Shown: one piece after another, positions 1 through 64,000 of the stretch | Position numbering within the stretch: position 1 is the first letter of the stretch | How the letters are laid out: each line of letters opens with the position of its first letter | Origin: Candidatus Obscuribacterales bacterium | GTDB lineage: Bacteria; Cyanobacteriota; Vampirovibrionia; Obscuribacterales; Obscuribacteraceae | Assembly: GCA_019746975.1 (NCBI GenBank) | Contig: JAIERK010000086.1 | Coordinates: 1-64,000 of the forward strand | Reading direction: 5' to 3' | Length of the DNA stretch: 64,000 nucleotides | Position numbers and translations under genes: made by a program | The notes under the pieces: generated by a model | What the model was told of the DNA's origin: nothing | Seen by the model: only the letters and a program-made list of their open reading frames with translations | Database searches by the model: none

Positions 1-1
1 A

Positions 2-103
2 GACGCCTACAGCAACTTGACTCAGTTCTTCTACGCGGGCTCCAGGAGCGAGGTCGTCAATGCTGCAAGCAAAAAGGGACCTTATGTAGGGAAGCTGCGA
101 TAA
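2..103 (+). CDS. 3' end of an unidentified protein (partial)
   Basis: An open frame runs from the window edge to a TAA at 101-103 and encodes the last 33 residues of a protein, ending in GPYVGKLR. It has no start here, so the gene begins outside the window. A short 7-bp hairpin (GACAAGC/GCTTGTC, 109-129) follows the stop directly, which fits a gene end although there is no strong T-run. I do not recognise the fragment. Whether it is truly coding rests only on the open frame and the hairpin. Confidence 0.45.
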   Translation, partial: DAYSNLTQFFYAGSRSEVVNAASKKGPYVGKLR

Positions 104-223
104 CGCCCGACAAGCCAGAATCGCTTGTCAGGCAAGCATTCTCAGTCTCAATTTTTGCGTAATTTCTCGAAAAGTGGCGTCAGTTGCAGTACGAGCTTGG
201 TTGGGACGGGTGAAAACAGCAAC

Positions 224-523
224 CTATTGCCCTTCGAGCAGCATATTTTCAATATCCATCTTCGTGTGAAGGACTCGCGCGATGTAGACACCACCAGCGA
301 TACCACGATAGAGGATCAAATAATTGCCTTCTACGACAGTTCTTAATCCCGGCGCCAAGTCCTCGCGCTTGCGACCGACATTAGGCATGTCGACTAGGGC
401 TCGACAACGGGTTTCCAACGATTCGATGACGCGCTCAGCTGCGACTTCATTATCTTCGGCAATGTAGTCATGGATTTCTTGCAAATCCTGGCGAGCCAGG
501 TTGGCGAACTTTAGCTGACTCAC
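224..523 (-). CDS. parE: ParE/RelE-family toxin
   Basis: This 99-aa protein has the ParE/RelE layout. An N-terminal helical segment (LARQDLQEIHDYI) is followed by a second helix rich in Arg and Glu, then the strand region with PNVGRKREDL, LRTVVEGNYLILYR and a C-terminal VLHTKMD. Toxins of this fold attack DNA gyrase (ParE) or ribosome-bound mRNA (RelE); the sequence alone does not say which. The start overlaps the stop of the upstream antitoxin gene by 4 bp, the usual translational coupling of such pairs. The length is normal for the family and I see no lesion. Confidence 0.9.
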   Translation of the reverse strand: MSQLKFANLARQDLQEIHDYIAEDNEVAAERVIESLETRCRALVDMPNVGRKREDLAPGLRTVVEGNYLILYRGIAGGVYIARVLHTKMDIENMLLEGQ

Positions 524-795
524 TTTTTCTTGGCTTTCGCTTGTTTGTATTTCAGATTCCGGTCACGCAATTCCTGGAAGACTTCGTCACCATCCACGAT
601 TTCCCCGCGGTCAATCTGATCGAGACCTTTTTGCACTTCGTGTTTTAATTCGCGCAAACGGATCTGCCTCAGTTCGTCCTGTTCTTGCAGGAGCCGCAAA
701 CCAGCACGAATCACTTCACTGGCGGAGTTGTACATTCCGCTTTTGACTTTTTGGTCAATGAGCTGTTCTAGTTCTGGGGATAAGGAGACGTTCAT
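520..795 (-). CDS. parD: ParD-type ribbon-helix-helix antitoxin
   Basis: This 91-aa protein begins with MNVSLSPELEQLIDQKV, the beta-strand of a ribbon-helix-helix domain, followed by GMYNSASEVIRAGLRLL, which is typical of ParD/CopG antitoxins. The C-terminal half is charged (Glu/Lys/Arg) and would wrap the toxin. In the family the RHH dimer neutralises the toxin and represses its own operon. It is the first gene of the pair, and its promoter region contains a near-perfect 13-bp inverted repeat (828-855), a plausible operator. The end of an IS6-family element lies 14 bp beyond that repeat. Confidence 0.9.
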   Translation of the reverse strand: MNVSLSPELEQLIDQKVKSGMYNSASEVIRAGLRLLQEQDELRQIRLRELKHEVQKGLDQIDRGEIVDGDEVFQELRDRNLKYKQAKAKKK

Positions 796-824
796 TAAGC
801 CGACCTCCGGCTGGAAGTAACTAC

Positions 825-855
825 ATTATAACAAAAATTGGGCAATTTTTGTTAT
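825..855 (-). promoter_or_regulatory. Probable parDE operator/promoter (13-bp inverted repeat)
   Basis: ATAACAAAAATTG (828-840) and its exact reverse complement CAATTTTTGTTAT (843-855) are separated by GG. On the minus strand a TATAAT hexamer (complement of 825-830) overlaps the inner edge, about 30 bp before the parD start. The position fits a self-repressed toxin-antitoxin promoter. No good -35 hexamer is visible. Confidence 0.55.
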
Positions 856-869
856 TAGACCCTAGCAAC

Positions 870-883
870 GGCTCTGTTGCAAA
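870..883 (+). repeat. Left terminal inverted repeat of the IS6-family element
   Basis: GGCTCTGTTGCAAA, identical over 14 bp to the complement of the right end. With scattered mismatches, identity continues for about five more bases. Confidence 0.93.
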
Positions 884-889
884 AACTGC

Positions 890-1468
890 CTAAATTTCTA
901 AATTGCGAACGGCTTTTTGGTAATCTCCTTCGATGGCTGCCAGCGACAAGTGTTGGTAAAGCTCAAGACTTTTTCGATTTCCATGGCCAGAGATGAGTTG
1001 TATCTTTGCGTCGGTAAGCCCCTGAGCTGTTAAAAACGTGAGCATTTGATGGCGCAGCAGGTGAGGGTGCACCGAGCGGGTGAGCCCGGCCTTGTCGGCG
1101 TACTTGCGCATGATCTGCTGAACTCGCCTGGGTGTGAATGGCTGGTTCAGCCGAGATTCGAATAGAAAGTCATTGCCGGGATGAGCATCAATATAGGTTT
1201 GTAAGGCAAGTCGGAAGTCCGAAGGAAAGAGAATGTATCGATCCTTGCTGCCTTTTCCGCTATCAATGAAGATCTTGCAACCGTCCAGGTCAACGTCGCT
1301 GACTCGGATATTGACCAGCTCGCTCACACGCACAGCCGTAAAGAGCATAAGTTTGAGCATGAGCTCATGCTGAGTATCGCCGCACTTTTGCACCATCTTG
1401 AAGAACTTCTTGAGTTCGGTCAGAGATAATAATTCTGGAAGCTTCCTCTCTTTCTTGGGCTTTTCCAT
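890..1468 (-). CDS. Tyrosine recombinase catalytic domain (IS6 passenger, probably frameshifted N-terminus)
   Basis: This 192-aa frame contains a whole tyrosine recombinase catalytic domain: Arg in TAVRVSELVN, Lys in GKGSKDRYI, the box HPHLLRHQ, Gly-His in ISGHGNRKSLE and the nucleophile Tyr in LELYQHLS. It would cut and rejoin DNA at a specific site. It lacks the N-terminal core-binding domain. The preceding 50-codon frame (1471-1623), ending 2 bp before this ATG, looks like that missing part in another frame, so the gene is either broken by a one-base change or read by a -1 shift near 1485-1500. No strong ribosome site precedes the ATG, which supports a single interrupted gene. It lies inside the IS ends. 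Confidence 0.85.
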   Translation of the reverse strand: MEKPKKERKLPELLSLTELKKFFKMVQKCGDTQHELMLKLMLFTAVRVSELVNIRVSDVDLDGCKIFIDSGKGSKDRYILFPSDFRLALQTYIDAHPGNDFLFESRLNQPFTPRRVQQIMRKYADKAGLTRSVHPHLLRHQMLTFLTAQGLTDAKIQLISGHGNRKSLELYQHLSLAAIEGDYQKAVRNLEI

Positions 1469-1470
1469 CT

Positions 1471-1623
1471 TTAACTTGAGGCGGACCTGCTGGCGGCGAT
1501 AAAGGCATCATACGAAAGCCGGTGCTGCCGAACGACGCGAACAATTTTCTTGACGGCTTCGGATTTCGTATTTTGTTTTGACGCTGCGAAACTGGCGGAC
1601 TTTCTAGTGGTGGGCTTGGTCAT
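1471..1623 (-). pseudogene. N-terminal part of the IS6-borne tyrosine recombinase, out of frame with the rest
   Basis: ATG at 1623 opens a 50-codon frame that ends at TAA 1471-1473. Its residues 24-43 (AVKKIVRVVRQHRLSYDAFI) resemble the start of an integrase core-binding domain, and its C-terminal ten residues look like off-frame sequence. Shifting by -1 in the GCCGCC run continues it as RQQVRLKLK into the MEKPKK start of the catalytic frame, giving a protein of roughly 235 aa. Whether this is a mutation or programmed frameshifting cannot be told from one copy. Confidence 0.5.
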
Positions 1624-1722
1624 CGGCTATCTCTTTTTGCACGGATACTTCGCATATTTGTTATTCTACGAAATATATAGATCGGGCGTCCTAAGATTTA
1701 ATCCACGACAGAGGATGAAGCT

Positions 1723-2487
1723 ATGAACGACTTCAAATGGCGCCACTTCCAGGGCGAGATCATTCTCCAATGCGTGCGCTGGTATTGCAAGTACGGCATC
1801 AGCTACCGCGATCTCGAAGAGATGATGGAAGAGCGAGGTGTCGATGTCGACCACACAACAATCTATAGATGGGTACAGCATTACGCACCAGAGATGGAAA
1901 AGAGACTCCGATGGTATTGGCGCAACTGCTTTGACTCGTCCTGGCGAGTCGATGAAACCTACGTCAAAGTAAAAGGTCAATGGAAATATCTTTATCGAGC
2001 GATAGACAAGAACGGCAAGACAATTGACTTTTACCTGTCCCATACACGAAGCACGGAAGAAGCTCGACGATTTCTTGGCAAAGCCATGAAGAAACAAAAG
2101 TCATGGGATCTTCCAAGCAAAATTAACACTGACAAGAATCCAGCCTATGGTGCGGCTCTCGACTCACTGAAGAAATCAGGAAAGTGCGAGGCAGATGTTG
2201 AACACCGGCAAGTGAAATATTTGAATAACATACTGGAAGCAGATCACGGCAAGCTAAAACGGCTTATTAAGCCAGTGCGTGGCTTCAAGTCGATGAAGAC
2301 TGCTTATGCCACCATCAAAGGCTTCGAAGTAATGCGCATGTTTCGCAAGGGGCAAATGCGCGCCTGGCAGTTGTTGCCTGGCATCAAGGGCGAAGTGTAC
2401 CTAATTGAAAAACAGTTCGGACTTGATAGCAAAAACGTCTACGAAGAATTTTGGAAAACGGTCAACGAGGCATTTCAGGCTGCATAG
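1723..2487 (+). CDS. IS6-family DDE transposase
   Basis: This 254-aa transposase has an N-terminal helix-turn-helix (YRDLEEMMEERGVDVDHTTIYRWV) and a DDE catalytic core. The first Asp is in WRVDETYVKVKG, the second in INTDKNPAY and the Glu in NILEADHGKLKR. The start follows the Shine-Dalgarno-like AGAGGATGAAGCT. IS6 transposases move by replicative cointegrate formation. The stop lies about 60 bp from the right inverted repeat. The frame is intact and probably functional. Confidence 0.95.
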   Translation: MNDFKWRHFQGEIILQCVRWYCKYGISYRDLEEMMEERGVDVDHTTIYRWVQHYAPEMEKRLRWYWRNCFDSSWRVDETYVKVKGQWKYLYRAIDKNGKTIDFYLSHTRSTEEARRFLGKAMKKQKSWDLPSKINTDKNPAYGAALDSLKKSGKCEADVEHRQVKYLNNILEADHGKLKRLIKPVRGFKSMKTAYATIKGFEVMRMFRKGQMRAWQLLPGIKGEVYLIEKQFGLDSKNVYEEFWKTVNEAFQAA

Positions 2488-2546
2488 TCAGAAAACCGAC
2501 ACGGAGACACACGTCTCATAACTCGTATCGATTTTTTGACTCAATA

Positions 2547-2560
2547 TTTGCAACAGAGCC
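2547..2560 (-). repeat. Right terminal inverted repeat of the IS6-family element
   Basis: TTTGCAACAGAGCC, the exact complement of the left end. The stop codon of the large proline-rich gene lies only 46 bp beyond it. Confidence 0.93.
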
Positions 2561-2606
2561 TAGAGACCTTATATCTCACTGTCGATCCATCGATTTAGAT
2601 TCGCGC

Positions 2607-5600
2607 TTACTTATATTTGAGCAGCGAGACAATGTCTTCCTTAGTCAATGTACCGAGGCGATCGACCAGTTTGCCCTGGGCTGCGCCCTCACGCATTGCG
2701 TGGAATGACTTTAGAGACTTCGGCATTTTCTCTGCAGCTTCTGCTTGCTCGGCTGGTGTCTTTCCGAATGGTAGTGGCAAACTCATTGTCCTTGACCATT
2801 TATCTTCGGGGATTCCTGGTGGCTTATCGAATGGTGTGTCGACAACGACTGTTCCCACGGGTTTGCCGCTGGAAACATCGATGTTGACTTCGTGAATGTT
2901 GAGGCGCTTGCCGAGCGCTTTTACTTCAGCCTGCATACCCTTGATGTTTTTCAACGTCAGGCTGGTCTCGGTTGTTTTGATGTCCATTGTCGTTTCGTTG
3001 TTGTTCGTTCCGAGCCACAGATCTGCTTTCGTAAGTCCGTCACCTTCCATCGGCAACTTGCCCGGTCCCTTGAGCTTCAGCTGAACCGTCTCAGGCGTGA
3101 GCGTCACCGTCTGGAGTCCGGAGAGGAAGTCTCTGGTTTCGGGTGACTTCTTGTCCTTCGGAAGATCTGGTTCGAAAGCGTCGTAGATTTTCGCGAAGTC
3201 CATTCCGACCGTAATCGACTTGTTCGGCTTATTGACCTCGAATCGACTCAACGTATTGCCGACGGCTTCAAGTTGTTGGCGGAATTTTGTCTCGCCTAGT
3301 TTTTGTGTGAAACCTTTGACGAGCGGCCCGGTTTGATCGGCATCTGCGAAGATCAACGAGAACAGTTTGTCAGCCCCGATCTTGTCTGGTGTGACAACCT
3401 TGACTCCGGACTCTCTGAGCAAGTCGCCGGTCTTTGAACCACCTGGTTTGACCTCAGGTTTTACTTCGGGTTTGACCTCAGGTTTTACCTCGGGTTTGAC
3501 TTCAGGTTTTACTTCAGGCTTGACCTCGGGTTTGGGAGGTGTTTCAGGAATCTCTGCTTCTGGAGGTTTGGGTTGCACTGGCGGAGTTGCGGGCTTCTTA
3601 TCACCAGGAAGAGGTATGTTCAGATAGTCGACGTTCGCCAAATCGAATGGACGTTTAGCCGGAGTCGGCGGGGTCTTGGGCGCTTCTTGGGGAGTCGTGT
3701 CCTTCGGCAGCGGCAACAAACCGGTTCTAGGGCGGAGCGACGGTCCCGTCAGCTTGGTGTCTGGCTTCGTGTCTGCCGGTTGCATAGGTGGTGGTGGTGT
3801 CTCGTCTCTTTTGACCTCGGGTTTTGGAGGCGGTGGTGGAGCTTCGTCCTTCGGAGGAGGTGGAGGAATCAGCTCTGAATCAGGTTTCGGGGGCGTGTTA
3901 GGTTTGGGAACGTCCGGTACAATTCCAGGTTTCGGCGGAGGTGGGACGTCAGGCACGATGCCAGGTTTCGGCGGCGGTGGGACCACGTCAATGCCAGGCT
4001 TAGGCGGAGGTGGTACATCTGGTGCTACTTTTGGTTGTGTCAGGCTGCCGATCAACTTCATCAAATCTTGCGGATTGAGGTTGTTGCGAAGCTGCATCAA
4101 GTCACCAGATTTGATGGCATTGCGCGTCGAATTGATTGTGCGAATAGCGGATGGAAGGGATTCGGCAATCTGCTTCTGCTCTGGTTGATTAAGTAGAATA
4201 GGCAGCGCTACTTGCTCGGGCCATGGCACGGATGCAGGAAGTTGGCTCGGTTTTGGCACTGGATTATCGAGAGTGATGGCGCCCTTGGGATTGGCAGGAT
4301 CGCTTGTGTCCATGGTCACTGCATGTATCTTGATTCTGCGACCGGTCGGATCGACGGCTTCCAAGCCCTGAATGTTCGAGAGTGTGATTTTTGTCTCTGT
4401 GGAGTCGATGTTGAATGTGGTGCGGTTCGTGCCACCACCGAGCAACACTTTGAAGCCCTTGGCCGGACCATCTTTCTGATCGAGTGTGAGAAGTTGCGGT
4501 TCCTTCCAGTTGAGATTGAGTACATCGGGGTTGAGATTGACGGAATCCAGACCGCTCAAAACACGGCGGATCTCAGGATTTGCCGCGTTGCCTTCCTTTG
4601 CCGTGGCCTTGTCATATAGCTTGGCGAAGTCCATACCAAGGTTGAGCTGTTTGTTGCGCGCATCGATGTTGAAGCGAACATCCGGTCCCAATGCCTGGCC
4701 GAGTGTATTGACCAGCCCTTCTAGCGCCTGCGGATTATTGGCTAGATCGTTGATACCCTGTCGAATCAAGTTGCGCAGTGGACCATTGGGAGCCAATCTT
4801 GGAAAGCGTCCCCGATCCTGTGGATAGAGATCCTGCGGGTACATACCCGGATAAGGCGTGGGCTGATAGCGGTCAGGCGGGAAGTAGGGTTGCGGGCCAC
4901 AGTCGCTCGGTCCGCAGCCAGGTCCTTGTCCAGGACCATATCCACCAGGATTTATCAAGTCGCGTACTACTTGGTTGACAATCGTTCCTGCGAGATTTCT
5001 CGGTTGCAACCCACCAGGTCTGTAACCACCGCCGCCTGGTTGGAACATGCCGGGTCTATAACCACCGCCGCCTGGCTGATATTGCGGGTAGCGCGGGTCA
5101 TACTGTGGCTGAAAACGGGGATCATATTGTGATCGCGGATCATATTGTGGTTGAAACCGCGGGTCATACTGTGGTTGTAGGCGCGGATCATATTGTGGTT
5201 GGAAACGCGGATCATACTGTGGCTGGAATCGCGGATCATACTGCGGTTGAAAACGCGGATCATATCCACCCGGATTAAGCAGATCGCTTACAACGCTGTT
5301 AAGAATTCCCTTGACTCCAGGTTGTCCGCCTGGAAAATTTGTCTGTGGGTAGTATCGGTCTTGCGGAGAGTATGGGTTAGGGTTATATCCAGGACCATAG
5401 CCGCCACCACCGGGGGTGATTAGATCTCTGACAATGTTGTTGACGAGGTTCCTTCCTACATTATTAGTTCGCTGTTGTCCACCGGGGTAGGAAGTATCGG
5501 TGGGGAACACGGGCTGAACTGTTCGTTGTCCTGGTCTTGGACCGACCAAGTCTCGGACGACTCCATCGAGTCCGCTCAACGGTGGTACTTTTAGATCGCG

Positions 5601-6395
5601 TTGAGGCGTCACAGGCGCCGGTCTTTGGTCCGTCGGAATTGTTAACTTCGGTAGTCCAGGAACTACGGGCTGTTCTTTAGGTGCCACCCTGGGTGGTATC
5701 ACTTCTTTGCGGCCAGGTTGTATTCCAGGTACATTTGGAAATCGATCCAGCGGAGTTGCCGGTGGTGTGAAATCCTTCTTCGGCTGTACTTGCGGTGTGC
5801 GATCTGCCGGCTTTCTACCGGGAATGTCTGGAAAAGTAGGGGGGACGACTGTCCTGTCTCCTGGCGTTTTCGGCACAAGCGGTTGGTCCTTAGGACTTAC
5901 CGGTTTAATGTTCGGGAAATTGATTCGTGGTTGCACCAGCGGTGCCTTCGGATCGCGCGGTGTCAAGGGCGGGTAAACAGTGGTATCTCGACCAGGGATC
6001 ACCCGGGGTGTGCGGTCGGTAGGCTGGACCGTCGGCGGTATCACGAGTCGGTCCGCCGGTTTGACCGGCTGGCGATCTCCCGGTTTTGGTGCTACTGTCG
6101 GCTGGCGGTCTGTCGGTTTGGGTGCCACTGGTAGTGGTGGCACATCTCTTCTGGGTTGCCCTCCTGGTATTGATGGAAAATCTTTCGGTTGCGGTGGACG
6201 ATTATCCTTGCCGGGCGTAGGATTCGGTTGAGTCGGCTTGTTCTGGGCGGGCGCCGGATGGTTATCGCGGGTATTATCGCGTCTGTCTTTGCCGCGAGTA
6301 TCACCACCAAAATAGGCTACTAAGTTGTTGTCTTCGGATACGTGGGGGTGCGAACCACCCCGAGGACCGGGACTACCTTCACTAAATTCAACCAT
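2607..6395 (-). CDS. Large proline-rich repeat protein with a duplicated C-terminal domain (unknown function)
   Basis: The frame is open to an ATG at 6485, but ATG 6395 (MVEFSEGSPGP) has a Shine-Dalgarno AGGGAAG at good spacing, giving 1262 aa. Residues about 40-550 are Pro/Gln/Asp/Arg-rich, with many PxxPKPxDR-like repeats, eight YDPR repeats and at least four copies of a hydrophobic motif near VVRDLxxPGG. The rest holds two related domains (about 4035-4790 and 2610-3425), each with GMDFAK(L/I)YD, LSGL(D/Q)(S/T)V, a TETxxTLxNI(Q/K)G strand pair and a helical end. They are joined by a PPPPKPGI and KPEV repeat linker. No signal peptide or membrane segment is seen. It may be a scaffold or envelope-associated protein, but the function is unknown. 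Confidence 0.85.
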   Translation of the reverse strand: MVEFSEGSPGPRGGSHPHVSEDNNLVAYFGGDTRGKDRRDNTRDNHPAPAQNKPTQPNPTPGKDNRPPQPKDFPSIPGGQPRRDVPPLPVAPKPTDRQPTVAPKPGDRQPVKPADRLVIPPTVQPTDRTPRVIPGRDTTVYPPLTPRDPKAPLVQPRINFPNIKPVSPKDQPLVPKTPGDRTVVPPTFPDIPGRKPADRTPQVQPKKDFTPPATPLDRFPNVPGIQPGRKEVIPPRVAPKEQPVVPGLPKLTIPTDQRPAPVTPQRDLKVPPLSGLDGVVRDLVGPRPGQRTVQPVFPTDTSYPGGQQRTNNVGRNLVNNIVRDLITPGGGGYGPGYNPNPYSPQDRYYPQTNFPGGQPGVKGILNSVVSDLLNPGGYDPRFQPQYDPRFQPQYDPRFQPQYDPRLQPQYDPRFQPQYDPRSQYDPRFQPQYDPRYPQYQPGGGGYRPGMFQPGGGGYRPGGLQPRNLAGTIVNQVVRDLINPGGYGPGQGPGCGPSDCGPQPYFPPDRYQPTPYPGMYPQDLYPQDRGRFPRLAPNGPLRNLIRQGINDLANNPQALEGLVNTLGQALGPDVRFNIDARNKQLNLGMDFAKLYDKATAKEGNAANPEIRRVLSGLDSVNLNPDVLNLNWKEPQLLTLDQKDGPAKGFKVLLGGGTNRTTFNIDSTETKITLSNIQGLEAVDPTGRRIKIHAVTMDTSDPANPKGAITLDNPVPKPSQLPASVPWPEQVALPILLNQPEQKQIAESLPSAIRTINSTRNAIKSGDLMQLRNNLNPQDLMKLIGSLTQPKVAPDVPPPPKPGIDVVPPPPKPGIVPDVPPPPKPGIVPDVPKPNTPPKPDSELIPPPPPKDEAPPPPPKPEVKRDETPPPPMQPADTKPDTKLTGPSLRPRTGLLPLPKDTTPQEAPKTPPTPAKRPFDLANVDYLNIPLPGDKKPATPPVQPKPPEAEIPETPPKPEVKPEVKPEVKPEVKPEVKPEVKPEVKPGGSKTGDLLRESGVKVVTPDKIGADKLFSLIFADADQTGPLVKGFTQKLGETKFRQQLEAVGNTLSRFEVNKPNKSITVGMDFAKIYDAFEPDLPKDKKSPETRDFLSGLQTVTLTPETVQLKLKGPGKLPMEGDGLTKADLWLGTNNNETTMDIKTTETSLTLKNIKGMQAEVKALGKRLNIHEVNIDVSSGKPVGTVVVDTPFDKPPGIPEDKWSRTMSLPLPFGKTPAEQAEAAEKMPKSLKSFHAMREGAAQGKLVDRLGTLTKEDIVSLLKYK
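3437..3540 (-). repeat. KPEV tandem repeat (12-bp unit) in the proline-rich protein
   Basis: Seven successive KPEV tetrapeptides are encoded by alternating versions of a 12-bp unit. They form a flexible linker just before the second duplicated domain. Confidence 0.85.
5075..5270 (-). repeat. YDPRFQPQ tandem repeat (24-bp unit) in the proline-rich protein
   Basis: Eight YDPR units are encoded, most as the octapeptide YDPRFQPQ. One unit is shortened (YDPRSQ) and one is altered (YDPRYPQYQ). The spacing keeps the frame, so this is a protein repeat, not a CRISPR array. Confidence 0.9.
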
Positions 6396-6990
6396 TTCTG
6401 AACTTCCCTGAGAAATGCGTTTAAGTCCTGTGAGGACGAAATAGGGGGAGGAGCGTGACCAAAGCGCTTGAATCGGATAAGGCAATCGATTTGCAATATC
6501 TCAAATTTCGCGGTTACTAGTCGGTGTTCTTGCTCTGGCGATAACGGAGAAGATGCATTGGTGCTGCATACCGATGCATTGACAAAACAATTGCAAGACG
6601 CTTCGTCATAATAAAGTTTCAAGTGTGGCTAATTCGTACCCAGCGTGGGGATACTACGTATGAAGGCGGGCACTTTTTTATCTTTGTTGTAGTCAAGTGT
6701 TGGCGCTTTTCGTGCCTTTTTCGCTGAAGAATGTTGGCTCGACAATGCTTCCGGGTGAGACATTGAGTTCTCGCTCTTTCCGATGTGTGACTGAAGCCTG
6801 TTTCATTTCGCCACTCGAAGACGTTCAGACTCGATTGATGGAGAACTGTTCTGCAGTTCGGCATGATGAAGAACTGTTGGGCAAGATGTTTCCGCGAACC
6901 ATCTTTGCAAATTGCTTTAGCAGCCGGCTACCAACCGACTACCACCGCTCGCCGATTTCAACTGATACGCATATGATATGTGGTTGCGCT
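6396..6990. other. Intergenic stretch with no supported gene
   Basis: Several short open frames cross this stretch on both strands. None has a convincing ribosome site or a recognisable protein. It should contain the promoter of the proline-rich gene (minus strand), but I cannot place a clear -35/-10 pair. Confidence 0.5.
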
Positions 6991-7025
6991 GAAAGCACCT
7001 GATGATTTGCAGATCAGGTGCTTTC
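6991..7025 (-). terminator. Strong hairpin downstream of the secreted glycine-rich protein gene
   Basis: GAAAGCACCTGAT (6991-7003) pairs perfectly with ATCAGGTGCTTTC (7013-7025) over 13 bp, leaving a 9-base loop. It lies 23 bp after the stop of the minus-strand gene at 7048. No clear T-run follows on the minus strand, so the terminator call rests on position and stem strength. Confidence 0.55.
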
Positions 7026-7047
7026 TACTTGTTGGGCCGTTGAGAGT

Positions 7048-7779
7048 CTAGTTAGTGGAGGACGGAGTCACGACGGGCTTCGATCCCTTTGTGTAATCGA
7101 TGGTGTAGTCTTGTTTATTTTGCGTGTCTACTGTGGTGCTGAAACCCTGACCTTTGTTGTAGGTCGTATTGGCGTCGTAACCATAGCTGTCACCGCTCGC
7201 CGTGTTTATGTCTCTTCCGCGAGTTGAGGTGCCACTACCAGTAGTAGCGTCATAGTTGTTGGTTTTGTAACCGTTGGCACTGGAGCCGTTGGCGCCTGCA
7301 TAATTGAACCCTTTATTAGCTGTCGCTCCAACTCCAGCCGTGGCTTGTGCAGTTGAGCTGCGGTTGAGAGTACTTCCGTTTGCAGTAGTGCCGTCGAATT
7401 GACTGTTATGGTAGGCACCACCCGGACCGGCAGCGGTCACGCCACTACGCTGATAGTTGCCTCCATTCGGTCCCGTAGCTTGCGAGCCGGATGCGTGAAT
7501 ACCGCCTGTACCTTTCTTGAATGCGTTGAAAGCACCGCGCTGACCTGTACTACCGTTAGGTCCGGCGAATTGCGCTGCCCTGGCGCTGAAAGCGCCCTGG
7601 CCAAACCTGACTCCCTGAGCGCCCATCCTTTGACCATATTGACCAACCTGATTGTAGGCGCCACCTGCACCTTGTGCTCCGCGAAACCTCCAACGCTGTG
7701 CCTGTGCAGGCAACGCCGAGACTGCTACCAGCTGCATGATGAGACCTGTTACTAGAGTCGCTTTAATTTGTTTATTCAT
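7048..7779 (-). CDS. Secreted Gly/Asn/Thr-rich repeat protein (unknown function)
   Basis: The likely start is ATG 7779, preceded by AAAGGAC; upstream codons in the same frame look non-coding. The 243-aa product opens with a classical signal peptide (MNKQIKATLVTGLIMQLV, then ALPAQAQ as the probable cleavage region). The mature part is rich in Gly, Ala, Asn, Ser and Thr, with loose repeats such as GPNG, GANGSSANGY and TxNRSSTAQATAG, and ends in YTKGSKPVVTPSSTN. There are no Cys residues in the mature part and no enzyme motif. It is probably exported, perhaps to the cell surface. The family is not recognised. Confidence 0.75.
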   Translation of the reverse strand: MNKQIKATLVTGLIMQLVAVSALPAQAQRWRFRGAQGAGGAYNQVGQYGQRMGAQGVRFGQGAFSARAAQFAGPNGSTGQRGAFNAFKKGTGGIHASGSQATGPNGGNYQRSGVTAAGPGGAYHNSQFDGTTANGSTLNRSSTAQATAGVGATANKGFNYAGANGSSANGYKTNNYDATTGSGTSTRGRDINTASGDSYGYDANTTYNKGQGFSTTVDTQNKQDYTIDYTKGSKPVVTPSSTN

Positions 7780-8167
7780 GGGAATGTCCTTTCCGAAGTG
7801 CCAATTGCAAGGTCCTGTGTCGGACAAGTGCAATACAAATCTGGAATGCGAAAAGTTGCGCTCACCAAAATAAAATTGACGTAAGTGAAAAGCAATCCGC
7901 GATTCTGTCGATATTTTTGCGTATTGAGCATACCTTGAGAATGAATCTTGTTGCTGGGAAATAAGGTTCGCTGATACTACAAACAATGAGAAGCGGCGCC
8001 GGAGAATTGATGCATCAGTTTAGCGAGCAGATTGCAGCGTCGATTAGCGATTTTCGCGAAGTCAACGAGGACGAACTGTAGATAGTTCACTACACTGGCA
8101 GGAAACGCCTTCGATTCGAGGTCCCGTGATTTCGGTCGTCTCAATAGAGCCGGTGTAGAGTCAAGCG
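7780..8167. other. Intergenic stretch with no supported gene
   Basis: This is the upstream region of the secreted protein gene and the downstream region of the glycosyltransferase gene, both on the minus strand. I see no RNA gene, repeat or clear promoter. Confidence 0.5.
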
Positions 8168-9628
8168 CTATTTGTATGTTGAACAGTCAATTAATAGAGA
8201 CTCCATGCCTTTCTCTTTGTTTGAATCTACAACCTGAAAGTGCTCCCTAATCTTCTCCCCAATTTTGGGATCAGCGGTGTAGGTCGAATAGACGACCCAG
8301 ACCTTCTTAGTCGGAAAGTGCTGGTGAAGATATTCAGGATCAGCTTCGACGCCTGTCTCAACAGCCGGATCTCCAAGATAGATGGTTCTTGAATAGTACT
8401 TATAGTGGTGCGCACAATGGTCGTGCAGGTACAGTACATCATAAGGGCTGCCATTTTCCTGGATGTACTGGAAGATGCTTCTGGGGTTCTCTCTGGGGAT
8501 CAAAAATGCCAAATTATAGGCGTTGGCGCCAATCACGCTGAGAAATAACACAGCGCATAAAAGTCCTGCAACGACAGGTGTTTTTCTCCTGAGCGCTTCC
8601 GACAATAAAAGTGTGCCTTCGCCCAGAAAAAGGCATACCATCGGAGCGAGAAAAACTAGAAACCGACCGCTCCAGGGATAGATTTCGAAGGATGAAGCTA
8701 ACAATGCTAATGGCGCCGGCAACAGTAATAAAGCAAACTTCTTATGGTTGTTTCTAAAGACCGATACAGCGCCAATTAGCCAGATTAGTGCCAACAAGCC
8801 TTGCATCTCTGGAGCGGGATGCACCATTTGTAGTGGCGCCATCGGCTTTGTTAAAAACCAGATCAAGCGACCGTCTCCAGGTGTTGGAAGCGGCATAAAG
8901 GCGTGCTCGCGTTGCCAATTCGAAATGTATGATTCGCGCGCGCCCGGATCGATGTGGCTGAAGGAGGTCTCGTAAATTCCAAAAATGCAAAGCGACACTG
9001 CGCTTGCGAGCAGGCAAGTGAATGGAAGGCTTTTCCAGTTTTTGCCTATCAACACATTTGGGATCAAAACAATTAACAGTGACAATGAGACGAAAAATGA
9101 GGTAAAAGAGGTGAGACCGGCAAAAACGACAGCCAGCAATTGCATAACCCGTGTATAGATCTTATTTGTGCTTGGATTAAGAATCGAGAATCCGACAAGA
9201 TAGAGCAGCATCGATGTGAGCCCGTCTAGACTGTACTGCTTGAACTCATTCGAGTAGTAAGTTAGTCCGCAAGAAAAAGCACAATATGCCATCGCAAATG
9301 GAAGTGCTTCGTTGCGGAGGCACTTCTTGGCGACGAAAGGGAAGACCGCCATGCTTGTGAGACCCGCCAGCAGCGGTACCAGTCGCAATGCCATTTCATC
9401 GGCGCCGCACATGTTGACCATGACTTTGGAGAGGTAGAGGAACCCGATCGGAGCCATCTGATGTAGCATAAGCGGCGGTGTCGCCAATTCCCCGAAAGAG
9501 CGTTGCATTACATTTAGTGCCAGGAGAATTTCGTCCAACCATAAAGATCGATTCTGCAAGAAGGCGACAAGGCGAATGGTGACACCAAGTGCTGCAATTA
9601 CCCAGATCGATTTTTCAAATCGGTACAT
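8168..9628 (-). CDS. GT39-type (ArnT/PMT-like) membrane glycosyltransferase
   Basis: This 486-aa protein has about ten hydrophobic segments. The first extracytoplasmic loop holds NRSLWLDEILLA, the acidic motif typical of the GT39/dolichyl-phosphate-mannose-mannosyltransferase superfamily. These enzymes transfer a sugar from a polyprenyl-phosphate donor onto protein or lipid outside the membrane. The last 100 residues form a soluble domain (YDVLYLHDHCAHHYKYYSRTI), also common in the family. Acceptor and sugar cannot be inferred. The ATG at 9628 lacks a strong ribosome site. The gene stands alone on the minus strand. Confidence 0.85.
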   Translation of the reverse strand: MYRFEKSIWVIAALGVTIRLVAFLQNRSLWLDEILLALNVMQRSFGELATPPLMLHQMAPIGFLYLSKVMVNMCGADEMALRLVPLLAGLTSMAVFPFVAKKCLRNEALPFAMAYCAFSCGLTYYSNEFKQYSLDGLTSMLLYLVGFSILNPSTNKIYTRVMQLLAVVFAGLTSFTSFFVSLSLLIVLIPNVLIGKNWKSLPFTCLLASAVSLCIFGIYETSFSHIDPGARESYISNWQREHAFMPLPTPGDGRLIWFLTKPMAPLQMVHPAPEMQGLLALIWLIGAVSVFRNNHKKFALLLLPAPLALLASSFEIYPWSGRFLVFLAPMVCLFLGEGTLLLSEALRRKTPVVAGLLCAVLFLSVIGANAYNLAFLIPRENPRSIFQYIQENGSPYDVLYLHDHCAHHYKYYSRTIYLGDPAVETGVEADPEYLHQHFPTKKVWVVYSTYTADPKIGEKIREHFQVVDSNKEKGMESLLIDCSTYK

Positions 9629-9914
9629 GCTTATGGAAACTGCTGATAAAAGGAATGTTGAAACCTATCGAACTGACAGTGAAGTATTTTTGTTTGGAAT
9701 TTTGATCACAAAAGACACATTTAAATTCATTTGAATGGCTCTTCACGCGAAATCGACGTTGTTTATGTCGTAGTTAGTTGTGATGGGTCAAGTTCTGTCG
9801 CAAGGGTTTCATACTATATGCCCGCCCTCGTCAATCAATGTTCGATTCCAATTCGTCGCGTGATCTTTTTTTCGATGGTCGGGAGTGCAACAAAACAAAA
9901 ATCGGGTGTTTTCA

Positions 9915-10208
9915 ATGTTAAAAGATGTATTGATTATTTGTTGCGACTGTGGAAAGAACTTCACGTTCGGAGTTGGTGAGCAGGCGTTTTTTGCCTCAAA
10001 AGAGTTGGTCAACGAGCCCAAAAGATGTCCCTATTGTCGCATCGTCACCCGTGCGAAGCGTCGAGGTGGGGAAGTTGACAAGTTAACAGAAATTTCTTGC
10101 TCGTTATGTGGAGAAATGACAATGGTGCCTTTTTCGCCGACTGGGTTCAAACCCCTTTTCTGTATCAACTGTCTTGTTTCTAAAGGACGCGGCGAAGATC
10201 ATGACTGA
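9915..10208 (+). CDS. Small two-zinc-ribbon protein
   Basis: From ATG 9915 this is a 97-aa protein with two zinc-binding units. The first is CCDCGKNFTFGVGEQAFF followed by RCPYCR; the second is CSLCGE followed by FCINC. The first unit resembles the probable zinc-ribbon proteins with a CxDCGxxFxF...EQxFF signature; partner and function are unknown. An upstream GTG (9885) would add ten residues that look unrelated. A shorter zinc-ribbon protein at 16450 shares the CxxC-aromatic pattern. Confidence 0.8.
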   Translation: MLKDVLIICCDCGKNFTFGVGEQAFFASKELVNEPKRCPYCRIVTRAKRRGGEVDKLTEISCSLCGEMTMVPFSPTGFKPLFCINCLVSKGRGEDHD

Positions 10209-10240
10209 CTGTTAGGGCTGACTTCTAACGCGTACATCGT

Positions 10241-10969
10241 ATGACTGTCGACGCAATGCGGTTTTCGAATTCTCAGCAGGAGATGTGTATCAACATGGAC
10301 ATAAACTACACTGACCTCGTCCTCCGAAACTTACAAGAGATGCGAGGAGAGTGCGAAGTCGACGAAACGATCGAGCCGAGCGATGTAGTCCCTGAGACAA
10401 TGGCGCTAAATCTACAGTCAGAAGAGCAAATGCAGCATTCCCTGGGTGTCAGGAAGTCTGCACAGATGTATTGGAAGCACCCGACCCATAGTACTACATA
10501 TGCTACCGGCTACGATCGATATGAAAGTTGTGCCTCGCTCAGAGCGCCGGACACAATACCGCCTCTCGATACTTCTGGCGAGGGTCGTGAGTTGCAGTGC
10601 CTGTCTACGAACATAAATGTGGCGCAAAGCAGCAGACTGATTAACAACTACAAACAGCAAAAGTTCGAGCACCGATTCGATCATGACCGATCGATTCCTC
10701 CCCGACGAACAGTAGCTGATGAACTATCTTGGGCGTGCGAGCCAACAGAGACAACTCCTTCGATCACGAGTGCAGTTGAGTCAGGGGAGGAGAATAGAGC
10801 GATGAATCTCTCCTCGACAGTGTTGACATTGAAAATGGAAAAGCTCGGTCAGCTAAGGACAATTATCAGAGGTCCGTCTGGGTCAGACGACACGAAGCCA
10901 AAAACGTTTGGAAGAAGATTTCACTCTACTATTGTTAATTCCAGTGTCGTTGCCGGTGAGTCCGAATAA
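10241..10969 (+). CDS. Hypothetical protein, mostly disordered
   Basis: The frame encodes up to 242 aa. Starts at 10241, 10283 and 10295 are all possible. The last (MDINYTDLVLRNLQEM) has AGGAG about 12 bp upstream and begins with the most protein-like sequence. The product is polar, with no transmembrane segment, no cysteine pattern and no recognised domain. The C-terminal part contains LTLKMEKLGQLRTIIRG, a possible helix. It follows the zinc-ribbon gene by 32 bp and may be co-transcribed with it. A hairpin terminator follows. Confidence 0.55.
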   Translation: MTVDAMRFSNSQQEMCINMDINYTDLVLRNLQEMRGECEVDETIEPSDVVPETMALNLQSEEQMQHSLGVRKSAQMYWKHPTHSTTYATGYDRYESCASLRAPDTIPPLDTSGEGRELQCLSTNINVAQSSRLINNYKQQKFEHRFDHDRSIPPRRTVADELSWACEPTETTPSITSAVESGEENRAMNLSSTVLTLKMEKLGQLRTIIRGPSGSDDTKPKTFGRRFHSTIVNSSVVAGESE

Positions 10970-10990
10970 ACTATGGCATCCCTGAATCAG

Positions 10991-11018
10991 GCAGCTAGCT
11001 CATACTTGAGTTAGCTGC
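10991..11018 (+). terminator. Hairpin between convergent gene ends
   Basis: GCAGCTAGCTCA (10991-11002) pairs with TGAGTTAGCTGC (11007-11018) over 12 bp with one G-T wobble and a TACT loop, followed by TTCGATTTT. It overlaps the desaturase stop codon and lies 21 bp after the plus-strand gene, so it could serve both strands. Confidence 0.65.
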
Positions 11019-11914
11019 TTCGATTTTCGAGCGCTGTCCATCATTGCAAGCTGAGCCGGTGTGACTTCGTTAATGCCCGATGCCAGACGTAGCTTCTCCA
11101 TCGCTCGTATAGTTAGCCAAGACAAATCCAGCTCATGTAGCTTCATGCCTGTCCTTGCAGATGATGGGCTGGCATGGTGATTGTTGTGCCAACCCTCTCC
11201 GAATGCGAGCAGGCCGACCCACCAGACATTGACGCTATCATCATTGGTGGCATAACTTTTGTAACCAAGCTTGGGAATATGACAAATTACATTCAGCATA
11301 ATAGGGATTTGCAGTACTGCAAATCCCGCAAGGAGACTAGCCAATGCTGCCACCCAACCGAAGCACACGAAGATTGCCACTCGGAAGAAGATCCCGATAA
11401 CGAACGCTAGTCTGTGCGCTTTGTGCCAATCTCCATCTTGTTCGAGGAAACGATATACAGGATCGGTTAAGAGATCTTTTGACTGAAGACTTGGATCTAT
11501 ATGGCTTGGGTAGCCGCGATTCAGCATCCAACCAATATGGGAACGAAACAGCCCGAAGCTTGGAGAATGTGGATCGAGCGGTGTGTCCTGATAACGATGA
11601 TGGGCGCGATGCATGGTCACCCACCAAATCGGCGAGCCTTCAAAAGCGAGGTATCCAGCCAGGATCCAAAAGTATTCCACAATCTTCGGGCAGGTGAAGG
11701 AGCGGTGAGTCAATAGTCGATGGTAGCCAATGGTGACACCCATGGCATGCAAAACATATGAGGCGGTGAATACGATTCCAAATACAATATAGACTTCATT
11801 CACATTCACACTATTTACCTCTGAAACTCGGGACTTCACGGATCCGACTGCAACTCGGAGTTGGCGCTGGAGTGGCAACTTTGACTTTGTTGGAGTCACT
11901 ATTCTCCAGGACAA
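11000..11914 (-). CDS. Acyl-lipid/acyl-CoA fatty-acid desaturase
   Basis: This 304-aa membrane protein carries the three histidine boxes of the delta-9-type desaturase family: HRLLTH (65-70), HRAHH (102-106) and HNNHH (243-247). They bind the di-iron centre that inserts a double bond into a fatty-acyl chain using oxygen. Hydrophobic pairs flank the first and second boxes as expected. The frame has no ATG near its start. TTG 11914 or GTG 11899 (with GGAGAATA just before it) are the candidates, and the GTG looks better. The substrate (lipid, CoA or ACP) cannot be assigned. Confidence 0.93.
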   Translation of the reverse strand: MSWRIVTPTKSKLPLQRQLRVAVGSVKSRVSEVNSVNVNEVYIVFGIVFTASYVLHAMGVTIGYHRLLTHRSFTCPKIVEYFWILAGYLAFEGSPIWWVTMHRAHHRYQDTPLDPHSPSFGLFRSHIGWMLNRGYPSHIDPSLQSKDLLTDPVYRFLEQDGDWHKAHRLAFVIGIFFRVAIFVCFGWVAALASLLAGFAVLQIPIMLNVICHIPKLGYKSYATNDDSVNVWWVGLLAFGEGWHNNHHASPSSARTGMKLHELDLSWLTIRAMEKLRLASGINEVTPAQLAMMDSARKSKQLTQV

Positions 11915-12002
11915 TGTCTACGGAGGCGTGCACTTCTGTAGAGAAGGAATCACACTTGATCATGATCGTTTGTAAGTATCTTCGAACATCGTGAAAACTG
12001 GG

Positions 12003-12692
12003 TTAAAACTCCTCCACTCGCTTATTCTCTGCCTTGTATCCCAGTCCTCGTACGGTCGTTATGATGGACTGGGCTCCGGGCGAGTCAATCTTTCGGCGCA
12101 AAGTTCTTATGTGAGTTCGGACGGTATCTTCAAGTCGCCCAGTGTCTTTCTGCCAGACTCGCTCGAATATGGCGTGTTGGCTGAACACCTGATTTGGGTG
12201 CCTCAGAAAAAACTGAAGCAGTTTGAATTCCATCGGGTGGAGGTGGATCAGTACGTCATTTTTCGTCACCGTGCCTGCTTCGGTATCCACCGCGACGGAC
12301 CCGGACGCGAGAATACGCTCGCTGCGGAGAAACGGCCTCCGCAGCAGCGCTCGCAACTGCGCACCGAGATCTCGTAATCTGAATGGCTTTACGATATAGC
12401 TGTCGGCTCCTGCGTCGAGACCCCGCTCGAGCTCCGTAGAGCAATGACTGCCTGACATAAGAACAATCGGTGCAGTGCCACCTGAGGCTCGGTAGCGTTG
12501 CACAACCTGGATGCCATCTACTCCAGGTAGTGATGTCTCGAGGAGGAGGATATCGTACTGATTGATTCGCAAGCATTCAAGAATTCGAAAGCCTTGCTCC
12601 TCAATTTCGACGGTGTATTGCTGCACCGAAAAATGTTCTTGCAGTGCACTGGCAAGGTCTTTCTGCGTTTCACCGATGAGCATCCTGGTCAT
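12003..12692 (-). CDS. OmpR-family response regulator with Glu in place of the phospho-acceptor Asp
   Basis: This 229-aa protein has a receiver domain (1-115) and a winged-helix DNA-binding domain (about 130-225; FKLLQFFLRHPNQVFSQHAI, DTVRTHIRTLRRKID, VRGLGYK). The residue expected to be phosphorylated is Glu52 (YDILLLETSLPG), a phosphomimetic change, and the usual acidic pair is reduced to GETQK; the conserved Lys-Pro (YIVKPF) remains. It should bind DNA but probably does not switch by phosphotransfer. ATG 12692 follows AGGTTAG. Two further regulators with dead receivers lie at 23.3 and 24.2 kb. Confidence 0.92.
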   Translation of the reverse strand: MTRMLIGETQKDLASALQEHFSVQQYTVEIEEQGFRILECLRINQYDILLLETSLPGVDGIQVVQRYRASGGTAPIVLMSGSHCSTELERGLDAGADSYIVKPFRLRDLGAQLRALLRRPFLRSERILASGSVAVDTEAGTVTKNDVLIHLHPMEFKLLQFFLRHPNQVFSQHAIFERVWQKDTGRLEDTVRTHIRTLRRKIDSPGAQSIITTVRGLGYKAENKRVEEF

Positions 12693-13270
12693 ATTCTAAC
12701 CTGTTAGTAGTTCGGCTCAGCGAACATGGATGGCTACGATTGGATCGTGCGATTTGGTGATTCGCGGACTGTAAAATCTCACGGGCTATTACCTACTATC
12801 TACATTGTAGTACTTAATCGTGCAACCGATACAGATCTTCGCACGAATTGAGTGAGCTTAGTTCCCCTACATCACGGACTAGCCAGCTCCTCGGGACATA
12901 ATTAACTCTTGACTCTCTGAATCCTTCACTTACCGAGCGGTAAGCATCTAGGAGACCTGTAAGTTGGTATCACTTGCAGTGCGTGTTCGCTCGTTCGCCA
13001 CTCTTTGTTGAAGGTCGTCCTCTCCAACTTTGACTGTGCCTTTGAAGCGCTAACATAGCAGGCGAATCACCGAACCGGAGATTTTAACCCGACCTTCACC
13101 TGACCATAGTACAAATAAAATGTGTCAACGATAGACTGACATCCCGAAAACATATTTGTTGGTTTGGTTGGTTTGGAACGGTATTAAAAGTGGTGCTCAA
13201 GTGTCGTGGTGAGAGATTGGTGCAACGAGGTTACTGCGCAGGACTCGCGATTGCCGTTGGATCCAGTCAT
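12693..13270. other. Intergenic stretch with an 11-bp direct repeat
   Basis: No gene is supported here. The stretch contains a TTTTAAC...CCTTCAC direct repeat (13082-13099) facing the plus strand, although no convincing plus-strand protein follows. A 40-odd codon plus-strand frame around 13190-13335 exists but has no support. A small RNA is possible. Confidence 0.45.
13082..13099 (+). promoter_or_regulatory. Pho-box-like direct repeat, 11-bp period
   Basis: TTTTAAC (13082-13088) and CCTTCAC (13093-13099) are spaced by one 11-bp period, matching the pattern seen upstream of four other genes in this region. No plus-strand gene is evident downstream, so the target is unclear. Confidence 0.4.
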
Positions 13271-13528
13271 TTAACAAATAGAGCCTACTGTCGTCGACGC
13301 AGTAAAGCATGGCATTACGGTCAATCCTTTGAATAACGATGCAATCCGATCGGATTCACGACGCACAAAATCCACCGGATCTCTGATGACTCCAGCAACT
13401 GCCTGTTCGTTAAAAAACACACGCGCATTGCCGTTGCTCCAGCCATAGGAGGAAAGCGACTTGAGAACTGCCTGTTCGCTTGCGTACGGATCTGACATGA
13501 GGCATTTGTTGTGGGCGATCAACGCCAT
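13271..13528 (-). CDS. Small hypothetical protein (doubtful)
   Basis: An 85-aa frame with reasonable composition: an N-terminal helix-like MSDPYASEQAVLKSLSSYG and a strand-like ARVFFNEQAVAGVIRDPVDF. There are two in-frame ATGs (13528, 13498), neither with a good ribosome site. I recognise no domain. It may be a real small gene or a remnant. Confidence 0.35.
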   Translation of the reverse strand: MALIAHNKCLMSDPYASEQAVLKSLSSYGWSNGNARVFFNEQAVAGVIRDPVDFVRRESDRIASLFKGLTVMPCFTASTTVGSIC

Positions 13529-13660
13529 GTAGCGAATGCCGGACGATAGTGTCTTGGATTTTTGTTCTCAACTCCGACAATGTAGTAGTCCGTCCGGAAA
13601 ACGCCTGTCTCGGGCGCGCACCAGCAGTCCACAGTTCTTAGGTGACGTAGTATTTGATTC

Positions 13661-14134
13661 CTATTGGCCTTTATCAGATAAAAGCGTTTCCTCTGCCCTT
13701 AAAAGAGCCTGAGTTCGCATTGCTCTATTTTGGACAAATGGATTCTCATCTGCAGCTAGTTGTTGGAGTAGCGCAGGGTTAGTCCAGGGGTTTTCGGCCA
13801 TGGCAAACCGAACATCGTCGCTGGCATCGCCAGCTAAGGCTTCGACAGTGGAACGAAGGCTATTGTCGTTTTGTGCGACTGCTGCCCTTATATCGCTCGA
13901 CTCATGTTGTGACAGAAAATCCAGTGTATCAGAATTCGTTGTCCTATTTTCCGCGACGCGTTGTTGCACCGATTTATTCAAACTTCGTGCTAATCGATCT
14001 AATACACCTGCCTTGTTATTCAGGCCTGATGCCAAACGATTCTTCGCAGCGGTGAACATGTTCCACCGTGGGTAAATCCGACTCTGGTCAATTCTAAGTT
14101 TTGTTGAAAACTGCTCTGGTGTCATGATGTTCAT
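13661..14134 (-). CDS. LRV/HEAT-like repeat protein
   Basis: This 157-aa soluble protein has two to three helical repeats of the form VAxNxxTxxxxLxxLxxDxxxDVRxAVAxN, for example SSDIRAAVAQNDNS and SDDVRFAMAENPWTNPALLQQLAADENPFVQ. The pattern matches leucine-rich-repeat-variant/HEAT-like families that form curved protein-binding surfaces. A paralogue with the same closing segment (ADENP, then a run of Ala/Arg) is encoded at 26802-27455. ATG 14134 follows AGGATTT. The binding partner is unknown. Confidence 0.8.
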   Translation of the reverse strand: MNIMTPEQFSTKLRIDQSRIYPRWNMFTAAKNRLASGLNNKAGVLDRLARSLNKSVQQRVAENRTTNSDTLDFLSQHESSDIRAAVAQNDNSLRSTVEALAGDASDDVRFAMAENPWTNPALLQQLAADENPFVQNRAMRTQALLRAEETLLSDKGQ

Positions 14135-14415
14135 AAATCCTATTGTGTCTGACTAGGATTTGTAGCTTGCCCAGTTTTGATGGAGCGTCCGTTCGGAGAA
14201 ATCCAGTAAATGCCGAATACACTATCATTATCACACATTATCAACATTTATGCTGATTAGTGGTGCCATCGTAGATGATGGCATAAACTATCTGGGTGAT
14301 CATCAATGAAATCGCCTCCAGAAGCAATTTGACAAGCAAGAATCACTTTATCGGGGCGCCGTTCACTTATGATGTCACGTCGACGCGGGGTCGCTGAAAC
14401 AATAGGCGGACCAAG

Positions 14416-14640
14416 CTAGGAATCTCGCATCTTTTGTTGCTTTCGCGTGCGCCTTAGTAATTGTTCGATGCCCTTCAACGCCGCCTGGCTGGTCAGAAGT
14501 TCGTGACCATTGTTATGTGTATCGAAGATCTGCTGTGCCTCATCGATCTGCGCGATCAGCTTGAGCCTTATAGTCTCAAGATCTTCTAGATTCGGAGCTT
14601 TATCTGGTTCCATCTTGGAACATCCATTCAAAAGTCGCAC
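14416..14640 (-). CDS. Small helical hypothetical protein
   Basis: A frame of up to 74 aa. The more likely start is ATG 14613 (MEPDKAPNLEDLE), giving 65 aa. The product is highly charged and predicted helical (LETIRLKLIAQIDEAQQIF, then LLTSQAALKGIEQLLRRTRKQQ), so it could form a two-helix bundle or coiled coil. No family is recognised. Confidence 0.5.
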   Translation of the reverse strand: MRLLNGCSKMEPDKAPNLEDLETIRLKLIAQIDEAQQIFDTHNNGHELLTSQAALKGIEQLLRRTRKQQKMRDS

Positions 14641-14825
14641 TGTATACTGATCTTACCTCTAGACGGAGAACTCCGCTAGTCCCGTTGTGCCGCGGGCCCT
14701 CAACTTCTGTAGCTATAGCATGTCTCGTTTCCGCTGATGCTACGCGATCTTAGGCAGCGACTTGCTTTCGGCGAACTTCCGAGCTTGTTGTTGCCTCGAT
14801 GCTTTGCCATCACAGTCAGTGAACA

Positions 14826-15269
14826 TCAGTGACTATCAGTCTCGAATTGATCCGCATAATAAGTGCCAACCTTCTCTGCCGGGAGCAACCATTCTATTTC
14901 TTGACGAAAAACATTGGCATCAAAGTGCTCCATAGTTAAATACCGGACCGCACCCAGTGCACGTGCTGCGGTCCGTACTCCGTCGGCTAGATACTTACCT
15001 ATCTCTGGTGGCTCGGCGCTGAAGCAGACAAACGGAACGGAACGCAAGTAAGGATCGCCTTTCGTCCAACGCAGAAAGTCAAATACGCTACCACCATTTT
15101 GCAGGTGCACATCTGAGATGATAAGGTCGATGTCCGAGCATTTGAGAACCTCCATGGACTTGTGAAAAGTGTCTGCTTGGATCACGCAGTGTCCGAACTT
15201 CTCCAAGCAATCGGAGATCAGCTTCATTTGCTCTTTGTGTTCCATGGTCACTAAAATTTGCGCTTTCAC
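14826..15269 (-). CDS. Stand-alone receiver-domain protein A
   Basis: Receiver domain of about 147 aa with the phospho-acceptor Asp in DLIISDVHLQNGG, reached from GTG 15269, which follows AGGTGG (an earlier GTG at 15278 is also possible). The C-terminal switch region reads AVRYLTMEHFD, so the usual Lys-Pro is missing. The acidic pair is reduced to TMEHKEQ. There is no output domain, so it may act as a phosphate sink or by protein contact. It is a tandem paralogue of the next gene upstream; both share NGGxVFDFLRW, KYLADGVRT and AR(A/V)LGA. Confidence 0.88.
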   Translation of the reverse strand: MKAQILVTMEHKEQMKLISDCLEKFGHCVIQADTFHKSMEVLKCSDIDLIISDVHLQNGGSVFDFLRWTKGDPYLRSVPFVCFSAEPPEIGKYLADGVRTAARALGAVRYLTMEHFDANVFRQEIEWLLPAEKVGTYYADQFETDSH

Positions 15270-15294
15270 GTTATCCACCTAACTTCTTTGGCTG

Positions 15295-15732
15295 TCAATC
15301 TGTGTTTTCATATATATCTCTCTCAGCATCTTGTCTCTCTTTGGGCAATAAGTTTTCGATATGTTTGCTGAAGACTTCGCCATCGAAGCTGTCCATCTCT
15401 ATATACTTCGCGGCGCCCAATACGCGCGCTGAAGTGCGGACACCGTCGGCCAAATATTTTGCGATTGGCGAAGGCTGGAAGCTAAACAAAACGAAGGGAA
15501 TGGCTACGGGCAACTTAGAGCGATTCACCCATCGCAAGAAGTCGAAAACATTGCCACCATTGTCCAGATGAACGTCTGAGATAATCAGATCAATGTCTCT
15601 GAGTTTTAGTATGGCTTTTGCCTCAACGAAGCTATCGACCACAAATACCTGATAGCCACCCTGTTCCAAACAGTTTTTTACTTGGGTGGAGTTAGCGTGT
15701 TCTTCGAGCAGCGCGAGAATTGTAGTGGCCAT
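15295..15732 (-). CDS. Stand-alone receiver-domain protein B
   Basis: A 145-aa paralogue of the downstream receiver protein, 25 bp away and surely in the same operon. The phospho-acceptor is Asp53 (IDLIISDVHLDNGG), and the switch region AAKYIEMDSFD again lacks the Lys-Pro pair. The start ATG 15732 follows AAGGTG. Both proteins insert Asn-Gly-Gly after the Asp strand and keep an unusual FSxxPxxIxKYLADGVRT segment, which suggests a distinct subfamily that arose by tandem duplication. Confidence 0.9.
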   Translation of the reverse strand: MATTILALLEEHANSTQVKNCLEQGGYQVFVVDSFVEAKAILKLRDIDLIISDVHLDNGGNVFDFLRWVNRSKLPVAIPFVLFSFQPSPIAKYLADGVRTSARVLGAAKYIEMDSFDGEVFSKHIENLLPKERQDAERDIYENTD

Positions 15733-16258
15733 TTTTTCACCTTCACCGTCTATGCGGTGACCAGATCAGGTGAGAAATAATGTCCGCTTTCAGCGGCCTA
15801 TTAATATTCTGTTTGCAGCTGACTTTAAAACTTGCCTATCTCAATCTATCATGGCAGGTCATTGTGAAAAGTAAACAAACGATTTCAAACGCTAGTAGTT
15901 GGATTGGCGTCTGTTAACGATCTCGGGATTAATAAAGATTTGTGTCCCACTTGGTCTTAGTGATTCGCTTGATTCTCGTGAATTCGTCAGCACTTGAAGT
16001 GAAGGTTGAAGCAGTGTTGTCAGTCCATGGTGTGACACTAATGACGGTATCTCACCAATCACGGTATCACAAATTCATGTATTCTCGAAGTTGTTGGGTT
16101 GATGTAGGAGCCGCTTACTACATCATTGAGAAGTGCTACGTACAAAGTATGAATCAAGTGTTCTGCCAGGAATCTTCGAATTCGCGTTAGTCGCACCGAA
16201 GCATAAAGTGTAACTAAGCCAAAGTTCAAGACTCGCTCCGTCATGTTCAAGTCCACGA

Positions 16259-16290
16259 AGAAGGTAGAAAGTTTTGACTTTCTACCTTCT
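16259..16290. terminator. Perfect orphan hairpin, terminator-like
   Basis: AGAAGGTAGAAAGT (16259-16272) pairs with ACTTTCTACCTTCT (16277-16290) around a TTTG loop, a 14-bp perfect stem. A modest T-rich stretch (CGTTTATAT) follows on the plus strand. No annotated gene ends nearby on either strand. Confidence 0.5.
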
Positions 16291-16351
16291 CGTTTATATC
16301 TGGAAAATTTTGGTTGCGGTGAGCTACCGCTGGAGTCTGCTCTTTTACTGG

Positions 16352-16369
16352 TTTTTACCCAATTTTGAC
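16352..16369 (+). promoter_or_regulatory. Pho-box-like direct repeat upstream of the zinc-ribbon gene
   Basis: TTTTTAC (16352-16358) and TTTTGAC (16363-16369) repeat with an 11-bp period. Nine bases later comes AATAGATG, a weak -10 candidate. The site lies about 80 bp before the 16450 start. Confidence 0.5.
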
Positions 16370-16449
16370 GATTTTGAATAGATGATGAAGGTATGAACCG
16401 CGCTCCAATAGCGGATCTGAGGGCACGAACCAAAACAGGGAGAAAGATA

Positions 16450-16653
16450 ATGAATCGAACGATGGTTGGGAAGTCGGCAACGTGTGGTGGATACTACTGC
16501 ACGCGATGCTGTAATACTTTTGAGTTTACGACAGGACCATTGAGGTGTCCTGAATGCTTCAACAGAATACGCGACAACCTGGTGCTTATCGATGTTCGGG
16601 AAGTGCCGGAGGAAGTCATGATGCATACACCAGTAGATTTTCAAGGCGGGTAG
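16450..16653 (+). CDS. Small zinc-ribbon protein
   Basis: A 67-aa protein starting at ATG 16450 after a clear GGGAGAAAGATA ribosome site. It carries YYCTRCCNTFEF and LRCPECFNRIRD, two CxxC knuckles that would bind one zinc ion in a rubredoxin-like ribbon, then an acidic tail. The function is unknown; such ribbons often mediate protein or nucleic-acid contacts. It has its own upstream repeat-type promoter region and a downstream hairpin, so it is probably a single-gene unit. Confidence 0.75.
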   Translation: MNRTMVGKSATCGGYYCTRCCNTFEFTTGPLRCPECFNRIRDNLVLIDVREVPEEVMMHTPVDFQGG

Positions 16654-16689
16654 ATTTGAAGAGCTTATTCAATCCGTATTTGTTAGAAC

Positions 16690-16713
16690 GTGTGCGTCAA
16701 ACAAGGCGCACAC
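16690..16713 (+). terminator. Terminator of the small zinc-ribbon gene
   Basis: GTGTGCG (16690-16696) pairs with CGCACAC (16707-16713), followed by the T-rich ATTGTTCTTTAATT. It lies about 37 bp after the stop codon. Confidence 0.7.
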
Positions 16714-17107
16714 ATTGTTCTTTAATTGCTCATTAGCCTTGTTCTCCGGAGATGCATCGACGGAAAGTATCCTCATAGCGGCGGTCGTTGTTATCGCACA
16801 TCTCTGATTGCAGCGAGCGCCTTGCGAGCTGCAATAAATTTGGTCGATTCCTGGAAAAACAATTGCCTGAAGGAGTTGAAAATGTAAAAGATACTGAGAT
16901 TAAAGTCTCGTGAACATCGTTGACTAGGTAGCCAATGCTCAGATGTCCTACTTGGTTAGGCACCATGCCTGTATCACATTTTACTGTCAAAAGTAAACAA
17001 TAACTAATGCCTGCAGTTACCTGTGCGCGTTCAATTCACGCAGTTTTAACTGATTTCGACCGATACTGAACCAGAAGCCGACTTCGGCGCGACGAATTTC
17101 CACAAGG
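16714..17107. other. Intergenic stretch with no supported gene
   Basis: A minus-strand frame at 16733-16990 lacks a ribosome site and protein-like composition. I see no repeat or RNA gene. Confidence 0.45.
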
Positions 17108-17356
17108 ATGATAGTAATGAGAATGCGCGGATTCAGTAGCAATTTACCGGTATGGGCAGTTCCAATCGATGAACTTTCGAAGGATTTGAGGCGCATGCTG
17201 AATGTTCAATGGCGAGAATTTATCCATGAACTTGACCTCGTGCCAATAGCGGAGTCGAAAAATCTAAACACCAAGACAAGTGTGGCACCTGCTGTGGCAC
17301 TGTTAGAGCGCTTATTTTCTTGTCCCGATGCCACCATTCGAAACAAGATTTGGTGA
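17108..17356 (+). CDS. Small hypothetical protein
   Basis: An 82-aa frame. ATG 17108 and ATG 17117 are both possible; AAGG directly before 17108 is better placed for 17117. The product is partly helical (IDELSKDLRRMLNVQWREFI) with a hydrophobic centre (VAPAVALLERLFS). No domain is recognised. It stands alone between the zinc-ribbon and GlsB-like genes. Confidence 0.45.
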   Translation: MIVMRMRGFSSNLPVWAVPIDELSKDLRRMLNVQWREFIHELDLVPIAESKNLNTKTSVAPAVALLERLFSCPDATIRNKIW

Positions 17357-17557
17357 TCAATATGCAAGCACGAACCTAACATGCCGCTGCGCGATGAAAA
17401 AACTCCCAGATCGAGTATCCAACATGATTGCTACGAAAGCGAGGTTGGCCACAGTTAACCAGAACACGTTATTGCGCCGTTCATGACGATTGATACTCTG
17501 TTGGCTAAAAACTTGTCATCTAGCAAGCCTGAGAGTCGATGTCTGAGGATCGATTTA

Positions 17558-17809
17558 CTAACGTCCTTTGAATCTGCGGCGACATAAAGAGAGCGCGAGT
17601 AAAAGAAGAGCGCTCCCGAGTGCACAAGGAAGCAATGCGACCCCAGCTAGAGATGGACCAAATTTCGCAAAAATACTGCTTCCAATCCAGGCGCCGATCA
17701 TGCCCACGATTGTAGACATGAAGAAGCCGCCTCGTCCGCCGGGCACTATTCGTTCTGCTATGAATGCGCACATAGACGCGACACACAAATAAAACAAGAA
17801 ACCTGACAT
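17558..17809 (-). CDS. GlsB/YeaQ/YmgE-family (transglycosylase-associated) membrane protein
   Basis: From ATG 17809, preceded by AAGGAGATTTCT, this is an 83-aa protein with three transmembrane helices. They are FLFYLCVASMCAFIAERIV; then the family loop GGRGGFFMSTIVGMIGAWIG; then VALLPCALGSALLLLALSL, with an Arg/Lys-rich tail. The Gly-rich loop and size match the YeaQ/YmgE/GlsB family, small inner-membrane proteins linked to general stress in other bacteria. It is divergent from the histidine-kinase-like gene and shares its promoter region. Confidence 0.85.
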   Translation of the reverse strand: MSGFLFYLCVASMCAFIAERIVPGGRGGFFMSTIVGMIGAWIGSSIFAKFGPSLAGVALLPCALGSALLLLALSLCRRRFKGR

Positions 17810-17893
17810 AGAAATCTCCTTAGGGTTGTAACCGAATGAATCGAAGCAGGTAGCTTCAGCCAATGAGTGAGGTGTCGATTGAGTTGTTTCCAG

Positions 17894-17912
17894 TTTTTAC
17901 GCAACTTTTAAC
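17894..17912 (+). promoter_or_regulatory. Pho-box-like direct repeat upstream of the kinase-like gene
   Basis: TTTTTAC (17894-17900) and TTTTAAC (17906-17912) repeat with a 12-bp period, one base longer than at the other sites. TAGGAT, a possible -10, follows nine bases later. The site is also about 85 bp upstream of the divergent GlsB-like gene. Confidence 0.5.
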
Positions 17913-18011
17913 CAGGTCTCGTAGGATTAAATTGAACAGAAAATTATCTGTTCGAGCAATAACTGTCGAAGATTGTGGCAGTTATCGCGTGTGTCACCTA
18001 GAGGTGGAGTC

Positions 18012-18734
18012 ATGAACAAATCGATGCTGAGCAAGTTGTCTGGACTATATAGAGAAATTGGTGGGAGCCACAAAGTAGATTCGATCGACACTTTGGTCGC
18101 ATTTGTCAGAGACAACGATCACGAAGTGCTGTCTGTCGTCACAGCGCTACAGGCTCATCTTGATCTGCTCCATGATGAGCTGTTGCTGAAAAATTGGCCG
18201 GTCGATCGATTCGTAGTGCTTAATCGAGCAGTCGATAGGCTGATAGCAGACACGGTCAAACTGAGCTCCGTATCGCAATTGACACAGGCACCTCGAGTGG
18301 AACAGAAACGAACACTGGGGAGCCTGGTAGAAGAGATTGCGGCTGAGACACAACCGGATTTTAGCAAGAGCAATGTCTCGCTCAACTGCAACATATCGCA
18401 GGGTACGACTTTAGTCCAGAATGCTCGTGCCGTCAAACTCATGATCAAAGAATTGATCCTGGCCGTGCTGCACAACTGCAAGCAATTGGAGACTGTGACT
18501 CTTTCAGGTTCGTCTCACAAGAAGCTTGTGTCAATGGCATGTGATACAGGATCAGAATCAAACGAAGGAAAGTTCAAGCGCTGGCAACTTGGAAAGTTAG
18601 ATCAGATTCCGACCAATGGCGACGGCATCATGCTTTCTACTGTCGATGCCATAGCACGTCTGAATCACGGACATTTAAGTGTGCGACCATCGTCGGATCA
18701 TCGAAGTGAATTCAGATTGAGCTTTCAGATTTGA
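18012..18734 (+). CDS. Degenerate cytosolic histidine-kinase-like protein
   Basis: A 240-aa protein from ATG 18012, with GGTGGAG just upstream. It lacks any sensor domain or membrane helix. An HisKA-like helix carries the candidate phospho-His in DNDHEVLSVVTALQAHLDLL. The ATPase half shows worn N, G1 and G2 boxes: LILAVLHNC, CDTGSESNEG and NGDGIMLSTVDAIARLNHGH. ATP binding is doubtful because the G1 and F regions are short and poorly kept. It may be a weak kinase, a phosphatase or a scaffold for the surrounding receivers. A direct-repeat promoter element lies upstream. Confidence 0.75.
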   Translation: MNKSMLSKLSGLYREIGGSHKVDSIDTLVAFVRDNDHEVLSVVTALQAHLDLLHDELLLKNWPVDRFVVLNRAVDRLIADTVKLSSVSQLTQAPRVEQKRTLGSLVEEIAAETQPDFSKSNVSLNCNISQGTTLVQNARAVKLMIKELILAVLHNCKQLETVTLSGSSHKKLVSMACDTGSESNEGKFKRWQLGKLDQIPTNGDGIMLSTVDAIARLNHGHLSVRPSSDHRSEFRLSFQI

Positions 18735-19330
18735 GTTGATATTCACTCAGTTTTGACAATTGTCTTTGCATACTGAAAGGTAAGAGTGGTTGTGAAACTG
18801 CCGAGTAGCGGCACTGTCAATTGTCATGAGCCGCACGACGTAAGTAAATCGGAGGATGCAACTATGGTCTTTAAACATACACCTGAAGCGACGATGGCGC
18901 CGATCTGACAGTAATACTCAGGCGCGACCGGGCACTGCCAGGAGTATTAGATTGACTGTGAGCACCGTCCGGTCACTAAAATTGCTGATGAGCCTGGCAC
19001 TCTAACTATTCTGACCCAGGTTTTGTCGACTATCTCAATCAGAGACGACCGAACATACTCACGACAATTGGCTTCTGAATCCAATTCAGTAATCCGAACT
19101 GCACTATCTGCGCATTGCAATCCGAGCAGGTGGTGCAGTTTAGTCATGGAAGCTCTAAAACCTGTATCCCCATGGCGCATGACGTCAACACTCTAAGGTT
19201 GTGAGGAGACTCTACGCAAATGTCCTGGAATAGGTCTTTTCACCCCACTTTCACGCGCGCGGGTGTCTAATTTAAATGATCCCGTCTGTTTTGGCAAGCT
19301 GGCTGAGCAGGCATCTCACTAGGTAATACT
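18735..19330. other. Intergenic stretch with a 14-codon frame and hairpins
   Basis: The stretch contains the palindrome GACAATTGTC near 18753 and the related GTCAATTGTC near 18819. ATG 18864 with GGAGG eight bases upstream opens a 14-codon frame (MVFKHTPEATMAPI). It is followed by a hairpin whose outer arms are TAATACTC and GAGTATTA. A minus-strand 77-codon frame (18947-19180) has no support. The TTTTCAC/CTTTCAC repeat (19237-19254) precedes the hemerythrin-like gene. Confidence 0.45.
19237..19254 (+). promoter_or_regulatory. Pho-box-like direct repeat upstream of the hemerythrin-like gene
   Basis: TTTTCAC (19237-19243) and CTTTCAC (19248-19254) repeat with an 11-bp period. TCTAAT follows 11 bases later as a possible -10, and the start codon is about 75 bp downstream. 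Confidence 0.5.
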
Positions 19331-19861
19331 ATGAATACGTCAACAAAAAATCTGCCGGCGCTGAAGCCTCTCGCTCGAGACCACGGCATTGTGCTTGTCT
19401 GTGCACAACATGGACGCAAGGCTGTCCGAGCGTCGAAAGATGACAGACTAAGACTGGCGGTGCAGATGCGTACTATCTGCCACGAACAAATCTATCCAAA
19501 TCTGGAGGACGAGCAATGGATTTTGTCGCCCTTCATTGGAGACGCTCAACTTCGCGAAGAATTTCACCAAAGACACAGAACTATTCGATCGCTAACGAAG
19601 GAGTTGTTCAAGGTGGATTTATACTCTGATCCGGGTTTGGGACTGGTGGCAAGAGTCGCTAATGTATTGGACGACTACGTACGCTGGGAGGAGAATACAC
19701 TTTTTCCTCGCATCGGGGAAGGTATCGAGAATGACGGCGTGGAGCATTTAGGAAAATTGACGTCTGCGCTCGAAAAAAATCGACGTCGACCCACGCAACA
19801 ACTTCATACGTCTGTGACATTGGAGCAACCGTCAGGTCTGCGCCGTTCGAGTGCTAACTGA
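19331..19861 (+). CDS. Hemerythrin-like (HHE) domain protein
   Basis: A 176-aa helical protein. Residues 10-130 show the four-helix hemerythrin pattern: ARDHGIVL (His18), AQHGRK, EDEQWILSP, EEFHQRHRTIRSL and YVRWEENTLFPRI. The His and Glu residues would bind a di-iron centre that senses or carries oxygen or NO, the usual role of bacterial HHE proteins. The last 40 residues are basic and probably disordered. It could feed an oxygen or redox signal to the regulators around it. The next gene starts 30 bp downstream. Confidence 0.8.
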   Translation: MNTSTKNLPALKPLARDHGIVLVCAQHGRKAVRASKDDRLRLAVQMRTICHEQIYPNLEDEQWILSPFIGDAQLREEFHQRHRTIRSLTKELFKVDLYSDPGLGLVARVANVLDDYVRWEENTLFPRIGEGIENDGVEHLGKLTSALEKNRRRPTQQLHTSVTLEQPSGLRRSSAN

Positions 19862-19891
19862 TCAGGATACGAATTTTGGGAGACATACAAA

Positions 19892-20170
19892 TTGAGTCTC
19901 ATACTTATAGCCGACACACCTCAGCCGAGACGCATCTCTTCCCTCCAACGCATCCTGTACGGACACGATTTGGTGACCGCCGATTTTCAGCGGGCAGTAG
20001 TCGAATCTTCTCGGCTCCTGAGCGACAGGGTCTCGGATAGTGTGATAATTAGCGAAAACGAGATGACCGAGTTGGAAGATGTGCAGCTCAAAAGAGAGAC
20101 GTCTCAGACGACCGCGGAAGCTGACATCTCTGACGCCGAGTCGCACAAACATTGCATCGGTCAAAACTAA
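19892..20170 (+). CDS. Short receiver-like remnant
   Basis: A 92-aa frame starting with TTG 19892 after GGGAG. The first 40 residues (SLILIADTPQPRRISSLQRI) look like the first strand and helix of a receiver domain, with the acidic pair reduced to one Asp. The strand that should hold the phospho-Asp reads DSVIISENEM (Glu instead of Asp). The protein then ends in polar sequence, so the second half of the fold is missing. It may be a decaying gene or a short interaction module co-transcribed with the hemerythrin-like gene. Confidence 0.5.
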   Translation: MSLILIADTPQPRRISSLQRILYGHDLVTADFQRAVVESSRLLSDRVSDSVIISENEMTELEDVQLKRETSQTTAEADISDAESHKHCIGQN

Positions 20171-20250
20171 ATCCGACGCGCCACAACACTAACACTGTTC
20201 CAGGATAATACGATAGGACTTCAGCGCTCAAGAAAGAGATGCTACTCGGA

Positions 20251-21939
20251 TCAAGAAGGCTTACCCCAGAACCAACCTTGACCGAAGTCGATTCCGAGAT
20301 GTCGGATTACATTCAGGTCTTCCTTGGTTTCGATCCCTTTGGCTACTGTCTTTATCCCGATGGATTTCGCTACTCTTGCTAGCTTGCTAAGAGAGCGGCG
20401 CTGTTCGATATCGTCGGCTACGCCACTGATGCACTTCCCGTCAATTTTAATGGTCTCTGGTTCCAAAATGAATAATGATTCTAAGATACTGCCACCATAG
20501 CCGATATCATCCAACGAAATGGAGATGCCATTCGCTCGCAATTCTTGCACTTGTTTTTTTAGATGGGTAGGGTCTGTCACCATCCTGCGTTCGCTGATCT
20601 CAAGGCTAATCTGCCCACCGGAGCGGTTACGTTGAATCAGATCGATTAGCCTGTAAGTCGGTACATCCGCCAGTGTAGACGGAAAGATATTGATACTCGT
20701 GAGCAGATCGGTATGCAAGAATCTGCCTTGCTTGAGGCAGAGCTCCAGGCATCTAAGGTCAATGGCGGTGAGAATGTTGTTGTCCAGGGAAAGTCGAAAC
20801 AACTGTTCAGGCATCTCAAGCGGTCCTACCGGCCCTCGGAACAGGAACTCATATCCTATTGTCACGTCATCGTCGAGCCGGACTATAGGCTGCCCGATCA
20901 CGCGGCATGTGTTATTGCCATTAAGCAATGCAATAAGACTGCAAGCGTCCGGAGACAGGAACTTCGTGCTTCCATCACCGAAGCTCACCCTGTTCTTTCC
21001 TCTGCTCTTACTCTCTTTGAGAGCCGCTGTAGCAAGCTCCAGAACCTCCTCGATGGAGGTAGTATGCATGGGTAGAGAGACAAGTCCCAGGCTCGCGGTG
21101 ACACGGTGCTCATCCGGAAGTCCGGAGTCCGGGGTCTCGCTGAGCGACTGTCGAACTCGTTCTGCGACTTGCACGCCGATAGGCAATGCCGTGCACGGTA
21201 ACAGAATGAGGAACTCGTCTCCACCTACTCTGCCAATCCAGTCGACGCCACGTAGCCCGTCCTTGAGTGATTGTGCGACCCTTCTCAAGACACGGTCTCC
21301 TGCCGCATGTCCACTAGCGTCGTTGACGGCCTTGAAATCATCGAGATCAACAAGTACCGCTAAGAGCTCGGTTTTGTTCCTTCCTGCGTAGCTGACTTCT
21401 CTTTGTAAAACATTCTCCAGTCCGCGCCTATTAAGCAATTCGGTCAGTGGATCTGTTTTGCTCAGGCTGACCAATTGCGCATTTGTTTCTTCTAGTTCTC
21501 TATTAATAGTTTCCAGGGCACGTCTAGCCAAAAGATTAGGAGTCATCTCCCTGATGCTAGCCACCACGAATCGATGGCTACCGATCACGAGCGCGCTTAT
21601 AGAGACTTCAGCAGAGAACTCAATTCCATCTTTCGTCATCGCCTGCATATTCGTCACGTTACAGAAAACAGTCATTGAATCAGCCTTACTACCGATGGAG
21701 ATCGCTGCGAGGCTCTCAAACCATCCCGGTAGGAGCTTTCGTGGATTCTGACCTGCCAATTGCAATGAGCGATACCCGAACAGTTGCTCCGCTCTGGCGT
21801 TGATCAGGATTATCTTGTCTTGATCGTCCGCGACCAGAAGCGCATCGGGGGCCTGTTTGAACAGCTGCCTCAATAAGCGCATAGGAGTAGTCTCCGTGCT
21901 CACATTATCGACGATTGAGTTCTCAGTACGACTTAACAT
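20251..21939 (-). CDS. PAS-GGDEF-EAL cyclic-di-GMP enzyme
   Basis: A 562-aa cytosolic protein: PAS domain (about 20-130), coiled linker, GGDEF domain (about 160-320) and EAL domain (about 345-562). The diguanylate cyclase site is intact (GGDEF 239-243), with an inhibitory RxxD I-site at 230-233. In the EAL domain the signature reads EFL (364-366), but the other metal and catalytic residues look present: Asn417, Glu447, Asp477/478, Lys498, Glu537 and Gln554. It could therefore both make and break cyclic di-GMP, with the PAS domain as sensor. It is transcribed alone on the minus strand among the small regulators. Confidence 0.95.
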   Translation of the reverse strand: MLSRTENSIVDNVSTETTPMRLLRQLFKQAPDALLVADDQDKIILINARAEQLFGYRSLQLAGQNPRKLLPGWFESLAAISIGSKADSMTVFCNVTNMQAMTKDGIEFSAEVSISALVIGSHRFVVASIREMTPNLLARRALETINRELEETNAQLVSLSKTDPLTELLNRRGLENVLQREVSYAGRNKTELLAVLVDLDDFKAVNDASGHAAGDRVLRRVAQSLKDGLRGVDWIGRVGGDEFLILLPCTALPIGVQVAERVRQSLSETPDSGLPDEHRVTASLGLVSLPMHTTSIEEVLELATAALKESKSRGKNRVSFGDGSTKFLSPDACSLIALLNGNNTCRVIGQPIVRLDDDVTIGYEFLFRGPVGPLEMPEQLFRLSLDNNILTAIDLRCLELCLKQGRFLHTDLLTSINIFPSTLADVPTYRLIDLIQRNRSGGQISLEISERRMVTDPTHLKKQVQELRANGISISLDDIGYGGSILESLFILEPETIKIDGKCISGVADDIEQRRSLSKLARVAKSIGIKTVAKGIETKEDLNVIRHLGIDFGQGWFWGKPS

Positions 21940-22644
21940 AACCTACCTCATTTACTTTGACAAACGATCTTCGATATCTTCAAATCTTCTTGTCACTATA
22001 TTTGGTGTCAAAGCCGAATAGCTCGAACATTCATTGAACGTGAATTGATTAATGCCTTCAAATGCATGTCCGTTTGGGTGCCGTCAATTCCATTCTCTAC
22101 GGCTCTCCAAATAGTCCATTCTAGTTATATAGCCTATGAGATCGAAACGAATGGCATAAATACTGGTGTTATACAAAAATCTGTGACGCTATTAAGAATC
22201 ATATCTACTTTAGTTGAATATCTGTGTACTATGCGTGAATGCTCCCAAGCTTTGTGTCTGAAGTGGGCTGTAGAGGACCACTTATATGAGCACCAGGAGT
22301 CTTGCGCAGCAGGTAGAGATGACACGACACTGGTGCGCTGCGTCTAGAATATCACCAGCGATGGTGTCAATCGTTGCTCCTGGTTTTTCTTTCACGAGGT
22401 TTTATAGACTTGGTCAAACGCCCTGTCCGTAATGGTGTGATCTGTCGTGATCCGCGCGATTTGCTGATATTGGTGACTAATGGTCGATTCTTGCCACACA
22501 CTCGCTGTTTTCACCCCGTTTTAACAAGTCTCAGTAAATAATCTAAATGTGAACTGTGGCAACTACAGCAACGTTCAAATGGCCTCCCAACCGAGAATGG
22601 CCTTTTGTACTGAGCACGTCTGATCTCGCGGACAGAGGACATCT
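21940..22644. other. 705-bp gap with a direct repeat before the HTH gene
   Basis: A plus-strand 100-codon frame (22045-22347) lacks protein-like composition and a ribosome site. The stretch carries the TTTTCAC/TTTTAAC direct repeat (22508-22525). No other gene is seen. Confidence 0.5.
22508..22525 (+). promoter_or_regulatory. Pho-box-like direct repeat upstream of the HTH gene
   Basis: TTTTCAC (22508-22514) and TTTTAAC (22519-22525) repeat with an exact 11-bp period. AT-rich TAAATAATCTAAAT follows nine bases later, where a -10 would be expected. The HTH gene starts 120 bp downstream. Confidence 0.55.
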
Positions 22645-22902
22645 ATGCGCAAGGTTCGACAACGAAGAGGAGAGCCGTTTTTAAAGCATCTGGGAGAGGC
22701 AGTTCGCAACCAGCGCATAGAATTGTTACTCTCTCAAGCGCAGCTGGGAGAAAGGTGCAATTTGCATCGAACGTATATTACCGACATTGAAGGCGGTCTC
22801 AGAAACACCTCCATTTTGACTCTTCAGCGCGTGGCAGCGGCGCTTACAATCCGCCTGTCTGCACTGATCGATGCAGCCGAGAAACTGATGAATGCAAATT
22901 GA
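22645..22902 (+). CDS. Xre/Cro-type helix-turn-helix regulator
   Basis: An 85-aa protein that is almost only an HTH_3 domain: LGEAVRNQRIELLLSQAQLG, then CNLHRTYITDIEGGLRNTSI as the recognition region, then LTLQRVAAALTIRLSALI. It matches the family that includes phage repressors and restriction-modification controllers. ATG 22645 follows AGAGGACATCT. No partner gene is adjacent, so it is probably a stand-alone transcription factor. The promoter region has the shared direct repeat. Confidence 0.9.
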   Translation: MRKVRQRRGEPFLKHLGEAVRNQRIELLLSQAQLGERCNLHRTYITDIEGGLRNTSILTLQRVAAALTIRLSALIDAAEKLMNAN

Positions 22903-23260
22903 ACAGCGGTTATCGGGTGTGGCTTTATTGACACGGAACATAGCGCGCAGACAGACTCTGCTGAGAATTACAATTCGTTGCTGGATGCTTGGCATGGCGA
23001 GGGACCGTTTGAATTGTATTTCTCGTGTATCCCACGGCAGAGGGTAGCATTGGCAAATTGATTCGCTAATTACTGTCTTTAGAAGCCAGAGCACAGATTT
23101 TAACTTTTCGGAAACCATTGGCCAGTCAAGTTACGCACCTTTGCTTCCTTACCTGCCTCAGAGTCCGATGAGTTTTCTCTATTGATCATCTGTAGGATCA
23201 AAGTAGACGAACCGGGGGCCCAGGGGAAACAGTGGTTGAGTTCTAGAGGCGTGAAGCAAA
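22903..23260. other. Intergenic stretch with no supported gene
   Basis: It contains TTTTAAC followed by TTTTCGG near 23098, but at a 7-bp spacing that does not match the other repeats. No gene is seen. Confidence 0.45.
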
Positions 23261-23995
23261 GTGTCAAGTATTCTAGTTGTGTGTCATGCCACTCTTCCAG
23301 GTCCAATCCGGCGAGCTCTAACAGACGATGGCCACATATTGCAGGTGCTCTCGCGTGATGTGAGTGGGTCATACTTGTCTAGCGTTCCTCCAGCGGATCT
23401 AATCATTTTTATTGCCACGGAAAGCCATGATTGGGTGCTGGGATTAATTGCGGACTTTCGTCATGCAGGTGGACAGACTCCTTTGCTGGTAGTGTGTCAT
23501 GCAAATTCCCGGCTGACCGCTTCAACCGTTCGAGCTGCGGGTGGCGATGCTCTCCTTTACAACCCATATGCTTCAGCCGAGCTACTCATTAGAGTGCATT
23601 CGCTAGCTGAGCGCAGTTACGGGATCGTGGACAGTGTCTACATCGTGGGTGCTTATCTAATTGATCCGGTCACTAATCAGATCTGGTGCCATAGAAAAGC
23701 GGTGACCATTGGTCCTGCCGAATCGCGCTTGCTAATGTTCTTGATCAGTCATGCGGGAAAGTATTTTACTTGCGAGCAGTTGGTAGGGCGGCTCGGTCTG
23801 TCAGAAAGTGGCTCGGATTACTCCGTGCGCACACTGATTATGAAGCTGCGCAGAAAGATGAGGCAAGTCGGGTCTGATGCAATTATCAAAGGCAGATATG
23901 GTCTGGGATACTGCGTAGAACACGTGACATCGGAACGACGCGCCGATATGCTCGAACAGATGTCGCTACTCGTTGACAATAGTCTTTCCGATTGA
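23261..23995 (+). CDS. OmpR-family regulator with a dead receiver
   Basis: This 244-aa protein has a receiver-like domain (1-115) and a winged-helix DNA-binding domain (about 130-225; SRLLMFLISHAGKYFTCEQL, YSVRTLIMKLRRKMR, GRYGLGYCVE). The acidic pair is VVCHAT. The phospho-Asp strand is DLIIFIATES with no Asp at the expected site (Ile51/Ala52), and the Lys-Pro is Asn-Pro (LLYNPY). All the chemistry of phosphotransfer is gone, so it should act independently of a kinase. The start is GTG 23261 after a weak GAGG. The same fold is repeated by the next gene. Confidence 0.88.
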   Translation: MSSILVVCHATLPGPIRRALTDDGHILQVLSRDVSGSYLSSVPPADLIIFIATESHDWVLGLIADFRHAGGQTPLLVVCHANSRLTASTVRAAGGDALLYNPYASAELLIRVHSLAERSYGIVDSVYIVGAYLIDPVTNQIWCHRKAVTIGPAESRLLMFLISHAGKYFTCEQLVGRLGLSESGSDYSVRTLIMKLRRKMRQVGSDAIIKGRYGLGYCVEHVTSERRADMLEQMSLLVDNSLSD

Positions 23996-24210
23996 AGCAT
24001 TTTGGTACCATAAATAGTGTCAGAGATGAATCGCATCGGTTCTGCGATAAAGCGCGTCATGCGGTCCTTTGGACTTCCTTAGCCGTTTGCGATGGCACAT
24101 GACTCAATTGTTTACTTGCTTCATCTCCGCGATGCAATTACAATTGCCAGAGACGGAAACTCAACCCGACTAGGTTGCGATACGATGGACAGTTACCTCA
24201 AGGAAAGTGC

Positions 24211-24918
24211 TTGTCGATTGCACGCTCACTGCAGGTAAAATACGCTGTGTTCGAAGTAAACATTGTTGACAGCGGAAATGAGCATGATTCGCGTCTCCTA
24301 AAACTGCTCCATGCTGCCAGTTATCCTGTGCGCCTGCTTGATGATTGGCCCGATCCTGCCCAACTTGAAAAAAATGGAGGAGTGATTCTTGCCTGGCACG
24401 ACGTCGGTGACGCTATTGATTCTCTTATCAGGTATCGAATGCAGGGCGGTATCATTCCTGTCATTTTGATTTCAGCAAAGCAGTTGACCACCGTTGGCAG
24501 GATTCGAATGTACTCTGCCGGTGCCGACGAATGTATTACATCCGTGTGGGAAAAAAATGAGCTTGTTGCAATCTTAGAGTCATTCGCTCGAAGACCTTTT
24601 ATTCGAAGGGGAAATACAATACTTCTGGGTGGTCTTACTATCAATCTGGTCGATCAGGTAGTCGAAACGAATGATGATACCATCCACTTGACCAGCGCAG
24701 AGTTTCGCATTTTGGAGTTTCTCGCGCTACATCCACGATGCGCGTTCAGCGCCAGCGCCTTACTGGAGCGATTGTGGTCCCGACCGGAGGCGGTATTCGA
24801 AGATACTGTTCGGAGCCACATCAAAAATATTAGACGCAAGGTCGACAGTCCGGGTAGCCAGTCGGTTATTCGAACCATAGCAGGCCGCGGATACATGATT
24901 GAAAATAGCTGCCCATAG
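24211..24918 (+). CDS. OmpR-family regulator with a dead receiver
   Basis: I prefer TTG 24211, which follows AAGGAAAGTGC; the frame extends to TTG 24175. The product is about 235 aa. The receiver-like half keeps the fold (VNIVDSG, IIPVILISA, SAGADECITS), but the phospho-Asp strand reads GVILAWHDVG, with Trp at the site, and the Lys is lost (TSVWEK). The C-terminal winged helix is intact and close to that of the 12.0-kb regulator: EFRILEFLALHP, EDTVRSHIKNIRRKVDSPGSQS and GRGYMIEN. It is therefore a paralogue of that gene with an even more altered receiver. Confidence 0.87.
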   Translation: MSIARSLQVKYAVFEVNIVDSGNEHDSRLLKLLHAASYPVRLLDDWPDPAQLEKNGGVILAWHDVGDAIDSLIRYRMQGGIIPVILISAKQLTTVGRIRMYSAGADECITSVWEKNELVAILESFARRPFIRRGNTILLGGLTINLVDQVVETNDDTIHLTSAEFRILEFLALHPRCAFSASALLERLWSRPEAVFEDTVRSHIKNIRRKVDSPGSQSVIRTIAGRGYMIENSCP

Positions 24919-25021
24919 CCCCAGCGTCGATCTTCGGAGATTCTTGTGAGTGTCTTACAAATCATATGCCTATAGCCGATTCAGTATACGCGGAGCTGTA
25001 GTCGTATCTCTTCTCCGTACT

Positions 25022-26461
25022 TCAGCGATTCTCCCCGACTGCGCAACCGTTTGGTAGTCCCGACTTTAGCATGTACCGAATCTTGCTCCCGAGCATTCGA
25101 AAATTGAGAGGAATCTTGATCAATTCCGAAATTCCAGACTTCTTGATTCCTACCGGATTGAGGTCTCGCTCGTTTTTATATATGGCGCCAATCGGCAGGG
25201 ACCGCCCAAGCGCTTTTCTGAGATCAGAGCATAACTCTGGAATGGTTTCGGATAAAGCCGAGTCAATGTCGATTAACACCAGATCAACTCGCTGGCAGTA
25301 ACACCTGACGAGCGCGTCTGCACAATGGTCAAATCGAAATATGTCCGTTATGTTAGCTGAGCTGAGCAATTGACTTGCGATATCAAAGTTAGAATTGTCG
25401 CTTACCAGTACCACTCGAGGAAGAAATTGGAATTCTGCGCAGCGCTCTTTGGGTGACAATACAGCTGTATTGACCAGCGACTTACCTCTATCAAACAGAT
25501 TTGTCAATTGCTCCCAGAAAAGCTCTCTCTTTTCACCAGATTTTAACGAAAATCTGGTATCCGAACAATTTTTGATTCGTTGTGTAATGTCACCGATGAG
25601 CGTGTATCCAAGCAGATATGCTGTGTCGATCAGGCGGTCGATTAGATTGTTCAGTCTATCGCGGCACTCATGATCATATTCCTTCGACTCTTCGATGATC
25701 CGTCCCAGTTCCGCCCAGTATTTGAAAAGCAAGAACGAATAACACTCCTGGTCGTTGCCGATGGCGGTAAACTCTTCCGTTCTGCGCTCTAATGCCTCAA
25801 TATGTCGGCGCAGTTGGTGCGATTGCAAGTTGTTTGATGCACGAGCTTTTGGCTGTTCAATCGGGTAAATCTCAGCAGTGCGTTCCCCAGTCGTCATGCA
25901 GTCGGCGATTACTATTTCGGAGTCCGTGGTCTCTACTCCGCTCGTCAAAGTCAAATTAGTATTGTTGATATCGTTGAAGTCGGTCTCTTGTGGAGCGCTG
26001 GGGCGGATGCGCTCAGACGATTTGCGCCAGCTACGACGCGCAGCGCCAGCCTGCCGATTATGATCGGTAGATGCAAGCCAATTCGACTGTGCCAAAGAAG
26101 GAGCAAGAATCGAATTCACCTGTTGTAATAGACTGTTCTCCTTCATCGGTTTTTCAGCGAACGCATTAATCCCAAGTAAGTTACGCAAACAGCTAAAAGT
26201 ATTAGCTCCCAGAGAGCTGGAGAACACTATTACCGGAACGCGATTTTTTGATTCTCTTATAGACTTAAGCCAAGCCATGCTCCCGTTAGATTCCTTGTAG
26301 TCCAATATGATCAGTGCTATGTGTGCACCAAATACAGTAGCAGCCTCGGGTACGCTGCGTGCCTCGACAATATTGCCAAAGCCGATCGAAATTAGCATTT
26401 GGCTTAGCCGTTGTCGAAAATGAAAGTCGGAATCTACTATTAGGATTGGATGTGAGTTCAA
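25022..26461 (-). CDS. Receiver / HPt-like / receiver hybrid protein
   Basis: A 479-aa soluble protein starting with TTG 26461 behind GGGGGATAAGC. The N-terminal receiver looks active: acidic pair in LIVDSD, Asp54 in LIILDYKES, Ser in FSSS and Lys104-Pro. A disordered linker follows (about 125-225). A helical part (about 230-320) resembles an HPt module but has no His at the phospho site (LIDTAYLLGYTLIGD). The C-terminal domain is a second receiver-like fold (VVLVSDNSN, DLVLIDIDSA, LIKIPL) with a shortened acidic patch. It may integrate signals from the local receivers. It is alone on the minus strand. Confidence 0.82.
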   Translation of the reverse strand: MNSHPILIVDSDFHFRQRLSQMLISIGFGNIVEARSVPEAATVFGAHIALIILDYKESNGSMAWLKSIRESKNRVPVIVFSSSLGANTFSCLRNLLGINAFAEKPMKENSLLQQVNSILAPSLAQSNWLASTDHNRQAGAARRSWRKSSERIRPSAPQETDFNDINNTNLTLTSGVETTDSEIVIADCMTTGERTAEIYPIEQPKARASNNLQSHQLRRHIEALERRTEEFTAIGNDQECYSFLLFKYWAELGRIIEESKEYDHECRDRLNNLIDRLIDTAYLLGYTLIGDITQRIKNCSDTRFSLKSGEKRELFWEQLTNLFDRGKSLVNTAVLSPKERCAEFQFLPRVVLVSDNSNFDIASQLLSSANITDIFRFDHCADALVRCYCQRVDLVLIDIDSALSETIPELCSDLRKALGRSLPIGAIYKNERDLNPVGIKKSGISELIKIPLNFRMLGSKIRYMLKSGLPNGCAVGENR

Positions 26462-26801
26462 AGCTTATCCCCCATATAGACTATGAGTTTCGAGTCGATT
26501 GCCTTTGTTTTGAAGGGCATCAGACAATTTCTATGCTGTTATGCATGTCCGAATTTTGCATTAAGCACTGTGTGCTCCGTGTGAAGCAATCTGTCCGAGG
26601 TTTTGCAACCGAGTAGTTCGGATTTGTCAGAAGGCGACGATAGAGACCGCGCACCACGAACGGTGCCGTAGCGCGAACTTATATTGAAATCTTTGGATAT
26701 TCACACCGAGTACATGGTCTTTAACTATTATTGAACTATCACGCATTTAAGTTTCGGTATCTTGGGGCCGACAACGTAGGCCGTCATCGAGGTTATTAAA
26801 C
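26462..26801. other. Divergent intergenic region between the hybrid receiver and LRV-like genes
   Basis: CTTTAAC (26719-26725) and ATTGAAC (26730-26736) form a weaker version of the 11-bp repeat, about 65 bp before the plus-strand start. No gene is seen. Confidence 0.4.
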
Positions 26802-27455
26802 ATGAATGATTCAGACACGGTCTGGAGTATTGGAAATCAGATTCGACCTGTTGTTGCTTTATTCGACATCTCCGTATTCGAACAAGAGTCTACGACCAAA
26901 CAAGCTGAGATTGAAGAATATCTTACTTCCTCTCCAATCCATATTAGAAGGAGTTGGCTGAACCTGAAGATCTCATTGATGGAGAAAATTGGTTCTAGAG
27001 TCGCTTTCAACGCGCGAAGTATTTTTCGCATGCGTAATACTCCCGGATTGGAGGAGGTCAAACTATTGATTGCTATGCATCCAGGTACACCAACTGCTGT
27101 GTTGGACGCTATTAGCCCGGGTGCATCAACACGTGTCCTTCAAAGGATAGCTGAGCATCCGAACACCTCCAGACATCTTCTGACATTGTTGGCATACAAT
27201 CGCTCAGTTGATGTAAGAATGGCGGTGTGCGAAAATGTAAGTACTCCACTAACATGTATCTGGGCCCTGTCGAATGATAGCAGTGACGATGTTCGATACC
27301 GATTGGCAGAACATGCGAGTCTTCCTGCTGTTGTGATGCAAGCGTTAACGGCGGATGAAAATCCTTATGTTGCCTGTAGAGCATCCAAAACACTGACCCA
27401 AATAGAAAACGACCAGGCACGTGTGCAGCTCTGTTTAAGTGCGCGGAATCGCTGA
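26802..27455 (+). CDS. LRV/HEAT-like repeat protein, paralogue of the 13.7-kb gene
   Basis: A 217-aa protein whose residues 80-205 are helical repeats of the LRV/HEAT type: LLIAMHPGTPTAVLDAI, VLQRIAEHPNTSRHLLTLLA, SVDVRMAVCENVSTP, SDDVRYRLAEHASLP and TADENPYVACRA. The N-terminal 80 residues are charged. It shares the closing repeat and ADENP motif with the 13661-14134 protein. ATG 26802 follows GAGG at about 10 bp. It is likely a protein-binding adaptor with unknown partners. Confidence 0.82.
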   Translation: MNDSDTVWSIGNQIRPVVALFDISVFEQESTTKQAEIEEYLTSSPIHIRRSWLNLKISLMEKIGSRVAFNARSIFRMRNTPGLEEVKLLIAMHPGTPTAVLDAISPGASTRVLQRIAEHPNTSRHLLTLLAYNRSVDVRMAVCENVSTPLTCIWALSNDSSDDVRYRLAEHASLPAVVMQALTADENPYVACRASKTLTQIENDQARVQLCLSARNR

Positions 27456-27478
27456 GCGGCGCTTCCCGAACAGGTGGA

Positions 27479-29587
27479 TCAGCAGCAGCGCATCGGATTG
27501 TCCGGATTGTCGATCGAACTGTTTGAAACGCTTTCGACTTTCGGTGGTCTGGTTATCCAGACCCTGATGGACTCGACCACTACAATTGCGACGAGTAGTA
27601 TGAAGACACCGCCGAGAATGGCATCGAGATAGTCATTGAAGATCAGTACAGGCAGCTTTTGCAACTCAGCAGGCGCTAATCCGCCTGCTGCAAGATCCGC
27701 TTTGAGCTTGGCGGCATGAGAGAGAAAACCGAGCTTAGGTGAAGGGCTGAGAATTTTGATGAACCCACCTGTGAGGGTCACGCACAATAGCCATGCCAAT
27801 GGCGTTAGTGTGACCCAAGCAAATTTCGCTTTTCCGGTTCGTACGATCACGGTAGTTCCGACACAGAGTGCCACCACTGCGAGCAGTTGGTTGGAGATTC
27901 CGAACAACGGCCAGAGGCTGTTGATGCCGCCTAACGGATCTATGACGCCCTGGTAGAGAAAGTATCCCCAACCGCCTACGACGAGAAGTGAACTTAGAAT
28001 GATCGAGGGATACCAGCTCGTCTCGCCCAGTTTCTTCGAGAACAAGCCAAGGAAGTCTTGCACGATGAATCGCCCGACTCTCGTTCCGGCATCCAGGCAC
28101 GTAAGGATGAACATAGCTTCGAACATGATGGCAAAGTGATACCAGAATGCGATGGCCGCTTCTTGACCAGGAATTGCTTTGAGGCAGTTGGCGAAAATGT
28201 GCGCCATTCCGACTGCCAATGTCGGAGCACCGCCGGTTCTTGACCAGAGTGATCCTTCACCGACATCGTTTGCCAGCTTTGCCATGCTGTCTGGAGTGAC
28301 GGTGTATCCCCACGATTCGATCATCTGGCTTGCGGCCACCGGATCTTGACCAACCACTCCAGCCGGGCTGTTGATGGCGAAGTATGTGCCCGGCTCGAGC
28401 ACGCATGCTGCCACCATTGCCATCACTGCCACCGATGCTTCGCATAGCATGGCTGCGTACCCAATCGTTTGGGCCTGGCTCTCTTTGGCAATCATCTTCG
28501 GCGTTGTGCCTGAAGAGATCAGGGCATGAAATCCTGAGATTGCTCCACAAGCGACGGTGATGAAGCAAAATGGGAAGATCGCCCCCTGGAAAATTGGACC
28601 TTCACCGTTAATAAAAACCGTCAATGGCGGCATCTTCATATCCGGCTGCAGGAAGAGAATTCCGCATGCAAGAAGGGCGATGGTGCCGATTTTGAGAAAG
28701 GCGGACAGATAGTCTCTCGGGGCAAGGAGCAACCATACCGGTAGAACCGACGCGACGAAGCCATACACCATGACGGAGATTGCGAGCTGTTCTCCGGAGA
28801 GTGTGAACATCTGCGCAAGGACCGGATTGTCGGCCACCCATCGGCCTGCCACCACGGCTAGTATCGTGAGCGCTACTCCAATAACCGATCCTTCAAGCAC
28901 TTTGTGAGGGCGAATCATGCGCATGTAGACGCCCACTACCATTGCAATCGGAATCGTCATTAGCAGAGTGAAAGATCCCCATGGGCTGGCTTTCAATGCA
29001 TTGACGATTACGACGGCTAGTACTGCTATAAGGATCATCATTATGAGCAAAATCGCGGTCAATGCAATCACCCCTGCAAGAGGGCTGATCTCCTCTTTCG
29101 CCATCTGTCCCAGAGACTTGCCACCGCGTCGCATGGAAGCACAGAGAATTACAAAGTCTTGCACTGCCCCTGCCAGCACCACACCGACGATGATCCATAG
29201 CGTCCCTGGCAGATAGCCGAACTGCGCAGCCAGTATCGGACCGACCAAAGGACCAGCACCCGCTATAGCGGCAAAGTGATGCCCAAACAAAACCCATTTG
29301 TGGGTCGGCACGAAGTCTTTTCCATCGTTGATCGCGATAGCAGGTGTCTCATTGGCGTCATCCAGTTGAAAAACCTTTTGAGCGATGAACCTGCCGTAAA
29401 ATCGATAAGCGACCGAGAATACACATCCGGCTGCGATGATCATCCATATGGCGTTGACGGTTTCGCCTCTGAATATGGCGAGCACTGAGAGAGCGTAGGC
29501 TCCTAAAAGCGAGAGCGCAATCCAGATGATCATTCGTGGATTGAAGCCCGCACCACCGGTAGTGCCATTCGATCGTCCTGCCGTCAT
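27479..29587 (-). CDS. cstA: CstA-family carbon-starvation (peptide/pyruvate) transporter
   Basis: From ATG 29587 this is a 702-aa protein, the usual length of CstA, with about 16 or more hydrophobic segments. Family signatures include [55 protein letters not shown] and [18 protein letters not shown]. In enterobacteria CstA takes up peptides or pyruvate during carbon starvation; the substrate here is unknown. The start overlaps the stop of the nucleoside transporter gene by 4 bp (ATGA), so the two are translationally coupled. The frame extends upstream to 29746 but that part lies inside the preceding gene. Confidence 0.95.
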
Positions 29588-30876
29588 ATTAAGAGTCCCG
29601 CTAGAGTTGCCGATAAATAACTTGCCATCGTGCCGCAGATTAGAGCCTTCATCCCCAGACGCGCCAGGTCCTCGCGGCGAGATGGTGCAATTTCGCCGAT
29701 GCCGCCTATCTGCATGGCGACTGAGCTGAAGTTGGCGAAGCCACATAGGGCGAAGGTCACAATAGTCTCTGCCTGTTTCGAGAGTGTTGCCGATCCCGTT
29801 CCTTTTACAATCGCAGACAGATCCATAAAGGCGACGAATTCGTTGATGACCAGTTTTTTACCCATCAATGCACCGCAAACCTGCGCGTCGTGCCAAGGCA
29901 CACCGAGAATGAATGCAATCGGTGCAAAAAGTATTCCGAAGAGATCCTGTAATTTTAAGTTGGCTAAGTTGACGCCTACTGTGTCAAGACGCATACCCCA
30001 GGCGAAAAGCTGCTTGCCAGTAAGACCAAGAATGATATCGAGAAGAGCAATCAAAGCGATAAATCCGATAAGCATTGCTACGACGTTCAATCCAATCCGC
30101 AGACCATCAGAGGCTCCGTGCGCCGCAGCATCGATGACATTAGCATTTGTTTTTTTGACTTCGACCTTAACAGTTCCCTTGGTCTGCGACTCTTGGGTCT
30201 CCGGATATACAATCTTGGCGATGACAAGACCTCCGGGTGCTGCCATGATGCTCGCAGTTAGAAGGTAAGAAGCCTCTATCTCCAGACCAATGTATACGGC
30301 AAGAACGCCTCCAGCGACACATGCCATCGAACCTGTCATTGACGCAAGAAGTTCCGACATGGTCATACTGGCTACATACGGTCTTATCAGTAGCTGTGCT
30401 TCCACCTGACCTACAAAAACGCTGGCTGCGTTGGACAGGGCTTCGGCGCCTGATGCGCCCATGATAACGCTGACGACCTTAGCAACGATCTGCACGACTC
30501 GCTGCATGATTCCAAGGTAGTATGAAATGCTCACCAGGCTGGAGACGAAAATGATTGTCGGCACCACTCGGAAGGCGAAGATAAATCGACCTTCCGGGCC
30601 GAAGACTTCGACAAGGCGGTCCGGGTTCTTCACAAGCGGGCCAAAGACAAACTCAGCACCTTTGTCTGAGCATTCCAGCAATTTCGTAATAGCGTCACCG
30701 ACATTGTGGAACAGCTCTTGTCCGAACGGTACTTTCAATACGAATATTGCCATCACAATCTGGAGAGCCAGACCTGACAAGACCAAACGGTAATTGATTG
30801 CTTTGCGATTATTCGACATCAAGAAGGCGGTGCCGAGTATGACGAAAAAACCAACGAGACCCATCCACTTTTCCAT
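29584..30876 (-). CDS. nupC: NupC-family concentrative nucleoside transporter
   Basis: A 430-aa membrane protein of the CNT family: N-terminal gate helices, then [82 protein letters not shown] and a C-terminal [18 protein letters not shown]. It would import nucleosides with Na+ or H+. ATG 30876 follows AGAGGTGGCGT. It is the first gene of a coupled pair with cstA, suggesting uptake of nucleosides and small carbon compounds under one control. Confidence 0.95.
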
Positions 30877-31026
30877 ACGCCACCTCTTCAGGAGTTTGGT
30901 GTGAGAATGCTTTTACGACAGCTCGAGGGAATCGACCGATCGGGTTCGATCAACCGCCCAATCAAAAGACCGTGTGCCGATTTTTGAACTTATATATGGT
31001 ATCGGTTTTCAGGCAAGGAAGTGCTG

Positions 31027-31434
31027 TCACTTGGCCTCAGAAGGGCTTCCTGAATCAAATCTCAGGTACTCTTTTCCGGAAACATTCAGATCCTTTGAAT
31101 GAATAACCTTTCCATCTTTTTCGATTTCAATTTTGTGATGGCCGTTTTTCAGTTTTAACCACATGGTGTGACTGTCAACGCCTCTGGCATCAGGAGAATT
31201 AAACTGCCCTCGGACGACGCTGTCGACAACCACGTTGCAGTGAGCTTTTTCATTGGAGAGGCCGACGATTACATTGAAGCCTGCTTTGTCTTCACCTCTG
31301 GTCTCGAACCAGAGGGCTGCGAGCACTAAAAGCATGATGACAAGCCAGATCCTCATGGCTCGAGATTGACTGGCCGTTGGATTCGGCCTCGATGCGGATT
31401 GTATTAGGTCACGCTGGAGATCGCCTTCAGTCAA
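31027..31434 (-). CDS. Small membrane-anchored hypothetical protein
   Basis: 135 aa with a polar N-terminus, one transmembrane helix (MRIWLVIMLLVLAALWF) and a C-terminal beta-rich domain of about 80 residues (FNVIVGLSNEKAHCNVVVDS, then LKLKNGHHKIEIEKDGKVI). The strands resemble a PEGA-like or carboxypeptidase-regulatory fold, but this is only a shape argument. It starts 16 bp after the penicillin-binding protein gene and is probably co-transcribed with it. Confidence 0.75.
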   Translation of the reverse strand: MTEGDLQRDLIQSASRPNPTASQSRAMRIWLVIMLLVLAALWFETRGEDKAGFNVIVGLSNEKAHCNVVVDSVVRGQFNSPDARGVDSHTMWLKLKNGHHKIEIEKDGKVIHSKDLNVSGKEYLRFDSGSPSEAK

Positions 31435-31450
31435 CTTCGCCTCGCCGGAT

Positions 31451-33718
31451 TTATGGCTCTACCGGATGCTCTTCTTTCTCTTTTTCCTTCGCGGCATTGT
31501 CGCCAGGCGCAGGGTCCGGTGTCTCGGTCTGAGGCGCGGGAGTCGGCGCCGCCGCTGGCGCCGGAGTCGTTGAAGTAGTGGTGGTAGTTGTAGTAGTCGT
31601 GGCGGCTGGTGTGCTATCAACGGCCGAAGGCGCTAAGAGCGGATCCACTGGTGCAGTCTCCGCCGGCTGTGACGAGCTCGACTTGGAAGTCGCAGGCGAA
31701 GCCGCTGCGTCGCCTGGAATGATAGCACTGGTCGTGGTATCAGGCTTGGTGGCGTCGTCGATCTTGGTCGGGTTGGCGGCCAGACCGTCTGGATTTTCTA
31801 GCGTCGGGGCGGGCACGTCCAGGCCTGGCGTCGGCTCGACGAATGTGCCGGCAGGATGGGGACGAAGTTGATAATAGGCTTCCATAAATTGTTTGAACGT
31901 TGGCGCCATCAAGCCACCACCGGTGATATGGCTTCCGGGTATAGGCTTATGCTCATCATTTCCAGCCCAGATAGCTGTAACCATGTCTGGTGTGAAACCG
32001 ATGAACCACACATCTCTGGCTTCGTTGGAAGTGCCGGTCTTTCCTGCTACGGGGCGGTCTTTCAGCTTGGCTGCTGTTCCCGTGCCTTTCTTGACGACAT
32101 CCTGGAGAATGCTTACGAGGCGAGCCACCGGTTCCACCGGGAAGACCTTGTCTACCTTGGGCTCGAACACTTCGATAATCTGTCCGCGATTGTTTTCAAT
32201 TTTTCTAAGGACTTGCGGCGTTATGTAGACACCGGCTCTAGCGAATGTCGCGTATGCACCTGCCATCTCCAGCGGTGACACTGAAGAGCTGCCCAATGCC
32301 AGTGAGAGGTTCTTGTCGAGCTGAGATGTGATGCCAGCCTGGCGCGCGGTCTCTATAATGCTTTCCATTCCGAGCGCCTGCGCGGTCCTCACGGAAGGAA
32401 CGTTGCGAGACAACATGAGAGCTGTACGTACTGGAATCTTACCCATGAATTTATGATCGAAGTTCTTCGGGGCGTAGTCCGGCAGTCCCCATCGCTGTTT
32501 CACTACAAGCGGTGTGTCTTCGATAATCGAATCCGGGCTTAGGGTGCCGCGCAAAAATGCAGTCAGGTAGACGAATGGTTTGAAAGAGGAACCCGTAGTG
32601 TGCGGGTGTGTCGCTCGATTGAACTGCGCAGTCCAGAAATTGCCCACACCGCCGACCAATGCAATCACGGCACCGTCAGGCACCGCTACCGATACCAGTG
32701 CGCCCTGGCTTATGCCTTTCGGAGACTTCTTGATTCGCTCGTTGAGAATGTTCTCCGCGAGTGTCTGGGCGCCAGGATCGAGATTAGTGTATACCCGGAG
32801 ACCTTGCCTTCTCAGCTCTGCCTGACTAAATCGGTCCCTGAGGAGCTCCAGCACGTAGCTTATGTAGTGCGGATGCTTTTGTAGCGGGTTACCTCCCTTT
32901 TTAAAGGTAAGCTTCGTTTGTTTTGCTTCGTCTCCTTGCTTTTGCGTGATGTAGCCATACTCCACCATGCGATCCAGGATTTCTTGTTGGCGGGCGACGG
33001 CCTTGGTTCGACCCTTTTCGTCTCCAAGCTCCGATGGTGCTTTCACAAGACCAGCTAAAAATGAGGACTCTGCTAGATTGAGCTCAGCGGCCCGCTTGTT
33101 GAAATAGCGCTTGGCGGCCCGCTCGATTCCATAAGCGTTATTGCCGAAATATATCTGATTTAGGTACATTTCGAGAATACGCTCCTTGCCGTATTTATTC
33201 TCGAGGTTCCAGGCCATGTAGCCTTCTTTAACTTTTCGATCTAGTGTTCTGCCAGCGTCCGGGAAGAACAGGTTCTTCACAAGCTGTTGTGTGATCGTCG
33301 AACCGCCCTGGACGGTTCGTCCAGCCTTCAAGTTGGTTTGTAACGCGCGTCCTATGCTCAGGAAGTTGATGCCATTGTGCTCATAGAAATGGTGGTCTTC
33401 CGCAGCCAGAATTGCTTGCTGCATCTGCGTAGAGACCTGATTGAGAGGCACGCAACGCCTATCCTCGTCACCCTCTACCGTACACACCATTTGATCGTTA
33501 CGATCGAAAATCTGAATAGCTTCGATCGGCTCATAGCGCTCAACCAGAGTAATATCCGGGAGGTCTTGCAGCTGCCCGTACAGCGAGGCTCCTAGATAGC
33601 CCAAGCCGATAGCAACAACGATACAAACGGATACGATGCAGAATTTGACGAACCGACCAAAAAGCGCGGCTGGTCCGTTTTTCCTCTTCTGATTTGCTAG
33701 TGAGCGGCGTTTTGCCAA
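31451..33718 (-). CDS. Class A penicillin-binding protein (PBP1A type)
   Basis: A bifunctional peptidoglycan synthase of about 755 aa. TTG 33718, with GAGG upstream, is the best start; TTG 33733 is an alternative and is used for numbering here. Order: basic N-tail, one membrane anchor (about 30-52), glycosyltransferase domain with the catalytic Glu in EDHHFYEH (112-119) and GGSTITQQL, then the transpeptidase domain with SSFK (382-385), SRN (442-444) and KTGTS (565-569). The last 120 residues are a Pro/Thr/Ala-rich tail with a run of Thr. It builds and cross-links glycan outside the membrane. A TATAAT lies about 30 bp upstream of the start. Confidence 0.95.
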   Translation of the reverse strand: MAKRRSLANQKRKNGPAALFGRFVKFCIVSVCIVVAIGLGYLGASLYGQLQDLPDITLVERYEPIEAIQIFDRNDQMVCTVEGDEDRRCVPLNQVSTQMQQAILAAEDHHFYEHNGINFLSIGRALQTNLKAGRTVQGGSTITQQLVKNLFFPDAGRTLDRKVKEGYMAWNLENKYGKERILEMYLNQIYFGNNAYGIERAAKRYFNKRAAELNLAESSFLAGLVKAPSELGDEKGRTKAVARQQEILDRMVEYGYITQKQGDEAKQTKLTFKKGGNPLQKHPHYISYVLELLRDRFSQAELRRQGLRVYTNLDPGAQTLAENILNERIKKSPKGISQGALVSVAVPDGAVIALVGGVGNFWTAQFNRATHPHTTGSSFKPFVYLTAFLRGTLSPDSIIEDTPLVVKQRWGLPDYAPKNFDHKFMGKIPVRTALMLSRNVPSVRTAQALGMESIIETARQAGITSQLDKNLSLALGSSSVSPLEMAGAYATFARAGVYITPQVLRKIENNRGQIIEVFEPKVDKVFPVEPVARLVSILQDVVKKGTGTAAKLKDRPVAGKTGTSNEARDVWFIGFTPDMVTAIWAGNDEHKPIPGSHITGGGLMAPTFKQFMEAYYQLRPHPAGTFVEPTPGLDVPAPTLENPDGLAANPTKIDDATKPDTTTSAIIPGDAAASPATSKSSSSQPAETAPVDPLLAPSAVDSTPAATTTTTTTTTSTTPAPAAAPTPAPQTETPDPAPGDNAAKEKEKEEHPVEP

Positions 33719-33733
33719 AATCGAGCCTCGCAA

Positions 33734-34136
33734 GACAACTGTAATTATATCTCAGTTGCGAATTTGCGCTGTTGGATTGATTTTAGGCTTATGTAGCAGG
33801 ATGGATCTATCGAGTTTTTTTAGGTAGATTTTGGCTCTTGGCGCATGCCTCTACTTCGCTTACCTGCTTTTTTAGCTCTGCCTTTTCTTTTTTATCTCCG
33901 TACGAGCTTTTTGACTTGTTCCATGATCACTATTTCATCGACATTATCACCCTGGAATAGTTGCTCCAAAATCACTTCGCGAATTTTCGGTTTCAAGACA
34001 ATATATAGCTCACCAGTTGTTGGTTTGCTTGGTCAGAGGTTTTGTCTGAACCCAACAATTTTTTCATTGCCGATTGATGCGCGCTCGGAATAGTGGTGTT
34101 GATCTTATGTGTAAGGTCGGCGTGCAAGTTCGATTT
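33734..34136. other. Intergenic stretch between the PBP and giant genes
   Basis: It holds a minus-strand TATAAT (complement of about 33744-33749), a possible -10 for the penicillin-binding protein gene, without a good -35. T-rich runs occur on the plus strand. No gene is supported. Confidence 0.45.
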
Positions 34137-37100
34137 CTAGGGATTGCCAAGCGAGCTCATCGGTGTCGGCGTGCATAGCGTCGGCGGCGCAAGCTTTGCC
34201 TCGCCGACGCCTTTCTTTCCGCGCAGCTTGGTGAAATCAAGTCGGGCAGCATTGTTCGAGTTACCGCCGAGGAATACCTGATTGTCCGTATCAAGATAGT
34301 ATTTTTTCCCTGGCTCGATTCGTTTCGAAGCATCTGGGACGTCCTTATGACCGGTAATGTAGGTGCCGAATTCTGAGAAATTGTCTAAAACATAGACACC
34401 ATTACCATCTCGTCCCACTTCCACATGTTCCATTTCAACGCCATGTTTGTCCAAACCAACCAGGTCGTTGCCGAGCATCGTTGGCTTGTCGAGGTTGTAG
34501 ATAACGCCGCCGATGACAACACTGTCGATACCCATCTGATCGAATGCGGGTTTCTGAATGTTGTCTGTTCTTGCTTTGTTGTGTGCTTCGACCTTCGGTC
34601 GAATTTGATCGAATAGCCTCTGCTGCACGCGCATTTTATATCGCACGGTGTCAGTCAACGTTTTGTCCGCATCGATGTTGTAGCCTGGCTCCTTGATCTT
34701 GTGGATGTGCTTCTTCATCTGCTGCACGATATCCGGATTGTCTGCATGTTCCGTTCGAAGTTGATCGAGTAGCGCCTTCACTACACAATCTGGGATGTTT
34801 GCGTGGCTGTCTTGAAGTAGCTTCCGCGCGCTTTCTTTGAATTCCTTTGTTCCGACTCCGTGCGTTTGAGCCAGCTTCTGCATCGCTTCGGCCTGTATAT
34901 CCATCAATTTCAATGTGGCGCGTTGCGTGACTAACTGTTGAGGGAAGACCTCTCGCGAGAGAAGCTCGAACATCCGCTCGAAGTGTTGTAGAGCCGCCTT
35001 GCGAGTTGGGCAGGACGTGAACTGTTCGATCAGCTCCTGAAATGTCGGTTTCATCTCCGATGCATTCATCGTGATCTTCTCGCGGTACAGCTTGTACATC
35101 TCAGCAACAACCTCGCTACGCGAGTGATTGTAGACTGCGATGTCTCTGATATTCCTTGGTACTCCCTTGAAGTCCGGTCTTTGCAAGAGCTCGACCAGGA
35201 GCTCTCTATGAGCGTCGATAAGGTCTTTCTTACTCAAGCCCATCTTTTGTAAATCCGCATATTCTCCTAAATTCTTCAGGATCGCATGACAGGGATGATG
35301 GGTATCGCTAAGCACTTGCTCCACCCAATTGTTGCCTTTGGCAGGGTCTTTGAGGTTGGTTAAGTCTGTGCCATTTGTGAGGCAGTCTACCCAGGTGTTG
35401 TGTACCCATGTTTGATGCATTCCCGAAGGCATAATGTGCTTGAAATCTAGCAAGTGACCAGATTCGTGAAGATAGACCAAAGGGGCTTCGTTCGATTTTC
35501 CGACGAAGATTTCGAATGTTTTGTCGTCCATACTTCCGGCAATGCCATCACGATCGGTGTTGCGGATTCTAACTAATTCTGGTCTGAGTCCGTCCCTCTT
35601 TATTGCTTCGAGAACGTCATCCACCAATTTTTGCGGTACGGCCTCTGGTCCTTCGACAATTAGTTTGAGTCCGTTGAGTTGGTCATTGAACCCTTGCGGA
35701 TCTCGCAACATGACCTCACCAGGTGGAAATGTGTGTGTATGCTCCGCGAATGCAATCTTATCGTGCGCGAGCGAGACAATGAGTTGGTCCTTTAACACCT
35801 GAATTCGTTTTTCGTCGCGATTGAACGTATCTTCTAGATTAGGTGCGGAATACTCGTGAATGATTCTTAGATACTCCTTCAGCGCTTTATCTGTGGCAAG
35901 GCGGTCGACAATTTCTTTTGCTTTGTCTGGTAGTCTAAAGTGATCGAAGCATTCTTGCGCATCTTTCAGGTTTCTCAATGCGGCTTCCAATTCGTGAGTT
36001 GTGTTCAGTTTTTGATTTTTTGCATTTTCCGTTTCTGCTTTCACTTGTGCTTGCAGCTCAGTAATGTCCATCCTGAGTTGAATTGCGCTAGCCAAATCAT
36101 TGCGCCCGACCAATCTGACCAAATCCGGCTCGGGATTACGCAGACGATTTTTATAGTCGGTCCATAGAGGTGGGGGCTCGGATGGGTCTGTCGTTCTTGA
36201 TTTTGTGCCGACCTGCTCCTCGGGCTTCCGCTGATTGATTTTCGATGGAGCCTCTAGGGGAGTCTTACCAGTGACCGCGACTCCTTTGGCATCCACCTGT
36301 TGTAGTTTAATTGGCGTAATTCCCGGTTTTGCATATATCGGAAGTACGCAGAATTCACCCGGCTGACCCTTTATCGGTTTTACAACATACCCTTCCTGTT
36401 GAAGATGGTCGACGAACTGCTTGCGAGTCACTCCTTCGTTTAGTTCGTAGCTGAATACGGCTCCTTTCAACGAGCCTGATTTGAGCTTGGCTGAGATTTT
36501 TGACTTAGCACCATGTCCCATGGCAAGTCCGGTGGACAGTGCAAATGAGAGACCGAACTGTCCCCACTCGCCCATCTTGTTCAAATTCTCTTTGCCGATG
36601 AAGTGATGGATTGCCGCTTCAGCGGTGATATGTGCGCCTGTGAACAGTGCATTGGCAACCATCTCCTTTCCGAAGTTCGCCATGAAGTCGGTGAGGTAGC
36701 TTTTGGTTGCGACACTGGAGGTAGTGGCAGTCACACGGGCAATTTCGCGTGAAGTGCTGGCTATATTCGCCAACTCCGCTCGCTCCACTGCGGTCATTGA
36801 TTGTGCGGTGGAAAGGACTGCCCCTTCCGCCCCCTCAAATGCGAGAGAAGTGAGTCCAGCGATCGCCAGGAAGGCGATATAGTCGCGCAGAAATTCAACT
36901 GCATATGGTCCTACCACATCTGTTCCCAGCGTTTTCAACCTCTCTTCCGGCGTTCGCTTCTCCCAGTGGCGCCCCCAATTTCCCACTTTTGAACCTTCTT
37001 GTCCGTACTGACCGTAGCCCGTGTAGCCGTTCTTGTTTACTTGATAAAGAGTCTCGTAGGTTGCTTCGCGAGCCACCAGACCGGCGACGGTGATCCCTGC

Positions 37101-40100
37101 TCCGACCGCCAATGGGGATGTGATGCCGAAGGTGGCGCACGCTGCTACGGTTGCGGCGATGGCTACAACGGTTGCCGCTATTACAGGACCGTTCTCTTTC
37201 AACCAGTTAGTGAAAGTGCTTTCAGAAAATCCATCCTGTTTGACCATCTCAATCATACTGCGAGTGTCTTTATTGGCGTTGCGGACCTCTTTCCCATCGG
37301 CGCCCTGATAGACCGGCGTGCCCATGTTGTAGAGGTTGTGCATGTCTTTGTATGTTCTGATTCGCTGTTCGAGCGCAACAGCCGCCTCATAGTCCTTGAC
37401 GTTAGGTAAAGCCTTTTCCATGAGCTTGATGCGCTCTTCCAGTGCCTGCAGGTCTTTTGAGTCGATACTGTTGAGTTCCTTTTCCACAACCGCGGCCCTT
37501 TCTTTGCAGCTGTTGCCGAAGTCTTTGTAGAAGTGACCCTTGGTGCCCGCATCGACCATTTTGGAAAGCTCACTGAGAGACTGACCCATGCGTCGAGATG
37601 AGTCTGAGAACTTGGATAGAACGGGGTCCTTATCGAGCCGAAGCATCATGTGTGACCTGAGGGCCGCGCTGTCGAGGAGGGGCTCTTCTTTCAATTGCAC
37701 TAAACCGCGCGGATCGTGGGCGTTGTAAGCTTTGACTAGACCAAGTGCGCCTTTGATTCCTTCGATATCGTCTTCACTGTAGCCGGGCACCAGATCGAAG
37801 TGGGCAAGGCCTCTCTTTTTTAGGCGCTTTAGTGAGGATTCACCCTGTAGCCCGTCTCCTTCAGTGACTGTGAGACTCTTCCATATATCCGGTGCCATGC
37901 TCGACAGTTTGATACCGTGGTTCTTCCACATATTTAGGGCGAGCTTGTCTGCTGTTAATTGCTCGCCATTGTTGACCAATAACTTGTGCCTTGCAATGCT
38001 GATGGCGAGCTCCATTTCCTGTGCTTTTCTGTCTTCTATGAGAGTCTGAAAACCCTGCTTACTATTGAGCCTGGATAAGCGCTCCATCTGTCCAAGATGA
38101 AGTTTTTGATCGCCTTCAAGCGCGACATCGCGACCGTTGTTGGAGGTCAATGCTGTGCCTATCAGGAGATCTGTCGCCGTGAGGTTGTTATTTACGTTGA
38201 CGAGACCGATCAACTGGTTGCCGAAAGAGGCGCCATTTTTAGTTTTTGTAATCAGCGTCGCGTAAGCTTCGTCATACCCGAGAGTTGCCTTTCTGCCTTC
38301 TAGTCGAGACTCCTGTGCAGCCTCAAAGTGGACTTTGTGAAGCCTTAACGCTTTGTCGAACAGTTTGTCGCTCAATAACGCAGAATCTGTACCTTCCTTG
38401 TTCTGGAGCACATTGTTGTACATCTGTCCCAGCACTTTGTTTACATCGACCTTTTTGAAATTCTGCGAACGAAACTCCTCTTTTTCCGAGTCAGACATTT
38501 TCTGCCACTGCTCTTTGCCTTTGTCCTCGAGCGCCTTCCACTGTTTCTCCGTAAGTTTGCCTGTGAATTTGTCGTAGACTGTAGCTTTTTGCTCAGTCTC
38601 GTTGAGGCAGGAGAAACCGAGAAAGCGAAGGTCCGATTCAGTGGGCTCGCCCTTCAGCCAGCCAAGCTCTTCCTGTTTTTCCTCCGGCAGTTTGTCCCAG
38701 CCCATCAGACGTGCTCGTTCGATACCTGGTAGGTTATTGGCCAGCTCGATATTGGCGAGCACGCGCCTGATCACTTCTTCGCCGTTCTGTCCGCCGACCG
38801 AATAGTTTGCGATTATTGTCTCGGCTTTCTCCCAAACTGTTTCACCAGTGCCGTAGTCTTTCGGATTTGTCGAGCCGATGTTGAGTTCAGCTAAGAGCAG
38901 CGCGGCAGGCTTAGGTAACTTGGCGTCGTCGACAATTCGATTGATTTCTTTAGACAATGAAAGATCGTAGGGGCGACCTTTGTAGAAGTCTGCGAGCGCG
39001 TGGCATAACTGTTTTGAGTTATGGCTGTCTAAGTAACCTTTGCCGTCTTCGTCGGCGATTGGAAAGTAGTTGTTTTTAAACGCGTTGAATGCTGTCTCTC
39101 GCGGACCGGGCTTACCTCCGGGCGCCGCGTTACCTGTTTTTGCCAACACGCTGAGCAGTGCTCTACCGGCTTCCGCCTGAGTTTTAAATATATCGTCTGA
39201 ATTCGAAAATCGATTTTTTAGCCGTGAGTCCTTTCCGCCAAGATCGGCAAGGAACTCGACGTGCCCAACATCGACGTGCTGAGATAGGGCCGTCATTGCT
39301 TTAATCGTATTGCATAGCTCGGTTGCCGGATCTTCTTTTCCGGGAGCCGCCTCTTTATCTTTACTGTCCTCAAGAATCTTCGCCGCATTGCCTTTCAGGC
39401 GAGAAAGCGTGTCCTTCGCCACATCTTTAGGTAGTTGAGAGCCCAATTCCGCAAGCGCTTTCACCACATCTGGTGTCAACCTTTTGGTAAAGGCCTCGGC
39501 GTCTTCTTTGCTCCAGAAAGGCGCCATTGCCTTCATCCCTTCGAGCGAACTCTGGTAGCGAGTATCGTCTTTGCGATCGAACTCCTCGTTCCTTTTCCAT
39601 TGCCGTTCTTCCAGGTTCGTCATCGACTGCTCAAAACCTTGCCTGATCTGATCCAGGGCCTGGCGCTTGAGCTTCTGATTCTCGGAGGAATTGTTCAGCG
39701 AACTTGCTACAGTCCCCAGCGTAGCCAAAAGTTGTTTGCTGTCTTTATGCCAGGGAATGCCGTTGGCACCATTACTCTGAACATGGAGCAGCGATTGGAC
39801 GACGAGCTTGCGATTTTCGGGGCTCGTCTCGGCAGCCTGTTCTAGAGTCTTTCGGGCGCGCATCGAAATTGGATTTGATTCGAGCAGTACGTTTCCATTC
39901 TCTCCTTCAACTAACGTCCGAGGATTGAGTGCCTTCTCCGAGTTGAAGTCGGCGTTGCCCGCTGCGATTGCGGCCATCACTCGCAGGGCTCCTTGGTTGC
40001 CGTCGAGCGCCATCGCCTGTAGTGTCGTGAAGTGCTTTGCCAGTTGCTTGTGCCCCAGTCCTTTGTTATAGTAATCCGCCAGGTCGCGAGTGGCATTGTC

Positions 40101-43100
40101 ATCGACATTCATAGCCACAAGAAGGCCTGTCATCACCTCGCCCCGACCACTTTCGGATACGCAGGATGCGGAGCTGAGCACCGTACGATAGAGATCTTCA
40201 GTTTTTTCGTCTGGCGCGCTCTGCTGTTTTAGCCGGGCGAGTCCGAGACCTATCGCCATGATTTCCTGGGCCGACAACACCTTTTCCGGCTCGACTTTAT
40301 CGCCGTTAATCGCTTGATAGTCGGATCGTTCTTTATGAATTACGCTGACCAGACCTTTGAGTACTTGCTTTTCGAGTGCCGCGCGCTCGTTATCGCTCAA
40401 CTTCGAGAGATTCGGCACGAATGTAGGCTTTCCGGTTTCGTCTGCCGGGAATTGATTCAGGAATGCAGGAATGTATTTGCTATCTGTGAGCATCGCGGCG
40501 AGCGCTGTTTTTGCGTAGCCATTGCCATCCTTCGCTTGTTTTATGAGCGTATCTACAGCCTTGGTGCGTGTCTCCCCGTCTTTGTAGTCTGTGCCGGCCG
40601 ATTTTGAAAGGGTTGCGACCTGTTCCTGGGTCTGAGTCCATTTTTGCCATTCCACTGCGTATTTATTGACCGACTTCGACTCCGTTTTTGAAGCTTCGAT
40701 CTCTCTGTTCAATTCGGCTGTTACGCCTGCAAACGCATCAGGGCTGCTCTCCGGACCGAGCGCCTGTACGATGCGAAATGCTCTAAACTGATTTATCTGT
40801 TCTTCGCCATCCGGCAACTTCTCCTGGATCTTTCGAAGCGATCGTTCGATCTCTTTTTGATCGCCTGCACCTTTGCCGAGGCTCTTATAGAGGTTTTCAA
40901 ACTGCTCTTTGCCTCCAAACTGTTTGTAAAAGTCCTCTGCTAATTTGTGTTGACCATTGTTGTTGGCGAGCCTTTCAAACTCTTTCAGGCTCTTCATAAG
41001 CCCGGTTAGACTCTCCTCGCGGTCTTTGGAGTTGTCTGATTTTTGGAATGTCTCTAGAGTCTTTTCTTTATCGGCATGGACTTTGCCTAACGTTTCAAGT
41101 GACTGGACGGTGTTGCAAGTATCCATCAAACTGAGTCCTGTGTAGGAAACACGCTTGTCGGCTGCCTTCTGCAATTCCTCTAACGCAAGCTTCTTTCGCC
41201 CGTCTCCTGTCTGACTGAGTTCGTTTTTAAACTCAGTCAATTCGGCGGCGTTAAGCCCTTCCTCGCTATTGAGCAATTTCTCGGCCAGTCTGGCCGCTTT
41301 GTTTGAATACGATTTCTCCGATAGACCTTTCTTGAGTGCGTCCTTCAGCTCTGTATCGTTGACCCCAAGCTTCAACTGTTTGTCGTTTGAAGGAAGGTGC
41401 TTCAATACATCGTTGCGATTTTCTTTTCCGATGCTGTCGCGGGTGAGATATTTCGCGACGGCGTCCGCTGCGTCGCGAAGACTGTGTTTGTCGAAGTCTT
41501 TCGCTTCCTGGCGTCCAGCCTGATACAACTCTTGCAAACCGGGCAGCTCGACCAGTTGGTTGCCGGTTAGACGGTTGCTTGGCTCTGCGACATCCGCGAT
41601 GCGCTTAGCCTCTTTTCCGACCAGCTCAACTAGCGCTGGATTCTCGCGCAGCAGCTTGAGCGTGTCTCGCTCGTTGTTCGTGATAAGTGCCTTTGCAAGT
41701 TTTTGACCGTCTTTGTCTTTCGATGCATTGAGGCGCTTGAGAAATTCCATTGAGTCTGGATTCTTGAGCTTACCGAGCTGTAACAGCGCTTTTGCTGTTT
41801 TGTCCGTATCGTGCAATCCAAAGACCACATCCTGAGCGGCAAAAGTCGTCCTCGCCAAATCGAGTGCGCCGTGAAAATCTTTTCCTTTGGCGCTACCTTT
41901 GAATTTTTCGGATAGATTCTCAAGGGACTTCAGGGTCTCATCTCTATCGCTGCCTGTTTTTTCAAAGACCTGCTTGAGAAGCTCTTCGCTTCGGGTGACG
42001 CGGTGCTGACCAGTCTTTTTGAATCCATTTTGCTCACCTGTCGCAGGAATATCTAAGAGCAAATCTTTTCCGATTTTGCCCTTTTGATCGCGCAGATCGT
42101 CGAAGTGATCAATTCGGGCGAGCTCTTTCACCGCGAGCTCGATTTTCTTCTCCGCCCCCTGTTTTTCAGCTGGTTCGCCGAACTGTCTTGAGTGAAGTCC
42201 ATCACCTAACTTGAGGGCGGCGTCCATACGCGTCAAGCCGACAAGAGTAAACTGCGCCGATTGATTTCCCGCGAGGACCTCCTTTCTCAGCAGCGAGAGC
42301 GCTTCTTCACGCTCTTGTGAGTTCTTGGCGTTGCGATAATGCTCGACGAGGAGGTTGGGAACGTCATCAGGTCTTTTGCGCTCGGAAGGTAGTTGCTTCA
42401 TCTGCCGATTTATCTCAGCCAGCCTCTCTTCCGCGCTGTCAAATTTCTGAGCAACATGTCCATGTGGCAAACTAGTCTGCGCTTTTTCGATAAGCGTGGC
42501 GATAGGTAGCATCTGAGAGTAGTGCAGCGCATGGCGATTGCCGTTCTCATATTCCTTGTTCAACAGTTCCAACGCTTGCTTGCGCTGTTGGTCATTGCCT
42601 GCCGTGCGATAATGATCTCCGAGAATCTGGAGGCGTTTCGTATCTGTTCCGTCCTTGGACAGGAGTTTCTTATACTCGGAGAGGCGATCTTGCGTGGTCA
42701 TGCTCTCCGTGCCACCGGAATTGATACCGATTTTGGAGAATAGTTCGAAATTCGACTGACCTGCTTCCGCCTTTCCTGGGTTTTCGAATCGCGTGAGCAG
42801 TTGGACGTCGCCGCCTGCCTTTTTGAACTCCTCCATGAATGCTTTGTCTTTCGATAACCCGGCTCCGGCTACCGCTTTGAGGAACTTGGGTTCTGTCACT
42901 ACTTCTTTGCGCGATACAAGAGCATCACCCAGATACTTCTTCGCCGACTCGCGGTCTCCATCGTTGAGCAAGGCAAGCGCGATACCTGTTCTTAGTTCGC
43001 TTCCTCTGGTGCCGGCATCGTTAAGAGATGAAATCTTTTCGAAAAGCAATTTTGGATCGATGTTCAGCCCCTCGATTTTGCCCAAGTCGTTTAAAGCCGT

Positions 43101-43715
43101 TGCTTTCTCTCTACTGTCCTGCGGCGATCTGGTCAGCTTGTCTGTTTCCTTCAGCAACTCGTCCAACTGCTTCAACTTATCTGGTGTTATTGGCGGAGTC
43201 ATAAGAAGATGTCCACCTTTTTCCCACGGCAGCTCAGTTTTTTTGTCGACGTAGTTTTCAACAAATTTTTTGAGCTCTTTTTCGACCTCCAATTCAGGTT
43301 TGTTCTTCAACGCCTCGATGACGAAAGGCAGGGCTTTCTCATCGAAGTTTTCCAGCGTCGCCATGGCCGCGCTTCTGGTGGCATAACGGTTGTTCCCGAG
43401 ATTCTTGATCGCTTCTTTGATCAATTCATTGTCGTCAACCGGCTTATCGGATGCCTTGATCGAGTTATCGCCGGTAACTTTCTTGTCGCCTTGAACAACA
43501 AACCCTTTCAACATCTTAAGGACATCGTCATTCTCTTCAGTCTGGGTAGTTTTGTTTTCCTTCTCTACTGACTCCTTCAGAGAGTTTGAGCTTGTCGGGG
43601 AGGAAAGAGCGCGATAAATCTCTTGCAACGAGCTGAATTCTGGTGATTTGACCGGCTGCTTGTTCTTCGGACTGGGTTGTTCCAACGCGTCGCCGCCGTT
43701 ATTGGTCACCGTCAT
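34137..43715 (-). CDS. Giant (3192-aa) multidomain protein with HEAT-like, HExxH and FHA-like regions
   Basis: The ATG at 43715 has GGGAGAGG upstream. The N-terminal 90 residues are disordered. A HEAT-like pair follows (about 95-155; NNRYATRSAAMATLENFDEK). Roughly 1900 residues of charged helical sequence with TPR/Sel1-like stretches come next. Two hydrophobic segments lie near 2200 (VIAATVVAIAATVAAC and ITSPLAVGAGITVAGLV) and another near 2270. A zinc-peptidase-like HESGH motif sits at 2750-2754, with a possible third ligand Glu about 118-122 residues later (SEVVAEMYKLY). The last 150 residues resemble an FHA domain (MEHVEVGRDGNGVYVLDNFS, FGTYITG), but its phosphothreonine-binding Arg is not evident. 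No signal peptide is seen. Enzyme activity is inferred only. Confidence 0.85.
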   Translation of the reverse strand: MTVTNNGGDALEQPSPKNKQPVKSPEFSSLQEIYRALSSPTSSNSLKESVEKENKTTQTEENDDVLKMLKGFVVQGDKKVTGDNSIKASDKPVDDNELIKEAIKNLGNNRYATRSAAMATLENFDEKALPFVIEALKNKPELEVEKELKKFVENYVDKKTELPWEKGGHLLMTPPITPDKLKQLDELLKETDKLTRSPQDSREKATALNDLGKIEGLNIDPKLLFEKISSLNDAGTRGSELRTGIALALLNDGDRESAKKYLGDALVSRKEVVTEPKFLKAVAGAGLSKDKAFMEEFKKAGGDVQLLTRFENPGKAEAGQSNFELFSKIGINSGGTESMTTQDRLSEYKKLLSKDGTDTKRLQILGDHYRTAGNDQQRKQALELLNKEYENGNRHALHYSQMLPIATLIEKAQTSLPHGHVAQKFDSAEERLAEINRQMKQLPSERKRPDDVPNLLVEHYRNAKNSQEREEALSLLRKEVLAGNQSAQFTLVGLTRMDAALKLGDGLHSRQFGEPAEKQGAEKKIELAVKELARIDHFDDLRDQKGKIGKDLLLDIPATGEQNGFKKTGQHRVTRSEELLKQVFEKTGSDRDETLKSLENLSEKFKGSAKGKDFHGALDLARTTFAAQDVVFGLHDTDKTAKALLQLGKLKNPDSMEFLKRLNASKDKDGQKLAKALITNNERDTLKLLRENPALVELVGKEAKRIADVAEPSNRLTGNQLVELPGLQELYQAGRQEAKDFDKHSLRDAADAVAKYLTRDSIGKENRNDVLKHLPSNDKQLKLGVNDTELKDALKKGLSEKSYSNKAARLAEKLLNSEEGLNAAELTEFKNELSQTGDGRKKLALEELQKAADKRVSYTGLSLMDTCNTVQSLETLGKVHADKEKTLETFQKSDNSKDREESLTGLMKSLKEFERLANNNGQHKLAEDFYKQFGGKEQFENLYKSLGKGAGDQKEIERSLRKIQEKLPDGEEQINQFRAFRIVQALGPESSPDAFAGVTAELNREIEASKTESKSVNKYAVEWQKWTQTQEQVATLSKSAGTDYKDGETRTKAVDTLIKQAKDGNGYAKTALAAMLTDSKYIPAFLNQFPADETGKPTFVPNLSKLSDNERAALEKQVLKGLVSVIHKERSDYQAINGDKVEPEKVLSAQEIMAIGLGLARLKQQSAPDEKTEDLYRTVLSSASCVSESGRGEVMTGLLVAMNVDDNATRDLADYYNKGLGHKQLAKHFTTLQAMALDGNQGALRVMAAIAAGNADFNSEKALNPRTLVEGENGNVLLESNPISMRARKTLEQAAETSPENRKLVVQSLLHVQSNGANGIPWHKDSKQLLATLGTVASSLNNSSENQKLKRQALDQIRQGFEQSMTNLEERQWKRNEEFDRKDDTRYQSSLEGMKAMAPFWSKEDAEAFTKRLTPDVVKALAELGSQLPKDVAKDTLSRLKGNAAKILEDSKDKEAAPGKEDPATELCNTIKAMTALSQHVDVGHVEFLADLGGKDSRLKNRFSNSDDIFKTQAEAGRALLSVLAKTGNAAPGGKPGPRETAFNAFKNNYFPIADEDGKGYLDSHNSKQLCHALADFYKGRPYDLSLSKEINRIVDDAKLPKPAALLLAELNIGSTNPKDYGTGETVWEKAETIIANYSVGGQNGEEVIRRVLANIELANNLPGIERARLMGWDKLPEEKQEELGWLKGEPTESDLRFLGFSCLNETEQKATVYDKFTGKLTEKQWKALEDKGKEQWQKMSDSEKEEFRSQNFKKVDVNKVLGQMYNNVLQNKEGTDSALLSDKLFDKALRLHKVHFEAAQESRLEGRKATLGYDEAYATLITKTKNGASFGNQLIGLVNVNNNLTATDLLIGTALTSNNGRDVALEGDQKLHLGQMERLSRLNSKQGFQTLIEDRKAQEMELAISIARHKLLVNNGEQLTADKLALNMWKNHGIKLSSMAPDIWKSLTVTEGDGLQGESSLKRLKKRGLAHFDLVPGYSEDDIEGIKGALGLVKAYNAHDPRGLVQLKEEPLLDSAALRSHMMLRLDKDPVLSKFSDSSRRMGQSLSELSKMVDAGTKGHFYKDFGNSCKERAAVVEKELNSIDSKDLQALEERIKLMEKALPNVKDYEAAVALEQRIRTYKDMHNLYNMGTPVYQGADGKEVRNANKDTRSMIEMVKQDGFSESTFTNWLKENGPVIAATVVAIAATVAACATFGITSPLAVGAGITVAGLVAREATYETLYQVNKNGYTGYGQYGQEGSKVGNWGRHWEKRTPEERLKTLGTDVVGPYAVEFLRDYIAFLAIAGLTSLAFEGAEGAVLSTAQSMTAVERAELANIASTSREIARVTATTSSVATKSYLTDFMANFGKEMVANALFTGAHITAEAAIHHFIGKENLNKMGEWGQFGLSFALSTGLAMGHGAKSKISAKLKSGSLKGAVFSYELNEGVTRKQFVDHLQQEGYVVKPIKGQPGEFCVLPIYAKPGITPIKLQQVDAKGVAVTGKTPLEAPSKINQRKPEEQVGTKSRTTDPSEPPPLWTDYKNRLRNPEPDLVRLVGRNDLASAIQLRMDITELQAQVKAETENAKNQKLNTTHELEAALRNLKDAQECFDHFRLPDKAKEIVDRLATDKALKEYLRIIHEYSAPNLEDTFNRDEKRIQVLKDQLIVSLAHDKIAFAEHTHTFPPGEVMLRDPQGFNDQLNGLKLIVEGPEAVPQKLVDDVLEAIKRDGLRPELVRIRNTDRDGIAGSMDDKTFEIFVGKSNEAPLVYLHESGHLLDFKHIMPSGMHQTWVHNTWVDCLTNGTDLTNLKDPAKGNNWVEQVLSDTHHPCHAILKNLGEYADLQKMGLSKKDLIDAHRELLVELLQRPDFKGVPRNIRDIAVYNHSRSEVVAEMYKLYREKITMNASEMKPTFQELIEQFTSCPTRKAALQHFERMFELLSREVFPQQLVTQRATLKLMDIQAEAMQKLAQTHGVGTKEFKESARKLLQDSHANIPDCVVKALLDQLRTEHADNPDIVQQMKKHIHKIKEPGYNIDADKTLTDTVRYKMRVQQRLFDQIRPKVEAHNKARTDNIQKPAFDQMGIDSVVIGGVIYNLDKPTMLGNDLVGLDKHGVEMEHVEVGRDGNGVYVLDNFSEFGTYITGHKDVPDASKRIEPGKKYYLDTDNQVFLGGNSNNAARLDFTKLRGKKGVGEAKLAPPTLCTPTPMSSLGNP

Positions 43716-43888
43716 AAGCCTCTCCCAGTTTGCGAAACCCCACGGAGAAGCCTAGGATTGAATAGTGGCAGAAAAGTGATCGATCGCTCAGATGTGCTAG
43801 CACAGCTCTGCGCAAAATTTTCCTAAATCGTTCGGATAGTCATCTCTGTGGTATCGATGGCGGTGCGTTCGATTCGGAAAGACCGTTT

Positions 43889-44539
43889 TTAATTGTTATT
43901 ACTTGGTCCGTCTTTCGGCTTTTCTGGTCTGGAAGTGAGGCCGTCCGAGCAGCGAATGCATTGGTCTCCGTCATATGGAAGGTTGCAAGAAGTGCAGATT
44001 TTTATTTTCAGAAAAGTTTGTTTGACGTTATAGGTTTTCTGCACATCTTCTTGCTTGACTGATGCGGTCGCGGCTTTACCCATGTTCTGCAATATATTGG
44101 CTTCGATGTTGCGGTTCAAACGCCTCAGGAGCGAGACCAGATCTGCGAGTGTCTGCTGTGTCTCGTCATTGTCCATTCCCAGCGTCGACTTGAAAATATT
44201 GAGCGCGTCTTTGGAATATTTCTCGGCAAGATCGTATTTCTTTTGCATGTAAACGACCGTCGCCAATTTCTTGCATGCTCTGGCGACTATTGGATTGTTT
44301 TCTCCCAGAATGGAAGTCTTGATTTCGAGCGACTCCTTGTAGCAATTCGCCGCTCGGTCCAAATCTTTGATGTTGACGTAGATCCAGGCGAGTTGGTCCA
44401 GGCAAAGACAAAGCCGTTCGTTGGAGGCACCGGTCTCTTTTACCCATTGAAGCGCTTGCAATAGCGTAGACTCGGCTACATCGAATTTACTCGCTTCAAG
44501 AGCTTCTTTTACTTTAGCTTTGTACTCGGGCCACTCCAT
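43889..44539 (-). CDS. TPR protein with a C-terminal zinc ribbon
   Basis: 216 aa. Residues 1-150 are three to four tetratricopeptide repeats of the kinesin-light-chain type (LDQLAWIYVNIKDLDRAANC, KLATVVYMQKKYDLAEKYSK, DALNIFKSTLG). A Lys-rich linker leads to a four-Cys ribbon: CTSCNLPYDGDQCIRCSDG. TPRs bind proteins; the ribbon binds one zinc. It lies about 170 bp upstream of the giant gene on the same strand and may be co-regulated with it. ATG 44539 has no strong ribosome site. Confidence 0.88.
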   Translation of the reverse strand: MEWPEYKAKVKEALEASKFDVAESTLLQALQWVKETGASNERLCLCLDQLAWIYVNIKDLDRAANCYKESLEIKTSILGENNPIVARACKKLATVVYMQKKYDLAEKYSKDALNIFKSTLGMDNDETQQTLADLVSLLRRLNRNIEANILQNMGKAATASVKQEDVQKTYNVKQTFLKIKICTSCNLPYDGDQCIRCSDGLTSRPEKPKDGPSNNN

Positions 44540-44871
44540 GAGTGTTGTTCTTTTTGCCTATCTGACACAAGGACTACGCATTTGACTACTCATTCTATCC
44601 GGTCGGGTTCGAACTTCACATTACACTTTCGAGCACTCGCACTGTTGGGGGCACGATGGGACCGCATAGCTTTGACTAGTTTATAACTTTAACGTACTTC
44701 TTGACGTCGAGTTGTCAATTTGCCTCTCTCGAATCTTGTTCGAGAGTTGCTCGATTTATGTCAATCGCTGACGCGCATCGGGTGAGAACGATGCACATAA
44801 CGATTTTTCAACAGTTGGGGAATACGATTTTTTCTGGGCTGGTCCTTGCGGTGTCTTCAGGAGATTTTGGA
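44540..44871. other. Divergent upstream region with an 8-bp inverted repeat
   Basis: CTCTCGAA (44726-44733) and TTCGAGAG (44739-44746) form a perfect inverted repeat about 130 bp before the plus-strand start at 44872, a possible operator or leader hairpin. A TTGACG at 44701 lacks a matching -10. Confidence 0.45.
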
Positions 44872-46827
44872 ATGGCAAATGTTTTTTCGGAGAACCAAAG
44901 TGGAACTAGTTCCAGGTTCAGCAGGCGTGAGCATCTTCAGTCGTCGAGTTCTGATGTGGAAAGCGCCAATGCAAGTGATTCCCTGATTAGTCATTTGGAT
45001 GAATATGTCTCGCCCTGTGATTCTCGGAGAAGTACTTCGGAGGAAAACTGCGAGCAGGAGACTAAGAAGGAGGAGGACAAGCTCGAGGATAAGAAAACAG
45101 AAAACAAGTCCGAGGACAAGAAGGCTGACAACTTGCCCGAGGACAAGAAGGCCGAGAACAAGCCCGAGGATAAGAAGGCAGAAAACAAGTCCGAGGATAA
45201 GAAAGAGGAGCAATTGCCTGAGGACAAGAAAGCTGCGAACAAGCTCGCGGAGAAGCCGCTGAGCGAAGAAAAGATAGCCGGCAAACAAACGGGTGTAAAC
45301 AAAGAGATTGTGGTTGGACCTGAAGATTTAGCTCAGATCTCCGCTAAGCTCAATCCGAGGTTCAAACATTTGTCCAATGTTGAGCTGGAGAAAAGCTTGC
45401 TTGATTCACGAGACGCCAAAAATCTCGAGTCTGTCAAAGATATTTTTCAAGAGTTGATCAACCGATACGATTGCTGCTTGACGCCAAAAGGGCTGACTGA
45501 TTGCGTCTCTTCAATGGAAGTCATTTTACGAGCGCTCAAGGCGGGAAAAGAGGTGACGGACGGACCCAAGGACAACAAGGTTCTATCCGACGACAAACTC
45601 TCAGCCAGTCGTCGCTGGGCTTTCCACTCCGCAATCGCGGGCGATATGCAATCTTTAGACAAACAAGTTCAAGTTCGCTGGAGGTTCGCTCAATTCCTTG
45701 CGAAAGAAAATCAGTTCGCTGATGCCGAGAAGATGGCAATAGAAGCACGCGATAAGGCTGAGGTGTTGACCAAACCAATTGAAGTCAATGGTGTCAAGGT
45801 CAGCCCAATCGAATTGATGAAGAGAGAATCCACCCAATTGGTTGCCGATCTCATGAAAATTTCAGACCCTGAAAAGCGACAGGATATGCAGCGCATGAGC
45901 ATTTATCTGGCGGGAGAGGACGGCGCCGCGTCCTCTCCTATCGAGACGAACAGATTTCTCGCCCAACTTTATCTGGGTACGAAAGTGTTGCCTTCTTTCA
46001 ACTCGAAAGGAGAAGTTGACGGAGTTCGAGAAGTTCGGTTTGGAGCAACTTCGGCTTTCAAGGTGGACAAGGCTTATGAGTCTATTGAACGGGCTCGAAA
46101 ACACACGAAAGAAATTTTGGGTATCGATCCTCTCGACCCCGAGTCAACGAAAGTGATTCCGGGCATCGCTTGGTTGTTCAAAGGACTGGCACATGTTCTC
46201 GACAATCCAGAAGAGTACGATCTTTATCGTGATAAGGACGGCGATGGCAAACCAGACTTGATTCAAATGCATGAAGTGGAAAACATCAAGAAGGCTATTC
46301 ACACTAAAGGCACGCTTGCCAGTGTTGCCCTCGACGTTGGCGTATGGACTCTCGGGACCGCCGCAATGCGTCTGTCTCGCAACCCGAAAGTGCTGGCTGG
46401 GCTTGAGCGAAACCTTGGCAAGTATGCAATGAATGGCAAGTTGGCCACTCTATTGGCAGGTACCACCGCCGTTGGTGGTGGACTCGCTCTGAGGCATTAT
46501 GGATACAAGGCGGCTGTTGGATTGGATGAGACTTGGATTGATAGCGGGAGGCATACGATCGGTGCGTTTGCCGCTGGACACGCCTATAGAGCGCTCATAA
46601 AGCCATCCGTGGCGAAAATCTTCTTGGATGAGCCTACAAGAATTGCCGCTCGGACGTCCATGATCACAACGCCTGCCTTTGCCGTCGGGCTCGAGACTGT
46701 CGAGAGGAACAGGTTGCACAACATGCTCAGAAAAGCCCAAGATCCGATTGAGAACCAGCCCCGCCCTCAGGAAAAATATGGTCCGAAGGAACCGGAAGAG
46801 TTGGGCAAAAAGAAGAAAACCCCTTGA
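44872..46827 (+). CDS. EF-hand-like repeat-family protein, copy 1
   Basis: ATG 44872 (MANVFSEN) has AGGAG nine bases upstream and lines up with the start of copy 2, so the longer frame from 44701 is rejected. The 651-aa product has a short N-terminal segment (SLISHLDEYVSPCDSRR), a charged low-complexity part built of nine-residue EDKKAENK(P/S) repeats, and then a conserved core of about 500 aa. The core contains IEVNGVKVSPIELMKRES, an EF-hand-like loop DKDGDGKPDLIQ that could bind calcium, and two Gly/Ala-rich hydrophobic segments (VALDVGVWTLGTAAMRL, LLAGTTAVGGGLALRHYGY). No signal peptide is seen. The function is unknown. Confidence 0.85.
   Translation: MANVFSENQSGTSSRFSRREHLQSSSSDVESANASDSLISHLDEYVSPCDSRRSTSEENCEQETKKEEDKLEDKKTENKSEDKKADNLPEDKKAENKPEDKKAENKSEDKKEEQLPEDKKAANKLAEKPLSEEKIAGKQTGVNKEIVVGPEDLAQISAKLNPRFKHLSNVELEKSLLDSRDAKNLESVKDIFQELINRYDCCLTPKGLTDCVSSMEVILRALKAGKEVTDGPKDNKVLSDDKLSASRRWAFHSAIAGDMQSLDKQVQVRWRFAQFLAKENQFADAEKMAIEARDKAEVLTKPIEVNGVKVSPIELMKRESTQLVADLMKISDPEKRQDMQRMSIYLAGEDGAASSPIETNRFLAQLYLGTKVLPSFNSKGEVDGVREVRFGATSAFKVDKAYESIERARKHTKEILGIDPLDPESTKVIPGIAWLFKGLAHVLDNPEEYDLYRDKDGDGKPDLIQMHEVENIKKAIHTKGTLASVALDVGVWTLGTAAMRLSRNPKVLAGLERNLGKYAMNGKLATLLAGTTAVGGGLALRHYGYKAAVGLDETWIDSGRHTIGAFAAGHAYRALIKPSVAKIFLDEPTRIAARTSMITTPAFAVGLETVERNRLHNMLRKAQDPIENQPRPQEKYGPKEPEELGKKKKTP
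45085..45246 (+). repeat. 27-bp tandem repeat (six copies)
   Basis: Units beginning GAGGA(C/T)AAGAA start at 45085, 45112, 45139, 45166, 45193 and 45220. They encode nine-residue EDKKxxNKx repeats inside copy 1 of the EF-hand-like family. Confidence 0.88.
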
Positions 46828-46835
46828 CGCGCAGT

Positions 46836-46892
46836 ACGGCTATTGGTGGCGCGCTTGCGTTGAGACATCTCGGATGCAAGGAGGCGACTTGA
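46836..46892 (+). pseudogene. Remnant of a third EF-hand-like family copy
   Basis: Nine bases after the stop of copy 1, the frame reads TAIGGALALRHLGCKEAT and then a stop. This matches TAVGGGLALRHYGYKAAV in copies 1 and 2, both in protein and in DNA. The fragment has no start and is flanked by unrelated sequence, so it is a leftover of a deleted or recombined copy. Confidence 0.75.
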
Positions 46893-47086
46893 TTCCTCCA
46901 GAGGTAAAAAGAAAAGTCTGTCACAAGGTGACAGCCTTTCAGTCAGTGTTGTCGAGAGTCGGCGCCATTTCACTACTTCTTCTTCGGCTGAACTGAACCA
47001 CTTGCAATTATTCGTCAACACTTGGGTCCTACGATTTCTTTTCTTGAGGCGGCGTTCCGTGCCGTTGTTGTAGAGGAGTAATCGTT

Positions 47087-49117
47087 ATGGGAAGTTTTAA
47101 TGCAGAGTTCGATGCGTCAACCGGCGCCTCTTGCGGTTTTGTCTCGAAATGCCCGATGGAGAATTCGTCTGACAAGACGGATCAGATCAGCGACGACGAA
47201 ACCAGCGGCGCCTTGATCAACCGAGTCGAGGAGTATCGCGCGCCCTGTGAATCGCGGACACCTGCTTTTGGATCAGAGGCAGAGGAAAAACAGGAGACCA
47301 AAAACGCAGCAGAGGACAAGCAGCAAGAGACGAAACAACAAGAGGACAAGCAACAGGAGACCAAGCAACAGGAGATCAAGAAGACAGCGGATACGCAACA
47401 GGTGACAAAAAAGTCGGAGGACAAGCAGCTGCAGACGACAAAAGCTGAGGACAGGCCAGTTGAAAAAAAGGCGGACAAGGCTGGCAAACCTCCGCAGCCA
47501 GCTGACAAACAAGCGGACAAAGATGTCAAACAGCCAGCCGAAAAACAAGCTTTCGTCGTGTCCGAAATGGTGCCGATACCTGCCGATGTAAAGCAGATTG
47601 CCTCCAGGCTCAATCCGAAATTCAAAGATCTGACCACCGCCCAGTTGTACAAGCGGCTGAGTGAGAGGACTACTGACACGCGAGATGTCGATGCGGCTAA
47701 AGATGTTTTTCGCGAGCTCATCAATCGCTACGACTTGACCCTTCCCCCGAGTTCAATGTCTGCGAACATCTCGACGATAGAGCTCGTTTCGCGCGCCCTC
47801 AAAGATGGCAAGACGGTAACTGACAGACCGAACGGATCCAAAGTGCTCTCGGATGAGAGTCTGTCTTCTAGCCGCCGTTGGAACTATCACGTTCTGGTGG
47901 CATCCGATCTGGAGACCTTGAACTTACAAGTTGCAACCAGATTGAATTTCGCACAATTCCTTGCCAGTACTGGACAGTATGCTGACGCCGAAAAAATGGG
48001 GATAGAGGCTCGAGATAAGGCTGAGGTGTTGACCAAACCTATTGAAGTCAATGGTGTCAAAGTCAGTCCTATTGAATTGATGAAACGCGAATCCAAGCAA
48101 TTAGTCGCTGATCTCCTCAAGATTTCCGATCCGGTAAAGCGACAGGATATGCAGCGAATGAGCATCTACCTTAATGGCGAGGACGGTGCCGCACAAAGTC
48201 CGATTTCGACGAACCGATTCCTTGCCCTTCTATATCTTGGCACCAAGGTTGTTTCCACTCCGGGCAAAGGAGAATTTGCTGACCAACAAGTTCTCTTCGG
48301 GCAGACATCAGCTTTCAAGGTTAATAAGGCTTACGACGCTGCTGAGCGCGCTCGCAAATATTCGAAGGAGATTCTGGGAATTGATCCACTCGATCCGAAG
48401 AATGCAAAGGAAAATCCTTCGGTGGCTTCGTTGTTTGGTGGACTTACAGAAGTCCTTGATAATCCAGAAAAGTACAATATTTACAAAGATGAAAATGGCG
48501 ATGGCAAACCCGATTTGATTCAAATCCATGAAGTGGAAAACATAAAAAGAGCCATCCACAACAATAGCGATTTGACGAGTATCCTTCTAGATCTTGGTGT
48601 TATGACTCTAGGGACTGCCGCAATTAGTTTGTCACGAAATCCGAAGGTCCTTGCTGCTTTCGAGAGGAACCTTGGCAAGTTTGCGTTTAACGGCAAAATG
48701 GCCAAAGTTGTCGCGGGAACCACCGCCGTTGGTGGCGGACTCGCCCTCCGGCATTACGGGTATAAATCTCTGGTTGGATTAGACGAGCACTGGTCGGATA
48801 GCGCCCTACACACGGCCGGTGCGCTATCCGCCGGGGTCGCGTACAAGTTGTTGTTTGGCCACTCCATCACCGCTAAACCCTTTGTGGTACCACCACCCAC
48901 TTTGATCAAGCAGGCATCCGAGGTCGCGCGCAGGGCCAGTATTGCCGGATTGGTAACAGCTACCGGCATGCTTACAGCAGAAGAGTTTGCGCAGAGGAAC
49001 CGATTTCATAACATGCTCAAGAAGGCTCAACAACCAATTGAGAACGAAGCGCTTCCAACTCAGAAAGTTGATGACACCAAGCAACCGAAGGAAGAGAAGG
49101 AAAAGAAAAAGCCCTGA
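47087..49117 (+). CDS. EF-hand-like repeat-family protein, copy 2
   Basis: A 676-aa paralogue of the gene at 44872. ATG 47087 has AGGAG eight bases upstream. It has the same plan: N-terminal motif LINRVEEYRAPCESR, a charged segment (here rich in KQQETKQQ and DKQ units), then the core with ISxxRLNPKFKDL-like opening, IEVNGVKVSPIELMKRES, the loop DENGDGKPDLIQ and TTAVGGGLALRHYGYKS. Over 31 residues around KPIEVNGVKV the two proteins are identical and the DNA differs at only a few third positions, implying recent duplication or gene conversion. No enzyme motif is seen. Confidence 0.85.
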   Translation: MGSFNAEFDASTGASCGFVSKCPMENSSDKTDQISDDETSGALINRVEEYRAPCESRTPAFGSEAEEKQETKNAAEDKQQETKQQEDKQQETKQQEIKKTADTQQVTKKSEDKQLQTTKAEDRPVEKKADKAGKPPQPADKQADKDVKQPAEKQAFVVSEMVPIPADVKQIASRLNPKFKDLTTAQLYKRLSERTTDTRDVDAAKDVFRELINRYDLTLPPSSMSANISTIELVSRALKDGKTVTDRPNGSKVLSDESLSSSRRWNYHVLVASDLETLNLQVATRLNFAQFLASTGQYADAEKMGIEARDKAEVLTKPIEVNGVKVSPIELMKRESKQLVADLLKISDPVKRQDMQRMSIYLNGEDGAAQSPISTNRFLALLYLGTKVVSTPGKGEFADQQVLFGQTSAFKVNKAYDAAERARKYSKEILGIDPLDPKNAKENPSVASLFGGLTEVLDNPEKYNIYKDENGDGKPDLIQIHEVENIKRAIHNNSDLTSILLDLGVMTLGTAAISLSRNPKVLAAFERNLGKFAFNGKMAKVVAGTTAVGGGLALRHYGYKSLVGLDEHWSDSALHTAGALSAGVAYKLLFGHSITAKPFVVPPPTLIKQASEVARRASIAGLVTATGMLTAEEFAQRNRFHNMLKKAQQPIENEALPTQKVDDTKQPKEEKEKKKP

Positions 49118-49276
49118 TCACAATTGCCGAGGAGCCGATGTCCGGGTGCAGCAAGTGAGCTTGGCATCGGAAGTTGTCGTGGTTCGAGTGAAGGCGCACG
49201 GTAACGGCCGCTAGCCGGCACCCGACGCAAAAATCTGCGCGTGATGCTGAGCAACCTTGTGTTGATGCAAAGAAAA

Positions 49277-49308
49277 AAAGAACGGCTGCCATGTGGCGGC
49301 CGTTCTTT
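49277..49308 (-). terminator. Rho-independent terminator of the xerC/D gene
   Basis: AAAGAACGGC (49277-49286) pairs with GCCGTTCTTT (49299-49308), with an inner GCC/GGC. On the minus strand the stem is followed by seven Ts. It lies 21 bp after the recombinase stop and may also stop plus-strand transcription. Confidence 0.85.
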
Positions 49309-49328
49309 GAAATGCCGTTAACGAGAGT

Positions 49329-50411
49329 CTATGCGCGTGGGTGCGTATTGGAGTAGACCCGTCTCAACCGATCGAGACTAACGTGTGTGTAGATTTGCGT
49401 GGTATTAATCGTGGTGTGCCCAAGAAGATCTTGGACGACTCGCAAATCTGCTCCACCCTCGAGAAGGTGTGTCGCGAACGTGTGTCTGAGGGTATGTGGC
49501 GTGATCTGCTTTTCGATCTTCGCCTTCTTGGCATACTTCAAAACTACCCTGTGTACCGAGCGTGATGACAAGCGCGTTGCTTGCCGACTTACGAATAGCG
49601 GGCTTTCCGCCTGAGGCGTTCTACCGCCGGCCAGCTTCGGCCAGTATTCGTTGAGGTATTTGCGGAGCCAGGCATTGGCGCTCTGGTTAAGAAGCACTAC
49701 GCGCTCCTTGCTACCCTTGCCGGTGACGCGCATCTCCATGGCTTCCTGGTTGTAGTCATGCACTTTCAGGCTGCACAACTCGCTGACACGCATTCCGGTA
49801 GCGTAGAGCACTTCCATGAGCGCTCGATCTCGCACACCAAGAACAGACATGTCAGGTGCGAGCAATAAACGCACGACCTCATCTCGATCGAGGCAGGAAG
49901 GCAATTTTCGTGTCAACTTTGGTCCGCGAACGAGACGGGAAGGATCCTCGTCAATCAACTGCTCCCGCCGAAGATACTTGTAAAAACTGCGAATTGCCGA
50001 GATTTTCCGAGCTACTGTCGGACGGCTGTATTGCTCCTGGATTTGACGAATGTATGTTTTCAAGCCTTCAGCTTCGAGCCAGGAAGCGCTCTTGGATTCA
50101 GCCTCGTCTGCGGGCTGAGGTGCTGCTGGAATACTGGAGAGAGAAGAAGAAAACGATGGTTGTCCAAAGGCATCGTTTGGCCGAAATGCAATTTCGCTCT
50201 GCATGGCAGGCTTAGTAGCTCCAGGCTCGGTTGGATTGCTTGTACTATCGATTAGCTGCCTAAGGTCGTTGAGGTACGCGCGTATGGTGTGCGACGAATA
50301 GTTACGCTCCACCTCCAGATAACCTGCAAACTGATCTAGCCAGGTAAGTGCCCCTTGTTGCCCATTCACGATTGACCGACTTTCTAGTAATTGAGATCTC
50401 GCATCACACAC
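49329..50411 (-). CDS. XerC/XerD-type tyrosine recombinase with an N-domain insert
   Basis: Up to 360 aa, starting with GTG 50411 (GTG 50369 is also possible). The SAM-like N-domain (FAGYLEVERNYSSHTIRAYL) is interrupted by about 55 disordered residues (SNPTEPGATKP...ADEAESKSAS) before resuming at LKTYIRQIQEQYSRPTVARK. The catalytic domain has the full set: Arg in YATGMRVSEL, Lys in GKGSKERVV, HTLRHTFATH, LGHTTINTTQIYTHV. It would resolve chromosome dimers at dif. Chromosomal context beside rpoB suggests the housekeeping enzyme; whether it is XerC or XerD is open. Confidence 0.93.
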   Translation of the reverse strand: MCDARSQLLESRSIVNGQQGALTWLDQFAGYLEVERNYSSHTIRAYLNDLRQLIDSTSNPTEPGATKPAMQSEIAFRPNDAFGQPSFSSSLSSIPAAPQPADEAESKSASWLEAEGLKTYIRQIQEQYSRPTVARKISAIRSFYKYLRREQLIDEDPSRLVRGPKLTRKLPSCLDRDEVVRLLLAPDMSVLGVRDRALMEVLYATGMRVSELCSLKVHDYNQEAMEMRVTGKGSKERVVLLNQSANAWLRKYLNEYWPKLAGGRTPQAESPLFVSRQATRLSSRSVHRVVLKYAKKAKIEKQITPHTLRHTFATHLLEGGADLRVVQDLLGHTTINTTQIYTHVSLDRLRRVYSNTHPRA

Positions 50412-50769
50412 ACATTATTATGAGAAGTTAGCAAAGATTGTAAAGCCCCCCAGACTCTTGATTTGGAGATATCAAGTGAATTTTGAGCATGACATCACCG
50501 GTAGTGACTAATTGAAGATCCAGTCAGGTAGCGGAACCAACATGTTCAGCTTCAACGGATTTATTTCCTCGCCCTACGCAAAAAATCTTCGCGCAAAATT
50601 CCGAAGATTGGGTTGCAAAGTGAAGGTGCGTTAAGAAATTGGTGCTCTGTTTTCAAATGACAACTCTTCGAGTCGATCGGATTGTTATGCAATGCGAAGC
50701 TACCGGTACACAACGTTAAGCAACGCAACGCGCGGACCCAGATTTCATTTTAAGAATCGACAATTTTGA
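50412..50769. other. Intergenic stretch between the recombinase and tRNA-Sec
   Basis: No gene is supported. It presumably contains the minus-strand promoter of the recombinase gene, which I cannot place. Confidence 0.45.
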
Positions 50770-50865
50770 CGGGGATGCGTGGGAATCGAACCCACCCAGG
50801 ATAGCGTTTCTCTACCCCGCAACGGTTTTGAAGACCGCACGCCACACCAGCAGCGCTCCATCCCC
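50770..50865 (-). tRNA. selC: tRNA-Sec (UCA anticodon)
   Basis: Read on the minus strand, a 96-nt tRNA with an acceptor GGGGATG/CATCCCC, an anticodon arm GCGGT-CTTCAAA-ACCGT (anticodon TCA), a long variable arm of about 20 nt, a T arm GTGGG-TTCGATT-CCCAC and discriminator G. The TCA anticodon, long extra arm and unusual length are those of selenocysteine tRNA, which decodes UGA at SECIS-marked sites. CCA is not encoded. selA, selB and selD are not in the window. Confidence 0.93.
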
Positions 50866-51234
50866 ACCACAATCGATTGTATCTTCAATCGACCTCCAAC
50901 AACCGGCGAGATGCAGTTTTTTTGTTCGTAGAAAGGCTATAAACAGCTGCAATTATGCAGAATAGTTAAGAATGTTTAATAGATATGCGGTTTATCGGTC
51001 AGATTGAGGCAATAATGAAAACGAGTTATGAATTTCCGACATGTTCATGCTCGCTGCCTTTTGGCGCATTAGCGAAACTTAAGTTAATTCCGCTTTGTCT
51101 TGGTCTGCTTTATGTTTCCCTACAATTCAGTTGACAATACAATACTCTCTACTTATAGTTGCTGCTCCGTGCCCATTTTAGGCATCTGCAATTGCTTTGT
51201 CGATTTTGTCCAGCCAGAATACCAGAGGTAACCG
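50866..51234. other. Divergent region between tRNA-Sec and rpoB
   Basis: A TACAAT on the minus strand (complement of 50876-50881), placed to start transcription a few bases before the tRNA, is its best -10 candidate. The rpoB promoter lies at 51131-51159. The ribosomal genes rplJ and rplL, which often precede rpoB, are not directly upstream. Confidence 0.5.
51131..51159 (+). promoter_or_regulatory. rpoB operon promoter (sigma-70 type)
   Basis: TTGACA (51131-51136) and TATAGT (51154-51159) are separated by exactly 17 bp, giving a predicted start near 51166 and a leader of about 70 nt. This is the clearest consensus promoter in the window. Confidence 0.8.
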
Positions 51235-54200
51235 ATGGCTTTAGAGTTGTCTGAGCGCGTCCGAACCTTCGGAGTCGGTGGTTCGCGCATATCCGATTTG
51301 CCCGACCTTGCCGAGATCCAGAAGGCTTCGTTCCGCTGGTTCATTGAAGAAGGTTTAGCGGAAGAGCTGAAGGCTTTCAGTCCCATCAAGGACTACACAG
51401 GAAGGCTTGAGCTCCATTTCTTGACGAATTATTCGTTCGAGGATCACACTGAGCCGAACAAACCCAAAACTCCCGAGGAAGCTCGGGCGCTTGATGCGAG
51501 CTTTACGAAGAAGCTCCGTATTCAGATGCGCCTTGTCAATCGCGAGATGGGCGAGATAAAGGAGCAGGAGATCTACGTCGGCGACATCCCGATGATGACC
51601 GACCGCGGTACATTCATTATTAATGGAGCCGAGCGGGTCATCGTTTCGCAGATCGTTCGTAGTCCCGGCATCTACTACAAGCGTGACGTAGACACGAACG
51701 GTAAGCGTACGTTCTCGGCGACGCTCATCCCCAACCGGGGCGCCTGGCTCAAGTTCGAAACCGATTCCAACGACATCATCTACGTCAAGATCGACAAGAA
51801 TCGTAAGCTGCCTGCAACCACGCTATTGAGAGCGCTTGGCTACACTGACTCGGAGATGGAAACAATCTTCCGTCATCACGATTTCCTTAAGAAGACTCTT
51901 GAAAAGGACAGCAACAAGACTCGCGAAGAATCCCTTATAGAGGTATACAGAAAGCTTCGTCCAGGTGACCCTCCGTCTGTCGCCGGTGGTCAAAGCATTC
52001 TTGATAGCCGCTTCTTTGATGACAAGCGTTATGACCTCGGTCGTGTCGGCCGTTATAAGCTCAACAAGAAGCTCGCTCTCAACGTTCAGGAAGTGCATCG
52101 CACACTGACGCCTGAAGACATCGTCGCTGCTGTTGACTATCTGATCGCGCTCAACTTCGACGAAGGTCAGGTAGATGATATCGATCACCTTGGCAACAGA
52201 AGAATTCGCTCCGTCGGAGAATTGCTTCAGAACCAATTCCGTATCGGTCTAACTCGTCTCGAGAGAATCGTCAGAGAGCGTATGACCCTGCAAGATGCAG
52301 ATACTCTTACGCCTGCCAACCTTCTGAATACAAAACCTCTCGTTGCTGCTATCCGCGAATTCTTCGGATCCTCGCAGCTCTCACAGTTCATGGACCAAAC
52401 CAATCCGCTGGCAGAACTTACTCACAAGCGCAGACTATCAGCGCTTGGACCTGGTGGACTATCCAGAGAACGTGCTGGATTCGCGGTTCGCGATATTCAC
52501 CCCAGCCACTATGGAAGAATTTGCCCGGTAGAAACTCCTGAAGGCCCGAACGCAGGTCTTATCGGATCTCTGGCTACCCATGCCCGGGTTAACGCATACG
52601 GCTTCATCGAAACACCGTACTGGAAGGTCGAAAACGGCATCGTTACGACCAAGAAGGACTACCTCACCGCCGACGAAGAAGACAGATTCCGCGTCGCACC
52701 AGGTGATGTGTCGGTTAACGAAGACGGTACGTTTGCAGTCGAGTCGATTCCAGTTCGATACAAAGCAGAGTTCATCCAAAACACACCAGACGAAGTCGAC
52801 TATAAAGGCGTAAGCCCGATTCAGATCGTCTCCGTCGGAACGGCGCTGATTCCCTTCCTCGAGCACGATGACGCTAACCGAGCGCTCATGGGCTCGAACA
52901 TGCAACGTCAGTCTGTGCCATTGGTCCAGACTGAAAGAGCGATGGTGACCACCGGTATCGAAAAGCAGGCTGCTAAAGATTCCGGGATGGTGATCGTTGC
53001 CGATGTCGAGGGCAAGGTCGAATACGTGACTGCTAACGCAATTCACATTCGCACCGCTGACAAGCGGTTGGTGAAGTACAGACTCAACAAGTTCCAACGC
53101 TCCAACCAGGACACCTGTCTCAACCAGAAGCCGATAGTCAATGTCGGCGACAACGTCGAGCCTGGTCAGATCATCGCCGACGGTGCTGCCACCAAGAGTG
53201 GTGAACTGGCGGTAGGACGCAACCTGCTCGTGGCATTCATGCCGTGGGAAGGCTACAACTTTGAAGACGCGATCTTAATCAGTCAACGTCTCGTTTATGA
53301 CGAAGTAATGACCTCCATCCACATTGAAAAGCTGGAGATTGACGCCCGATCGACAAAACTCGGTCCGGAAGAAATTACCCGCGAAGTGCCTAACGTATCT
53401 GAAGAGTCGCTCAGGCACCTTGATGAGAATGGTATTGTTCGAGTCGGTTCGCGCGTCTATCCTGACGACATTCTGGTAGGCAAGATTACTCCGAAAGGTG
53501 AATCCGAACACCCACCAGAAGAGAAGCTGCTTCGCGCCATATTCGGCGAAAAGGCACGCGATGTACGCGACAACTCACTGCGCGTTCCGCACGGTGAAGG
53601 CGGTCGTGTCGTAGACGTCAAAGTCTTTGACCGTGAAAAAGGCGACGAATTGCCGCCGGTAGCCAACAAAGTCGTGCGTGTTTATATCGCTCAAAAACGT
53701 AAGATCTCGGTCGGCGACAAAGTTGCTGGACGTCACGGTAACAAAGGTATCGTCGCTAAGATTCTCGCCCTCGAAGACATGCCGTACCTGCCAGATGGCA
53801 CACCAGTCGACATCGTACTCAATCCACTGGGCGTGCCTAGCCGTATGAACGTAGGTCAGACCTTCGAGACCTTGCTCGGTTTTGCAGGTATGCTTACCGG
53901 ACAACGCTACGAAGTGCCACCATTCGATGAAATGTTCAAGCCTGAAGCTTCGAGCGTGCTGGTGCACGAAGAGCTAGCTAAGGGCAAACACAAGCAGGGT
54001 GCTCACTGGGTAGCCGACAATGGCAAAGTCACCCTCTATGACGGCAGAACCGGAGATGCTTTCGATAGTCCGGTTACGGTCGGCAAGATCTACATGATGA
54101 AGCTCGTGCACCTTGTCGACGACAAGATTCACGCTCGCTCCACTGGACCGTACAGCTTGGTTACGCAACAGCCGCTCGGCGGTAAAGCGCAATTCGGCGG

Positions 54201-55083
54201 TCAGCGTCTGGGAGAGATGGAGTGCTGGGCACTGGAAGCGTTCGGTGCAGCCTATTCGCTGCAGGAGATGTTGACCATCAAGTCCGATGACGTTAACGGC
54301 CGCTCCAAGGCATACGAATCGATCGTCAAAGGCGAAAACCTCAAGCGTCCCGGTATTCCGGAGTCGTTCAAGGTTCTTGTTAGAGAACTGCAGTCGATCG
54401 GACTCGATGTGTCTGTAGCAAAACGTACTCGCGACGGACATGAAATCGAAGTCGATCTTATGACCGAAGTGGAAGATGCGCGTCCACGCGGATTGAGACG
54501 TCTCTCGCCGATTGAACTCGGCATGGGCGAACTCGGTCACGAAGCGGTGGTTCCTTCGGCAGCAATGGCACTTGAAGGAATGAGCGGTCTCACGCCAATT
54601 GGAGGACGCGATCCATCCCTTGCGAATGTAACCGAGGGACTGGCATCTGCCGGACTCCCCGGCAGCGGATCTGGAATGATCCCGCCTCTACCTGGTCACA
54701 AGCTGGTCGGTGGAAGTGGTGTCATATCTGGTGCGGAAAGCGCAGTCTCTGGATTGGTGCAGACTGGTGGTCCCGATGATGAATCCGACTTGATCGGATT
54801 TGGAACGACCGATTACACGGAACCGAGAAAGACCAAGCAAGTCTCCTACGGAATTGAAGCCGACGAAGCCAACGTCTATTCCGACGATGACGAAGAAGGC
54901 GAAGAGGAGACCGAAACAGTTCCGCGCAAACGGAAGTTCGAGGCGGCTGCTACTGACGAGGAAGAATCCTCCGAAGAAGAAGCTGAAGAAGAATGGGAAG
55001 ATCCCGAAGCGGAAGAAGACGTCGCTCCAGTTGGCGAAGATGATGAAGAAGACGAAGACTGGTCCGAAGGGGACGAAGCATAG
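51235..55083 (+). CDS. rpoB: DNA-directed RNA polymerase subunit beta
   Basis: A 1282-aa RpoB. Recognisable blocks include the N-terminal [14 protein letters not shown], the rifampicin-region segment [27 protein letters not shown] followed by [21 protein letters not shown], and the C-terminal [26 protein letters not shown] 51235 follows AGAGGTAACCG. After the normal end of the protein (about residue 1100-1120) there is an unusual tail: a Gly/Pro-rich part and then about 75 residues that are almost all Asp and Glu. It is the first gene of the operon with rpoC1 and rpoC2, 90 bp before rpoC1. Confidence 0.98.
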
Positions 55084-55173
55084 TCCCTTTATCGACCGCG
55101 TTTTTCTGACAGTTTGAGTATTGAGATAAGTAATGGCGACATCGCCATGCCGTAAGGAGGTCTCACGACTATA

Positions 55174-56970
55174 ATGGCCACTTCTATTGATCGTTTTGAT
55201 TACATCAAAATCGGTATTGCCTCTCCGGAACGTATCCTGAGTTGGTCTCACGGCGAGGTAACCAAGCCGGAAACCATCAACTACAGAACGCTCAAGCCGG
55301 AGAAGGACGGACTTTTCTGCGAACGTATTTTCGGACCATCGAAGGACTGGGAGTGCTATTGCGGTAAGTACAAGCGGGTCAGACACCGTGGTATCACTTG
55401 CGAGCGCTGCGGCGTCGAAGTGACCGACTCGAAAGTGCGACGTCACCGCATGGGCCACATCAATCTGGCATCGCCCGTGACTCATATCTGGTTCCTCAAA
55501 GGAATTCCGAGCTACATCGGTTTGTTGCTCGATCTACCCTTGCGTGATTTGGAGCAGGTTGTATACTTCAACGCTTACATCGTTACCAACGCTGGTAACG
55601 TAGCGGATGTAAACAAGTATCAACTGCTGACCGAAGAAGAATACGAAAAACTTCTAGACGATCCCAACTCACAGTTCGACGTCGGCATCGGCGCTGAGGC
55701 GATAAAACATCTGCTTCACGAGCTGGCGAAGCCTGCTTACGAGCGTCCAGACAATATGGAAGATCGTGGTCGCTTGCTCGAATTACCTGGTTTGAAAGAG
55801 CTTTCCATTCAGTTGCGGGACGAACTCAATCTATCGAGCGGTTCGCAACAGAAGCGCGCCAAGATCATCAAACGATTGAGATTGGTGGAAGCACTTCTTT
55901 CCTCGCACACCGATCCGACCTGGGTTGTTCTCGACAATCTACCGGTTACGCCTCCGGATCTGAGACCGATGGTGCAGTTGGATGGGGGACGTTTTGCCAC
56001 CTCCGACCTCAACGATCTCTATCGTCGCGTGATCAACCGTAATAACCGGCTTGCACGGTTGCTCGAAATGGGCGCTCCTGAAATCATCGTGCGTAATGAA
56101 AAGCGCATGTTGCAAGAAGCGGTCGACGCCTTGATTGATAACGGCAGAAGAGGAAGAGTAGTTGTTGGTCCTAATAACAGACCGCTCAAATCGCTGTCGA
56201 ACATAATCGAAGGAAAACAAGGACGATTCCGTCAGAACCTGCTCGGTAAGCGCGTTGACTACTCCGGACGATCCGTAATCGTAGTTGGTCCGACTCTCAA
56301 GTTGCATCAGTGCGGACTACCTCGTGAGATGGCTCTCGAACTTTTCAAGCCGTTCGTAATCAATAAATTGATCGAGCGTCAGATTGTTCAAAACATTAAG
56401 TCAGCCAAGAAGCAGATTGAAAAGGGCTCCGCAGTAGTCTGGGAAATCCTGGAAGAAGTTATTCAAGGACACCCGGTACTGCTCAACCGCGCTCCTACCC
56501 TTCACCGCCTCGGTATTCAAGCTTTCGAGCCTGTACTCGTGGAAGGTCGCGCCATTCAACTTCACCCGTTGGTTTGCGCCGCATTCAACGCAGACTTCGA
56601 CGGTGACCAGATGGCTGTGCACGTGCCACTGTCCGTAGAGGCACAAGCTGAAGCGCATATGCTGATGCTCGCATCCAATAACGTTCTTCTACCTGCGACA
56701 GGTAGACCGACGATCACACCTACCCAGGACATGGTGTTGGGTATCTACTACCTCACCATCCAGAAGCCCGGTTGGGAAGATCCGAAGGTTTGCCGAGGCG
56801 CCGGAATGCGCTTCGTCAGCCTGGCCGATGCTCGCTCCGCTTTCGAAGCCGGCGTGGTTGATCTGCACGCCAAGATCCGTGTTCGCGACGTCAACGGGTT
56901 AAATCTCGAGACGACTCCAGGACGCATCATCTTCAACGAGACGGTCAGAGAAGCTATCGCAATCAAGTAA
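55174..56970 (+). CDS. rpoC1: DNA-directed RNA polymerase subunit gamma (RpoC1)
   Basis: 598 aa, corresponding to the N-terminal half of bacterial beta-prime. It carries the zinc-binding clamp ([20 protein letters not shown]), the lid/rudder region and the catalytic [12 protein letters not shown] (Asp triad within 472-479). It stops just before the secondary-channel half. A separate rpoC1 is the hallmark of Cyanobacteria, plastids and their non-photosynthetic sister lineages. ATG 55174 follows AAGGAGGT at a rather long 12-13 bp. rpoC2 starts 69 bp downstream. Confidence 0.97.
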
Positions 56971-57039
56971 CTATTCGTCAACGAGGGCCCGCCCTCACGT
57001 TACTGACATTGGCATTCGGAATAAACAAAAGAGGGACCT

Positions 57040-60000
57040 ATGGTCACAACTAAGAAGGAAGAGGTTTTCGAGTTCATCAACGACACGGTGGACAAGAAAA
57101 AATTGGGCGGTTTGCTTTCGACGGTCTATGAAAAGTATGGTACGTCTCGCACCGCGCAGCTCGCTAACTCACTCAAAGACTTAGGATTTAAGTTCGCCAC
57201 CAGAGCCGGTGTTACGATTTCGATCGACGACCTCGATGTGCCGGAGAAGAAACGTGAGCTTATCGCTGCTGCTGAGCGCGAAATCGAAGAGGCTCAACGG
57301 CGCTACGAGCGTGGCGATATCACAGAAGTCGAACGCTATAACAAGGTTATCGACACTTGGTCCGCCACGACCGACCAACTTACGAAAGAAGTGGTCGACA
57401 ACTTCGATCGCTTGAACCCGGTATACATGATGGCTTTCTCCGGAGCTAGAGGTAATATCTCTCAGGTCCGTCAGCTCGTCGGAATGCGGGGCCTGATGGC
57501 TGACTCTCAAGGTCAGATCATCGACTTGCCGATTAAAGCGAACTTCCGTGAAGGTTTGAACGTAACCGAGTACATCATCTCGAGTTATGGCGCCAGAAAG
57601 GGTCTTGTAGATACGGCTCTCAAAACAGCCGACTCCGGATATCTGACTCGCCGTCTCGTTGACGTAGCTCAGGACGTCATTGTGCGTGAGCCCGATTGCC
57701 GAACGGATAGAGGGATCCTGATGCAGCCTATCGCTGAAGGCGATAAGGACCTGGTCAAGATTTCCGAGCGTATTTTTGGAAGAACACTCGCCGATGATGT
57801 AATCGATCCGGAGACCGGAGAGGTTATATTCCAGAGAGGCGACGTCGTCACCCGCAAAGTGTCCCTCGATATCGATGCGAAGCTCAAAAAACCTAAACAG
57901 GTTAAAGTGCGCTCGCCACTGACTTGCGAAGCTCAGTACGGCGTCTGCCAGAAGTGCTACGGTTGGTCTTTGACCAACAACCGCCTCGTCGACGCAGGCG
58001 AAGCTATCGGTATCATCGCCGCACAGTCGATCGGGGAGCCTGGCACCCAGCTCACAATGAGAACATTCCACACCGGCGGCGCCGTTGCTGGTGGAAAGAG
58101 CCGCGCTCAGCTCAAGTCCCCGAGCAAAGGTGTGGTCACGTTCAAGATCGCCTGCCGTTCTGTCAGAACAGCCTATGGAGATGTTAAAGATCAGACCACC
58201 AGAGATGGTGTCATGAAGATCAACGACGGTAAGAAGGAAAAATCCGTCAACGTTTTCACCGGAAGTCTTCTCGAAGTGCAGAACGGTGATGAGGTCGAGC
58301 TCGGACAACTTCTAGCTGAGTACGATCCACCGGGCGCGAAGAAGACGCTTACCGAAAGAGCAAGTAAGGACATTACCGCAGACATTTCTGGCCGTATTGT
58401 TTTCGCTGGATTCCAGGCAGACGAAAAGCGCGATCGTCAGGGCAACATCAGTCGCACAGCCAACCGCGCCGGTATCATCTGGGTTCTGGAAGGTGACGTG
58501 TACAACTTGCCTTCCGGCTCCGAAGTCGTAGTCAAAGATGGCCAGGAAGTAAAAGCGCTTGATGTTCTTGCCGAGATCCAAATCCTCACCGAGCATGGTG
58601 GCGAAGTGCGTTTTGGTCCGGAAATCGAGACCGAAGTGGTGAAACGCGGCAGAAAGTCCGTCACCAGACTGGTCAAAGGTAAAGAAGTCAACATCGTCAT
58701 CGCTTCAGTCGGAAGCTCCAACGGCAAACTTGATGCCGGTCAAAAGGGTGCTTACTGGAAGATTCCAAAGACCAAAGAGACCTGGGCTATCAAAGTCGTC
58801 AAAGACGAAATTGTTGAAAACGGAAAGATCGTCGCAGAACTGATCGAAGACGGTAGCAACTCAGTAACGACCGGTGGAGAGATCATTTACGATGGAGTCG
58901 AAATCGACGATCGTCGTGTAGTCACCAAAGCCGGCAAAGTGCTGTTTATTCCCGAAGAGATCCACTTCATCTCCAAGGACATCAGCTTGAAGATGGCGGA
59001 AACCGGAGATCTGGTCACCGCTGGTCAGGAAGTCGTCAAAGACGTATTTGCTCACCTCGATGGTGTCGTCCAGATCGTTGCCGATAACGATATCATCCAC
59101 GAAGTCATCATCAGACCCGGCGAATTGCTGCCGATCGCTGATCCTTCCGAGCTCAAAGTTCCAGAAGGTCAGATCATCGATCCAGGTACAGAAATCGTCG
59201 AGGGCTATACCCACAAAGATCGCAAGATGGTAAGCCTCTTCGAGAAAGACGATGGAACAGTTCTCTGCGTCATTCGACCGATTGAAGAGTACTGGATCGA
59301 ACCACCGCAGACCAAGTTCAAGCATAGTCAAACAGACGAGAAGATTGGCTTGCGCTCCGTCACCCAGCTCCTGTTCCGCGATCGTGAGAAAGTGAGACAG
59401 ATACAGGGTGCGCAGCTGACGAGAACCTCATTGGTTCTGCAGATGCAAGGCTACCTACAAGAACTCAAAGGTATCGTCGAGATCGACGAAGATTTCCATA
59501 TCGTAGTGCAGGAAAACATCATGCTGCGCCGCGAACAAGATTTCAACGTTACTCTTCTCGATGTCGAGAACGGTCAAGTTGTAGAGCCGAAGACTCCGGT
59601 AGCCACCACGCAAGTGTTGACCCGAAGCGATGCTAAAGTTCAGCTCTCCAAGACAGACGAACGTCGTCTATTGCTCATCACGGAAGAGCAACAGATTCAT
59701 CAGAAGATCAAAGGCGCCGCCAACGTCAAAGATGGTGACCTCGTTCGTGTGGACGATTTGATTTCCAAGTCGACTAACTGCGGACAGTCCGGTCAGGTCG
59801 TCGGCGTCGACAAGGAAGAAGTAATCGTTCGTCGCGGTCGTCCTTATCTGATCTCTGGTAACACCCAACTTCAGTGCGAAGACGGAGCTCTCGTGCAACG
59901 CGGAGACCTGCTCGCGACACTGATTTTCGAACGCCAGAAGACTGGAGACATCGTACAGGGTCTTCCGAGAGTAGAAGAACTTCTTGAAGCCAGAAAGCCG

Positions 60001-60723
60001 AAAGAAAATGCAATCCTCGCGGAAAGACCAGGTCGCGCCAAGATCGTCACCGAAGATGATGTGACCAGATATCACATGGTCTACGAAGATGGATCTGAAG
60101 AGGAAATCTCCATTCCTCCAGGTATGAATATCCTGCCGGAAGACGGTGAGAAAATCACTGTAGGACGCGCCATCACCGATGGACCGCCCAATCCGCACGA
60201 TATCGTTCGTCTGATGGGAATTGCGGCAGCTCAAAAATTCCTCGTTGACGAAGTACAGTCTGTATACCGTTCGCAAGGTGTGGAAATCGCTGATAAACAC
60301 ATCGAAGTAATCGTTAGACAGATGACTCGCAAAGTTCGCGTCGACGATCCGAAAGACACGATTCTCCTTCCGGGCGAGCTCATGGAGCGATTCGCAATCG
60401 AGCTGGAAAATGAAAGAGCTATGCAAAATGGTTTGGTGCCTGCCACCTACACCGATGTACTGCTCGGTATCACCAAAGCCAGCTTGAATACAGAAAGCTT
60501 CATCTCGGCAGCTTCCTTCCAGGAAACCACAAGAATCCTGACAGAAGCAGCAGTCGAAGGTAAGAAGGACTGGTTGAGAGGTCTGAAGGAAAACGTCATC
60601 ATCGGACGACTAATCCCTGCGGGAACCGGCTTCCAGGGGCATCAGATGCCGACGGAAGAAGAGGAAGAAGAGCAAGACATCTATCCTCCAATCGGCGAAG
60701 GCAGCTTCAACGTTCCTTCGTAA
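57040..60723 (+). CDS. rpoC2: DNA-directed RNA polymerase subunit beta-prime (RpoC2)
   Basis: 1227 aa, corresponding to the C-terminal half of beta-prime. It contains the bridge/trigger-loop region (MAFSGARGNISQVRQLVGMRG), a second zinc site (CRTDRG, CEAQYGVCQKCYG), the AIGIIAAQSIGEPGTQLTMRTFH block, a long lineage-specific insertion of beta-barrel repeats (about 400-900) and the conserved end (VKGTKASLNTESFISAASF-like; LTEAAVEGKKDWLRGLKENVIIGRLIPAGTG). ATG 57040 follows AGAGGGACC. The long insertion is in keeping with the SI3 insertion of cyanobacterial RpoC2. Confidence 0.97.
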   Translation: MVTTKKEEVFEFINDTVDKKKLGGLLSTVYEKYGTSRTAQLANSLKDLGFKFATRAGVTISIDDLDVPEKKRELIAAAEREIEEAQRRYERGDITEVERYNKVIDTWSATTDQLTKEVVDNFDRLNPVYMMAFSGARGNISQVRQLVGMRGLMADSQGQIIDLPIKANFREGLNVTEYIISSYGARKGLVDTALKTADSGYLTRRLVDVAQDVIVREPDCRTDRGILMQPIAEGDKDLVKISERIFGRTLADDVIDPETGEVIFQRGDVVTRKVSLDIDAKLKKPKQVKVRSPLTCEAQYGVCQKCYGWSLTNNRLVDAGEAIGIIAAQSIGEPGTQLTMRTFHTGGAVAGGKSRAQLKSPSKGVVTFKIACRSVRTAYGDVKDQTTRDGVMKINDGKKEKSVNVFTGSLLEVQNGDEVELGQLLAEYDPPGAKKTLTERASKDITADISGRIVFAGFQADEKRDRQGNISRTANRAGIIWVLEGDVYNLPSGSEVVVKDGQEVKALDVLAEIQILTEHGGEVRFGPEIETEVVKRGRKSVTRLVKGKEVNIVIASVGSSNGKLDAGQKGAYWKIPKTKETWAIKVVKDEIVENGKIVAELIEDGSNSVTTGGEIIYDGVEIDDRRVVTKAGKVLFIPEEIHFISKDISLKMAETGDLVTAGQEVVKDVFAHLDGVVQIVADNDIIHEVIIRPGELLPIADPSELKVPEGQIIDPGTEIVEGYTHKDRKMVSLFEKDDGTVLCVIRPIEEYWIEPPQTKFKHSQTDEKIGLRSVTQLLFRDREKVRQIQGAQLTRTSLVLQMQGYLQELKGIVEIDEDFHIVVQENIMLRREQDFNVTLLDVENGQVVEPKTPVATTQVLTRSDAKVQLSKTDERRLLLITEEQQIHQKIKGAANVKDGDLVRVDDLISKSTNCGQSGQVVGVDKEEVIVRRGRPYLISGNTQLQCEDGALVQRGDLLATLIFERQKTGDIVQGLPRVEELLEARKPKENAILAERPGRAKIVTEDDVTRYHMVYEDGSEEEISIPPGMNILPEDGEKITVGRAITDGPPNPHDIVRLMGIAAAQKFLVDEVQSVYRSQGVEIADKHIEVIVRQMTRKVRVDDPKDTILLPGELMERFAIELENERAMQNGLVPATYTDVLLGITKASLNTESFISAASFQETTRILTEAAVEGKKDWLRGLKENVIIGRLIPAGTGFQGHQMPTEEEEEEQDIYPPIGEGSFNVPS

Positions 60724-60739
60724 GAAGCACGAATCAAGA

Positions 60740-60773
60740 CAAAAGAGGCGGTTCTTCGGAGCCGCCTCTTTTG
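60740..60773 (+). terminator. Terminator of the rpoB-rpoC1-rpoC2 operon
   Basis: CAAAAGAGGCGG (60740-60751) pairs with CCGCCTCTTTTG (60762-60773), a 12-bp stem ending in a T-run. It starts 17 bp after the rpoC2 stop. Confidence 0.92.
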
Positions 60774-60908
60774 TATGAGCACCACCGGCTCCGGTTAACT
60801 CGCACATAACTCGCACAAGTTCCAGCTTAGAATACTCAGGAAACTCTTTCATGTTGGCACCGCTAGCCTCGGATTTAGCTCGCCTACATTCCATAGCAAC
60901 TCAACGTT

Positions 60909-61838
60909 TCACTCATCAAGATCGGAATTCTCTTCGTCGATACCCGAGTTTGCGATTCTCTCGATTGTTTCTATGAACGGCTTCAGTGCGGGATTTCGAT
61001 TGCTCGTGCTCCACATTGCGCTCAGCCGGAGTGTGGCATTTAAATCCTGTACTTCCTTCAAGATGACATTGTCCGGCTTTCGTCGTCTGGCGTATTCCGT
61101 GATGAAGGTCACCCCGATGTCAGCCGAGACCAGGCTCAGCATCGTGCTCTCGGTAAATGCATCCTGCACCACATTAAGTGTCAAACCTGCTTGGTTGCAT
61201 CGAGAAAGAATGAGGTCGTAGTACATCGGAGCCGCCGTTCGTTTAAACCAGACGAATGGAACATCGCCCAGATCCCTCAGGTTTAGAGCTTCTCGCGATG
61301 TCACCTTTTTGTTCGATTTTGCAGCAGCAAGTACAACCTTCTCTTCGTTGATCAAGCAACTTTCGATCCCAATCTGATTGGCAGGCAACCAGTAGACGAA
61401 TCCGATATCAATCGCCTCACTGGCTACGAGCGCCGCTTGCTGCAGTGAGCTTGCCGGCACCAGCTCCAAATCTATCCGAGGGTTGTGTTTTCGAAACTCT
61501 CCAAACGCAGCAGGGACGTGTCCGCTGTACGTTGCGCCGTCGGCAAATCCCACTTTGAGAAAACCTGTCTTTCCCTGAGCCGCGCGCTGAGTGTGCGACA
61601 CCATACGGTCTATATCGTCGAGAATGGCGCTTGCTTTATCCAGCAGCACCTGTCCGGCTGCCGTCAGCTTGACTCCGCGCGGCAGGCGCTCGAACAGCTC
61701 CACTCCCATTTCGTCCTCGAGTTGCTTGATTTGCCGACTGAGAGCCGGTTGCACAACGTGCAGCTCACGAGCAGCCTGACCAAAATGCTCTAGTTGAGCT
61801 ACTCTTACAAAATATCTTAGTTGTCTTAGTTCAATCAA
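60909..61838 (-). CDS. LysR-family transcriptional regulator
   Basis: 309 aa, TTG start at 61838. The N-terminal winged helix is standard (LRQLRYFVRVAQLEHFGQAA, VVQPALSRQIKQLEDEMGVELFER, LTAAGQVLLDKA). The C-terminal part is a periplasmic-binding-like co-inducer domain (GFLKVGFADGATYSGHVPAA, VKLxR-like strands). The effector is unknown. It is divergent from a GNAT acetyltransferase with 107 bp between them, the classic arrangement in which the LysR protein controls its neighbour. The ending EENSDLDE is short and acidic. Confidence 0.95.
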   Translation of the reverse strand: MIELRQLRYFVRVAQLEHFGQAARELHVVQPALSRQIKQLEDEMGVELFERLPRGVKLTAAGQVLLDKASAILDDIDRMVSHTQRAAQGKTGFLKVGFADGATYSGHVPAAFGEFRKHNPRIDLELVPASSLQQAALVASEAIDIGFVYWLPANQIGIESCLINEEKVVLAAAKSNKKVTSREALNLRDLGDVPFVWFKRTAAPMYYDLILSRCNQAGLTLNVVQDAFTESTMLSLVSADIGVTFITEYARRRKPDNVILKEVQDLNATLRLSAMWSTSNRNPALKPFIETIERIANSGIDEENSDLDE

Positions 61839-61945
61839 TTTTTGATGCCGATTTGCTATTAGTTTTCTGTATTCTATGTATTAGACGTTATTAAAAGCAA
61901 GTGCAACAATTCATGGCGTACCCCAACAGTCCCTGGTAATTTGTT

Positions 61946-62476
61946 ATGCAAATGACGCTGAAGAAATTTGAGATAGTAGAGTTTGACTCCCGCTACCAGG
62001 AAGCGATTGAGCGCCTGGTGCTGCCTATTCAACAGGTCGAATTCGGAGTCAAGATTACGCGCGACGAGCAGCCCGATTTGACCAATATTCAGTCTGTCTT
62101 CCAGACTGGCAACGGTAACTTCTGGATAGCCTTGTCCAACGGCAAGGTGGTCGGCACCATCGGAGTTGTGGACATCGGCGACCAAATGGTCGCGCTCAAG
62201 AAGATGTTTGTCGACAAAGAATATAGAGGCAAGCAGGCGGGCGTCGCGCAATCCTTGATGGATACGGCAAAGCGCTGGTGTGTCGAGAAGAATCTGTGCA
62301 CCGTGCTATTGGGCACCACCGCCCAGATGTCTGCGGCGCATAGATTTTATGAGAAAAACGGATTTGTCGAGGTCGCTATGGACAAGTTGCCTAGCAACTT
62401 TCCGATTGTTCATGTCGACACGAAGTTTTACCGTCTGGACCTTTCGCCTCCTCAGGACTCGACGATTGGTCCATAA
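61946..62476 (+). CDS. GNAT-family N-acetyltransferase
   Basis: 176 aa with the GNAT acetyl-CoA fold. Beta-strands lead into MVALKKMFVDKEYRGKQAGVAQSLM, where RGKQAG is the pyrophosphate-binding loop, and AHRFYEKNGFVEV is the C-terminal motif. The substrate is unknown; the small, single-domain form acts on amines in amino acids, proteins or antibiotics. It is divergent from the LysR regulator. Its 3' end overlaps the convergent DUF6745-like gene by 25 bp. Confidence 0.93.
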   Translation: MQMTLKKFEIVEFDSRYQEAIERLVLPIQQVEFGVKITRDEQPDLTNIQSVFQTGNGNFWIALSNGKVVGTIGVVDIGDQMVALKKMFVDKEYRGKQAGVAQSLMDTAKRWCVEKNLCTVLLGTTAQMSAAHRFYEKNGFVEVAMDKLPSNFPIVHVDTKFYRLDLSPPQDSTIGP

Positions 62477-64000
62477 TTGTCTTCATTCAATCTGAATGTC
62501 CAGGCAACGGCTTCACGGGCGGTGCCAACATTGGGTGGTACGCGCAAAAAATATTGTTTCAAACTGCCGTCAGGCTCTGGCGTGGAGTTGTTGACCATCA
62601 CGACGACGAGCGGTTCGTTGCCATCGGTAGAACCATTTGAATTGAATGACTTTCGGTACAGAACGCCGCAGTCGTCTTCGTGAATTTTTCTGGCTCCGGA
62701 CTCTTTGAGGAAGCGCTCCAGACCATAGCGTTCAATCAAGATCGTTCTGGTCTCGACATTTTTCTCTGCTTCGATCATGTCTACTGTAATCGACTCAGGC
62801 TCCTCGATTAACTCTTTTGCCACTCTTCTACCGTGCCAGAAGTGCGCCTGGAAGTCGTCGCTAAATTTCAGCGCCGGACCATTTTCGTCGTGGAATCGAT
62901 GTTCCGGATCCAGTTTCGAGTGCACCGGGTATTCGCATACGAATGCGAGTCCTTCGTAGAACAGCAAGGCATAAGCAGTTTCCAGCACTCTTCCCCAGAT
63001 ATTGAGTGACTCCAGATTCGGTTCGCTATACGCATTTTGCGCAATGTCTTTCAGGAAGAAGTGAACCGGAAAGGCATCCATGAGCCGAGATTTCTTGAAG
63101 AGCTCCAGTTGAAGACTGCTGGAAATAAGCCGAATGGCAGGATCTCGATAGGCTCCCATTCGCGGCCAATTCCACACTAGAGTTGGACGAATCGGCGGCG
63201 CAACCATCATGTCTTCATTGCTTTCCGATTGATTGATCAACGAAAGGATTTCGCTTCTGCCCTTCTGAATCTCTGATCTCGCTTTGTCTAGATTGATTTG
63301 AAAACGTTCTCCACCAGCCTCAAGAACACCTTTGAAGGTGTTGATCGTTCTTGCAAGAATCTGTGGAATCAACTGCAAATCGAGTTGCGTTTCTACTCGT
63401 CGCGTCATCGTATTGATTAAGTTTAGTCGTTCTTTCGCCCGCTCCATCGCCTGGTTGGAGACCCAACCGCCGACATCCTTCTCCAGCGAATTTGTCAACG
63501 ATTTTACACTCGCCTGAAAGTTGGAATTGATTTGCAGTCCAATTGGAGTCAAGCGCGGCGCGTAGTTGTGCGTATCGATTGTCCCGCCTTCGTTTTCGTA
63601 AATCTTGTGTATTACCCGGTTGAGCTCTGTTCTTGTATGCTGCTGGCGCATTTTGTCGCTCTGTATTTTGAGAGCCGTCACCTGCGAATCGCCAAACTGT
63701 TGATCGAGGTTGTGCCAGAGCCTGTTCCATGGACCTGTTTGTAAGTTGCGACGGAGGACTGGAATGACGTAATCTCGATCAGCCTCTTCGAGTATTAGTG
63801 AGATGATTACTGGATAGACAGTAAGTTGAAAGATACTGTCGCAAACGATCACGGAAGGTGCTGCGAGTCCATTCCTTGCGTATAACTCTTTTATGTCTGT
63901 GGCAATTGCGTGATGCTCAACCTGATCGGGCATCTTCTGATGCCGTGTCCAGCCGTGATTGAAAACGGCTAGAAGCTCCTTGTGCTCCTCGCTGAGCTGA
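62452..64000 (-). CDS. DUF6745-like protein (5' end beyond the window)
   Basis: An ATG at 63933 is available, but the frame stays open upstream to the window edge (LSEEHKELLAVFNHGWTRHQK precedes it) and that sequence fits the family's N-terminus, so the gene is partial. The visible 515 aa include a long central helical part and a C-terminal region with HDENGPALKFSDDFQAHFWH, PESITVDMIEAEKN, ERYGLERFLKESGARK and NNSTPEPDGSLKQYFLRVPP. That block matches my recollection of DUF6745, often found near leucine-rich-repeat proteins, with no known function. It is convergent with the GNAT gene. Confidence 0.8.
   Translation of the reverse strand, partial: QLSEEHKELLAVFNHGWTRHQKMPDQVEHHAIATDIKELYARNGLAAPSVIVCDSIFQLTVYPVIISLILEEADRDYVIPVLRRNLQTGPWNRLWHNLDQQFGDSQVTALKIQSDKMRQQHTRTELNRVIHKIYENEGGTIDTHNYAPRLTPIGLQINSNFQASVKSLTNSLEKDVGGWVSNQAMERAKERLNLINTMTRRVETQLDLQLIPQILARTINTFKGVLEAGGERFQINLDKARSEIQKGRSEILSLINQSESNEDMMVAPPIRPTLVWNWPRMGAYRDPAIRLISSSLQLELFKKSRLMDAFPVHFFLKDIAQNAYSEPNLESLNIWGRVLETAYALLFYEGLAFVCEYPVHSKLDPEHRFHDENGPALKFSDDFQAHFWHGRRVAKELIEEPESITVDMIEAEKNVETRTILIERYGLERFLKESGARKIHEDDCGVLYRKSFNSNGSTDGNEPLVVVMVNNSTPEPDGSLKQYFLRVPPNVGTAREAVAWTFRLNEDNYGPIVES

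What the first reader, a model, noticed from the sequence alone, without database searches (positions are those of the whole stretch)
13082..26736. Shared TTTTnAC direct repeats with an 11-12 bp period upstream of signalling genes
Pairs of TTTTnAC-like heptamers occur at 13082, 16352, 17894, 19237, 22508 and, weakly, 26719, five of the six with an exact 11-bp period (12 bp at 17894). They sit 65-120 bp before the zinc-ribbon, kinase-like, hemerythrin-like, HTH and LRV-like genes, with AT-rich -10 candidates often 9-11 bp downstream and no -35. OmpR/PhoB-family proteins bind 11-bp direct repeats, and cyanobacterial Pho boxes look alike. This suggests one regulator controlling the whole region.
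Basis: partly seen in the sequence, partly recalled or inferred. Interest (0 to 1): 0.8.

Follow-up and report, generated by a model that had tools for sequence, protein, structure and literature searches.

The report
Island stress-type regulon with own regulator
A 21-kb block of genes in an uncultured non-photosynthetic cyanobacterial relative carries a regulator and a set of promoters built on a matching 11-bp repeat; the two turn up together in related genomes, so the repeats are very probably the regulator's on-switches for envelope and stress genes.

Summary
The repeats are real promoter elements. The window is Candidatus Obscuribacter (Obscuribacteraceae). In its 7.5-Mb genome, 5 of 6 sites with at most one mismatch to TTTTnACCCnnTTTTnAC lie in this window. 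Relatives show a class I promoter, TnTTCACCCAGTTTTnAC-N10/11-(G)ATACT, and a class II promoter, TTCACCkGAsTTTnAC followed by TTGCTCRTGGTCAAAT. Matrices trained only on relatives recover 22508 and 16352 (class I) and 19237 and 13082 (class II) as top window hits. 26719 is not supported; 17894 is a degenerate kinase-gene site.

The likely regulator is window 12003-12692(-), an OmpR/PhoB-family protein with a degenerate receiver (acceptor Asp is Glu52). Its orthologues occur in 12 of 50 family genomes. The exact class I promoter occurs 23 times, only in 10 of those 12. The pattern holds within genera (p=0.0006).

Other targets include sigma factors, a phospholipase, RlpA-like, SPFH, holin-like and transglycosylase-associated proteins, suggesting an envelope/general stress regulon. 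A sensorless degenerate histidine kinase (18012-18734) occurs only with the regulator. The block is a ~21-kb insertion absent at that site in both congeners. DNA binding, activation and the signal are inferred.

The parts
12003..12692 (-). RR_A: OmpR/PhoB-family regulator with degenerate receiver (E8-T9 in place of the acidic pair, E52 in place of the acceptor Asp, S80 and K102 kept); proposed owner of the repeats
   Evidence: Pfam Response_reg and Trans_reg_C; orthologues and residues; motif co-occurrence
11991..12008 (-). class I box TTTTAACCCAGTTTTCAC
11975..11980 (-). -10 GATACT, 10 bp after the box
11000..11899 (-). fatty acid desaturase behind the 12008 promoter (start GTG 11899, alternative TTG 11914)
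   Evidence: PF00487; position
13082..13099 (+). class II-type box TTTTAACCCGACCTTCAC with -10 candidate TACAAA; no intact gene downstream
   Evidence: second-best class II hit of the window, 20.4; no convincing homologue downstream
16352..16369 (+). class I box TTTTTACCCAATTTTGAC
   Evidence: score 19.8
16444..16653 (+). small zinc-ribbon-like protein (CxxC pairs), no Pfam match
17033..17050 (+). class I box AATTCACGCAGTTTTAAC
17062..17067 (+). -10 GATACT, 11 bp after the box
17117..17356 (+). conserved small protein (xxELSxxLRxxLxxxxxEFI); homologues follow class I or class I-like sites in G054, G056 and G063
17894..17912 (+). degenerate box with 12-bp period upstream of the kinase-like gene; relatives carry boxes of varied strength at the same place
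   Evidence: class I 8.0, class II 8.5 here; relatives
18012..18734 (+). kin: sensorless histidine-kinase core, H37 invariant, N-box Asn lost; found only in genomes with RR_A
18740..18757 (+). class I box TATTCACTCAGTTTTGAC, best class I hit of the window
18769..18774 (+). -10 CATACT, 11 bp after the box
19001..19069 (+). remnant of a gene whose intact homologues (family F20) also follow class I sites in G054 and G056; frame interrupted upstream
19237..19254 (+). class II-type box TTTTCACCCCACTTTCAC with TG-TCTAAT -10
   Evidence: best class II hit of the window, 22.4; related boxes before hem in G012 and G054
19331..19861 (+). hemerythrin-like protein
   Evidence: weak PF01814 match; orthologues 54-68%
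19892..20170 (+). shortened copy of a 243-263 aa receiver-like regulon protein (family F2)
22508..22525 (+). class I box TTTTCACCCCGTTTTAAC, -10 candidate AATAAT
   Evidence: score 29.0
22645..22902 (+). HTH_3 regulator behind the 22508 promoter
   Evidence: PF01381
6660..27470 (.). approximate extent of the inserted island (absent at this place in congeners G001 and G002)

Best explanation
The repeats are operators of the OmpR/PhoB-family regulator encoded at 12003-12692 (RR_A). A head-to-tail RR_A dimer binds the two half-sites of TnTTCACCCAGTTTTnAC (class I) or TTCACCkGAsTTTnAC (class II), 11 bp apart on one face of the DNA. The second half-site ends 10-11 bp before a sigma70-type -10, so RR_A stands in for the missing -35 and activates transcription, as PhoB does at Pho boxes. 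The receiver has lost its phosphoacceptor (Glu52), so RR_A probably works without phosphorylation. It may be tuned by its abundance or by direct contact with kin, a sensorless degenerate histidine kinase that occurs only alongside RR_A. The regulon is an envelope/general stress set. In this species most of it lies on a ~21-kb island that carries its own regulator. Shown here: motif, promoter geometry, intergenic placement, co-occurrence, island insertion, residue losses. Inferred: binding, activation, phosphorylation independence, the role of kin, the stress function.
For: Genome-wide rarity and clustering. Fixed -10 spacing in 28 of 44 sites from relatives. 96% intergenic against 77% coding. 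RR_A orthologues (56-68% identity) in 12 of 50 genomes with a gap down to 49%. Exact box in 19 places, 8 genomes, all RR_A+; among the 26 genomes not used to derive the motif, 3 of 4 RR_A+ and 0 of 22 RR_A- have it. Exact box plus -10: 23 hits in 10 of 12 RR_A+ genomes, 0 of 38 RR_A- (Fisher p=6e-9) and 0 reversed-pattern controls. The association holds within six genera of mixed RR_A status (p=0.0006). Class II: 14 of 16 hits in RR_A+ genomes. Distal target conserved: the C257 site and a G023 site precede homologous genes. Acceptor residue Glu in 12 of 14 orthologues, Ala in one, Asp in one. kin in 9 RR_A+ genomes and no other (p=9e-8). Genes behind boxes include Transgly_assoc, RlpA/DPBB, Band_7, patatin, holin-like, alpha/beta hydrolase and sigma-factor proteins; CsbD and YflT genes lie beside such sites.
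Against: No binding or expression data. RR_A itself has no box, so no autoregulation is visible. Two RR_A+ genomes (G008, G013) have no exact class I promoter, and G049 has class II boxes without a detected RR_A (its assembly is 66% complete). Several targets differ between genomes. Class II has its own conserved spacer and could need another sigma factor or a second protein. One orthologue (G013) keeps an Asp at the acceptor position.
Confidence: 0.82

Rival explanations
1. The boxes are Pho boxes of a PhoB/SphR regulator and the region is a phosphate-starvation regulon.
For: Same 11-bp period, and the same 10-bp distance to a sigma70 -10 as reported for E. coli PhoB in PMC1906773.
Against: The single PstS gene found in the genome has no box. 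Cyanobacterial SphR boxes are CTTAACCT with at least three copies (PMC1906773), unlike TTCACCCAGTTTTnAC. Targets are not phosphate genes. RR_A lacks the phosphoacceptor that PhoB uses.
Confidence: 0.04
2. Another regulator of the cluster, such as the HTH_3 protein at 22645, RR_B (23261), RR_C (24175) or the sigma factors, owns the motif.
For: They are encoded near the sites. Class II boxes precede ECF sigma genes in G054 and G056, and a sigma70-family gene in the own genome.
Against: In the fetched relatives' loci no protein resembled RR_B or RR_C more than it resembled RR_A; HTH homologues were seen in only two relatives' loci, one of them without RR_A. Sigma-factor -35 elements would not be 11-bp direct repeats ending 10 bp before the -10. 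RR_A is the only DNA-binding protein that I found in all motif-bearing genomes.
Confidence: 0.08
3. Class I and class II are two separate regulatory systems that merely share the island, class II being read by an island-linked sigma factor or an RR_A paralogue.
For: Class II has a different centre (GGAC against CAGT) and a conserved TTGCTCRTGG stretch before its -10. G013 has class II sites and no exact class I promoter.
Against: Both share the outer half-sites, the 11-bp period, the -10 spacing and the near-restriction to RR_A genomes.
Confidence: 0.3
4. The repeats are chance AT-rich strings picked out by eye.
For: 26719 and 25530 behave like chance matches.
Against: Matrices trained on other genomes rank the window's sites far above shuffled sequence; fixed -10 spacing; intergenic placement; phylogenetic tracking.
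Confidence: 0.01

Closest known systems
HP1043/HsrA regulon of Helicobacter pylori (PMC5253667, PMC8345958)
   Same: OmpR/PhoB-family orphan regulator with degenerate, phosphorylation-independent receiver; direct repeat TTTAAG-N5-TTTAAG with 11-bp centre distance overlapping promoters; activates transcription in vitro.
   Different: HP1043 is an essential regulator in another phylum with a different half-site. RR_A is patchy, sits here on an island, has a co-inherited degenerate kinase, and its promoters fall in two classes.
PhoB/SphR Pho-box promoters (PMC4415409, PMC1906773)
   Same: 11-bp direct repeats; E. coli box 10 bp upstream of a sigma70 -10; head-to-tail DNA-binding domains.
   Different: Different half-site, different targets, and no working phosphoacceptor in RR_A.
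ChxR of Chlamydia (PMC3960148)
   Same: OmpR/PhoB-subfamily atypical regulator that binds DNA and activates without phosphorylation.
   Different: Different lineage and targets; RR_A has a co-inherited kinase-like companion.
CpxA/HprS-type histidine kinase cores (PDB 4biw, 9epn)
   Same: kin has the DHp plus catalytic-domain layout (best TM-scores 0.6-0.65 on a low-confidence model) and weak sequence similarity (E=4e-4).
   Different: No sensor or membrane part; the N-box Asn is missing.
General stress regulons with CsbD, YflT, Transgly_assoc and hemerythrin genes (e.g. SigB or EcfG regulons; recalled, not tested)
   Same: Overlap in the kinds of genes at these loci.
   Different: Driven here by a response-regulator-type box rather than by a stress sigma factor, although sigma genes are among the targets.

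Membership tests
OmpR/PhoB-family response regulators | Receiver domain followed by a winged-helix Trans_reg_C domain | tested here: met
   PF00072 3.4e-16 and PF00486 2.4e-23; full-length match to DrrD and MtrA structures
OmpR/PhoB-family response regulators | Binds direct repeats about 11 bp apart | tested here: inconclusive
   An 11-bp repeat tracks with the gene across genomes; binding itself not measured
Canonical phosphorylated response regulators | Acceptor Asp, acidic pair, Thr/Ser and Lys | tested here: not met
   Acceptor Glu in 12, Ala in 1, Asp in 1 of 14; acidic pair incomplete (E8-T9 here); Lys kept
Phosphorylation-independent (HP1043/ChxR-like) atypical regulators | Active without phosphorylation | not testable with these tools
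   Suggested by the Glu and Ala replacements; needs acceptor-site variants in vitro
PhoB/SphR Pho regulon | Boxes upstream of pst/pho genes | tested here: not met
   PstS locus L171 best score 7.2 against 29-41 for typical class I sites
PhoB-type activated promoters (box in place of -35) | Repeat replaces the -35, about 10 bp before a sigma70 -10 | tested here: met
   28 of 44 sites with ATA[CAT]T at offset 11 or 12; spacing rule in PMC1906773
Active histidine kinases | H-box His, N-box Asn, G-boxes | tested here: not met
   His37 and a G2-like motif kept, N-box Asn absent in all 9 kin sequences

The most novel reading that the evidence does not exclude
RR_A and kin form a two-component pair that has given up phosphotransfer: a pseudo-receiver activator held or released by a sensorless pseudo-kinase through direct contact. 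They run a stress regulon whose promoters, sigma factors and regulator travel between genomes as an island with its own promoter grammar.
Probability: 0.35. Interest if true: 0.78.

Novelty: new variant of a known kind. Interest (0 to 1): 0.62.

Why it matters
A literature search for Obscuribacter turned up mainly surveys and genome papers and no regulon study in the titles listed, so this would be among the first regulons proposed for this uncultured lineage, reached from sequence alone with cross-genome tests. It offers a natural case for an open question named in a 2025 review (PMC12632262): how pseudo-receivers are switched on and off. Here one lineage shows Glu, Asp and Ala at the acceptor position in orthologues, together with a co-inherited degenerate kinase. 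It also gives ready-made promoters and a candidate activator for lab tests.

Tried and rejected
Pho-box reading: rejected (PstS locus without box, different half-site). 26719 as a member: rejected (no score in either matrix). 25530: kept as probable chance (antisense within a gene, no -10). Small RNA behind 18740 or 13082: no Rfam match in 6-31 kb, no terminator found by the ad hoc scan; behind 18740 a gene remnant was found instead, behind 13082 nothing convincing. ECF sigma factor as reader of class I boxes: rejected on spacing; for class II left open. Class II hit at C238:64085: no plausible downstream gene, treated as chance. A second local cluster at C209 with weak boxes and another OmpR-type gene (L098) was seen but not resolved. 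AlphaFold model of kin is low confidence (pLDDT 60) and used only for the overall layout.
Full report
WHAT WAS CHECKED. All six strings are present. The common 18-mer TTTTnACCCnnTTTTnAC occurs in the 64-kb window 3 times exactly and twice with one mismatch, against none in simulated sequence. In the whole 7.5-Mb genome only six places have at most one mismatch, five of them in this window.

ORGANISM. Two relatives are filed as Proteobacteria and Chloroflexi and look like mislabelled MAGs.

RELATIVES REVEAL THE FULL PROMOTER. The motif search in 40 relatives showed clusters of a sharper motif in a few genomes. Forty-four sites from those loci give TnTTCACCCAGTTTTnAC, with ATA[CAT]T starting 11 bases after the box in 21 and 12 bases after it in 7. 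The -10 hexamer (usually xATACT) thus begins 10 or 11 bp after the box and leaves no room for an ordinary -35. This is the spacing reported for E. coli PhoB (PMC1906773). Of 48 strong sites 46 are intergenic although 77% of the loci is coding; the two exceptions lie within 10-20 bases of the called start and are probably start-codon miscalls.

TWO CLASSES. A second set, TTCACCkGAsTTTnAC followed by TTGCTCRTGGTCAAAT, shares the outer half-sites, the 11-bp period and the -10 distance but differs in the centre and has an extended -10.

BACK TO THE WINDOW. A class I matrix trained only on other genomes ranks 18740(+), 12008(-), 17033(+), 22508(+), 16352(+) first, with 25530 and 19237 lower; simulations give 0.3 hits at that level. 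A class II matrix, also trained elsewhere, ranks 19237 and 13082 first and second in the 64 kb. 17894 scores weakly but sits where kinase-gene orthologues carry boxes of varying quality.

WHICH REGULATOR. RR_A (12003-12692, minus strand) has orthologues of 56-68% identity in 12 of 50 family genomes, then a gap to 49%. The exact class I box occurs 19 times, in 8 genomes, all RR_A+. In the 26 genomes not seen when the motif was derived, 3 of 4 RR_A+ and 0 of 22 RR_A- have it. The box plus -10 occurs 23 times in 10 RR_A+ genomes, never in the 38 others and never in reversed form (Fisher p=6e-9). Six genera contain both RR_A+ and RR_A- genomes, and the promoter follows RR_A inside them (permutation p=0.0006), so shared ancestry alone does not explain it. 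Class II boxes follow the same genomes, with G049 (66% complete) as the exception. One distal target is conserved: the only outside class I site with at most one mismatch in this genome (C257:11285) and a site in G023 precede homologous small proteins.

THE REGULATOR'S STATE. Aligned with solved regulators, RR_A has E8-T9 for the acidic pair and Glu52 for the acceptor Asp; Ser80 and Lys102 remain. Of 14 orthologues 12 have Glu, one Asp and one Ala. The receiver models confidently with residue 52 ending strand beta 3. [quoted passage not shown]

THE COMPANION. kin (18012-18734) is a 240-residue protein whose sequence and model resemble a histidine-kinase core without a sensor (model confidence low). 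His37 is invariant in nine relatives and the N-box Asn is absent. It occurs in nine genomes, all RR_A+. Three RR_A+ genomes lack it, so it cannot be strictly required.

TARGETS. In this window: desaturase (12008), small zinc ribbon (16352), a small conserved protein (17033), hemerythrin-like protein (19237), HTH regulator (22508), and a gene remnant behind 18740 whose intact homologues also have class I promoters elsewhere. On contig C126 two class II boxes precede a transglycosylase-associated protein and a sigma70-family factor. In relatives: secreted alpha/beta hydrolase (5 of 9 with strong boxes), patatin phospholipase, SPFH protein, RlpA-like and holin-like proteins, a second sigma70-family factor, an ECF sigma factor, LRV and receiver-like proteins. 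CsbD and YflT genes lie next to such sites. This mix suggests envelope or general stress; that is inference.

ISLAND. In both congeners the gene next to the carbon-starvation transporter (27479-29746) is, directly or after two genes, a homologue of window 2607-6485. In the window about 21 kb lies between them, with somewhat lower G+C (about 45-50% against 51-53%) and a leader sequence shared with G002 marking the left edge near 6.66 kb. In G001 the RR_A cluster sits on another contig.

WHAT IS SHOWN AND WHAT IS INFERRED. Shown: motif, geometry, placement, co-occurrence, residue losses, insertion. Inferred: that RR_A binds the boxes, activates, works without phosphate, interacts with kin, and that the regulon answers stress. 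Class II may need an additional factor.

Noticed in passing
window about 6660-27470: About 21 kb inserted relative to congeners G001 and G002 between a conserved 1292-aa gene and the CstA-like gene; G+C somewhat lower than the flanks. No tRNA lies nearby; attachment repeats were not looked for.
   Followed up: partly
window 19892-20170: Shortened copy of a 243-263 aa receiver-like protein (LIADTPxxxxxLxxILxGHDLV) whose intact relatives have regulon promoters; suggests gene decay inside the island.
   Followed up: partly
window 13100-13260: Downstream of the good class II box at 13082 there is no intact gene and no convincing homologue among fetched loci; a promoter left without its gene or an unrecognised small gene.
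   Followed up: partly
window 14826-15732: Two tandem receiver-only proteins sharing ADGVRTxARxLGAxxYxxM; several more copies in G023 (L088).
   Followed up: no
window 23261-23995 and 24175-24918: Two further OmpR-type proteins whose receiver parts are not recognised by Pfam; no protein closer to them than to RR_A was seen in the fetched relatives' loci.
   Followed up: no
L098 (G000:C209:18000-37000): Three weaker sites of the TTTTCAyC-N4-TTTCAC kind within 10 kb, near another OmpR-family gene 38% identical to RR_A: possibly a second, related local regulon.
   Followed up: no
window 50770-50865: ARAGORN reports a selenocysteine tRNA on the minus strand.
   Followed up: no
L132 and L137: MAGs filed as Proteobacteria (Centralia_MAG_505) and Chloroflexi (Bin_14_1_1) carry the Obscuribacteraceae regulator and are probably mislabelled.
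   Followed up: no
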